Shown: positions 1 through 32,106 of the stretch, piece by piece
How the letters are laid out: the number at the start of each line of letters is the position of its first letter
Numbering within the stretch: position 1 is the first letter of the stretch
Assembly (NCBI GenBank): GCA_937873095.1
Contig: CALMVI010000069.1
Span: 1-32,106, forward strand
Source of the DNA: an uncultured Acetobacteraceae bacterium
Lineage (GTDB): Bacteria; Pseudomonadota; Alphaproteobacteria; Acetobacterales; Acetobacteraceae
DNA: 32,106 bases
Reading direction: 5' to 3'
Translations under genes and position numbers: made by a program
The notes under the pieces: generated by a model
Seen by the model: only the letters and a program-made list of their open reading frames with translations
The model's database searches: none
What the model was told of the DNA's origin: nothing

Positions 1-6
1 TCGGCC

Positions 7-1509
7 ATGCCGCGTTCGAGGACGATTCTGCTCGGCCAGGCGCCTCTGACGCTGTCCGACGTGCACGCGCTGGCGCTGGGGGAGGCCGACCTCGCGCTCT
101 CCGAGGCCGGACGCCAGGCGATCATCGACGCGCGCAGGGTCGTCGACCGGCTGGTGGACAGCCGGACACCCGCGTACGGCATCACGACCGGCGTCGGCAG
201 CCAGAAGGATTTTGCCGTCAACGCCGATGCGATCGAGCGCTACAACACCCTGCTGATCACCGCCCACGCCACGCTCGCGCCCGGGCAGGATGCCGCGGAC
301 CCGGTGGTCCGCGCCGCGATGGCGATCCAGCTCGCGCTTTTCGCGAAGGGCCGCTCGGGCATCAGGCTCGAGCTCGTCGAAAGCCTGCTGGCCCGCTTTC
401 GGGCCGACGACCTGCCGACCCTCCGGCTGGGCGGATCGGTCGGCGCGTCCGACGTCGTGGCCATGAGCCAGATGGCGGTGCCGCTGCTCGGCAAGGCGGG
501 GGTGGGTTCCGGCGGCACGGGCCCGTCTCCCGTCGCCAGCCTCGCGGCCAAGGAAGCGCTGTCGCTGCTCAACTCGAACAGCCTGATGCTGGCGCAGGGC
601 GCGCTGGTGATCGCCGAGATACGCGCACTGCTCGACGCGGCCGCGCTCTCCGCCGCGCTGACGATGGAGGGGTTCCGCGGCAACCTCTCCGCCTGGAGCG
701 CGCCGGTCGACGAGGCGCGCGCACAGCCGGGCCAGACCCGGATCGGCCTGCGGCTGAGGGCCGCCCTGGAGGGCAGCGAGCTCTGGCGACAGGGGCAGGC
801 GCGGCTGCTGCAGGATCCGCTGAGCTTCCGGTGCGTCCCGCAAATCCACGGCGCGGCGGAAGCGGCCTACGATTTCGCGCTCGGCATCTTCGAGGCCGAG
901 CTGTCGTCGGCCTGCGACAACCCGCTGATCGACACGGCGACAGGCACGTTCCTGGCCCACGGCAACATGGAGACGAGCGTCTGCGCGCTGGCGATGGACA
1001 CGCTGCGGCAGGCGCTGGCCAAGGTGGTCGAAGCGTCCGGCCAGCGCATCCACAAGGTGCAATGGCCGAACTTCACCGGCCTGCCGACCGGCCTTGCCGC
1101 CGAGCCGGGTGCGACCGGCGGGGTGCAGTTCCTCAAGCTCGGCCACCTCGCAGGCGCCAACGTCGCCGCGGTGCGCCAGGCCGCGCAGCCTGCGATGCTG
1201 AACTACTCGGGCCAGCTCAACGACGGGGTGGAGGACGTGGCCGGCAACGCGCCGCAATCGGTGGCTGAAACCGTGCGCGCGCTGACGCCGGCCTGGAACA
1301 CGCTGGCGATCGAGGCGGCCTGTGCTGTGTGGGCGATACGGAGCCGATCCCTGCCCCTGACCGCGATCGGCAGCGGCCTGCGCCCGCTCGCCGCCGACAT
1401 CCTGCCGATGCTGCCGATCGGCAGCGAAGGCGTGTCCATCTTCGACCTCGCCCCGCTCGTCGCGCTGCTGCAGGCGTCGTTCAGGCGCGGCGATTTCGGT
1501 CTCGGGTAG
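7..1509 (+). CDS. HAL/PAL/TAL-family aromatic amino acid lyase with altered MIO motif
   Basis: The 500-residue protein matches the length and layout of histidine/phenylalanine/tyrosine ammonia-lyases, cytosolic enzymes that remove ammonia from an aromatic amino acid through an MIO electrophile. Visible family marks are YGITTGVG (57-64, holding the conserved Tyr), GGSVGAS (142-148), QDPLSFRCVPQIHG (269-282) and DNPL (304-307). In canonical members the MIO cofactor forms from Ala-Ser-Gly; here the tripeptide is A147-S148-D149. The NGT-type asparagine site reads NSNS (189-192), and the usual GGNFHG/GGNFQG segment reads HGNMET (318-323). The protein is therefore a divergent clade and histidine cannot be assumed as substrate. 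The frame is open to the window edge, so the true start may lie upstream. It is convergent with the selC tRNA 21 bp beyond its stop. Family assignment is firm; activity is not. Confidence 0.85.
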   Translation: MPRSRTILLGQAPLTLSDVHALALGEADLALSEAGRQAIIDARRVVDRLVDSRTPAYGITTGVGSQKDFAVNADAIERYNTLLITAHATLAPGQDAADPVVRAAMAIQLALFAKGRSGIRLELVESLLARFRADDLPTLRLGGSVGASDVVAMSQMAVPLLGKAGVGSGGTGPSPVASLAAKEALSLLNSNSLMLAQGALVIAEIRALLDAAALSAALTMEGFRGNLSAWSAPVDEARAQPGQTRIGLRLRAALEGSELWRQGQARLLQDPLSFRCVPQIHGAAEAAYDFALGIFEAELSSACDNPLIDTATGTFLAHGNMETSVCALAMDTLRQALAKVVEASGQRIHKVQWPNFTGLPTGLAAEPGATGGVQFLKLGHLAGANVAAVRQAAQPAMLNYSGQLNDGVEDVAGNAPQSVAETVRALTPAWNTLAIEAACAVWAIRSRSLPLTAIGSGLRPLAADILPMLPIGSEGVSIFDLAPLVALLQASFRRGDFGLG

Positions 1510-1530
1510 AGGCCATGCGGGCCGTTCGGG

Positions 1531-1620
1531 CGGAGGCGGATGGGAATCGAACCCACCGCCCGCTATTGGCGGGCCGCTGGTTTTGAAGACCAGGGGGGCC
1601 ACCAGACCCCAATCGCCTCC
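1531..1620 (-). tRNA. selC: tRNA-Sec (anticodon TCA)
   Basis: The reverse strand folds into a 90-nt tRNA with the features specific to selenocysteine tRNA. The acceptor is long, with seven Watson-Crick pairs plus an A-C at the eighth. The D stem is 6 bp (GGGGTC/GGCCCC) with a 4-nt loop. The anticodon arm is CTGGT-CTTCAAA-ACCAG with anticodon TCA. The extra arm is about 20 nt and contains CCCGC/GCGGG. The T arm is GTGGG-TTCGATT-CCCAT, opening with a G-T pair as in the E. coli molecule. The discriminator is G and the CCA end is not encoded. It reads UGA as selenocysteine with SelA/SelB and a SECIS element. It lies about 60 bp after the lgt operon on the same strand. Confidence 0.93.
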
Positions 1621-1681
1621 GTGATGCCGGACTGGCCGCACGCACCCTGACAGGTGTCGCAGGCGAGTAAAGGCCAGGGCG

Positions 1682-2569
1682 TCAGCTACCTTTAGGGCCT
1701 GCCTTGCGCCGGCCGGAATAGTTGGTGATCACGTCGTGCACCCCGCCCGCCGCCTCCTCGGTCACCACGTCGGCGACATCGCCCCAGTACCGGTCCAGCG
1801 AGCCGCGGGCCACGTCATGGCCCTGGGCGACGTCGCCGGCGAGGTGGCCGTTGGGGTCGTCGACCAGCCAGTGTATCTCCACCTGCTGCTGGCCGCCCGG
1901 CTCGTCGGTCATCTTCACGGTGCCGCGCACGGTGAAGTCGGCGGCGTAGGCGGCACTGACCAGCAGGTCGCCGGTCTGCGGCAGCCGCCGGCGCATGTCG
2001 CGGGCCAGCGCCCTGTCGCCGTCGCCAGGCGCGCCCGTCACCCCGGCGAAGTAGATCCTGGCCGGGCGGTTGTAGAGGCTGTTGGGATCGCTCTGCTTGA
2101 TCGTCGCGTCCACCGCGCGCAGCAGGTCCAGCACCTGGGGCGCCGCCTCGGCCGCCGACCGCTGCAACGCGTCCGGCGCCGCCTGCGCCCACTGGCTGGC
2201 GGGGATCGGATGGCCGGCCACGTCGCCCCTGTCGGCGCCCTTGGGATCGATCAGGCTGTAGCGCGGCGTCACCGTCACACCCTGCAGCGTGGCGCTCAGC
2301 CGTAGCACCCAGTCGCCGGGATGCGCGGTCACCGGGAACGCCGGCACCTCCTCGGCCACCAGCGCGTCGGCGGTGGCGTGCGCCCAGGCGCCGGCGTCCG
2401 GCTGCGGCAGCAGGCTGTCTGTCGGCAGCGGCACCGTCAGGCGCGGCGGCGGCGGGCGGCTGAGCTCCAGCGCGCGCTTGCCGGGGTGCCCGGCGAAAGG
2501 CTGCGGCAGGTCGCCGCACCCGCAGAGGGCCGCGCACGCCGCCAACGCCGCCAGCACGCTCGGTCTCAT
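1682..2569 (-). CDS. Putative lipoprotein of unknown function
   Basis: I do not recognise a named family. The 295-residue product begins with a hydrophobic signal segment. It has two possible lipobox cysteines: LAAC (9-12), which is close to consensus but very early, and LCGC (15-18). The remainder looks like a soluble periplasmic domain with few long hydrophobic stretches and a basic C-terminal tail. It is the last gene of a minus-strand operon. Its ATG overlaps the pgeF stop in an ATGA, which fixes the start and suggests translational coupling. Being in the operon of Lgt, the enzyme that lipidates prolipoproteins, fits a lipoprotein but does not prove it. The same frame stays open far upstream through pgeF, which is a GC-rich artefact rather than part of the gene. 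Confidence 0.7.
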   Translation of the reverse strand: MRPSVLAALAACAALCGCGDLPQPFAGHPGKRALELSRPPPPRLTVPLPTDSLLPQPDAGAWAHATADALVAEEVPAFPVTAHPGDWVLRLSATLQGVTVTPRYSLIDPKGADRGDVAGHPIPASQWAQAAPDALQRSAAEAAPQVLDLLRAVDATIKQSDPNSLYNRPARIYFAGVTGAPGDGDRALARDMRRRLPQTGDLLVSAAYAADFTVRGTVKMTDEPGGQQQVEIHWLVDDPNGHLAGDVAQGHDVARGSLDRYWGDVADVVTEEAAGGVHDVITNYSGRRKAGPKGS

Positions 2570-3327
2570 GGCTCGCCCGTGGCGATGGCCGAGATCTGGT
2601 GCCCGATCGGCCCGCCGCCGGCGAGCGTGCGCCGTCGGTGGCTGAAGAAGCGGGCCTCGTCCGCGCAGGTGTCCAGGTTCAACGCCGATGCCTGCACGCC
2701 GGCTGCGCGCAGGCGGGCCACGCAGTAGCCGGCCAGGTCGAACTGCCAGTGCCCCGGCCTGCTCCCCGGCGCGAAGAACTGCTCCGCCCCCTGCAGGGTC
2801 GGCAGCACGGCGTCCCTCAGGTCGGGGCCGACCTCGTAGCTTGCCTGGGCGATGCAGGGACCGACCGCAGCGACGATCCCGGCCCGCGCGGCGCCCAGCC
2901 GCTCCATGGCCTCGATCACGGCTTCCAGCACGCCGGCGGCCGCACCGCGCCAGCCGGCATGGGCCGCCCCGGCCACCCCGCCGCCGCAGAACAGCACCGG
3001 CGCGCAATCGGCGGTGACGATGCCCAGCGCCAGGCCAGGGCGCGCGGTCACCAGCGCGTCGGCGCGCGGCCCCTCGCCGGGAAGCCAGGGGGCATTCACG
3101 GCCGCCACCTGCGTGCCGTGCACCTGGGTGACGCCGACCAGTCCGTGCGCGGTGACACCGACCGCCTCGGCCGCCAGGGTGCGGTTCTGCGCCACCCGCC
3201 CGGGTTCGTCGCCGCCGGACAGGCTGCAGTTGAGGCTGGCGTAAGGCCCCTGCGACACGCCGCCGCGGCGGGTGAAGAAGCCGTGCCTGGCCGGCAGCGC
3301 CGGGCTTTGCAGGTACTCCGGGCGCAT
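2566..3327 (-). CDS. pgeF: Peptidoglycan editing factor PgeF (YfiH/DUF152, laccase-domain)
   Basis: The 253-residue protein has the typical length and all three conserved metal/active-site residues of the YfiH family: H70 in QVHG, C108 in TADCAP and H123 in AAHAGWRG. Further family marks are GFFTRRGG (16-23), SLN (31-33) and GPCIAQASYEVG near residue 160. Members were once called polyphenol oxidases; PgeF in E. coli has been linked to removing wrongly incorporated residues from peptidoglycan precursors, and related proteins have purine nucleoside phosphorylase activity. The start ATG shares one base with the stop of the upstream methyltransferase gene (TGATG), and its stop overlaps the next ATG, so translation is probably coupled along the operon. 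Nothing is missing or unusual. Confidence 0.92.
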   Translation of the reverse strand: MRPEYLQSPALPARHGFFTRRGGVSQGPYASLNCSLSGGDEPGRVAQNRTLAAEAVGVTAHGLVGVTQVHGTQVAAVNAPWLPGEGPRADALVTARPGLALGIVTADCAPVLFCGGGVAGAAHAGWRGAAAGVLEAVIEAMERLGAARAGIVAAVGPCIAQASYEVGPDLRDAVLPTLQGAEQFFAPGSRPGHWQFDLAGYCVARLRAAGVQASALNLDTCADEARFFSHRRRTLAGGGPIGHQISAIATGEP

Positions 3328-4301
3328 CAGGCAAATCCGGGGGGCGCGGACAGGCCCGGCGCGGTGATGCACAGCGCCTTGAACAGCACGCCCATCCGGC
3401 CGGGGGACGCCAGGCGGGACGCCGCGTCGCTCAGTTCCGCCGCGCGCTGCGGGTTGGCAGCGATCAGCCTGGCGGTCCGCGCCGCCAGGCCCAGCCCGCC
3501 CAGGAAACTGCCCTGCGGCACCGGGCCGTGGCACGCGGCGCCGGCCCCGGCGGCCGCGCGGCGCATGGCGGCGAAATCGACATGCGCGGTCAGGTCGGCA
3601 GCACCCGGCTCGCCCAGCGGGTCGGCGGGCTTGCCGTCCCGTATGGCTTGCAGGCTGTCCCCCGGCCCGTCCGCGGTGCCGTAATCCAGGATCAGCGCGG
3701 CGCCCCCTTGCCGCACCAGGCGGCCGGCGAGGTCCGACATCCAGGCCTGGCCTGCCGGCGACACCTCGACCACCGTGCCCGGCGGCGCCTGACCGACACA
3801 ATCGACGCGGTCTTCGGCCGGCAGGTCGAGCGCGCGGCCGTCCTCGACGTGACGCTCGAGCCAGCCCGCCTGGGTCCGGACGAACTGGCGGATGGGCAGC
3901 GCGTCCAGGAACTCGTTGGCGATGACGATGGCCGGGCCGCCCGGAACATCGTCGAGCGCATCGTGCCAGGTGGCGTCGGGCACGCGCTCGGCCTGCCGCT
4001 GGCGCAGCCGGGGCGAGAACTCGATCAGCCGGACCCGGCAGGCGGACCAGAACGCCGGCGCCACCCGTGCGGTGGCGCGCCGCGCGTCCTGCATCAGCGT
4101 GCCGCGGCCAGGGCCCGCCTCGATCAGCTGCACGGGGTCAGGCGCGCCCATGGCTTGCCAGGTGACCGCCGCCCAGGCGCCCAGCAACTCGCCGAACACC
4201 TGGCCGATTTCGGGCGCGGTGGTGAAGTCGGCGAACGGGTCGTGGCTCGCGTAATAGGCGGCGTTGGCCCGCGCCATGAACCGGTCCAGCCGCTCGGCCA
4301 T
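3327..4301 (-). CDS. Class I SAM-dependent methyltransferase, NDUFAF7/MidA-like (DUF185)
   Basis: The 324-residue product carries the hallmark DFTTAPEIGQVFGELLG (25-41) of the MidA/NDUFAF7 family, the SAM-binding loop EAGPGRGTLM (61-70), and the later family stretch ANEFLDALPI. The mitochondrial homologue methylates an arginine of a complex I subunit during assembly. In bacteria the substrate is not generally established, although a role toward complex I is a reasonable guess for an alphaproteobacterium. The ATG lies 6 bp after the lgt stop and the gene's own stop shares a base with the pgeF start. The lgt - NDUFAF7 - pgeF order is a familiar alphaproteobacterial arrangement. A very long open frame runs antisense to it, but its composition is that of a GC-rich shadow. 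Confidence 0.9.
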   Translation of the reverse strand: MAERLDRFMARANAAYYASHDPFADFTTAPEIGQVFGELLGAWAAVTWQAMGAPDPVQLIEAGPGRGTLMQDARRATARVAPAFWSACRVRLIEFSPRLRQRQAERVPDATWHDALDDVPGGPAIVIANEFLDALPIRQFVRTQAGWLERHVEDGRALDLPAEDRVDCVGQAPPGTVVEVSPAGQAWMSDLAGRLVRQGGAALILDYGTADGPGDSLQAIRDGKPADPLGEPGAADLTAHVDFAAMRRAAAGAGAACHGPVPQGSFLGGLGLAARTARLIAANPQRAAELSDAASRLASPGRMGVLFKALCITAPGLSAPPGFA

Positions 4302-4307
4302 CGCGCG

Positions 4308-5144
4308 TCAGGCGACGGGGGCCGCATCGGCCAGCAGGGCGGGACCGCGCTGGCGCGCATAGGCGATCAGGGCCGCGCCGGCCAGGATCATCGGGATCGA
4401 CAGCAACTGCCCCATCGTGGCGCCGGCCCAGAGGTAGCCCAGGAACCCGTCCGGCTCGCGGAAGAACTCGCCCATGATGCGCGCCGTCCCGTAGCCCACC
4501 AGGAAGATGCCGGTCAGCATGCCGAACCGCGCCCGCACCGCCGCGCGCTGGCCGAACGCCCAGACCACCAGGAACAGCAGCAGCCCCTCCATCAGCGCCT
4601 GGTAGATCTGGCTTGGATGGCGGGGCACGAAGTCGCCTGTCCGGGGGAAGACCATGCGCCAGGGCAGCCAGTCCGGCGCCGGCCGACCCCACAGCTCGCC
4701 GTTGATGAAGTTGGCGATGCGCCCCAACCCCAGCCCGATCGGCGTCACCATCGCCATCCGGTCGGCGAACCCCAGTATGGGGATGCCGTTCTGCCGGCAG
4801 AACAGCACGATCGCCGTCACCACGCCCAGCATGCCGCCATGGAAGCTCATCCCGCCGGTCCACACCGCCAGCACCTGCAGCGGGTGGGCCAGGTAGTAGC
4901 CAGGCTGGTAGAACAGGCAGTAGCCGAGCCGGCCGCCGAGCACCACGCCGAGCGTCGCCCAGGTCAGGAAGTCGTCGGTCTGCGCCAGCGTGGCCACCGC
5001 GGGCGGCCAGCGCGTGATGCGGCGCATCACCTGCCACCCGGTCACCAGGCCCACGATGTAGGCGAGCGCATACCAGCGGATGGAGAGCGGCCCCAGATGC
5101 AGCAGCACCGGGTCGAATTGCGGAAATTGCAGCGGCGCGCTCAT
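4308..5144 (-). CDS. lgt: Prolipoprotein diacylglyceryl transferase
   Basis: Lgt transfers diacylglycerol from phosphatidylglycerol to the lipobox cysteine of prolipoproteins in the inner membrane. The 278-residue polytopic protein has the PROSITE-type signature GRIANFINGELWGR (141-154), H102 in SFHGG and R142, matching E. coli H103 and R143. It also has the C-terminal motif GYGTARIMGEFFREPD. Hydrophobic segments are spread along the whole length as expected for seven transmembrane helices. It is the first gene of the minus-strand operon and is divergent from ubiK, with about 100 bp between them for both promoters. No strong ribosome binding site is visible before the ATG. Confidence 0.97.
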   Translation of the reverse strand: MSAPLQFPQFDPVLLHLGPLSIRWYALAYIVGLVTGWQVMRRITRWPPAVATLAQTDDFLTWATLGVVLGGRLGYCLFYQPGYYLAHPLQVLAVWTGGMSFHGGMLGVVTAIVLFCRQNGIPILGFADRMAMVTPIGLGLGRIANFINGELWGRPAPDWLPWRMVFPRTGDFVPRHPSQIYQALMEGLLLFLVVWAFGQRAAVRARFGMLTGIFLVGYGTARIMGEFFREPDGFLGYLWAGATMGQLLSIPMILAGAALIAYARQRGPALLADAAPVA

Positions 5145-5245
5145 TGTCCGGCGCCCACGGTGACCAAGATCATGGCGGGGTTATACGGGCGAACGCCGCG
5201 CCGGACAGCCCCCCGCCCGCGGGGCGCGCAGCACGAGGACACGCC

Positions 5246-5554
5246 ATGGCCGAACGCCCACGCTTCATCGACGACATCGCCGGAGTGGCCGGCGGCGCGA
5301 TCTCCGCGCTGGCCGGCCTGCGCGAGGAGACCGAGGCGGCGATCCGCGCCAGGGTGGACGAGACGATCCGCAGGCTGGAACTGGTGCGGCGCGAGGAGCT
5401 GGACGCGGTGGCCGAGCTGGCCGCGCGCGCGCGCGCCGGGCAGGAGGCGGCGGAGGCGAGGATGGCCGAGCTGGAGCGCAGGCTGGCCAGGCTGGAGGGC
5501 GTGGCCGGACAGAGCGGGCCGGCAGGGACGGGGTCTGCTGCACCGCACACCTGA
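5246..5554 (+). CDS. UbiK-family accessory factor (BMFP domain, DUF526)
   Basis: This 102-residue protein matches the short, mostly helical BMFP/YqiC (UbiK) family. A first amphipathic helix (about residues 3-25, FIDDIAGVAGGAISALAGL) is followed by a charged coiled coil (about 26-85) rich in Glu, Arg, Ala and Leu. UbiK assists the ubiquinone biosynthesis complex, acts at the membrane surface and trimerises; the homologue Brucella BMFP has membrane-fusogenic activity. GAGGA six bases before the ATG at 5246 sets the start and excludes an upstream in-frame ATG inside the lgt leader. It is divergent from lgt, a pairing that I recall as common in alphaproteobacteria. The C-terminal tail (about 86-102) is low complexity. 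Confidence 0.82.
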   Translation: MAERPRFIDDIAGVAGGAISALAGLREETEAAIRARVDETIRRLELVRREELDAVAELAARARAGQEAAEARMAELERRLARLEGVAGQSGPAGTGSAAPHT

Positions 5555-5643
5555 CCGGTTGCATCGCGCGTGCCGGAGTCGCAGGCTCGTTGTCCCAGGC
5601 CGGTACCCACACGCGGCCTGTCGTGCGAGGAGGGAGCAGAGAC

Positions 5644-6078
5644 ATGACAGTAGCCGCCATCCTGCGCCAGAAAGGCCACGAGATCGCCTCCGTGTCGCCC
5701 GCCACCAAGGTGTCGCAGCTGACCCACACGCTGGCCGAATGGCGCATCGGCGCCGTTTTGGTGCGCGACTCCGCAGGTCAGCTGCTCGGCATCGTCAGCG
5801 AACGCGACATCGTGCGCAGCCTGGCCCGCGACGGCGCCGCCTGCCTCGACATGACCGCCGCACAGCTGATGAGCCACGTGCTGCACACGGTGACGCCCGC
5901 CACGACGACCGGCGCCGCGATGGGGCTGATGACCAACAGCCGCGTGCGTCACCTGCCGGTGCTGGACGGGGAAACCCTGGTCGGCATGATCAGCATAGGC
6001 GACGTGGTCAAGGCGCAGCTCGATACGCAGGCGCAGGAGGTGGACAGCCTCAAGGCCTATGTTTCAGGGTCGGCGTAG
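5644..6078 (+). CDS. Tandem CBS-domain protein
   Basis: The 144-residue protein is made almost only of two CBS domains (about residues 8-65 and 75-130), the second ending with the typical RHLPVLDGETLVGMISIGDVV. Stand-alone CBS pairs bind adenine nucleotides and act as energy or redox sensors; the partner is not evident here. AGGAGGGA (5628-5635), eight bases upstream of the ATG at 5644, decides the start against an in-frame ATG 54 bp earlier that has no ribosome binding site. The stop codon TAG is the beginning of the palindromic element TAGAGCATG, so the end of the gene may have been set by insertion of that repeat. Function beyond nucleotide sensing is unknown. Confidence 0.9.
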   Translation: MTVAAILRQKGHEIASVSPATKVSQLTHTLAEWRIGAVLVRDSAGQLLGIVSERDIVRSLARDGAACLDMTAAQLMSHVLHTVTPATTTGAAMGLMTNSRVRHLPVLDGETLVGMISIGDVVKAQLDTQAQEVDSLKAYVSGSA

Positions 6079-6175
6079 AGCATGGTCGGTTCAGGTGGGC
6101 TACACCTGAACCGACGAACATGCTCGCCCACTCCAAAAGTGGAGCATGTTCGGGTCACCTGAACCGAACATGCTC
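6078..6175. repeat. Two adjacent intergenic palindromes (GAGCATG family)
   Basis: The first palindrome (6078-6125) has outer arms GAGCATG/CATGCTC and inner 13-bp arms GTCGGTTCAGGTG (6085-6097) and CACCTGAACCGAC (6103-6115). The second (about 6141-6175) has arms GAGCATGTTCGG and CCGAACATGCTC. Both can form stable hairpins and separate the convergent CBS and HAF-repeat genes, so they could also terminate transcription from both sides. Related copies lie at 14874-14959, 20511-20617 and 28194-28240. Confidence 0.85.
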
Positions 6176-6181
6176 CACGGC

Positions 6182-7267
6182 TCATTGCGTGCAGGGCGCC
6201 TGGTCGGCGGTGCAAACGCCGACGAAGGCGTGACCGACGTGCTTGGCATCGGTGAACATGCCGGCGACCGATCCCTGGCCGTTGATGGCGGTCACGCTGG
6301 TCGAGACCGCCCCCGGGACGTCGAAGCTGCTCCAGACGCCGTGGTGCCGGATGAAGCCGTGGGTCGTCGCAGCACCGCTGGCGTCCCTGACGGTGTAGGT
6401 TCCCACAACGTCGCCCGTGCGTGTCACGCCCGCGACGATGGTGCTGACGACCTCTCCGGCGGTGCCCGGATAATCGACCGTGGTCAGCTGCGACCCGCGC
6501 CGGATGAAGCCGTGCGGGAACGGCGTTCCATGCGGCCCGGTCGCGCCGGCCAGGTAACTCCCGGCGATCACGCCATGGCTGTCGACGAAATCCGGGTAGA
6601 GGTAGCTTCCTCCGGCGGGCGGCGAGACTGCGGCAAAGCCGCCATTGAGATAGCTGAACGCCTGCTGCGTCGAACCGGGCTGCAGGTTGGAGACGCCCAC
6701 GATCTCACCGGACGCCGCGACGGCGCGCGGGAAGTCCAGCGTGTCGTCTGGCGGAAAAGCCGTGCCGAGCAGCATCACCGGCTTGCCAAGGGTTTTCGTG
6801 AAGATGACGCTCTGGCCGCCGGAGACGGGCGTGGCCGATCCGGCGGCGATGTCGGTGTCGCTCATCGCGAACGCGTCCAGCACGTAGCCGGCCGGCGGGG
6901 CGATGGTCTTGGCGTCGCCCGTGTTCAGGTTGTAGATCACGCTTTCCTGCACCCCATTGCTCCGGTCGGAGAACGAGCCGACGGCGATGCCGTGCTTGTT
7001 GACGCCCACCAGCACGAAGGAGTTCTGGCGTGTCTCGCCGGGCACGGTGACCAGGGTGGTGACCCCGTTCGCCCAGGCAAAGCCGTGGGTCGGCAGTCCC
7101 GCTGCTGCGAGCTGATAGCCGCCAACCACGGTGTCGGCGGCGTTGATCGCGTTGACGTAAGAAAAAACATCGCCAGGGACCGTGATCTTGGAAAAGGCGA
7201 AATCGCCCGCCTGGGCAGGATTTGCACAGACCACCGTCGTTCCGAAGATTATAACCGCTCTCAGCAC
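6182..7267 (-). CDS. Exported HAF-repeat protein (beta-propeller-like)
   Basis: The product (361 residues from the preferred start) has a Sec signal peptide ending AQA-GDF (cleavage near residue 20). It then consists of repeats of about 45-60 residues of the type 'T.VPG..FSYVNAINAADTVVGGY ... THGFAW', the pattern of the HAF family of extracellular repeats. Repeats recur with GIAVGS, GEIVGVS, GVIAGSY, GDVVGTY and GSVAGMF. The function of the family is unknown; a propeller-like fold is inferred. A GTG at 7288 could also be read as start, but AGGAG (7275-7279) sits 7 bases before the GTG at 7267 and supports the later one. The C-terminal CTADQAPC may form a disulphide. It is divergent from the exported methyltransferase-like gene. 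Confidence 0.85.
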   Translation of the reverse strand: MLRAVIIFGTTVVCANPAQAGDFAFSKITVPGDVFSYVNAINAADTVVGGYQLAAAGLPTHGFAWANGVTTLVTVPGETRQNSFVLVGVNKHGIAVGSFSDRSNGVQESVIYNLNTGDAKTIAPPAGYVLDAFAMSDTDIAAGSATPVSGGQSVIFTKTLGKPVMLLGTAFPPDDTLDFPRAVAASGEIVGVSNLQPGSTQQAFSYLNGGFAAVSPPAGGSYLYPDFVDSHGVIAGSYLAGATGPHGTPFPHGFIRRGSQLTTVDYPGTAGEVVSTIVAGVTRTGDVVGTYTVRDASGAATTHGFIRHHGVWSSFDVPGAVSTSVTAINGQGSVAGMFTDAKHVGHAFVGVCTADQAPCTQ

Positions 7268-7274
7268 GTCGATG

Positions 7275-7279
7275 CTCCT
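7275..7279 (-). promoter_or_regulatory. Ribosome binding site deciding the HAF-protein start
   Basis: AGGAG on the minus strand lies 7 bases before the GTG at 7267. It lies inside the longer frame that starts at the GTG at 7288, which has only a weak TCAGG-like sequence before it. Confidence 0.55.
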
Positions 7280-7430
7280 GTTCGTCACGCCTGAGCTATA
7301 AAGTGTTTGCCAGAACTCGCCACCATCGTCGCGTGCGGCTCACGACGACGTTTGCCGCCGATCCGGCCGGGCCCTGCTCTTGCAAAGCCGCGGCAGGAGC
7401 GGCAGGCAGGCGCCGATGTGGAGAGAGTTT

Positions 7431-8180
7431 ATGAACGCTGCCAGGACCGCCGTCTTCGCCGCCCTGCTCGCGAGCAGCGGCGCGCATGCCGCCATGCCGC
7501 CGGTGATCGCCGCGGCGGTGGCCGACCCTGGCCGTCCGGCGGCCGACACCGCGCGCGACGCCAGCCGGCATCCGGCCGAGCTGGTGGCGTTCGCAGGGAT
7601 CAAGCCAGGCGACAGCGTGGCCGATTTCATGCCGGGGACGGGCTACTTCACCCGCATCTTCAGCCGCGTGGTGGGGGTCAAGGGCGAGGTCTATGCGATC
7701 ACCCCGTCCGAACTGGCGGCCAAGATGCCGAAGCTGTCCGCGGCCATGGAGGCGCTGTCCCACGACCCCGCCTATGCCAACATCAAGCCGGTGGTCGAGC
7801 CGGCGGCCCAGGCGGCGCGCGGCCTCACTCTGGATGCCGTATGGACCAGCGACAACTACCATGACGTATACGGCTTCTTCGGCGCCAAGACCGCAAGTGC
7901 CGCGGACGCCTCGATCTTCGCGGCACTCAAGCCCGGCGGCGTGTTCGTCGTCATCGACCACGCCGGCCTGCCCGGCAGCAGCGACACGGCGCCAACCACG
8001 CTGCACCGCATCGACCCCGCGACGGTGAAGGCGCAGGTCGAGGCGGCCGGCTTCGTTCTGGAGGCGGAAAGCTCGCTGCTGCAGAATCCGGCCGACCCGC
8101 ATACCGACAAGGTCTTCGCGCCGTCGATCAAGGGGCACACCGACCAGTTCGTGCTGAAATTCCGCAAACCGGCCAGGTAG
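7431..8180 (+). CDS. Exported methyltransferase-fold protein
   Basis: The 249-residue product begins with a clear Sec signal peptide (MNAARTAVFAALLASSGAHA, cleavage after residue 20). A class I methyltransferase-like fold follows. The motif I equivalent is SVADFMPGTGYFTRIF (62-77), then VVGVKGEVYAITPSEL, a central LDAVWTSDNYHD and a GGVFVVIDH strand. It belongs to the group of putative exported methyltransferases common in proteobacteria. SAM is not known to be available in the periplasm and motif I is degenerate, so enzymatic activity is uncertain. GGAGAGA is placed just before the ATG at 7431; an in-frame ATG at 7380 lacks both a ribosome binding site and a good signal peptide. The AGE epimerase gene starts 5 bp after its stop, so the two are probably cotranscribed. 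Confidence 0.8.
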   Translation: MNAARTAVFAALLASSGAHAAMPPVIAAAVADPGRPAADTARDASRHPAELVAFAGIKPGDSVADFMPGTGYFTRIFSRVVGVKGEVYAITPSELAAKMPKLSAAMEALSHDPAYANIKPVVEPAAQAARGLTLDAVWTSDNYHDVYGFFGAKTASAADASIFAALKPGGVFVVIDHAGLPGSSDTAPTTLHRIDPATVKAQVEAAGFVLEAESSLLQNPADPHTDKVFAPSIKGHTDQFVLKFRKPAR

Positions 8181-8185
8181 CTGCC

Positions 8186-9304
8186 GTGCCAACGGCCGCG
8201 CTGGACTCAGCCGTTCGCGGCCTGCTGCGCTGGCTGCACGATGCCGCCTGGCCCGCCTGGCTAGAACATGGCGTGGACCGGGCGCGCGGCGGTTTCTTCG
8301 AGGCGCTCGACCTGCGCACCCATGCCTGCGTGGCGCCGTACCGGCGGCTGCGCGTGGTGGCGCGGCAGATCACCGTCTTCTCCGAGGCGCACCGCGCGGG
8401 CATCGCCGGCGCCGAGCAAGCCGTGCGGCTGGGCCTCGCCTTTCTGGACCGACACGCGGCCCAGGCCGAAGGCGGCTTTGCCTGGCGCTACGACCTGGAC
8501 CACCGGCCAATCGACCTGACGCGCGACCTCTACGACCACGCCTTCGTGCTGCTGGCGCTGTCCAGCGCCACCGCGGTGCTGGGTGCGGACGCATTGCGGG
8601 CGCGCGCGCACGACCTGCTCGGATGGCTCGACCGCGCCTTCCCGCACGCCCAGGGCGGCTACCTCGAAAGCCTGCCGCCTGCCCTGCCGCGCCGGCAGAA
8701 CCCGCACATGCACCTGCTGGAAGCCGTGCTGGCGGCCTACGAAGCCTTCGGCGACGCGCCGTTCCGGGCGTGCGCCGAGAGCCTGCTGGGCCTGTTCGCC
8801 GGCCGGCTGGTCGATGCGGAGACGGGCGCGCTGCCCGAGTATTTCGACGAGTCGTGGCGGCCGGAGCGGCGGGACGGCGTGTTCGTGGTCGAGCCGGGCC
8901 ACCATTGCGAATGGGTGTGGCTGCTGCACCGATCGGCCGCGCTCGGCTTGCAAGCGCCGGACGCAATCTCCTCGCGCCTGATGGCGTTCGTGGACCGCCA
9001 CGGCATCCACCCCGCGCATGGCGGCGTGGTCGACCTGCTGGGCAGCGACGGCGCGGTGCTGGACGCCGGCGCGCGCCTGTGGCCGCAGACCGAACGGCTG
9101 CGCGCCGAGTTCCTGCGCGCCGACGCCTCGGAGCAGAAGCAGCTTCAAGCGGTCCGGGCGCTGGCCGCCTACCTGCGGCCGGACGGGTTGTGGCACGAGC
9201 GGCGCGGCGCGGACGGCGTGCTGTCGGGCGAACCCGCGCCGGCCAGCAGCCTGTACCACCTGAGCGGGGCGATCACGACCGTGGCGCGGCTGGCGCCTCG
9301 CTGA
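8186..9304 (+). CDS. AGE-family epimerase/isomerase (N-acylglucosamine 2-epimerase-like)
   Basis: The 372-residue protein has the (alpha/alpha)6-barrel signature of the AGE superfamily, which isomerises or epimerises sugars such as N-acetylglucosamine, mannose or mannose-6-phosphate. Visible marks are RGGFFEALD (34-42), R60-Q61, the tandem His in NPHMHLLEA (172-180), EPGHHCEWVWLL (236-247), a RLWPQTERLRAE stretch and SSLYHLSGAIT near the C-terminus. These supply the usual catalytic histidines and arginine. The start is GTG at 8186, 5 bp after the preceding stop. The 3' end overlaps the convergent ChaN-like gene by 32 bp. The exact sugar cannot be told from sequence; a cytosolic location is expected because there is no signal peptide. 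Confidence 0.9.
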   Translation: MPTAALDSAVRGLLRWLHDAAWPAWLEHGVDRARGGFFEALDLRTHACVAPYRRLRVVARQITVFSEAHRAGIAGAEQAVRLGLAFLDRHAAQAEGGFAWRYDLDHRPIDLTRDLYDHAFVLLALSSATAVLGADALRARAHDLLGWLDRAFPHAQGGYLESLPPALPRRQNPHMHLLEAVLAAYEAFGDAPFRACAESLLGLFAGRLVDAETGALPEYFDESWRPERRDGVFVVEPGHHCEWVWLLHRSAALGLQAPDAISSRLMAFVDRHGIHPAHGGVVDLLGSDGAVLDAGARLWPQTERLRAEFLRADASEQKQLQAVRALAAYLRPDGLWHERRGADGVLSGEPAPASSLYHLSGAITTVARLAPR

Positions 9305-10142
9305 CCGACGGTCCGACGACGTAGACCGCGTCGGCGTAGTCGCGGCCGAGCGGCTCGCACGCTTCGTCCACGGGGATCAGCACCAGCGGGCGCGCGCCCG
9401 AGGCTTCGAGCTGGTGCGGCACGCCGTCCCGGTTCTCCAGATGGCCGGCGCCCATCAGCGCCACCATCGGGCGGCCCGGCTCGCTCGCGCGCTGCGCTTC
9501 TATGGCTTCGGCCATCGCGCCATCCCACAGCAGCTGGGCGTCGACGAAATGGTTCAGCCGCTCCGGCGACATCGGCGGGCCGCCATGGCCGGACATCACC
9601 TCGGCGAGTTCCCGGCGATAGGCGGCGCTGGGAGGCGCCGGCGTGCCGACGCCCTCGCGGGCGGATGCCGGCACGCCGGCCCAGCCGAGCTGGCTGACAA
9701 GATGGACCAGGCGGTGCGAGACGTTGAGCGCGCGCATCGGCACGCGGTGGTCGCGCGCGAAGCGGAAGATCGGCATGTAGAGTTCGGGCGCGAAGCCCCA
9801 GACATGGGCCCAGTCGGTGCGGGCCAGGAAATCGGCCTCCGACAGCCGGCCCGCAACCCACAGCTCCAGCACCGGCTGGGCCGCGCGGGGAAACATCTCG
9901 AAACCCAGCACTATGGACGGGTCGACGGCATACAGGCGGCGGATGCTGGCGAGCTGCCAGGCATGGTCGGCCGCGCTGTCGTGGTGTTCGCCCAGCAGGA
10001 CCACGCCGGCCGCCGGATGTGCGGTCGGGTCCGGCAGGTCCCGCAGCGTCGCCGGCGACACCCAGTGCCGCGCCGGCGCGCAGCGCCGCCCTCCCGCACA
10101 GGCCGCAAGCAGGCATAAAGGCAGCAGGACGGCCAGGCGCAT
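9273..10142 (-). CDS. ChaN-family lipoprotein (haem-uptake/TIKI-like fold)
   Basis: The 289-residue protein has a lipoprotein signal with lipobox LAAC and Cys15, then the ChaN family pattern: VVLLGEHHDSAADHAWQ (47-63), LGFEMFPRAAQPVLE (79-93) and, near the C-terminus, MGAGHLENRDGVP. The ChaN structure in Campylobacter binds two haems and is linked to iron uptake; related TIKI proteins are metal-dependent proteases, so either role is possible. The chosen start is the ATG at 10142, which puts the signal peptide at the N-terminus. Codons upstream run into the toxin-antitoxin promoter. Its 3' end overlaps the AGE gene on the other strand. No haem or TonB genes are in the window. Confidence 0.87.
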   Translation of the reverse strand: MRLAVLLPLCLLAACAGGRRCAPARHWVSPATLRDLPDPTAHPAAGVVLLGEHHDSAADHAWQLASIRRLYAVDPSIVLGFEMFPRAAQPVLELWVAGRLSEADFLARTDWAHVWGFAPELYMPIFRFARDHRVPMRALNVSHRLVHLVSQLGWAGVPASAREGVGTPAPPSAAYRRELAEVMSGHGGPPMSPERLNHFVDAQLLWDGAMAEAIEAQRASEPGRPMVALMGAGHLENRDGVPHQLEASGARPLVLIPVDEACEPLGRDYADAVYVVGPSVSEAPAAPRS

Positions 10143-10205
10143 CGTTCGAGCCTGCCATGGGAGGGCGGGCTTTGCTACTTGCCGAAGCTGGAAAACTCGC
10201 CTAGT

Positions 10206-10222
10206 GTGACCACTGTAGTCAC
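10206..10222. promoter_or_regulatory. Palindrome before the toxin-antitoxin operon (candidate operator)
   Basis: GTGAC (10206-10210), a 7-bp spacer and GTCAC (10218-10222) form an inverted repeat that ends 11 bp before the antitoxin ATG, just ahead of its ribosome binding site GGGAGA. Phd/YefM antitoxins usually repress their own operon by binding such palindromes, so this is the likely site. No footprint can be claimed from sequence alone. Confidence 0.45.
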
Positions 10223-10233
10223 GGGAGAACAGC

Positions 10234-10476
10234 ATGTACGAGCTTCAGTTGCGGGAGGCCAAGGCGACGCTGTCGGCCGTAGTGGACGACGCCAAGCAGG
10301 GCCGCCCGTCCGTCATCACGCGCCACGGCAAACGCGAGGCCGTCGTCGTGAGCTTCGAGGAGTGGGAGCGGCTGTCCGCCGTGCCCTCGTTCGGCTGGCT
10401 TCTGGCGCATTCGCCGGTCGACCAGGCCGATGTTGCTGAGAGAGTGGCGGGCGACTGGCGAGAGGTTGAATTCTAG
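10234..10476 (+). CDS. Type II antitoxin, Phd/YefM family
   Basis: The 80-residue protein has the Phd/YefM layout. The N-terminal DNA-binding half is MYELQLREAKATLSAVVDDAKQ, followed by GRPSVITRHGKREAVVVSFEEWERL, the standard strand-helix motif. The C-terminal tail (about 52-80) wraps the toxin. It neutralises the PIN-domain ribonuclease encoded 5 bp downstream and, with it, represses the operon. GGGAGA is correctly placed before the ATG. The palindrome at 10206-10222 is the probable operator. The family assignment is clear. Confidence 0.93.
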   Translation: MYELQLREAKATLSAVVDDAKQGRPSVITRHGKREAVVVSFEEWERLSAVPSFGWLLAHSPVDQADVAERVAGDWREVEF

Positions 10477-10481
10477 CCCGC

Positions 10482-10928
10482 GTGTACCTGCTGGACACGA
10501 ACGTGATCTCCATGGGGGCGCCGACCAGGTCGCCCGCGCACGGCCTTGCGGCGTGGATGGAGCGGAACAGCGCTGCCCTATATTTGTCCGTGATCACGAT
10601 AGCCGAGATCGAGGACGGCATCCCCAAGGCCCGCCGGACCGGCGCCGCCGTCAAGGCGGCCCGGCTGTCGGAGTGGCTGGATGCCATCGTGCACCTCTAC
10701 AGCGCGCGCATCCTGGCTCTGGACGTGGCGGCGTCCCGCGTCCTGGGCCGGCTTGCCGACCGCGCGCGCGCAACGGGACAGGCGCCGGGCTTTGCCGACC
10801 TGGCGATCGGCGCCATCGCGCAGGTGCACGGCCACGTCGTACTGACACGCAACCTGCGCCACTTCCGCCCGCTCGGGGTGGAGTCGCTGGACCCGTTCGA
10901 GGCGCTGCCGGTTTCTGCCGGACGATAG
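10482..10928 (+). CDS. PIN-domain toxin (FitB/VapC-like ribonuclease)
   Basis: The 148-residue protein has the four conserved acidic/polar positions of PIN nucleases: D5 in YLLDTNVIS, E42 in TIAEIEDG, D106 in GFADLAIGAIA, and N124 in LTRNLRHF. The last signature and the length are most like FitB-type members. It would cut RNA when freed from the Phd/YefM antitoxin. It starts with GTG at 10482, 5 bp after the antitoxin stop, with AGAGG about 15 bases upstream. All catalytic residues are present, so the toxin should be active. No other mobile gene adjoins it. Confidence 0.93.
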   Translation: MYLLDTNVISMGAPTRSPAHGLAAWMERNSAALYLSVITIAEIEDGIPKARRTGAAVKAARLSEWLDAIVHLYSARILALDVAASRVLGRLADRARATGQAPGFADLAIGAIAQVHGHVVLTRNLRHFRPLGVESLDPFEALPVSAGR

Positions 10929-10940
10929 GGTCCGCTGGCC

Positions 10941-11477
10941 TCACGCGCGGAGTGTACGCCTCCTGCCAGGCAAGACGCGGCGCCTGGGGCTGTCCCCGAG
11001 GAGCAGGCCGCCGGCGGCCAGGCCCAGCGCCATCGCGCCGTAGACCGCAGCCATAGATCGCTTCGTCAGCACCAGCTCCCATCCGGGCGTGAAACGCTTC
11101 GGCGTGGCGCCGTAATCGACGGCGGAAGCGACCGCGGACACGATCAGCGCTTCGCCCAGCAACCGACTGCCGCGCCGATCCCGGTGCCGCTGCATGAAGC
11201 GCTCGAACAGCACGGCCCAGAACAGCGTCGCCGCGTGATGCGTCGCGTAGCCGACGAGCGTGTGGCGAAAGTCGGCGCGTTCGACCGATGCGGCAGCGTC
11301 GCCGTTCAGCCAGTGGCTGGTCGCGTTCACCGGCTGCAGGGCGCCGCTGCCCTCCGCCCGTGCCACGAGGACGAGCGCCAGGCTGGAGGTGAGGCTGGCG
11401 CAACCGCCGGACACCGCCGCGCGACGGATCGCCTGCAGCCAGCCGCCCATCCCCGCCCTGTTCAACCGCCGCCTCAT
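10941..11477 (-). CDS. Small integral membrane protein, unknown family
   Basis: The 178-residue protein has about four hydrophobic segments (roughly residues 20-40, 78-95, 107-121 and 141-160). It has distinctive motifs: PVNATSHWLNGD (49-60), YATHHAATLFWAVLFE (77-92) and DYGATPKRFTPGWELVL (121-137). I recall similar uncharacterised membrane proteins in other proteobacteria but no assigned function. The C-terminus is strongly basic. Its ATG overlaps the stop of the ABC ATPase gene in an ATGA, so it is translated from the same message, although it is far too small and has none of the EAA-loop sequence expected of an ABC permease. Confidence 0.75.
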   Translation of the reverse strand: MRRRLNRAGMGGWLQAIRRAAVSGGCASLTSSLALVLVARAEGSGALQPVNATSHWLNGDAAASVERADFRHTLVGYATHHAATLFWAVLFERFMQRHRDRRGSRLLGEALIVSAVASAVDYGATPKRFTPGWELVLTKRSMAAVYGAMALGLAAGGLLLGDSPRRRVLPGRRRTLRA

Positions 11478-12784
11478 TCGTCGGTGTCCAGAAAGAACTG
11501 GTCCGCTTCCTCGTCGTAGTTGAACAGCTCGGCGAACCGGCCCCAGCCGATGACCGCGCGCAGCGTGTCCTCGGCGTAGCCTGGCGACATGTGGTCTTCC
11601 AGCTCGTCGCGAAACCGCACGGCGCTGGCGCGGTGATTCCAGCGCTCGTCGAGCACGCTGCGTATGGTCGCGGCCAGCTTGACGTGGGCGCGCAGGGCGG
11701 AGGCGAACATCTCACGACGCGCATCGGTTTCGGCCTGGGCGAACTCGCGGCCGGTTTCGGTCAGCTTGATGTCGCCCTCCTCCAGCTCGGCTAACCGCAG
11801 CAGGGCCAGCGTCTCGCCGAGCGGCAGCAGGTCGTCCAGCTCCAGCTGCAGGGCGGCGGCCAGCGGCGGCAGGTCGGCGCGGCCGCGATAGGGTTCGCCG
11901 GCCACCGTCTCGATCAGGCCGGCGAGCAGGTTGGTGTTCACCGGGTGCAGCGCGTGCACGGCGTCGGGCGCAGGTGCTGCCGCCTCGCCGGCGACGGGAG
12001 CCGGCATGCTGGTCGCACGGCGGGTCATCAGCGCGTAGATGTCGTCGACGAACTTGCGGAACGCCGCGTCGTGCCGGTTGCGCGGGTGCGGGAACGGCAC
12101 GCGCAGCTCCTGTGCGACGCGGCCGGGGTTGGAGCTGAACACCAGGATGCGGTCGCACATCAGCACCGCCTCCTCGATGTTGTGGGTGACCATCAGGATG
12201 GAGCGCACCGGCAGCTTGCCGTCCATCCAAAGGTCGATCAGGTCGGTGCGCAGCGTTTCGGCCGTCAGCACGTCCAGCGCGGAGAACGGCTCGTCCATCA
12301 GCAGCAGGTCGGGGTGCACCACCAGCGCGCGCGCCAGGCCCACGCGCTGGCGCATGCCGCCGGACATCTCCTTGGGATAGGAATCCTCGTAGCCACCCAG
12401 GCCGATCAGGTCGATCGCGTCCTCGGCGCGGGCCCGGCGTTCGGCGCGCGCGACACCCTGCGCCTCCAGTCCGAGCTCGACGTTTTCCTGCACGGTCAGC
12501 CAGGGAAACAGCGCGAAGGACTGGAACACCATCGCGACCCCCTCGGCCGGACCGGTCAGCTGGGCGCCGCGCCAGATCACCGCGCCGGAGGTGGGGCGCA
12601 GCAGCCCCGCCACGATGCGCAGCAGGGTGGACTTGCCTGACCCCGAACGCCCGAGCAGCCCCACGATCTCGCCCGAGCGGATGCTGACATCCACGTTGTC
12701 CAGCACCACGAAGTCGCTGGCCGAATCCTTGTGGTAGGCCTGCTTGCAGTTGCGCACCTCCAGCAGGTTTACGAACGCGTCCAT
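11474..12784 (-). CDS. NitT/TauT-type ABC transporter ATPase with C-terminal AAA-associated domain
   Basis: The ATPase half has Walker A GRSGSGKST (45-53), Q88 in the Q-loop (FQSFALFPW), signature SGGMRQRVGLARAL (141-154), Walker B LLLMDEPFSALD (160-171) and the H-loop His201. It matches the nitrate/sulfonate/bicarbonate importers of the NrtD/SsuB/TauB group. A Pro/Ala linker (about 260-280) leads to a C-terminal domain (about 285-405) typical of the 'AAA-associated' extension in this subgroup, ending in an acidic tail. A GTG two codons upstream (12790) is also possible; GGAG five bases before the ATG at 12784 favours the latter. No permease or binding-protein gene adjoins it; it is followed only by a small membrane protein. 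It acts at the cytoplasmic face of the inner membrane; the substrate is unknown. Confidence 0.9.
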   Translation of the reverse strand: MDAFVNLLEVRNCKQAYHKDSASDFVVLDNVDVSIRSGEIVGLLGRSGSGKSTLLRIVAGLLRPTSGAVIWRGAQLTGPAEGVAMVFQSFALFPWLTVQENVELGLEAQGVARAERRARAEDAIDLIGLGGYEDSYPKEMSGGMRQRVGLARALVVHPDLLLMDEPFSALDVLTAETLRTDLIDLWMDGKLPVRSILMVTHNIEEAVLMCDRILVFSSNPGRVAQELRVPFPHPRNRHDAAFRKFVDDIYALMTRRATSMPAPVAGEAAAPAPDAVHALHPVNTNLLAGLIETVAGEPYRGRADLPPLAAALQLELDDLLPLGETLALLRLAELEEGDIKLTETGREFAQAETDARREMFASALRAHVKLAATIRSVLDERWNHRASAVRFRDELEDHMSPGYAEDTLRAVIGWGRFAELFNYDEEADQFFLDTDE

Positions 12785-12946
12785 GTCCACTCCAACCTCG
12801 GCCTATGCTCGCGGCCCGATGTGTAGGGACATAGCACGCCTTGCCATAGGCCGCCTTCTGCACGGCGGCTCAAGGCCGGGCGTCATGCGCCAGCGTGCTT
12901 CGCACGTCATTCGCTGAGCCCGTTAAGTTGGAACCCCGGACTTCTG

Positions 12947-13399
12947 CTAGAACAGCGCGATCAGGACGATGCCGCCTGTCATCAGCGCCCCGCCCAGGAT
13001 GCGCCAGACGTTGAGGCCGTGCCGCTCGATGCCGAACAGGCCGAAATGGTCGATGGCGAGCGACATCAGGATGTTCGCCGTGATCGTCAATCCGGCGAAA
13101 GGCCCGGCGCCGATCTTGTCGACGAACAGCAGGCCCATGACGACCGCGAACGCGCCGGCCAGGCCGCCGAGCGGCGCCCACCATGGCATCGACGCAATGC
13201 CCTTCAGAGTCGGCATCGGGTTCGGCAGGCAGAACCACAGAACCAGCAGAAAGGCCACGATCGGCAGGAACGAGACGATGCTGGCGAGCCAGGGATTTTC
13301 CAGCGACTTCCGCAGCGCACCGTTCATCGGCGGCCCCCAGGCCTGCAGCGCTCCGGCGCCGAGGATGAACGGGTAGAGCCAGGCGGCGCTGATCTGCAT
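12947..13399 (-). CDS. YdcZ-like DMT-family membrane protein (DUF606)
   Basis: The 150-residue protein is almost wholly hydrophobic with about five transmembrane helices and matches the short YdcZ/DUF606 branch of the drug/metabolite transporter superfamily. Visible pattern includes GALQAWGPPMNGALRK (16-31) in helix one, a central PWWAPLGGLAGAFAVV and the closing GLNVWRILGGALMTGG. GGAG stands six bases before the ATG at 13399. It follows the ArsB-like gene by 20 bp on the same strand, so the two membrane proteins are likely cotranscribed. The substrate is unknown. Between it and the ABC ATPase lies about 160 bp that probably holds the ATPase promoter. Confidence 0.82.
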   Translation of the reverse strand: MQISAAWLYPFILGAGALQAWGPPMNGALRKSLENPWLASIVSFLPIVAFLLVLWFCLPNPMPTLKGIASMPWWAPLGGLAGAFAVVMGLLFVDKIGAGPFAGLTITANILMSLAIDHFGLFGIERHGLNVWRILGGALMTGGIVLIALF

Positions 13400-13419
13400 G
13401 GGGGATCTCCGGACGTGGT

Positions 13420-14685
13420 TCAGCCGAACGCGAACGCGCCGGCGATGGCGAGCAGGAGCGCGGGCGGCATCACCAGCGCGCCCAGTTTCAGGAAGGTCCA
13501 GGCGCTCACACTGTGACCCTCGCGCCGGAGTGCCGTGAGCCACAGGATCGTGGCGAGCGAGCCGGTGACCGACAGGTTCGGCCCGAGATCGACGCCGATC
13601 AGCACGGCGCTGCGCACGCGATCCGGCACGTGCGCCAGCTCGACCACGCGCCCGGCAAGCAGCCCGGCCGGCAGGTTGTTGACCAGGTTGCAGCCGACCG
13701 CGAGCAATGCGCCGGACGCCCAGACCGAAAGCGTCGCCGAGCGCTGCACCGCGTGCTGCGCCAAGGCGGCGAGCGCCTTCGTGACGCCGGTCTTCTCCAG
13801 GGCCTCGACCAGCACGAACAGCCCGGCGACGAGCGGCAGCACGCCCCAGGAGATAGTCTTCACCACGTCGATCGCGCTGCAGTTCGAGCAGGTCAGGACC
13901 AGCAGCGCAGTTGCCGCCCCAGCCAGGAAGGTCGGCCGACCGAGCTGGATGTCGAAGGCGGAGCAGACCAGCAGCACGATCGCGGTCAGGGCGATGCCGG
14001 ACGCGGCCAGCTTGCCCGCGAGCGAGAGGCTCGGGGCGTCGATTTCGGCCGCCACGTCCTGTTCGAGGCGGCCGCGCTGGGTCCAGCGCAGGACAAGATA
14101 GGTCGTGGCGACCGAAAGCGCCGACGGCAGGCCGTAGCGGGGCAGCCAATGCAGCAGAGGCGGCATGTGGCTGCCGTAGATGACCAGGTTCGCGGGGTTG
14201 GAGATGGGCAGCACGAAGCTCGCCGCGTTGGCGATGAAGGCGCAGGTCAGCAGGTAGGGCAACGGCTGCTTGGCGTCGGCCGCCCTCACCACGGCGGCGA
14301 CCGCCGGCGTCAGCACGACCGCGGTTGCGTCGTTGGAGAGGAACGTGGTCACGACCGTTCCGACCGCGAAGACCAGGCTGAACAGCCTGGCCGCCGATCC
14401 TTTCGCCAACAGGACGGCCCGGGCGGCCAGCCAGTCGAACAGGCCTTCCTGCCGGGCCAGCTCGGACAGCAGCATCATCCCGGTCAGGAACAGGTAGACG
14501 TCCGTTCCCTGGCTGACGCCGGACCACGTCTGGCTCGGCGAGAGCAGCCCCAGCGCCACCAGAAGGCCGGCGCCGGTGACCGGCCAGATGAACTCCGGCC
14601 ACGCGAACGGGCGCGTGATGACGCCCGCGGTGGCCAGCCCCACGATCCCCCAGGTGCTCCAGGAGGACGCGATCAGGCTGCCCAT
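13420..14685 (-). CDS. ArsB/NhaD-like ion transporter (arsenite-pump family)
   Basis: The 421-residue polytopic protein shows the ArsB-type repeated half-sites: FLSNDATAVVLTPAV (115-129) with ISNPANLVIYG (161-171), and in the second half CNLVNNLPAGLLAGR with DLGPNLSVTGSLATILW. ArsB members extrude arsenite or antimonite, while relatives carry sodium, citrate or other anions. There is no arsR, arsC or arsA nearby and the adjacent gene is YdcZ-like, so arsenite as substrate is only a possibility. The start is uncertain: the ATG at 14685 has GGGAG only two bases away, the GTG one codon earlier is closer to it, and the frame continues to an ATG at 14781. The first helix begins near residue 10 from the chosen start. 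Confidence 0.85.
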   Translation of the reverse strand: MGSLIASSWSTWGIVGLATAGVITRPFAWPEFIWPVTGAGLLVALGLLSPSQTWSGVSQGTDVYLFLTGMMLLSELARQEGLFDWLAARAVLLAKGSAARLFSLVFAVGTVVTTFLSNDATAVVLTPAVAAVVRAADAKQPLPYLLTCAFIANAASFVLPISNPANLVIYGSHMPPLLHWLPRYGLPSALSVATTYLVLRWTQRGRLEQDVAAEIDAPSLSLAGKLAASGIALTAIVLLVCSAFDIQLGRPTFLAGAATALLVLTCSNCSAIDVVKTISWGVLPLVAGLFVLVEALEKTGVTKALAALAQHAVQRSATLSVWASGALLAVGCNLVNNLPAGLLAGRVVELAHVPDRVRSAVLIGVDLGPNLSVTGSLATILWLTALRREGHSVSAWTFLKLGALVMPPALLLAIAGAFAFG

Positions 14686-14873
14686 CACTCCCTTCGGCCG
14701 GGCGGCGGGCGGATGATCGCGCCGCCGAAACGCGACGGCGACGCAGGCGGGAAGCGACAGGCCCGAGGAGTCAGCAGCCATGTCCTCATCGCGCGCAGCA
14801 TGGGCACGCCGTAATCGATGGCCGGCCTTCCGTCCATGTCACGCCAGCGCAAGCGTTGGCTTTGACACGCTGA

Positions 14874-14959
14874 ATCCAGACGCTTTCGCTTTCGTGTCGT
14901 GACGGAGACGTTCGGTCTGGATGGTGCTGCTCGCGTTCAGGCGATTCCACCTGAACGCG
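14874..14959. repeat. Pair of intergenic hairpins (TTCAGG...CCTGAA family)
   Basis: An 8-bp inverted repeat ATCCAGAC (14874-14881)/GTCTGGAT (14915-14922) is followed by a perfect 10-bp inverted repeat CGCGTTCAGG (14932-14941)/CCTGAACGCG (14950-14959). The second hairpin has, on the minus strand, the same loop start TGGAAT seen in the copy at 28194-28240. It stands just after the sedolisin gene's stop and could also act as its terminator. Confidence 0.75.
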
Positions 14960-14966
14960 ATCTGCC

Positions 14967-16970
14967 CTAATCGGTCGTGGTGAACCGTTTGCCGTAGGGT
15001 ATGGCGCTGCCGCCTGCGCCAACGGCGGTGACGAACACGAGGTAGGGCGTTTTCGCGGACAAGCCGGTCACGTCCAGCGATGTGCCCTGGGTGACTGCCT
15101 GGGCCACGAAATAGGCCGGGTTGGACGGGTCCGGCAACGTGATGGTGACGAGGTACCCGGTGGCGCCGGCCGCGCGATGCCAGGTGACGGCGACGCTCGT
15201 GGAACCGGGCACCGCCTGTACCCGCGTCGCCAGGGCCGGCGGGTTGCCGACGCCGGCGCCAAGCTGGAACAGGCTGATCAGCAGGAAGTCGTCGCTGATC
15301 GATCCCCAGCCTGTCACGTCGTCGTAGCCGTATCCCGCGGTATAGCCTGCCGGCAGGCCGCCGGTCGGCAAGCCGTTGGTGCCGGACAAGATGTCGTGGT
15401 ACGTGCCGATCTTGTTGATGCCGATCGCGTAGGCGAGCGGGTTGAAAAACCCGATGGCCGGAAGGCCCGTTCCCTTCCGCGCCGCGTTGAGCACGCTGTA
15501 TGCGCCGGCCCAGAGCGGCGTTGCCAGGCTGGTGCCGCCGACCGCCAGCCAGCCGCCATTGATGCCCGAGTAGACCGAAGCACCCGTCACCGGTGCTGCG
15601 TCCGCGGCCAGGTCGGGCACGTTCCGCATCGTGCCCGATCCGCCGTTGGGCAGCGCGACCGACTGGTAGACGCCAGGGTTGTACTCGGTGATCTGGAAGC
15701 CAGGGGCGTTCCACAGGCTGCTTGCACCGCCGCCGGACGCTCCGTCCTGCTCGGCCAGCAAACCCCAGCCGGTCTCGAGCGCGTATTGCGAGCGGCTGGC
15801 GGTGAACAGCGTCGTCCCGCCCACGCCCGTCGCGTAGGGCTGGGAGGCGGGGTCTTCCACGTTCAGCGTGCTCTGCACGGCCTGGCCATAGGCTCCCTCG
15901 TCGCCGGAGCTGACGAACACCGCCTGACCCTGGGTCGCCAGCTGCACGAAGACGTTGTACTCGGCCTGCAGGGCGGGCGCGCCGGCCGTGGCCTCGTCGA
16001 TGCCGTAGGAAATGCTGATCGTCTGCGCGCTGTCGTCCTCCGCCATCATCGTCAGGCTGTCCAGCAGCGCGACCGAAAACGGGTCGTTGCCGTCCTCGTA
16101 CACCGTGATTTTGCCGAGCGTCGGATTGATGCCGATCAGCGTCTGCAGGTCGAGCACCGCTTCGAGTTCGACGCCGTTGTCGTCGACCGACCCGTCATAG
16201 CCGTCGACCCCCACCACGGTCACCGGCACTTTCGGCAATTTGTAGCGACGCTCGAACACGGTGAGGTCGGACGGGTTGAACCCGCCCTGTTCGAACAGCG
16301 CGGCCGTCTCCGGCTTGGCGCCCTGCAGGACAGGGATCGCGTAGGCGGTGCGGAAATCCGCAGGCGCATACGCCCCGCCCGCGCCGGTGCCGGCGGCACC
16401 CTGCGCCCGCGGACCGGAGGGCAGCCGGTAGAGCGGGGCGAAACGTTTCGTGCTGGACAGACCGATCACCCCGGAAACCCTGCCCGACAGGGCGTCCGGC
16501 AGTCTCGGCGTCACGAGCGGCGCGAAAGCCGGCTCGCCGGCAGGCGTCCGGTACGTCGCCATCCTGGTCGCGAACAGCTTTTCGATGGTGGCAACGGTGC
16601 CGGTGACGCTGATGCTGGTGCGGCCCCGCGTGACCGGGCCAGGCACGAGCCCCGCTTGCGCGGCCCAGGCACGCACCGCAGCGTAGTCCGTGGCGCTGGC
16701 GCCGAAACGCGCACCGAACTCGCGCGGCGTGATGTATCTGCCGTAGGCCGCATCACGCGGATCGGAAACCGCATGCGCCAAGGCTTCGGCACCCGCAGCG
16801 TCGCGCAGGGGAAGTGCGAGGACCAGCCGCAACGTCGCGGCCTGGTCCATCATCCCGGTCTGGCTGCCCAATGCGGGTTGCGGCGGCAGCGATTCGCTCG
16901 CCGCGTGTGCCGACGGCAGCCACGCCAGGATCGACACGGTCAGTGTCAAAGCGAGTCCGTGTTTCGACAT
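14967..16970 (-). CDS. Secreted sedolisin (peptidase S53) with C-terminal fibronectin-III-like domain
   Basis: The 667-residue preproprotein starts with a Sec signal peptide (about residues 1-23, ending AHA). The S53 prodomain (about 35-185, with RYITPREFGARFG) and a catalytic domain follow. Catalytic residues are visible: E270 and D274 in VELEAVLDLQ, oxyanion D357 in SSGDEG, and the nucleophile S481 in GGTSLATP. The Ca-binding closing motif DDVTGWGSISDDF is present. After about residue 575 comes a fibronectin-III-like domain. Sedolisins are acid serine proteases freed by self-removal of the prodomain, so this should digest external protein at low pH. GGAG seven bases before the ATG at 16970 decides the start. 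It is divergent from the AraC gene with 294 bp between. Complete and probably active. Confidence 0.95.
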   Translation of the reverse strand: MSKHGLALTLTVSILAWLPSAHAASESLPPQPALGSQTGMMDQAATLRLVLALPLRDAAGAEALAHAVSDPRDAAYGRYITPREFGARFGASATDYAAVRAWAAQAGLVPGPVTRGRTSISVTGTVATIEKLFATRMATYRTPAGEPAFAPLVTPRLPDALSGRVSGVIGLSSTKRFAPLYRLPSGPRAQGAAGTGAGGAYAPADFRTAYAIPVLQGAKPETAALFEQGGFNPSDLTVFERRYKLPKVPVTVVGVDGYDGSVDDNGVELEAVLDLQTLIGINPTLGKITVYEDGNDPFSVALLDSLTMMAEDDSAQTISISYGIDEATAGAPALQAEYNVFVQLATQGQAVFVSSGDEGAYGQAVQSTLNVEDPASQPYATGVGGTTLFTASRSQYALETGWGLLAEQDGASGGGASSLWNAPGFQITEYNPGVYQSVALPNGGSGTMRNVPDLAADAAPVTGASVYSGINGGWLAVGGTSLATPLWAGAYSVLNAARKGTGLPAIGFFNPLAYAIGINKIGTYHDILSGTNGLPTGGLPAGYTAGYGYDDVTGWGSISDDFLLISLFQLGAGVGNPPALATRVQAVPGSTSVAVTWHRAAGATGYLVTITLPDPSNPAYFVAQAVTQGTSLDVTGLSAKTPYLVFVTAVGAGGSAIPYGKRFTTTD

Positions 16971-17264
16971 GCATGTGCTCCGTTCGTGCAGGCGTAGCAT
17001 GGCCCGCAACGGTATTAACCGGCGCAGTCCAGGTGTAGCAACACGCGCTTCACCGGCAGGAACAGCCGCCAGACGCACGGCGCGAACGGCATCATTCCCC
17101 CCAAGCCGGCAACGTGATTGCGGGACCTTGGCGCGGCGAAACTCATTCCGCGCTGGACGTTGAGACAGTGTCGGACGTGGTGTCCGTCACGGGACGGCCG
17201 GCTTGATCCCTCGAACGGATTGCAGCCGGCGAGAGTTCGTCGCCCGACTCTCCTTGAGGGCATG
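16971..17264. other. Divergent intergenic region between sedolisin and AraC genes
   Basis: This 294-bp stretch has no convincing gene. It must hold the promoters of both flanking genes. I see GGAG before the sedolisin ATG and GAGGG before the AraC ATG, but no clear -35/-10 pair. Confidence 0.5.
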
Positions 17265-18182
17265 ATGGACCGTCGTCGCGATCGAACCAGCAGTTCCGGC
17301 CTCCTGACGCCTGAAACCGTCGTCGATCAGCTTCCGAGCAGGCCTGTTCTGACCAGCCTGGCTGACAGGCGGCAAGGCGTCGTGCTGCAACGCTACCGTC
17401 ATCCGCCGGCTGTCATCGATATTCCGGGCCTGAGCGACGCCCTTGTGGTGGCCCATCTGAGCGGGCCGGTGCTGGTCGAGGAAACCCGGCAAGGCGGCAC
17501 GACCGATCGGCAATGGACGGGGCCCGGACAGGTCACTGTGACACCGGCGGGCCAGCCGATCCGCCGTGTGCTGAAAGGCCGGCCAGACGTGGCTCTTCTG
17601 TTCATGCAGCCGGACTTCCTGCACGCCGTCGCCCAGGACGTCTATGGCGCGGAGGCGGACCGGTTGACCCTCGTTCCATGCCTTGGCGCGCCTGACGAGA
17701 CCGCCGCGCGTCTGGTGGGGCTGTTGCTGGCCGAGGCGGAGCAGCCTGGAACCGGCGGCGAGCTCATGGTGCAGAGCCTTACGCAGGCCCTGGCTCTGCA
17801 CCTGCTGCGATCCCACTCCAATCGCGCGTCACCGCCGCCGAGCCCGCCGCCAAGCCTGCCGGCATCGCGCTTGCGCCGCGTCGTCGAGCAGATGCAGACA
17901 GGCCTGGAGGGCGACCTCTCGCTCAGCCGACTTGCCGAGACGAGCGGGCTGAGCCAGTCCCAGTTCGTCCGCGCGTTTCGCGGCGCGACCGGCCAGCCGC
18001 CGCATCGCTACCTGGTCGGATTGCGGGTCGAGCGCGCGCGCGCTTTGCTGGAGCAGACCGACCTGCCCATCACCCTGATCGGCGTGCGCTGCGGCTTCGA
18101 ACAACCCAGCCACTTCTCCACGATCTTTCGCGCCAGGACGGGGTTCAGTCCCCGAGCCTGGCGGCAGGCCCGAAGGTCCTGA
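17265..18182 (+). CDS. AraC-family transcriptional regulator
   Basis: The 305-residue protein has a cupin-like ligand-binding N-terminal half (about 35-185) and a Pro-rich linker (190-199). A two-helix-turn-helix AraC DNA-binding domain follows (about 203-300): first HTH LSLSRLAETSGLSQSQFVRAF (218-238), second LIGVRCGFEQPSHFSTIFRA (271-290), closing with the family signature TGFSPRAWR. Two ATGs follow the GAGGG ribosome binding site; the second (17265) has the better spacing, the first is at 17262. It lies directly upstream, in the same direction, of the CMD and CMD/SMP-30 genes and probably activates them in response to their substrate. A direct repeat at 18232-18265 is a candidate binding site. 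Confidence 0.93.
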   Translation: MDRRRDRTSSSGLLTPETVVDQLPSRPVLTSLADRRQGVVLQRYRHPPAVIDIPGLSDALVVAHLSGPVLVEETRQGGTTDRQWTGPGQVTVTPAGQPIRRVLKGRPDVALLFMQPDFLHAVAQDVYGAEADRLTLVPCLGAPDETAARLVGLLLAEAEQPGTGGELMVQSLTQALALHLLRSHSNRASPPPSPPPSLPASRLRRVVEQMQTGLEGDLSLSRLAETSGLSQSQFVRAFRGATGQPPHRYLVGLRVERARALLEQTDLPITLIGVRCGFEQPSHFSTIFRARTGFSPRAWRQARRS

Positions 18183-18194
18183 TGCCGCGCAGGC

Positions 18195-18214
18195 CTGCCG
18201 CCCCGGCGGCAGGG
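18195..18214 (+). terminator. GC hairpin after the AraC gene
   Basis: CCTGCCG/CGGCAGG forms a perfect 7-bp stem with a 6-nt loop 12 bp after the AraC stop. There is no T-run after it, so it may be a weak or factor-dependent terminator only. Confidence 0.3.
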
Positions 18215-18231
18215 AATCGCAATCGCCAGCC

Positions 18232-18265
18232 GTTTTCCGCAAGTGCCGTCGGTTTTGCGAAAGTC
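18232..18265 (+). promoter_or_regulatory. Direct repeat spaced two helical turns: candidate AraC-type operator
   Basis: CGTTTTCCGCAAGT (18232-18245) and GGTTTTGCGAAAGT (18252-18265) match at 11 of 14 positions and are offset by 20 bp, so both would lie on the same face of the DNA. This is the usual arrangement for AraC-family activator sites. They lie about 50-80 bp before the start codon of the CMD gene. Confidence 0.5.
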
Positions 18266-18311
18266 GTGCCGCGTGCGGGTCCCTAGATGGACTGCATCAC
18301 CGGAGGACAGC

Positions 18312-18881
18312 ATGACGGACTCATCGGAATTTGGAACGTTCGGTATGTACAGGGAAGTCCCGGTTGGCGACATGCCGGCCGAGATGAAGGACGCTTACGA
18401 CACCACCATGAAACTGCGGGGCCAGGTGCCGGGTCCGCACAAGATATGGCTGGCCAATCCGGCCCTGTCGAAGACTGTCGTCCCGGTCGGCGCCTATTAC
18501 CAGACGCGATCGACGCTGACGAAGGCCGAGATCGAGATCGCGACGAACCTGGTGAACGCACGTTGGCTGGCGGTCTATTCCAACTACGAGCACGAGATGA
18601 TCGGCGAGGAGAAGGGCGGCCTGGCCCCGGAAAAGGTCGAGGCGATGATTGCCGGACTGCCCACCAGCTTCGAGGACGCCCGCCAGCAGGTCGTCTACGA
18701 ACTCGCTTCGGCGCTGGTGGCGCCCCGGGTCGTGCCGAAGGGTCTCTACCGACGGGCGAAGGACCTGCTGGGCGATGCCGGGATCGTGGACGTGACGATG
18801 CTGCTCGGCTGGTTCACCGGCGTGTCGCTCACGCTCAACGCCTTCGACGTGCCTTCCAACGCCGTGGGTCTGGACCAATGA
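18312..18881 (+). CDS. Carboxymuconolactone-decarboxylase-fold (AhpD-like) protein
   Basis: The 189-residue protein has the all-helical CMD/AhpD fold. Typical are the helix KAEIEIATNLVNARWLAVYSNYEHEMIG (71-98) with the conserved Y92-E93-x-x region and H94, and the later LYRRAKDLLGDAGIVDVTMLLG, the second family helix pair. The CxxC pair that makes AhpD a peroxidase partner is absent, so a lyase, isomerase or decarboxylase-type role is more likely than peroxide reduction. GGAGGA just before the ATG at 18312 decides the start. Its stop overlaps an ATG (ATGA) of the following gene, whose N-terminal domain has the same fold, so the two may form a heteromer. Substrate unknown. Confidence 0.87.
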   Translation: MTDSSEFGTFGMYREVPVGDMPAEMKDAYDTTMKLRGQVPGPHKIWLANPALSKTVVPVGAYYQTRSTLTKAEIEIATNLVNARWLAVYSNYEHEMIGEEKGGLAPEKVEAMIAGLPTSFEDARQQVVYELASALVAPRVVPKGLYRRAKDLLGDAGIVDVTMLLGWFTGVSLTLNAFDVPSNAVGLDQ

Positions 18882-18895
18882 AGGAGATGATTGAC

Positions 18896-20473
18896 ATGGA
18901 CGCAATCAACCTCGGCGGCCGTCTGCCGCTGCTCGATCCGGCCTCTCTGCCGACGGAGCGGAAGGCGGTGTACGACCGTCTTCGGGCCACCATGATACGA
19001 TGGGCCGATCAGTCCGGCTTCGAAAGCATGACGGAACAAGGCCGATTGATCGGGCCGTTCAATCCGGTCATGCTCAGCCCGGGCATCGCGCCGGCGTTCC
19101 TGGACCTGCAGGATGCGGAGCAGGCCAAGACCTCGCTGAGCGAGCAGACGAGGCAAGTCGTCATCCTCGCTGTGGGCGCCGTCTGGCGGGCTGGATACGA
19201 GCTTTACGCCCATGCCGCCGTCGCCCACAAAGCCGGCTTGTCGGACGACGTGATCCAGGGCTTGGCGGCCGGCGCGCTACCGGACGGATTGAGCGAGCAG
19301 GACAAGATCGCAGGCCGTTTCGCCCGGCAGCTTGCGGCCCAGCGCCGCGTCGATGCGGAGCTTTACCGCGCCGCCGAAACGGCTTTCGGAACGCAAGGCC
19401 TGGTGGACATCACCTTCCTGACCGGCATCTACCAACTTGTTTGCGGCCTGCTGAACGCGTTCGAGATCCCGGCGCCGGCTGCGACTTTCCCCGCACCACC
19501 GCGACCGGACCAGGACGATGGTCCGCGTCGGGCCAAGCTGACCACCGCCGCCTCGTTCGCGCCCAAGTCGTTCCTCGAAAACCTCGTCGTCCGCCACGAC
19601 AACTCCGTTCTCGTCACCTGCGTCACCACCAGGGAGCTGTTCTACGTTCCGCCCTGGTCCGGGGCGGCGCCTGTGGAGCCGATATGTCTGCATCGCTTCG
19701 AACAATTGCCGACCGGCGTGATCGAGATCGAACCGGACGTCTTCCTGATCTGTGCGGGCAATCTGTACACCACCCACGAATCTTTCATCTACCGGCTCGA
19801 TCTGCGCGCGTGGGAACCCGGCTCTGCGGCATCACCTGAGCTGGTGTTCCGCTTCCCCGACACGGCCAGAGCACCGAACGGCATGTGCCTGCTGGCGCCT
19901 GGCACGGCCCTGGTGGCGGATTGCTTTGCAAGCCTCATCTGGCGCGTGGACTTTCAGCCAGGCGGCGGTGGCATCCAGGCCCGAATCTGGCTCGGGCATG
20001 AGAGCATGGGGTATTTTCCTGGCAAGCTGAAGCCCGAACAGCCCGGCGTGAATGCCGTTCGCTACGCCCCGCGCACCAATCACCTGTACTACACGTCGAC
20101 CGCAAAGAAATTGCTGATGCGCGTGCCCGTCGCACCCGACACGCTGGACCCGTCCGGCCCGCCGGAACTGGTGGTCGCGGGGCGGATGTTCGACGATTTC
20201 TGCATCGACGAGGATGCGGGCGTGCTCTACGCCACCACCCACCGGCAGAACACGATCGACCGTGTGTCGATGGATCCAGGTGACAACAGCGGTTTCACGC
20301 AGAGTGTTGCCGGTGACCCGTTCACCGAAGCGTTGATCGGGCCTTCAAGCGGTGCATGGAGCCGCCGGTCCGGCGACTACGGCAAGGCTGCGTATTTCAT
20401 CTGCGACGGCGGCACTGCCTCACCCGCGCCGGGCGGTCCGCAACCGGCGAAGCTTCTTTGGGTGACGTTTTAG
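18896..20473 (+). CDS. Fusion of a CMD-fold domain and an SMP-30/gluconolactonase-like propeller
   Basis: The 525-residue protein has two unlike parts. Residues about 15-190 are a CMD/AhpD-like helical domain (EQTRQVVILAVGAVWRAGYELYAHAAVAHKAGL, with H106 and H111, no CxxC). After a Pro-rich linker (191-212) comes a six-bladed-propeller domain of the SMP-30/gluconolactonase group (about 215-525). It shows the metal-site-like motifs PNGMCLL with N328, GVNAVRYAP with N386, and FDDFCIDEDAGVLYATTH with D433/D434. The domain pair suggests two steps on one substrate, for example lactone opening and a decarboxylation or isomerisation. AAGGAG nine bases before the ATG at 18896 decides the start; ATGs at 18878 (overlapping the previous stop) and 18887 are in frame too. 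No signal peptide is seen, so it is probably cytosolic. Confidence 0.85.
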   Translation: MDAINLGGRLPLLDPASLPTERKAVYDRLRATMIRWADQSGFESMTEQGRLIGPFNPVMLSPGIAPAFLDLQDAEQAKTSLSEQTRQVVILAVGAVWRAGYELYAHAAVAHKAGLSDDVIQGLAAGALPDGLSEQDKIAGRFARQLAAQRRVDAELYRAAETAFGTQGLVDITFLTGIYQLVCGLLNAFEIPAPAATFPAPPRPDQDDGPRRAKLTTAASFAPKSFLENLVVRHDNSVLVTCVTTRELFYVPPWSGAAPVEPICLHRFEQLPTGVIEIEPDVFLICAGNLYTTHESFIYRLDLRAWEPGSAASPELVFRFPDTARAPNGMCLLAPGTALVADCFASLIWRVDFQPGGGGIQARIWLGHESMGYFPGKLKPEQPGVNAVRYAPRTNHLYYTSTAKKLLMRVPVAPDTLDPSGPPELVVAGRMFDDFCIDEDAGVLYATTHRQNTIDRVSMDPGDNSGFTQSVAGDPFTEALIGPSSGAWSRRSGDYGKAAYFICDGGTASPAPGGPQPAKLLWVTF

Positions 20474-20485
20474 CGGGCTTAAGAA

Positions 20486-20667
20486 GGCCAGGGGCGTCGT
20501 GCGAAGCACGCTAGAGCAGATCCCGATCAGACGGAATTGTCTGATCGGGTGAAGATGCTCGCAAAACAACGAGCTAGAGCCTGTGGAGTGAACGCAAGTG
20601 AACGGAACATGCTCTAGCGCGTGACGCCCCTGGACCCCGCTGGGGTTTGAACCCCCAGACCCCCGAT
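20486..20667. repeat. Nested intergenic repeat: palindrome inside a CCAGGGGCGTC...GACGCCCCTGG element
   Basis: Outer perfect 11-bp arms are CCAGGGGCGTC (20488-20498) and GACGCCCCTGG (20623-20633), followed by CTGGGG/CCCCAG arms and a run of C tracts. Inside is a second element bounded by CTAGAGC (20511-20517) and GCTCTAG (20611-20617), carrying a perfect 11-bp hairpin CCCGATCAGAC (20522-20532)/GTCTGATCGGG (20539-20549). The region follows a gene end and may terminate transcription. No coding potential is seen. The remaining bases to the S10 gene at 20731 hold its GGAGAGGA ribosome binding site. Confidence 0.8.
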
Positions 20668-20730
20668 TCCCAGGAAATAGGATCTCAAAAGCTTGACTTT
20701 GATGCGCCTTTAACTGCAATCGGAGAGGAA

Positions 20731-22311
20731 ATGAACCTCATCGTGCGGTCGGCTGCGGCAACCTGCCTGGTGGCGAAGGTCTCCTGCGCAGCAGCCCAGC
20801 CAAGCTGCACGCCCACCCCCGTCACACCCCTGCCGCCGCCCGTCACCCTGTCGGGCAGCGTCACCACGCGCGCGGGCAAGACGATCGGCTTGACGATCGA
20901 TACCGGGCTGCTCCGCGTGACCGGCGGCGGTGTCGCCGATGCAAAAAGCGTCTGGAACGTGCCGCCCGAGGACACGAGCAAGCCGCCAGCGACCGCGATC
21001 ATGTCCTACTACGCCTATTCGACCAAGGCGGCGTCCGGGGCGCGTCCGCTGATCTTCATCTGGGACGGGGGACCGGGCACGTCGACCCGCTCGATGCTGC
21101 TCAACAGCTTCGGACCCGTCCTCATCGCCGCGCCCGGGCGATCTCCGGGCGAACCGCCGGGCAGTCCGGTCCGCCCCAATCCCGATACGCTGCTCGATGT
21201 CGCCGACCTCGTTTTCGTCGACGCTCCCGGTACCGGGTTCGGCCATCTGGAAGGCTGCGATGCCGCGCGCACCTTCTACGGCGTCGATCAGGATGCCGCC
21301 GCCTTCGAGCGTTTCATCGCGACGTTCGTCCGTACCTACCATCGCGAGACCGCGCCGCTCGTGCTGTTGAGCGAAAGCTATGGAACGGTTCGTGCGGCCG
21401 TGGTCGCGCGGCGCCTGGTGGACGCGGGCGCCAAGCTGTCCGGCATCGTCCTCATCAGCCAGCTCATGGCGCTCGATGCCTGGTCGGACGGGTCGCGCGC
21501 CAACATCGGCACGGAGAACGCAGCCTTTCTGACGCTGCCGACCTACGCCGCCACCGCCTGGTGGCACGGCAGGTCGCCACATACCGGCACGCTGGAGGAA
21601 CGATTGCGCGAGGTGGAGCACTTCTCGCTCGAAACCTACGCCCCGGCGCTGCTGCGGGGGACCCTGCCGAACGCGGCGCGCCAGGCGCTCGCCGACAAAC
21701 TCGCCTTCTACACAGGCGTGTCGGCGAAGACCTGGATGGACGCGGACTTCCGCATCGAGGCAACCCGGTTCCGCGAGCTGCTCGAGGCGGAGGACCACAG
21801 GCTCGTCGGCCGGGAGGACACACGGAATGACGGTCCCGCTCCCGCCGTGACGGCAAGCGCGGTCGAGGACGATCCCACCCTGAAGCTGGCGCATGCCGCG
21901 CGAGAACGCGCGTTCGACACGTATGTGCGCGGCACGTTGACGTTCGGCGGCCGGCCGTTCAGCCCCTATATCGACGGGCCCGATACGCGCTGGACCATGC
22001 ATCACCTGACCGATCCTGCAGCCTGGCCCGACACCTACGTCAACGTGGCGCCCGATCTCGTCTCGGCGATGACGCACGACCCTGACATGCGCGTCCTCGT
22101 CGTGGGCGGCTATTTCGACCTCGCGTCGCCGTATTTCGGCGCTCCCTACCTCATCGCGCATCTGCGCCTGCCGGAAACGGCGAGGACCCGGCTTCAGTGG
22201 AAGGCATATCCGGCCGGCCACTCCGTCTACGAAGTCGATGCGGCGCGGCGCGACATGCACGACAGGATCGCGGCAATGCTGACCAGCCCCGCGTCGCCGC
22301 TGCAACACTGA
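20731..22311 (+). CDS. Exported serine carboxypeptidase (peptidase S10)
   Basis: The 526-residue protein begins with a signal-like segment (about 1-22, ending AAA-QPS). S10 hallmarks follow: substrate-binding WDGGPGTST (111-119), the nucleophile S216 in LSESYGT, D463 in GGYFDLASPY and H497 in AGHSVY, giving a full Ser-Asp-His triad. Canonical members read GESYGG; here the first Gly is Ser and the last is Thr. S10 enzymes release C-terminal residues and prefer acid pH. GAGAGG just before the ATG at 20731 decides the start. It is a logical partner of the S53 sedolisin for external peptide use, although the two are not in one operon. Convergent with the GloVer-repeat gene. Confidence 0.93.
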   Translation: MNLIVRSAAATCLVAKVSCAAAQPSCTPTPVTPLPPPVTLSGSVTTRAGKTIGLTIDTGLLRVTGGGVADAKSVWNVPPEDTSKPPATAIMSYYAYSTKAASGARPLIFIWDGGPGTSTRSMLLNSFGPVLIAAPGRSPGEPPGSPVRPNPDTLLDVADLVFVDAPGTGFGHLEGCDAARTFYGVDQDAAAFERFIATFVRTYHRETAPLVLLSESYGTVRAAVVARRLVDAGAKLSGIVLISQLMALDAWSDGSRANIGTENAAFLTLPTYAATAWWHGRSPHTGTLEERLREVEHFSLETYAPALLRGTLPNAARQALADKLAFYTGVSAKTWMDADFRIEATRFRELLEAEDHRLVGREDTRNDGPAPAVTASAVEDDPTLKLAHAARERAFDTYVRGTLTFGGRPFSPYIDGPDTRWTMHHLTDPAAWPDTYVNVAPDLVSAMTHDPDMRVLVVGGYFDLASPYFGAPYLIAHLRLPETARTRLQWKAYPAGHSVYEVDAARRDMHDRIAAMLTSPASPLQH

Positions 22312-22404
22312 TACGGATGCAGCGGGTATGCGAGGCGGGTTCATGCGTCCTCCAGGCGAGGTTGCGACACCCGGGCGAGCGTCCGTGTGTCGCAAACAGG
22401 CGTG

Positions 22405-23577
22405 TCAGGGAGTGAACTTGTACACCGACCCCTGGTTCAAGGTGCTCTCGCTCTCGAAGTCGATCGTGGTGCCGTAGAGCGCGCCTGCATAGGGCAGGAG
22501 CGGCCCGAACGGAGCGTAGCCGGTGGTACTGGCCGTGAACGTGCCTACGGTGGCCTGCGCGCCGGTGTCGGGATCGATGGTGAATATGGTCCCCTCGAAA
22601 TCCTGGCCGGGACCGAACTCGGTGACGCCGTACACGGTGCCCTTGAACAGCGTCAGCCCGGCGGAAGGCTGGCTGCCGTCATTGCCCGCTGCCGTGAAAC
22701 TGTGCAGCAGAGTGTAGGCGCCGCTGGCGAGGTCGATCTTGTAGACGCTGCCGGCGTGATCGGGCCCGGAGGTCTGCGTCACCCCGAGCAGCGCGCCGTT
22801 GTCGTCGAGAAGCTGTCCGATCGGCCTAGAGCCGTTGGCAAAGTCATACAGGATTTTCTGAGTGCCCGTCGCCAGGTCGAGCGCGAAGACGACTCCGCCG
22901 CCATCCTTCCCGCACGCAGCCGTCGTGCCGTACAACGTGCCGTCGACGATGAGCACGCTGTTCGGATTGCAGCCGCTGGCGTTGGTGGGGAAGGCATAGA
23001 CCACGGATAAGCGGCCCGCCGGGGTGATCTTGTAGATCGCACCCCTGCCGTTCGGCCCGCTGTAGTAGGCGGTGCCGTAGAGCGCGCCCTTGTAGACGAC
23101 CAGAGGGTCGCCGAGCAGGCTGGGCTGCGCGCCGTCCGAGCCGTTGAAATCGTGTATCGGCGTTTCGGTGTTGGTCGCCGGGTCGAACGAGAACACCGTG
23201 CCGTAGCCGTGATAGGGAGAGTTCGTGGCCTGCGTGCCGTTGCCCTCGGCGGTGGTGCCGTACAGCTTGCTGCCGAGCCTGGTGAGACCGCCGGTCGGCA
23301 GGTAGCCGTCATCGGGCGAGTGGTCCTTCTGCAGGAAGAACGTGTACACGTCGTCTTCCGCGCCGGTCTTGGGATTGACGCTGAAGAGGGTGCTGCTGCC
23401 GTCCGGTCCCTCCTCGCTGGTGCCGTAGAGCACGCCACCGAACACGGCGAGCTGGCCGACCGGAAGACCGTCGCTGCCGTTGAAGATGTGCACGCCCGTA
23501 ATTGTCCCGGCCGATGCCGCCCCGGTGACGAGTGTGGAAAACGCTGCTGCCAGTGCGAAAGTTCTGCCGACTACCAT
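22405..23577 (-). CDS. Exported GloVer-repeat protein (choice-of-anchor tandem repeats)
   Basis: The 390-residue protein has a Sec signal peptide (about 1-23, ending ASA-GT). It then has six or more repeats of about 50-60 residues with the recurring core 'G.LYGTT..GG....G.VF..D..TG....L..F', seen as VLYGTSEEG, KLYGTTAEG, ALYGTAYYSG, TLYGTTAACG and TVYGVTEFG. This is the GloVer-containing tandem-repeat family, probably a beta-propeller; function is unknown. GGAGG nine bases before the ATG at 23577 supports the start. A GGGAATAA sequence about 70 bp upstream resembles one upstream of the neighbouring ECF sigma gene. Two Cys (in GCNPN and AACG) may pair. No cell-wall or autotransporter anchor is visible. 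Confidence 0.88.
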   Translation of the reverse strand: MVVGRTFALAAAFSTLVTGAASAGTITGVHIFNGSDGLPVGQLAVFGGVLYGTSEEGPDGSSTLFSVNPKTGAEDDVYTFFLQKDHSPDDGYLPTGGLTRLGSKLYGTTAEGNGTQATNSPYHGYGTVFSFDPATNTETPIHDFNGSDGAQPSLLGDPLVVYKGALYGTAYYSGPNGRGAIYKITPAGRLSVVYAFPTNASGCNPNSVLIVDGTLYGTTAACGKDGGGVVFALDLATGTQKILYDFANGSRPIGQLLDDNGALLGVTQTSGPDHAGSVYKIDLASGAYTLLHSFTAAGNDGSQPSAGLTLFKGTVYGVTEFGPGQDFEGTIFTIDPDTGAQATVGTFTASTTGYAPFGPLLPYAGALYGTTIDFESESTLNQGSVYKFTP

Positions 23578-23629
23578 GTGCTATCGCCTCCAGTGTCTGA
23601 AAGGCGTTCCCGCCGCCTCACGTCATAGA

Positions 23630-23655
23630 GACGAAGCGCACCGGGTCTTATTCCC
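23630..23655 (-). promoter_or_regulatory. Candidate ECF-type promoter before the GloVer-repeat gene
   Basis: On the minus strand, GGGAATAA (23655-23648) is followed after 14 bp by CGTC (23633-23630). The same two boxes occur upstream of the ECF sigma gene with 15 bp between them. GGAA-type -35 and CGTC-type -10 boxes are common for ECF sigma factors. Assignment is by resemblance only. Confidence 0.3.
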
Positions 23656-23729
23656 TAGCTGTCGAAAATACCTTCATGCTCCTTGCAGGTCCGGGCGCCT
23701 CGTCGCGGCGTGGTGCACGCCCCGGACCC

Positions 23730-24461
23730 TCAAAGGTCGAGATCTCCGTAAGCCTTGCTCGCCACCCGCATCATCTCGCCTGCCGATAGCGGCGCCACGA
23801 TCACGGCGCCGACGACGTTGTCCTGCCAGATGCAGATGCGCTGCGCCCCTTGCCGCAGCATGTCGAACCTGACTGTCCCGTTCGACGGCCGCACGTAGAT
23901 GGTCAGGTCGCGGCGGCCGCGGTCGGCGTAGCGCAGCTGCGCCCCTCGCGCGAACAGCTGCATGGCAGCCAGCCGGAAGCCGAAACGCTGCAAATCGGGC
24001 GCATGTGCCGGCAGGCCGATGGCGGAGGCCAGCTGCGCGTCACGCGCGGCGGCGTCCGCCAGCACACCCGCGGGCAGGGCGCGCCCGCCTGCGGCCGCGC
24101 CATCCCTGACGGCCAGGGCGTCGGCAAGGATCGTGTCCCCAGGCGGCCACCACTTCACGGCGGCTGCGGCTCCGACCGCCGCAGCCAGGCTCGCGGCGAT
24201 GGCGTAGCGCCGCCCCACACGCGCCGGACTCGGCCGGGCGGCCGCCTGGATCTGCGCGGCCCACTGCGACGGCAGCGGATTTGCCGAAAGCTGCGCCACC
24301 GCCTCCCGCAGAAGGTCGCGGTCGCGCGCGTAGCCCTCCACCCTGGCGGCCAGCGCCGGATCCGCGCGCAGGATGGCGGCCACCTCGTTCCGGCGGGCGG
24401 CCAGCAGCGCGCCGTCCACGAAGGCGTGCAACTCCTCCTCGCTGGCGGGCCGGATGCTCAT
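23730..24461 (-). CDS. Anti-sigma factor (membrane-anchored, ECF partner)
   Basis: The 243-residue protein starts with the typical anti-sigma N-terminal helix pair EEELHAFVDGALLAARRNEVAAILRADPALAARV (8-41). One transmembrane helix follows (about 86-104, AIAASLAAAVGAAAAVKWW) and then a periplasmic domain of about 135 residues with a beta-rich end. It should hold the ECF sigma factor at the membrane until a signal from the periplasm releases it. The zinc-binding HxxxCxxC motif is absent. Its ATG overlaps the sigma gene stop in an ATGA, the standard arrangement. The periplasmic sensor part gives no hint of the signal. Confidence 0.88.
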   Translation of the reverse strand: MSIRPASEEELHAFVDGALLAARRNEVAAILRADPALAARVEGYARDRDLLREAVAQLSANPLPSQWAAQIQAAARPSPARVGRRYAIAASLAAAVGAAAAVKWWPPGDTILADALAVRDGAAAGGRALPAGVLADAAARDAQLASAIGLPAHAPDLQRFGFRLAAMQLFARGAQLRYADRGRRDLTIYVRPSNGTVRFDMLRQGAQRICIWQDNVVGAVIVAPLSAGEMMRVASKAYGDLDL

Positions 24462-24982
24462 CCTGCGGCTGCCGCGCCGGCCTGGCGCCCACCCGCATCC
24501 AGCGCAAGCCGCAACTGGTCGCGCGCGCGCGCCAGGCGCGACATGACCGTGCCCACCGGCACGCCGATCTCCTCGGCCACCTCGCGGTAGCTCAACCCTT
24601 CGACGCCGACCAGTATCAGCACCTGGCGGTGCTGCGCCGTCAGCGTCGAGGCAGCGCGCAGCACCTGCTGCAACTCGTACCGCCTCTGCGGATCATGGCC
24701 TGGGTCAGGCAGGGTTTCCAGGAACTCGGTCTCCACGATGTCGACGCGGTGGCGCAACTGCCGCCTGTCGTCGACGAAGGCATTGAAAAGAATGGTGCGC
24801 AGCCAGGCGCCGATCCTGCTCTCGTCGTCCAGGGATGCCAGCCGGCGCAGGGCGCGTTCGATGCAATCCTGCACCAGATCGTCGGCGGACGCGCGCTGGC
24901 CGGTCAGCCCGAGCGCGTAGCGGCGCAAGGCGGGCAGCTGGGCCACCATGGCGGCGCTCAGCCGCCCGGCGCGCGCGCTCAT
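24458..24982 (-). CDS. ECF RNA polymerase sigma factor
   Basis: The 174-residue protein has sigma region 2 (about 14-75, with ADDLVQDCIERALRRL and GAWLRTILFNAFVDDRRQ) and region 4 (about 113-160, LTAQHRQVLILVGVEGLSYREVAEEIGVPVGTVMSRLARAR) but no region 3, as in ECF factors. It directs RNA polymerase to a small regulon and is controlled by the overlapping anti-sigma gene. The genes probably form an autoregulated pair; a GGAATAAA box on the same strand about 120 bp upstream could be its own promoter. No well-placed Shine-Dalgarno sequence is visible. Candidate targets nearby are the GloVer-repeat gene and the DUF1302 gene. Confidence 0.95.
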   Translation of the reverse strand: MSARAGRLSAAMVAQLPALRRYALGLTGQRASADDLVQDCIERALRRLASLDDESRIGAWLRTILFNAFVDDRRQLRHRVDIVETEFLETLPDPGHDPQRRYELQQVLRAASTLTAQHRQVLILVGVEGLSYREVAEEIGVPVGTVMSRLARARDQLRLALDAGGRQAGAAAAG

Positions 24983-25086
24983 TCACGCGGCGCCGCGGAT
25001 GCGGCTCCGTTCTGGTCGTCCTGCGCACCAAAGGGCGCCACAACGCTTGCATGCACATTCACCCTCTGCGCGCTACGCCATTCCCT

Positions 25087-25112
25087 GACGCGACAACGCA
25101 ATGGTTTATTCC
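25087..25112 (-). promoter_or_regulatory. Candidate autoregulatory ECF promoter
   Basis: GGAATAAA on the minus strand (25112-25105) followed by CGTC (25090-25087), with 15 bp between GGAATAA and CGTC. It reads toward the sigma gene. The long leader (about 105 bp) weakens the case. Confidence 0.3.
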
Positions 25113-25138
25113 GCCGATTGCTGGAAATAGCTGCAAAA

Positions 25139-25150
25139 AAGGCCAGGGGC
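25139..25150 (+). repeat. Short AAGGCCAGGGGC intergenic repeat
   Basis: The 12-mer AAGGCCAGGGGC stands 4 bp beyond the stop of the DUF1302 gene. The same 12-mer is at 20485-20496 and 32039-32050, and a form lacking one G is at 1669-1680. All are next to gene ends. It matches the left end of the larger element at 20486-20667. Confidence 0.6.
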
Positions 25151-25154
25151 TTGC

Positions 25155-26756
25155 CTAGAACGTCCTGACCAGGGAGAGCGACAGGAAATCACGGTCCGCC
25201 AGCGGCTGCAGGCGGGGCGCGCCGAGGTATCGGGAGTAGGACAGGCCGGCCTGCCAGACCGTCCGGTACGTGGCCGAAACCCCAAGCGTCAGGGTGCCGG
25301 CGCCTGCGTCCTCTCCGGCATCGACGCTCGATCGGCCGGCCAGGCCGATCCTGAACCCCGCCGGCAGCGACAGGTTGAGGTCCCGGCGCACGTTGAACCA
25401 GGTCGGCGTCAGGACCGCCTCCAGCGCCGCGCTGAACCCGGTGGAGCCAGGCAGGCGGTCGCCCGGGTTGGTCTGCACGGAGACCAGCTGCGTGGACGCC
25501 GCCTCGGCCTGCAGGTTGGCGGTGTCCCACAACCGTCCGGGCGGCAGCAGGCGTTCGTAGGATGCCAGCCCGGTGAGGGTCTGGCCGGTGGCAAAACCGC
25601 CCTGCGGCGGCAACAGGGCCGGCGTCGCAGACGCCGCCGGCAGCAGGCTCGGCGCCAGCGGCTGGAAGCGGCTGACCAACGGCAGGTTGCGCCTGAACGA
25701 CAGCTCGCCGGCCAGGGTGGCGTCGCCCGCATAGGTGCTGATGCTGGCCCCGAGCAGGTCGATGCCGCGCGGATACGCCAGCCGGTAGGTGTCCGCCGCC
25801 GCGCCCCGCTCGATCGCCGGCGATTTCGCGTCGTAGCGCAGCGCGTACAGACCCAGGCCGAGCGTGCCGCCATCGCGCCGCAAGGCCACGCCGAACTGGC
25901 CGAGCCCGGCGGCGGGCGGCGTGTCGTCCTGCGCCCGGAACAGGACACCGCCGCCGGCCGCCAACAGGCGCTGGCCGCCCACGTCCAGCACGTCGCTGGT
26001 GCTGAAATAGCTGGCTACCCCGGGGATGCGGTCGCGCCGCCACTCCGCCTGGTCGTAGGCTTCGAGCGACAGGCCGGAAGGCAGCTTAACCCGGATGTCG
26101 GCCTGTGCCACAGGCAGGTATAGCTGGCTGGCGGGCGCCAGAGGCTGGCTGGCCGCGCGGATCAGGTCCAAAGGGGCTTGCGCGCCGGCGATGCCGTCCT
26201 GCGCGAAAAACAGGCTTTCTCCCCAGAGCAAGGTCTGCCGCCCGATCCTGAGGCTTATCGGCAACCCGTCCAGGTCGAACTTGGTACGGACATAGGCGGG
26301 ACCGAGTTCGACCATGCCGCCCATGAGCCGGCGCACGTCGGCCGGGAACGCGTCGTGGGCGACGGTGACCGGGTTGAAGGTGGCGGGCGAACGGTTGGCG
26401 TTCGTGCCGTGATAGGCTGCGTCGTACCAGCCATCGGCGCCGATCTCCAGGCCGAACGGACCGCGTGTTGCGTCCAGTATCTCGGACACATCCAGGCGTT
26501 CGGAAATTGGGCCTTCTGCGAAGGCGCGGTCGCCGTCATCGGCGTTGACGGCGGACAGCAAGGCAGGATCCTGCGGTGCGACGCGCAGGCCGAGCGAGAC
26601 GCCCAGTTCGCTGTCCAGGCGCACATCGAAGCCGCCGATCGTGCCCAGATCGGCGGCAGCGGCGGGACCGGTGATGCCGCAGAGGATGCCGCCTGTCAGG
26701 GCGGCTGCACTGCGCAGACCGCGGGCGCGATGCCCGGCCAGCGCCGCCCGCAGCAC
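25155..26756 (-). CDS. DUF1302 outer-membrane-type protein
   Basis: The protein (533 residues from the chosen GTG) has a basic signal peptide ending GPAAAADL. A DUF1302 body follows with ELGVSLGLRVAPQDPALL, the motif RIGRQTLLWGESLFF and a long run of alternating strands, closing with SLSLVRTF, whose terminal Phe is typical of outer-membrane beta barrels. DUF1302 proteins are nearly always paired with a DUF1329 protein, as here, and are often linked to RND/MMPL-type exporters of hydrophobic compounds or lipids. The start is uncertain: an ATG at 26828 is also in frame but would share its CATG with the divergent DUF1329 start. The GTG at 26756, with GGAG upstream at a loose 12-base spacing, leaves about 70 bp for promoters. 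Confidence 0.85.
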   Translation of the reverse strand: MLRAALAGHRARGLRSAAALTGGILCGITGPAAAADLGTIGGFDVRLDSELGVSLGLRVAPQDPALLSAVNADDGDRAFAEGPISERLDVSEILDATRGPFGLEIGADGWYDAAYHGTNANRSPATFNPVTVAHDAFPADVRRLMGGMVELGPAYVRTKFDLDGLPISLRIGRQTLLWGESLFFAQDGIAGAQAPLDLIRAASQPLAPASQLYLPVAQADIRVKLPSGLSLEAYDQAEWRRDRIPGVASYFSTSDVLDVGGQRLLAAGGGVLFRAQDDTPPAAGLGQFGVALRRDGGTLGLGLYALRYDAKSPAIERGAAADTYRLAYPRGIDLLGASISTYAGDATLAGELSFRRNLPLVSRFQPLAPSLLPAASATPALLPPQGGFATGQTLTGLASYERLLPPGRLWDTANLQAEAASTQLVSVQTNPGDRLPGSTGFSAALEAVLTPTWFNVRRDLNLSLPAGFRIGLAGRSSVDAGEDAGAGTLTLGVSATYRTVWQAGLSYSRYLGAPRLQPLADRDFLSLSLVRTF

Positions 26757-26826
26757 TCGGCGGGGCTGCTCCGCCGCCCGCGCCGGCAACCTTCCGGGCC
26801 AAGCGGCCGTGTGCGATATCGGCCGC

Positions 26827-28194
26827 ATGAGCACGAAGACCCGGCGCAGGCCGGCAGAAGCGGTCCTGCTGGCTGCCACGCTGGCCCTGGCGGCGGCCGG
26901 CGCGCGTGCCGCCGTCACCCCGGACGCGGCGGCGGCGCTGCAGGGCCGGTTGACCCCTATGGGTGCCGAGCGGGCCGGCAACCAGGCCGGCACCATCCCG
27001 GCCTGGACCGGCGGCCTGGTCGGTCCGTCCTCGCCGACCGGCCTGCCCTGGACCGACCCGTTCGCCAGCGACCGTGAGCTGTTTACGATCGATGCCTCCA
27101 ACGTGGCCGCGCAGGCCGACAGGCTTCCCGAGGGGGCGCTGGCGCTGTTCCGACGATATCCCGACTACCGCATGCATGTCTTTGCGACACGCCGCACCGC
27201 GGCCTTCCCGACCGCGGTCTATGCGGCCGTCGCGCGCAACGCGGTGCGTGCGCATGCCGCCCCGTCCGGCATTGCCGAGGGCGTGGCGGGTGCGGCCGGC
27301 GGCATACCGTTCCCGATCCCCGGCAACGGCGCGGAGGCGATGTGGAACCACCTGCTCGCCTTCCGGGGCGCCGCGCGCGAAGCCAGCATACGCACCTACG
27401 TGGCGCCAGGAGACGGCACGACGGAGCTGACGGCGGGCTACAGCGAAATCACCGACTTCCCCTACTACGCCCCGGGGGCGACGCCTGAGACAATCGGCCC
27501 ATACTACTTCAAGACCAGGCGCCTGATGGACGCGCCGGCCGCCCTCGTCGGCCAGGGCTATATCGGCTGGCAGCCGCTCGACGTCGCGGCGCAGCCCTTT
27601 GTCGCGTGGCTGAACCATCCCGGCGAGCACAGGGTGCGGCGGGCGCCGTCCTTCTCCTACGACACGCCGGACCCGACCGCGTCGGGCTACGAGTCGATGG
27701 ACGACTACTACCTGTTCTTCGGCGGCCAGGACCGTTACGTGTTCCGCCTGCTGGGCAAACGCGAGATGTTCGTCCCCTACAACAACAACCGGCTGGCGCT
27801 CATTCCTGCGGCCCAGGCCATGGGCCCGGTGCACGCCAACCAGGACGACATACGCTACGAGCTGCACCGCGTCTGGGTCGTGGAGGGCACTCTGGCTCCC
27901 GGCAAGCACCACGTGGCGCCGCGCCGGCGGTTCTACCTGGACGAAGACAGCTGGACTGCCGTGTACAGCGAGGGCTGGGACGAGGACGGCAAGCTGTGGC
28001 ATTTCGCGCAGTCGACCATGATGGCCATGCCGGGCGTGCCGGCGGTGATCGGCGGAAGCGAGTTCTTCTACGACCTGATCCAGGGCGGCTACTGCTACGA
28101 CTTCGTCTTTTCTCCCGGCCGCTACAAGATCACGCCGCTGCATCCCGCCGACGCCTTCGGCCCCGATGCGATGGCGGCCGACTCGCTGCGGTAG
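26827..28194 (+). CDS. DUF1329 periplasmic protein
   Basis: The 455-residue protein has a signal peptide (residues 1-28, ending ARA-AV). DUF1329 hallmarks follow: LTPMGAERAGNQAGTIPAWTGG near residue 40, YPDYRMHVFATRRTAAFP near 115, GNGAEAMWNHLLAFRG near 170, FVPYNNNRLAL, and FYLDEDSWTAVYSEGWDEDGKLWHF. These proteins have a LolB/LolA-like fold and are inferred to carry lipids or other hydrophobic ligands between membranes together with the DUF1302 partner. The ATG at 26827 has no clear ribosome binding site and shares CATG with a possible start of the divergent DUF1302 gene. The stop codon TAG is part of the palindrome that follows (TAGAGCATG). Confidence 0.92.
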   Translation: MSTKTRRRPAEAVLLAATLALAAAGARAAVTPDAAAALQGRLTPMGAERAGNQAGTIPAWTGGLVGPSSPTGLPWTDPFASDRELFTIDASNVAAQADRLPEGALALFRRYPDYRMHVFATRRTAAFPTAVYAAVARNAVRAHAAPSGIAEGVAGAAGGIPFPIPGNGAEAMWNHLLAFRGAAREASIRTYVAPGDGTTELTAGYSEITDFPYYAPGATPETIGPYYFKTRRLMDAPAALVGQGYIGWQPLDVAAQPFVAWLNHPGEHRVRRAPSFSYDTPDPTASGYESMDDYYLFFGGQDRYVFRLLGKREMFVPYNNNRLALIPAAQAMGPVHANQDDIRYELHRVWVVEGTLAPGKHHVAPRRRFYLDEDSWTAVYSEGWDEDGKLWHFAQSTMMAMPGVPAVIGGSEFFYDLIQGGYCYDFVFSPGRYKITPLHPADAFGPDAMAADSLR

Positions 28195-28240
28195 AGCATG
28201 GTCGGTTCAGGTGGAATTACCTGAACCGACAAACATGCTC
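28194..28240. repeat. Intergenic palindrome (GAGCATG family)
   Basis: Outer arms GAGCATG (28194-28200)/CATGCTC (28234-28240) and inner perfect 11-bp arms GTCGGTTCAGG (28201-28211)/CCTGAACCGAC (28220-28230), with TGGAATTA as loop. Nearly identical to the copy at 6078-6125 and, like it, it begins at the stop codon of the gene before it. Confidence 0.88.
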
Positions 28241-28531
28241 GCCCAATGCAGGATGCCAGTCTGGCGCGAAGGACGGCCTCCAGGCGCTGGGCCACCGTCG
28301 TGAAGCCGCCCCGTCTGAGTGGCCCGAGCAATCTCGTCGGCAAACCCGCGACTTGTGCCGAGCAAGCTACGGCCTGTCCGCTCCACTCCAATCGCTCGTT
28401 TGCAAATCCTGCTTTGCCGCGCCCGCATCACAACAAGATGGGCGGTGGTCGGAACCGGTCGGAACATTTCCGGAATATGGTCGGACTTCTCACCGCCATG
28501 TGAGCCAATGCCGCAGAACTCCATCGGTAAT
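28241..28531. other. Non-coding or decayed stretch
   Basis: About 290 bp without a convincing gene; short frames exist on both strands but none has a ribosome binding site or a recognisable product. GGTCGGAA-like words recur three times near 28446-28484. GC content looks lower and codon pattern weaker than in the flanking genes, consistent with relict DNA, but no source can be named. Confidence 0.4.
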
Positions 28532-28728
28532 GACCGGGCCACGCCGTGATCCGGGGCGGCACGCTGACGAGCAGCCACGGCGGCAGCATCGTCGTCGATA
28601 CAGACTGGGGCGTGCTGGACGGGGCGGCCTACGCGCTGACCAACGATGCGTATGTCGAGGTGACGGACTACAGCGCGGTGCAGCTTGAAGGCACGATCAT
28701 CAACAACGGCGAAATTCATCCAGGCTGG
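28532..28728 (+). pseudogene. Fragment of a beta-strand-repeat adhesin/autotransporter-like protein
   Basis: The frame reads VIRGGTLTSSHGGSIVV, then GVLDGAAYALTNDAYVEV, then AVQLEGTIINNGEIH. This is one unit of the stacked beta-helix repeats found in very large bacterial surface proteins (pattern GGTLT..GGG.I......LDG......G....V.......GTI.N.G.I). A stop codon lies five codons upstream, no ribosome binding site is present, and the frame runs into the 3' end of the TetR gene, so only one repeat of a once larger gene remains. The repeat assignment is by pattern recognition. Confidence 0.55.
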
Positions 28729-28730
28729 AC

Positions 28731-29384
28731 TCAGTCTGAGTGGTCGAGCTGCTCGGCAGAGCAACACGTTGAGCGGGTCGGGCTGACACCGTCAGCCTGA
28801 ACCCGCTCCAAGCCAAGCATGGCCTCTGCCACGCGGCGGGTGATATCGCCGTCCGATGCAGCCGTCTTGTCGCCGATCCGGCCGTCCAGGAACAGCGATG
28901 CCAAGCCATGCACCAGCGACCAGCAGCCGAGAGCACGAGCGTCCCGGTCGGCGTCGGCCGGCGCCTCGGCCGCGACCCTTGCCGCCAGAACGGCATAGGC
29001 GGCCTCGCCGGCCGCTGCCAGCTCCGGATGCACGCCAAGGCGCTTGGGGCCGAACATGAGCCGGAACAAGGCCGGGTTCTGCAGTGCGTAGCGCACATAG
29101 GCGACCGCCTGCTCCACGAGCGCCTTGCCTGCAGGGGCCGCGTCGTCGGCGGCGCGGAGCACGTGACGCAGGCCGGCGAAGCCCTGCACCGCCACCGCTG
29201 CGAGAAGCCCCTCCTTGTCCGCATAGTGCCGGTAGGGGGCCATGGCGGACACGCCGGCCCGACGCGCAACAGCGCGCAGCGAGATCGCCTGCGCGCCATC
29301 CTCCGCCAGCAGGTCGAGCGCCGCGCCGACCAGCGCCGTCCGCAGCTCCGGGTAACGGTGATCGCTGGCGGCCGATGTTGACAC
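28731..29384 (-). CDS. TetR/AcrR-family repressor
   Basis: The 217-residue protein has a TetR DNA-binding domain (about 12-60). Its helix-turn-helix is ISLRAVARRAGVSAMAPYRHYADKEGLLAAV (34-64), and it has a C-terminal ligand domain with NPALFRLMFGP of the WHG type. The preferred start is the GTG at 29384, 11 bases after AGGAG; ATGs further upstream would run through the operator region toward the divergent EthD gene. A different frame begins ATG right after the AGGAG but encodes no TetR sequence. The C-terminal 20 residues (ADGVSPTRSTCCSAEQLDHSD) look unrelated to the family and may reflect the junction with relict DNA. It probably controls the divergent EthD/DUF4188 pair. Confidence 0.88.
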   Translation of the reverse strand: MSTSAASDHRYPELRTALVGAALDLLAEDGAQAISLRAVARRAGVSAMAPYRHYADKEGLLAAVAVQGFAGLRHVLRAADDAAPAGKALVEQAVAYVRYALQNPALFRLMFGPKRLGVHPELAAAGEAAYAVLAARVAAEAPADADRDARALGCWSLVHGLASLFLDGRIGDKTAASDGDITRRVAEAMLGLERVQADGVSPTRSTCCSAEQLDHSD

Positions 29385-29417
29385 TGTAAGCGCATCTCCT
29401 AAGTATGCAGTGTAAGC
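29381..29417. promoter_or_regulatory. Candidate TetR operator between divergent genes
   Basis: ACACTG (29381-29386) and CAGTGT (29408-29413) form an inverted repeat, and TGTAAGC occurs twice (29385-29391 and 29411-29417) with a 26-bp offset. The sites flank the AGGAG of the TetR gene and lie about 50 bp before the EthD start, the place expected for a site that controls both. Confidence 0.45.
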
Positions 29418-29463
29418 ATGGGGCCGTGGCTGTCCATCCATGTCGGCCGACCAGGAGAGCGCC

Positions 29464-29808
29464 ATGATCAAGTTCACCATCCTGCTGCGGCGCAAACCGT
29501 CGATGACGCACGACGAGTTCGTCGCCTACCACCGCGAGCGGCACGCGCCGCTGTTCTGCGCGCTGCCCGCCGTACGGCAACACGTGCGGCGCTACGTCCA
29601 ATGCCACACCGTACCGGCGTCCATCCCAGGCCTGCCACCGGTCGCGTTCGACGGCATCACCGAACTGTGGTTCGACGATTTGGCCGGGTTGGAAGCGGTG
29701 TTCACTGCCGAAAGCTACATGGAGACGATCCGGCCGGACGAAGCGCAGTTCCTGAATCTGCACGCCTGCGCGTTCGTGCTGTCCACCGAAAGCGTGCTCA
29801 TCGCCTGA
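29464..29808 (+). CDS. EthD-domain protein
   Basis: The 114-residue protein is a single ferredoxin-like EthD domain: IKFTILLRRKPSMTHDEFVAYHRERHAPL (2-30) with the conserved YHRERHAPL, and later FDGITELWFDDLAGLEAVF. EthD-type proteins accompany cytochrome P450 or other oxygenases in degradation clusters, or act as small cyclases or isomerases. AGGAGAG before the ATG at 29464 decides the start, rather than the in-frame ATG at 29440. It is followed 30 bp later by a DUF4188 gene in the same direction and is divergent from a TetR gene, so it is likely induced by a xenobiotic or aromatic ligand. Confidence 0.87.
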   Translation: MIKFTILLRRKPSMTHDEFVAYHRERHAPLFCALPAVRQHVRRYVQCHTVPASIPGLPPVAFDGITELWFDDLAGLEAVFTAESYMETIRPDEAQFLNLHACAFVLSTESVLIA

Positions 29809-29838
29809 CCGACGCAATCTTCACCTGGAAGGCACGCC

Positions 29839-30291
29839 ATGACCTATCCACGCCACTCCGTCGACCTGTCCGGCACCCCCGACCTAGTTGTGGTCTATCT
29901 CGGCTACCGCGCCAAGGGCCTCAAAGGCGCGCGCAGCCTGCTGCGCATCGGCCGCGGCCTGCGCTCGATCAAGACGAACCCGCCTGACGGGCTGCTGTCG
30001 CACGAGGACCTCTGGTTCGGCCTCATGCATCCGGGCTTCCGGCAGTACTGGCGTGACTTCGAGAGCCTGGAGGCATTCACCCGGGCGCCGCAGCATGCGG
30101 CGTGGTGGCGCGACTTCGCCCGGGACTCAGGCGGCGGGGGCATCTGGCACGAGACCTACCGGCTGCGTGGCGGCATGGAGGCCATCTACTCAGGCGTCCC
30201 CAAGATAGGTTTTGCCAGCTTCGCCCCTGAACGCACGCCAACCGGACCGTTCATGAGCGCCAGGCAGCGCGTCGAGGCAGGTGTTTGCTGA
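29839..30291 (+). CDS. DUF4188 (monooxygenase-like dimeric alpha-beta barrel) protein
   Basis: The 150-residue protein matches DUF4188. It shows DLVVVYLGYRAKGLKG (15-30), LLSHEDLWFGLMHPGFRQYWRDFESLEAF (52-80), PQHAAWWRDFA and GGGIWHETYRLRGGMEAIY (about 98-116). Members are annotated loosely as monooxygenase-family or phenylacetaldoxime-dehydratase-like proteins; the reaction is not established. GGAAGG lies nine bases before the ATG. It is in one transcription unit with the EthD gene under the TetR gene. The following 207 bp hold no gene; a short hairpin AGGGG/CCCCT near 30391-30406 could help end transcription. Confidence 0.85.
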   Translation: MTYPRHSVDLSGTPDLVVVYLGYRAKGLKGARSLLRIGRGLRSIKTNPPDGLLSHEDLWFGLMHPGFRQYWRDFESLEAFTRAPQHAAWWRDFARDSGGGGIWHETYRLRGGMEAIYSGVPKIGFASFAPERTPTGPFMSARQRVEAGVC

Positions 30292-30498
30292 GGCTGGGCC
30301 GCTTCAGCGGCGGTCTCGGTGCGAACGCACGCCCGGCTTCGAACCCTCGCCGCGCTGGCTGGTCAAGTCCGGGGACGGCCATCGACCGCAAGGGGTGAAA
30401 TCCCCTGTCTAGGCCATAGCCGATGCTGGCGTTTGGACTCCTACTGACATAGTCTGTTTTGTCGTCGGCGGCTGGCCGGCATGGAACGGAGACCGGGG

Positions 30499-32019
30499 AT
30501 GCTGCCGTCAGTCGAGCAAGCCAGTCCGTCCGACACGCCCGGACGATCGTTCCCGCAGCGCGCCAGGGCAACCGGCCCGGTTGCCGATGGCAGGGCGCCG
30601 GTCGCCGTCATCGGCGCGGGCTTCTCCGGCACCATGGCCACGCTTCAGCTGCTGCGCAGTCTTCCCGCCGACCAGCCCGTGCTGCTCTGCGAACGGTCGG
30701 CCGAGTTCGCCGCCGGCGTGGCCTACGCGGCAGGCGACAACGAGCACCTGCTGAACGTGCGTGCGGCCAACATGAGCGCGCTGCCGGACAACCCTTCGCA
30801 TTTCACCGACTGGCTGTCGCGACGCATGGGCGCGTCCGGCGGCCCGAGCAGCGGCGTATACGAAACCGAGGTGGGCCTGTTCGCCTCGCGCGGGCTGTAC
30901 GGCCGCTACCTGCGCTCCATCCTGGACGACGCGCTCAGGCGGACCGCAGGCAGCGCCCAGCTCCGCCTGTTGCCCGACCACGTGGTGGATGTCGAGCCCT
31001 GCTGTTCGGCCGGCAACCTGGACGGGCTCACCCTGGTCTGCAGCGGCGGCCAGACGATCGACGTGTCGGGGGTGGTCATCGCCGTCGGCAACCTGCCGGC
31101 CGAGGAGGCGGGCGACGACCGTATCTGCCGCAATCCGTGGGACGCGAAGGCCTGGCGGCCGCTCGACCCGGACCGGCCCGTGCTGATCGTGGGCACCGGG
31201 CTGACCATGGTCGACCTGGCGCTTGGCCTGCGCCGACGCGGATTCCCCGGCCGGATCGTTGCCATGTCCAGGGGCGGCCTGCTCGCCACCCGCCACGCGC
31301 CAGCGGCACCCTGGCCCACGCCGGCGCTGACGCAGGCCGAGGAATCCTCGGTGGCCCGCCTGACGGCCCGGCTTCGCCGGGAGATCGCCGCAGCGTCCGG
31401 GCAGGGCGTGGACTGGCGCGGTGTCATCGACAGCATGCGGCCGGTCACCGCGCGGCTGTGGAGCGGCCTGCCAGACCAGGAACGCCGCCGCTTCCTGCGC
31501 CACTTGCGGCGCCACTGGGACGTGCACCGCCACCGCATGGCGCCGCCCCACGCCGACCACATCGATCGCATGCGTCAGGACGGGTCGCTGCAGGTCATGG
31601 CCGGCCGGATCGTTGCCATGGACACGCGGGCCGACGGCGTGAGCGTCACCTATCGCCCGCGCGCCTGCGCGTCGGATCCGTCCCCTGCCAACAGGACGCT
31701 GGAGGTGCAGCGCGTGATCATGGCCAGCGGGGTCGAACAGCTCTCGCGCACGAACGACGTACTCATGCAGAACCTGTTCGACCGAGGGATCGTCCGCACG
31801 GACACCCAGGGCCTGGGCATCGAGGTCGACGCGAACCTGAACGCGCTGCAGGCCGACGGCACGGCCGCCCGCTACGTCTGGGCGCTCGGCCCCATCGTGC
31901 GCGGCGTGCTGTGGGAGTGCGTGGCCGTGCCAGACATACGCGTGCAGGCCAGCCTGTTGGCGGACGGCGTCGCCGAACGGGTGCGGCAGGACCTGGCGCA
32001 TTGGAGTTTTGCTATCTGA
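30499..32019 (+). CDS. FAD/NAD(P)-binding oxidoreductase
   Basis: The 506-residue protein has an N-terminal FAD-binding Rossmann motif VAVIGAGFSGTMATLQLL (35-52). The next family sequence is GVAYAAGDNEHLLNVRAANMSALP (about 73-96), typical of the FAD-NAD(P)-binding family that replaces simple pyridine nucleotide oxidoreductases in some clusters. A second nucleotide-binding motif VLIVGTGLTMVDLAL lies near 230. The C-terminal part keeps NGxE-free but family-like YVWALGPIVRGVLWE. The substrate is unknown. GGAG seven bases before the ATG at 30499 decides the start; an in-frame ATG at 30481 has no ribosome binding site. It stands alone, with no cluster partner, and is followed at once by an 11-G tract. 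Confidence 0.87.
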   Translation: MLPSVEQASPSDTPGRSFPQRARATGPVADGRAPVAVIGAGFSGTMATLQLLRSLPADQPVLLCERSAEFAAGVAYAAGDNEHLLNVRAANMSALPDNPSHFTDWLSRRMGASGGPSSGVYETEVGLFASRGLYGRYLRSILDDALRRTAGSAQLRLLPDHVVDVEPCCSAGNLDGLTLVCSGGQTIDVSGVVIAVGNLPAEEAGDDRICRNPWDAKAWRPLDPDRPVLIVGTGLTMVDLALGLRRRGFPGRIVAMSRGGLLATRHAPAAPWPTPALTQAEESSVARLTARLRREIAAASGQGVDWRGVIDSMRPVTARLWSGLPDQERRRFLRHLRRHWDVHRHRMAPPHADHIDRMRQDGSLQVMAGRIVAMDTRADGVSVTYRPRACASDPSPANRTLEVQRVIMASGVEQLSRTNDVLMQNLFDRGIVRTDTQGLGIEVDANLNALQADGTAARYVWALGPIVRGVLWECVAVPDIRVQASLLADGVAERVRQDLAHWSFAI

Positions 32020-32020
32020 A

Positions 32021-32058
32021 GGGGGGGGGGGTGTTGAGAAGGCCAGGGGCTCTGCCCC
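32021..32058 (+). repeat. 11-G tract followed by an AAGGCCAGGGGC repeat with hairpin
   Basis: Eleven Gs (32021-32031) follow the FAD gene stop by one base. The 12-mer AAGGCCAGGGGC (32039-32050) comes next and can form the hairpin GGGGC-TCT-GCCCC (32046-32058). The last 48 bp of the window hold nothing I can identify. Confidence 0.65.
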
Positions 32059-32106
32059 ATACGCGCTAGTTTTCGCTTGTATCGGCTCGGATCGGGGTGA
32101 TTCTGA

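Follow-up and report, generated by a model that had tools for sequence, protein, structure and literature searches.

Bacteria often carry CMD-fold proteins and SMP-30-like propellers, two kinds of enzyme with only vague names. The beta-propeller of the SMP-30/gluconolactonase family has six blades, and its metal-binding residues in SMP30 are E18, N154 and D204, with N103. As for the closest described CMD systems, the AhpD-type peroxidases have a similar fold, but their CxxC is missing in both CMD proteins of the locus analysed here (CMD1 and CMD2). PcaC, PcaCD and PcaDC are comparable in that a CMD fold stands beside, or is fused with, a lactone-handling enzyme, and a related hydrolase occurs in many of the units described below. 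They differ in that the present fusion carries a propeller, not an alpha/beta hydrolase, and in that there are two divergent CMD paralogues, neither of which matches the PcaC model (TIGR02425) at E-values up to 1. Concerning the propeller, the nearest solved relative is 2p4o (NPUN_F0524 of Nostoc punctiforme), a putative SMP-30 family lactonase by its title, functionally uncharacterised, whose chain of 306 residues contains the propeller only. It is followed, in both sequence and fold matches, by the fungal biosynthetic enzymes EupfF and PycR1 (7x36 and 7x2n), a hetero-Diels-Alderase and a Diels-Alderase, respectively, according to their PDB titles. No publication joining carboxymuconolactone decarboxylase with SMP-30, with an operon or with a gluconolactonase fusion was found in the library searched; the terms carboxymuconolactone and gluconolactonase appear together there in community or metaproteome studies.

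The locus lies in a 32,106-nucleotide stretch of DNA (the window) from an uncultured Acetobacteraceae bacterium. As proposed in the first-pass annotation, the genes for an AraC-family regulator, CMD1 and a CMD2-propeller fusion all run in one direction. Of the coupled translation suggested at the same time, the part between CMD1 and the fusion holds, with an ATGA overlap, while the AraC and CMD1 genes are too far apart.

Table 1. Features of the CMD-propeller locus (positions in the window)
Feature	Position	Strand	Evidence or remark
AraC-family regulator, 306 aa	17262..18182	+	HTH_18 1.4e-21
AraC-CMD1 gap, 129 nt	18183..18311	+	GC-rich hairpin, GGAGG
CMD1, stand-alone CMD/AhpD-fold protein, 189 aa	18312..18881	+	Orthologues, fold, alignment
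CMD2-propeller fusion, 531 aa from first ATG	18878..20473	+	Start at 18878 or 18896
CMD2 domain of fusion	18878..19468, end approximate	+	PF02627 28.9 bits, alignment of 14
Pro-rich linker	19469..19528, limits approximate	+	No ATG/GTG/TTG codon; residues 204-216 modelled with low confidence
Beta-propeller domain	19529..20470	+	Candidate metal residues E234, N334, N392, D440 (fusion numbering)

The AraC gene has candidate ATGs at 17262 and 17265, and its stop codon is immediately followed by the short hairpin, although the gap as a whole folds no better than shuffled sequences (z 0.47); the ribosome-binding-like GGAGG precedes CMD1. For the fusion, the alternative ATG at 18896 is better spaced behind an AAGGAG than the first ATG. 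Between positions 17000 and 20700, the promoter scan returned no promoter-like site and the terminator scan a single terminator-like site, within the AraC gene, vs. 2.2 expected. Mobile-element ends were not clearly seen among the repeats surrounding the unit.

The CMD2 domain exceeds the Pfam gathering cut-off for PF02627 (23 bits), whereas the window CMD1 has no Pfam match at E-values up to 1 and none of eight CMD1 sequences matches PF02627. The profiles of CMD1 and CMD2 are homologous (hhalign 99.1%), and the predicted CMD1 model matches AhpD/CMD structures with a best Z of 12.6, without any Foldseek match at E 0.001. On this profile homology and predicted fold, CMD1 is a CMD protein by fold only; Z does not separate the families, the CMD decarboxylase 2af7 reaching just 2.9 against the CMD1 model. 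The peroxidase CxxC is absent, as had been noticed for both domains of the locus, from all 37 CMD sequences (23 CMD1 and 14 CMD2), so that the AhpD redox motif is lacking, and the CMD1 of the window is entirely free of Cys. A His is kept at the position where AhpD-type chains carry CxxCxxxH. The invariant residues are H43 and E93-H94-E95 in the alignment of 23 CMD1 sequences, which look like an active site, and Y107, E108, Y110, A111 and H112 in that of 14 CMD2 sequences.

The propeller is better recognised by fold than by Pfam score. SGL (PF08450) reaches 19.1 bits in the fusion and 21 bits in a second test, both below its cut-off of 26.3, and matches all eight propellers tested with a best E of just 0.00017. 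The fold search with the fusion model gave matches covering residues 214-531, i.e. the propeller only: 2p4o comes first (sequence E 5.7e-29; Z 37.3 over 290 residues at 2.6 A), then EupfF and PycR1 (profile E 3.1e-11 and 4.2e-10; Z 34.5 and 33.7), ahead of the lactonase RPA3624 (Z 29.1). The family of SMP30, Drp35, RPA3624 and xylonolactonase has the propeller fold in common (Z 28-29 to the first three) and, as a candidate feature, the metal-site positions, with a lower fold score than 2p4o and the two fungal enzymes. With these three ranked first, the idea of an ordinary SMP-30 lactonase was not sustained.

E234, N334, N392 and D440 are invariant in 27 propellers and also in the distant L081 (31% identity), which was left out of the counts, treated separately in this residue check and included in profile A5. 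The N392 and D440 columns align with the N and D of regucalcin 2ghs, and E234 and N334 were mapped to the SMP-30 site through 2p4o only, giving a candidate metal site from alignment. All four positions are shared by 2p4o, while EupfF and PycR1, at about 20% identity, keep those of the E, N392 and D440 but have a Q where N334 would stand. The distant relatives of the propeller that occur on plasmids (pAKD16 and Agrobacterium) lie among oxidoreductases and regulators, neighbourhoods in which no pointer to a substrate was found; an AraC gene lies near the Agrobacterium one.

The fusion is one continuous, intact reading frame. Because the codons from 19448 to 19610 include no ATG, GTG or TTG, the propeller would have no start of its own, and with the single frame and this startless linker the fusion was taken as real. 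A second fused copy was not found in related genomes, plasmid records or the 31 loci scanned. The CMD part is matched in 46 of 99 related genomes, and none of 81 matching plasmid records covers 80% of the fusion. The first-pass annotation had named a unique and misassembled fusion as one outcome that would undo its proposal. Uniqueness agrees with these searches, and an assembly error is not indicated. That two genes were joined by a sequencing or assembly artefact, a view that can draw on the lack of a second copy and on the single assembly examined, is therefore very improbable given the unbroken frame.

The unfused CMD-propeller neighbourhood is a stronger result than the fusion. CMD1 and the propeller are separate neighbouring genes in Mycobacterium, in an Acidipila MAG and in Actinacidiphila, and CMD2 is also present in three of seven unfused loci. 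Of 248 Mycobacterium genomes, 20 have a strong CMD1 match, and exactly these 20 also have a strong propeller match, never more than 650 bp away from it, which bears out the proposal that CMD and propeller form a unit. CMD1 is its most conserved part (67-73% identity to orthologues in seven loci vs. 48-63% for the propeller). CMD2 occurs in 8 of the 20 Mycobacterium units and is absent from 12, and where both CMD genes exist a stop/start overlap is possible in 10 of 11 loci. Conversely, CMD1 is missing from three CMD2-propeller loci (L075-L077), and L078 has a propeller without an adjoining CMD gene; with these absences, no single fixed pathway is implied. The propeller gene of L004 is oriented divergently to its CMD genes, which argues against obligatory co-translation. 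Duplicate records (L005 and L008, of L058 and L059) and partial propeller remnants (L079 and L080) were dropped before counting; L061, close to L060, was omitted from profile A5 only.

No match to the window AraC at 1e-12 was found in the 31 loci scanned. The regulator, which had been put forward as a defining part of the unit, was thus rejected as a core component: it is a local partner that would control the unit here and is not conserved with it.

Downstream of the unit, a PcaD (enol-lactonase)-like hydrolase is found in 13 of the 20 Mycobacterium loci (three as short hits) and at L009, an unfused Actinacidiphila locus that comprises CMD2, CMD1, the propeller and the hydrolase. Its frequent presence favours lactone or ring-product chemistry, and, like CMD2, it is an accessory of the CMD1-propeller unit. 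The two hydrolases tested have PcaDC, PcaCD and PcaD as best NCBIfam matches, at no more than 60.3 bits vs. cut-offs of 256-430, and the window genome offers only matches of 32-43% over short stretches. Neither PcaC (TIGR02425) nor an intradiol dioxygenase (PF00775) was detected at E 0.001 in this 99.79% complete genome, although the same searches, run on 14 control genomes, gave matches in 9 and 4 of them, respectively. For this reason, muconolactone is an unlikely substrate, and a muconolactone pathway is unsupported in the window genome.

Starting from the demonstrated gene order, linkage, fold, conserved residues and fusion of the unit, we propose, with confidence evenly divided, that it consists of small-molecule enzymes in which CMD acid-base chemistry on a His and metal-propeller chemistry act on consecutive intermediates. 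CMD1 and CMD2, made from coupled genes, would probably form a hetero-oligomer. H94 of CMD1 and H112 of CMD2, with a nearby Glu, may transfer protons in a decarboxylation, isomerisation or elimination of an intermediate of ring or lactone type. With its candidate SMP-30-like E/N/N/D metal site, the propeller would then hydrolyse the CMD product or eliminate from it, the CMD2-propeller fusion may hand an unstable intermediate from site to site, and the PcaD-like hydrolase, where present, could add one further step. The unit has probably moved horizontally. Of the earlier two-step lactone unit, this keeps the CMD-propeller pairing, in line with the frequent hydrolase, and gives up muconolactone, AraC and the ordinary SMP-30 lactonase. 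The nearest characterised propeller relatives are not lactonases, which counts against this proposal.

Those relatives suggest the most serious rival, possible but rather unlikely: the propeller would be a lyase or pericyclase of the EupfF/PycR1 type that forms or consumes an intermediate resembling a quinone methide, and the unit would serve in tailoring or detoxification instead of lactone hydrolysis. An enzyme of this type would be expected to dehydrate its substrate to a quinomethide and to carry out a cycloaddition. Besides the ranking of these enzymes after 2p4o, 5 of 27 loci have, at 6-7 kb from the propeller, a gene resembling a chalcone/stilbene synthase, with DpgA as best NCBIfam match (210 bits vs. 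425). These loci are all from Mycobacterium with shared flanks, so that this neighbour may be mere core synteny, and no polyketide-synthase-like gene was seen in the other 22 loci, window included (flanks of at most 8 kb, several much shorter). The low identity, the Q at the invariant N334 and the uncharacterised state of the closer relative 2p4o also speak against it. It is doubtful, more so than the pericyclase assignment itself, that the CxxC-less CMD makes a short-lived enol or quinone-methide-like intermediate which the propeller captures or quenches, the fusion being a natural channelling form; if true, the fungal hetero-Diels-Alderases would gain a bacterial cousin family with a conserved partner.

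Equally doubtful is a role of the CMD proteins as non-enzymatic scaffolds or ligand sensors, with the propeller as sole catalyst: the absence of CMD2 from 12 of 20 units and the lone propeller of L078 would fit, but the higher conservation of CMD1 and its active-site-like invariant residues would not. A muconolactone/beta-ketoadipate unit, with a PcaC-like decarboxylase and the propeller as enol-lactonase, is improbable, since the hydrolase that recalls it scores far below the cut-offs, the window genome yielded neither pathway enzyme, and both CMD proteins miss the PcaC model. The least probable reading, to the point of being negligible, is an antioxidant pair of AhpD-like peroxidases; the CMD1 model does resemble AhpD-type structures, but this assignment was rejected on the missing CxxC.

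Small helical CMD proteins and a propeller that are separate but adjacent in distant bacteria are partly fused into one protein here. The tight CMD-propeller pairing spans Actinomycetota, Acidobacteriota and the window genome, although the regulators differ, the order of the genes has changed and a natural fusion has arisen once. It may link bacterial propellers to fungal Diels-Alderases and assigns to each of two vaguely named families a partner and a few invariant residues, making their chemistry directly testable.

The AraC, CMD1 (the stand-alone CMD/AhpD-fold protein) and fusion (CMD2 domain plus beta-propeller) genes lie where the first-pass annotation had placed them. Its claim of coupled translation holds for CMD1 and the fusion, which share an ATGA overlap (18878-18881), and fails for AraC and CMD1, since the CMD1 start is 129 nt downstream of the AraC stop at 18182. 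As the ribosome-binding-like AAGGAG directly 3' of the CMD1 stop suits an ATG at 18896 equally well, the fusion may start at 18878 or 18896. Codons 19448 to 19610 run in an unbroken frame devoid of ATG, GTG and TTG, which leaves the propeller without a separate start codon; the fusion model (11 sequences used) has a mean pLDDT of 84.3 and a pTM of 0.62. Third-position GC of the three genes is 0.79-0.84, slightly under most of the nine other window genes measured (0.83-0.94).

Features of the window and of loci in other genomes and plasmids
Feature	Location	Strand	Remark
Selenocysteine tRNA (anticodon TCA)	window 1529-1620	-	predicted by ARAGORN
Pro-kumamolisin-type peptidase-like gene	window 14967-17078	-	flanks unit on one side
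AraC gene	window 17262-18182		
CMD1 gene	window 18312-18881		
Fusion gene	window 18878-20473		
Inverted repeats, CTAGAGC core	window 20509-20622		directly behind fusion
Serine carboxypeptidase S10 peptidase-like gene	window 20647-22311	+	flanks unit on other side
DUF1302 gene adjoining DUF1329 gene	window 25155-28194	- / +	longest ORFs overlap
EthD-domain protein, then 'Monooxygenase af470-like' (PF13826) protein	window 29440-30291	+	beside TetR gene
Chalcone/stilbene-synthase-like gene	L007 (Mycobacterium) 15404-16528	-	6-7 kb from propeller; likewise L059, L061, L062, L066
Distant propeller relative	L108 (pAKD16, IncP plasmid) 7674-8609		adjoins alcohol dehydrogenase and enoyl-CoA hydratase
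Distant propeller relative	L109 (Agrobacterium sp. RAC06 plasmid) 3383-7828		near AraC, LysR and SDR genes

Concerning domain assignment, the fusion matches Pfam CMD above and SGL under the cut-off; CMD1 has no Pfam match, and none of eight CMD1 sequences matches PF02627. Despite this silence, the profile comparison with CMD2 (99.1%) and the match of the CMD1 model (mean pLDDT 68.5) to AhpD/CMD structures (Z up to 12.6) identify CMD1 as a CMD homologue; its Foldseek search gave no match reaching E 0.001. The reported lack of CxxC in both CMD domains is borne out, none being found in 23 CMD1 or 14 CMD2 sequences. Conserved residues are E93, H94 and E95 in CMD1 and Y107, E108, Y110, A111 and H112 in CMD2, H94 and H112 being aligned. 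Because the His of the CxxCxxxH region of AhpD-type chains aligns with both, the CMD proteins have kept this His but lost the cysteines.

The fusion is rare: when the same fusion was sought in other genomes, as the first-pass annotation had proposed, the window was the sole fused case among 14 loci carrying both CMD2 and propeller. Some match to it was found in 47 of 100 related genomes (own genome counted), and the matches listed outside the own genome concern the CMD part, plus one match to the propeller part alone (related genome G030, 33% identity). No match came from either congeneric genome (completeness 85% and 89%), and none of the 81 matching plasmid records covers 80% of the fusion.

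We conclude with high confidence that CMD and propeller form a conserved unit, with one natural fusion; no description of this unit was found in the literature searched. Listing of conserved neighbours, also proposed earlier, placed a CMD1 orthologue next to the propeller in all seven loci of a genome-collection scan (five Mycobacterium, one Acidipila MAG, L004, and one Actinacidiphila, L009), with identities to the window proteins of 67-73% for CMD1 and 48-63% for the propeller. CMD2 is present in three of them (39-56%); the gene order is CMD2-CMD1-propeller in L009, while in L004 the propeller is divergent and an amidohydrolase (PF04909) comes after CMD2.

In Mycobacterium, 25 of 248 genomes match the propeller profile at 1e-20 (20 below 1e-170, three near 1e-115 and two fragments); propeller fragments in two genomes of this genus (L079, L080) are possibly decaying copies. 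As loci found via propeller or fusion are biased against CMD-only cases, a CMD1 profile search in 248 Mycobacterium genomes drawn the same way served as a check: 21 match, 20 of them below 1e-100, these being the same 20 as the strong propeller genomes, and one outlier (1e-48) is without a propeller match. In all 20, under 650 bp separate CMD1 from the propeller, with CMD2 between them in eight and an alpha/beta hydrolase next in 13 (three being short matches); several of these loci have wider flanks in common, so they do not represent 20 independent events. The three loci near 1e-115 have CMD2 and propeller without CMD1, and in L078 (Streptomycetaceae) the propeller adjoins two SDR genes without CMD. 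A stop/start overlap between the two CMD genes is possible in 10 of the 11 loci having both. As for regulators, TetR is found in 13 of the 20 loci, LysR in four and neither at cut-off in three; the window's AraC has no match at 1e-12 across 31 loci.

The own genome is the sole propeller match among 385 genomes drawn from its class (E 1e-30) and 398 from its phylum (E 1e-20), as is the Acidipila genome among 297 of its phylum; two of 249 genomes match in the Actinacidiphila family. All the genome searches for fusion or propeller scored just a handful of top-ranked first-look candidates from each genome, and weak relatives may be missed. Such patchy spread, together with the sister position of the window and L004 propellers (100/99, with the caveats of a long window row and an unusual make-up of L004) and the probable alphaproteobacterial identity of the window's organism, suggests horizontal transfer of the unit; the CMD1 and CMD2 trees did not resolve this pairing.

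The candidate metal residues E234, N334, N392 and D440 are shared without exception by 27 propellers and by the distant L081, N392 and D440 aligning with N and D of regucalcin 2ghs; in SMP30 numbering, the metal residues are E18, N154 and D204, with N103. In sequence as well as in fold, the propeller most resembles 2p4o, a putative lactonase of Nostoc punctiforme, followed by the fungal (hetero-)Diels-Alderases EupfF and PycR1, and then by lactonases. According to a review that does not name EupfF or PycR1 (PMC9503010), the hDA enzyme of the eupenifeldin and pycnidione pathways first forms a quinomethide by dehydration of a tropolone alcohol, and cycloaddition follows. The propeller might be an EupfF/PycR1-type lyase or pericyclase of polyketide tailoring instead of a lactone hydrolase, a reading towards which the synthase neighbourhood leans: chalcone/stilbene-synthase-like and SDR genes lie within 8 kb of it in five of 27 loci, all Mycobacterium with common flanks, but the synthase is absent from the flanks examined in the other 22.

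Lactone or ring-product chemistry is plausible for the unit. The muconolactone chemistry proposed initially is unsupported in this organism, because its genome (99.79% complete) has neither PcaC nor intradiol dioxygenase at E 0.001 (the same searches being positive in nine and four of 14 control genomes, respectively) and only short matches (32-43%) to the companion hydrolase. For this hydrolase in L003 (Mycobacterium) and L009, the best NCBIfam matches are PcaDC, PcaCD and PcaD, at no more than 60.3 bits vs. cut-offs of 256-430. Confidence in any named substrate is low; that CMD protein and propeller would catalyse sequential steps is held with moderate confidence.
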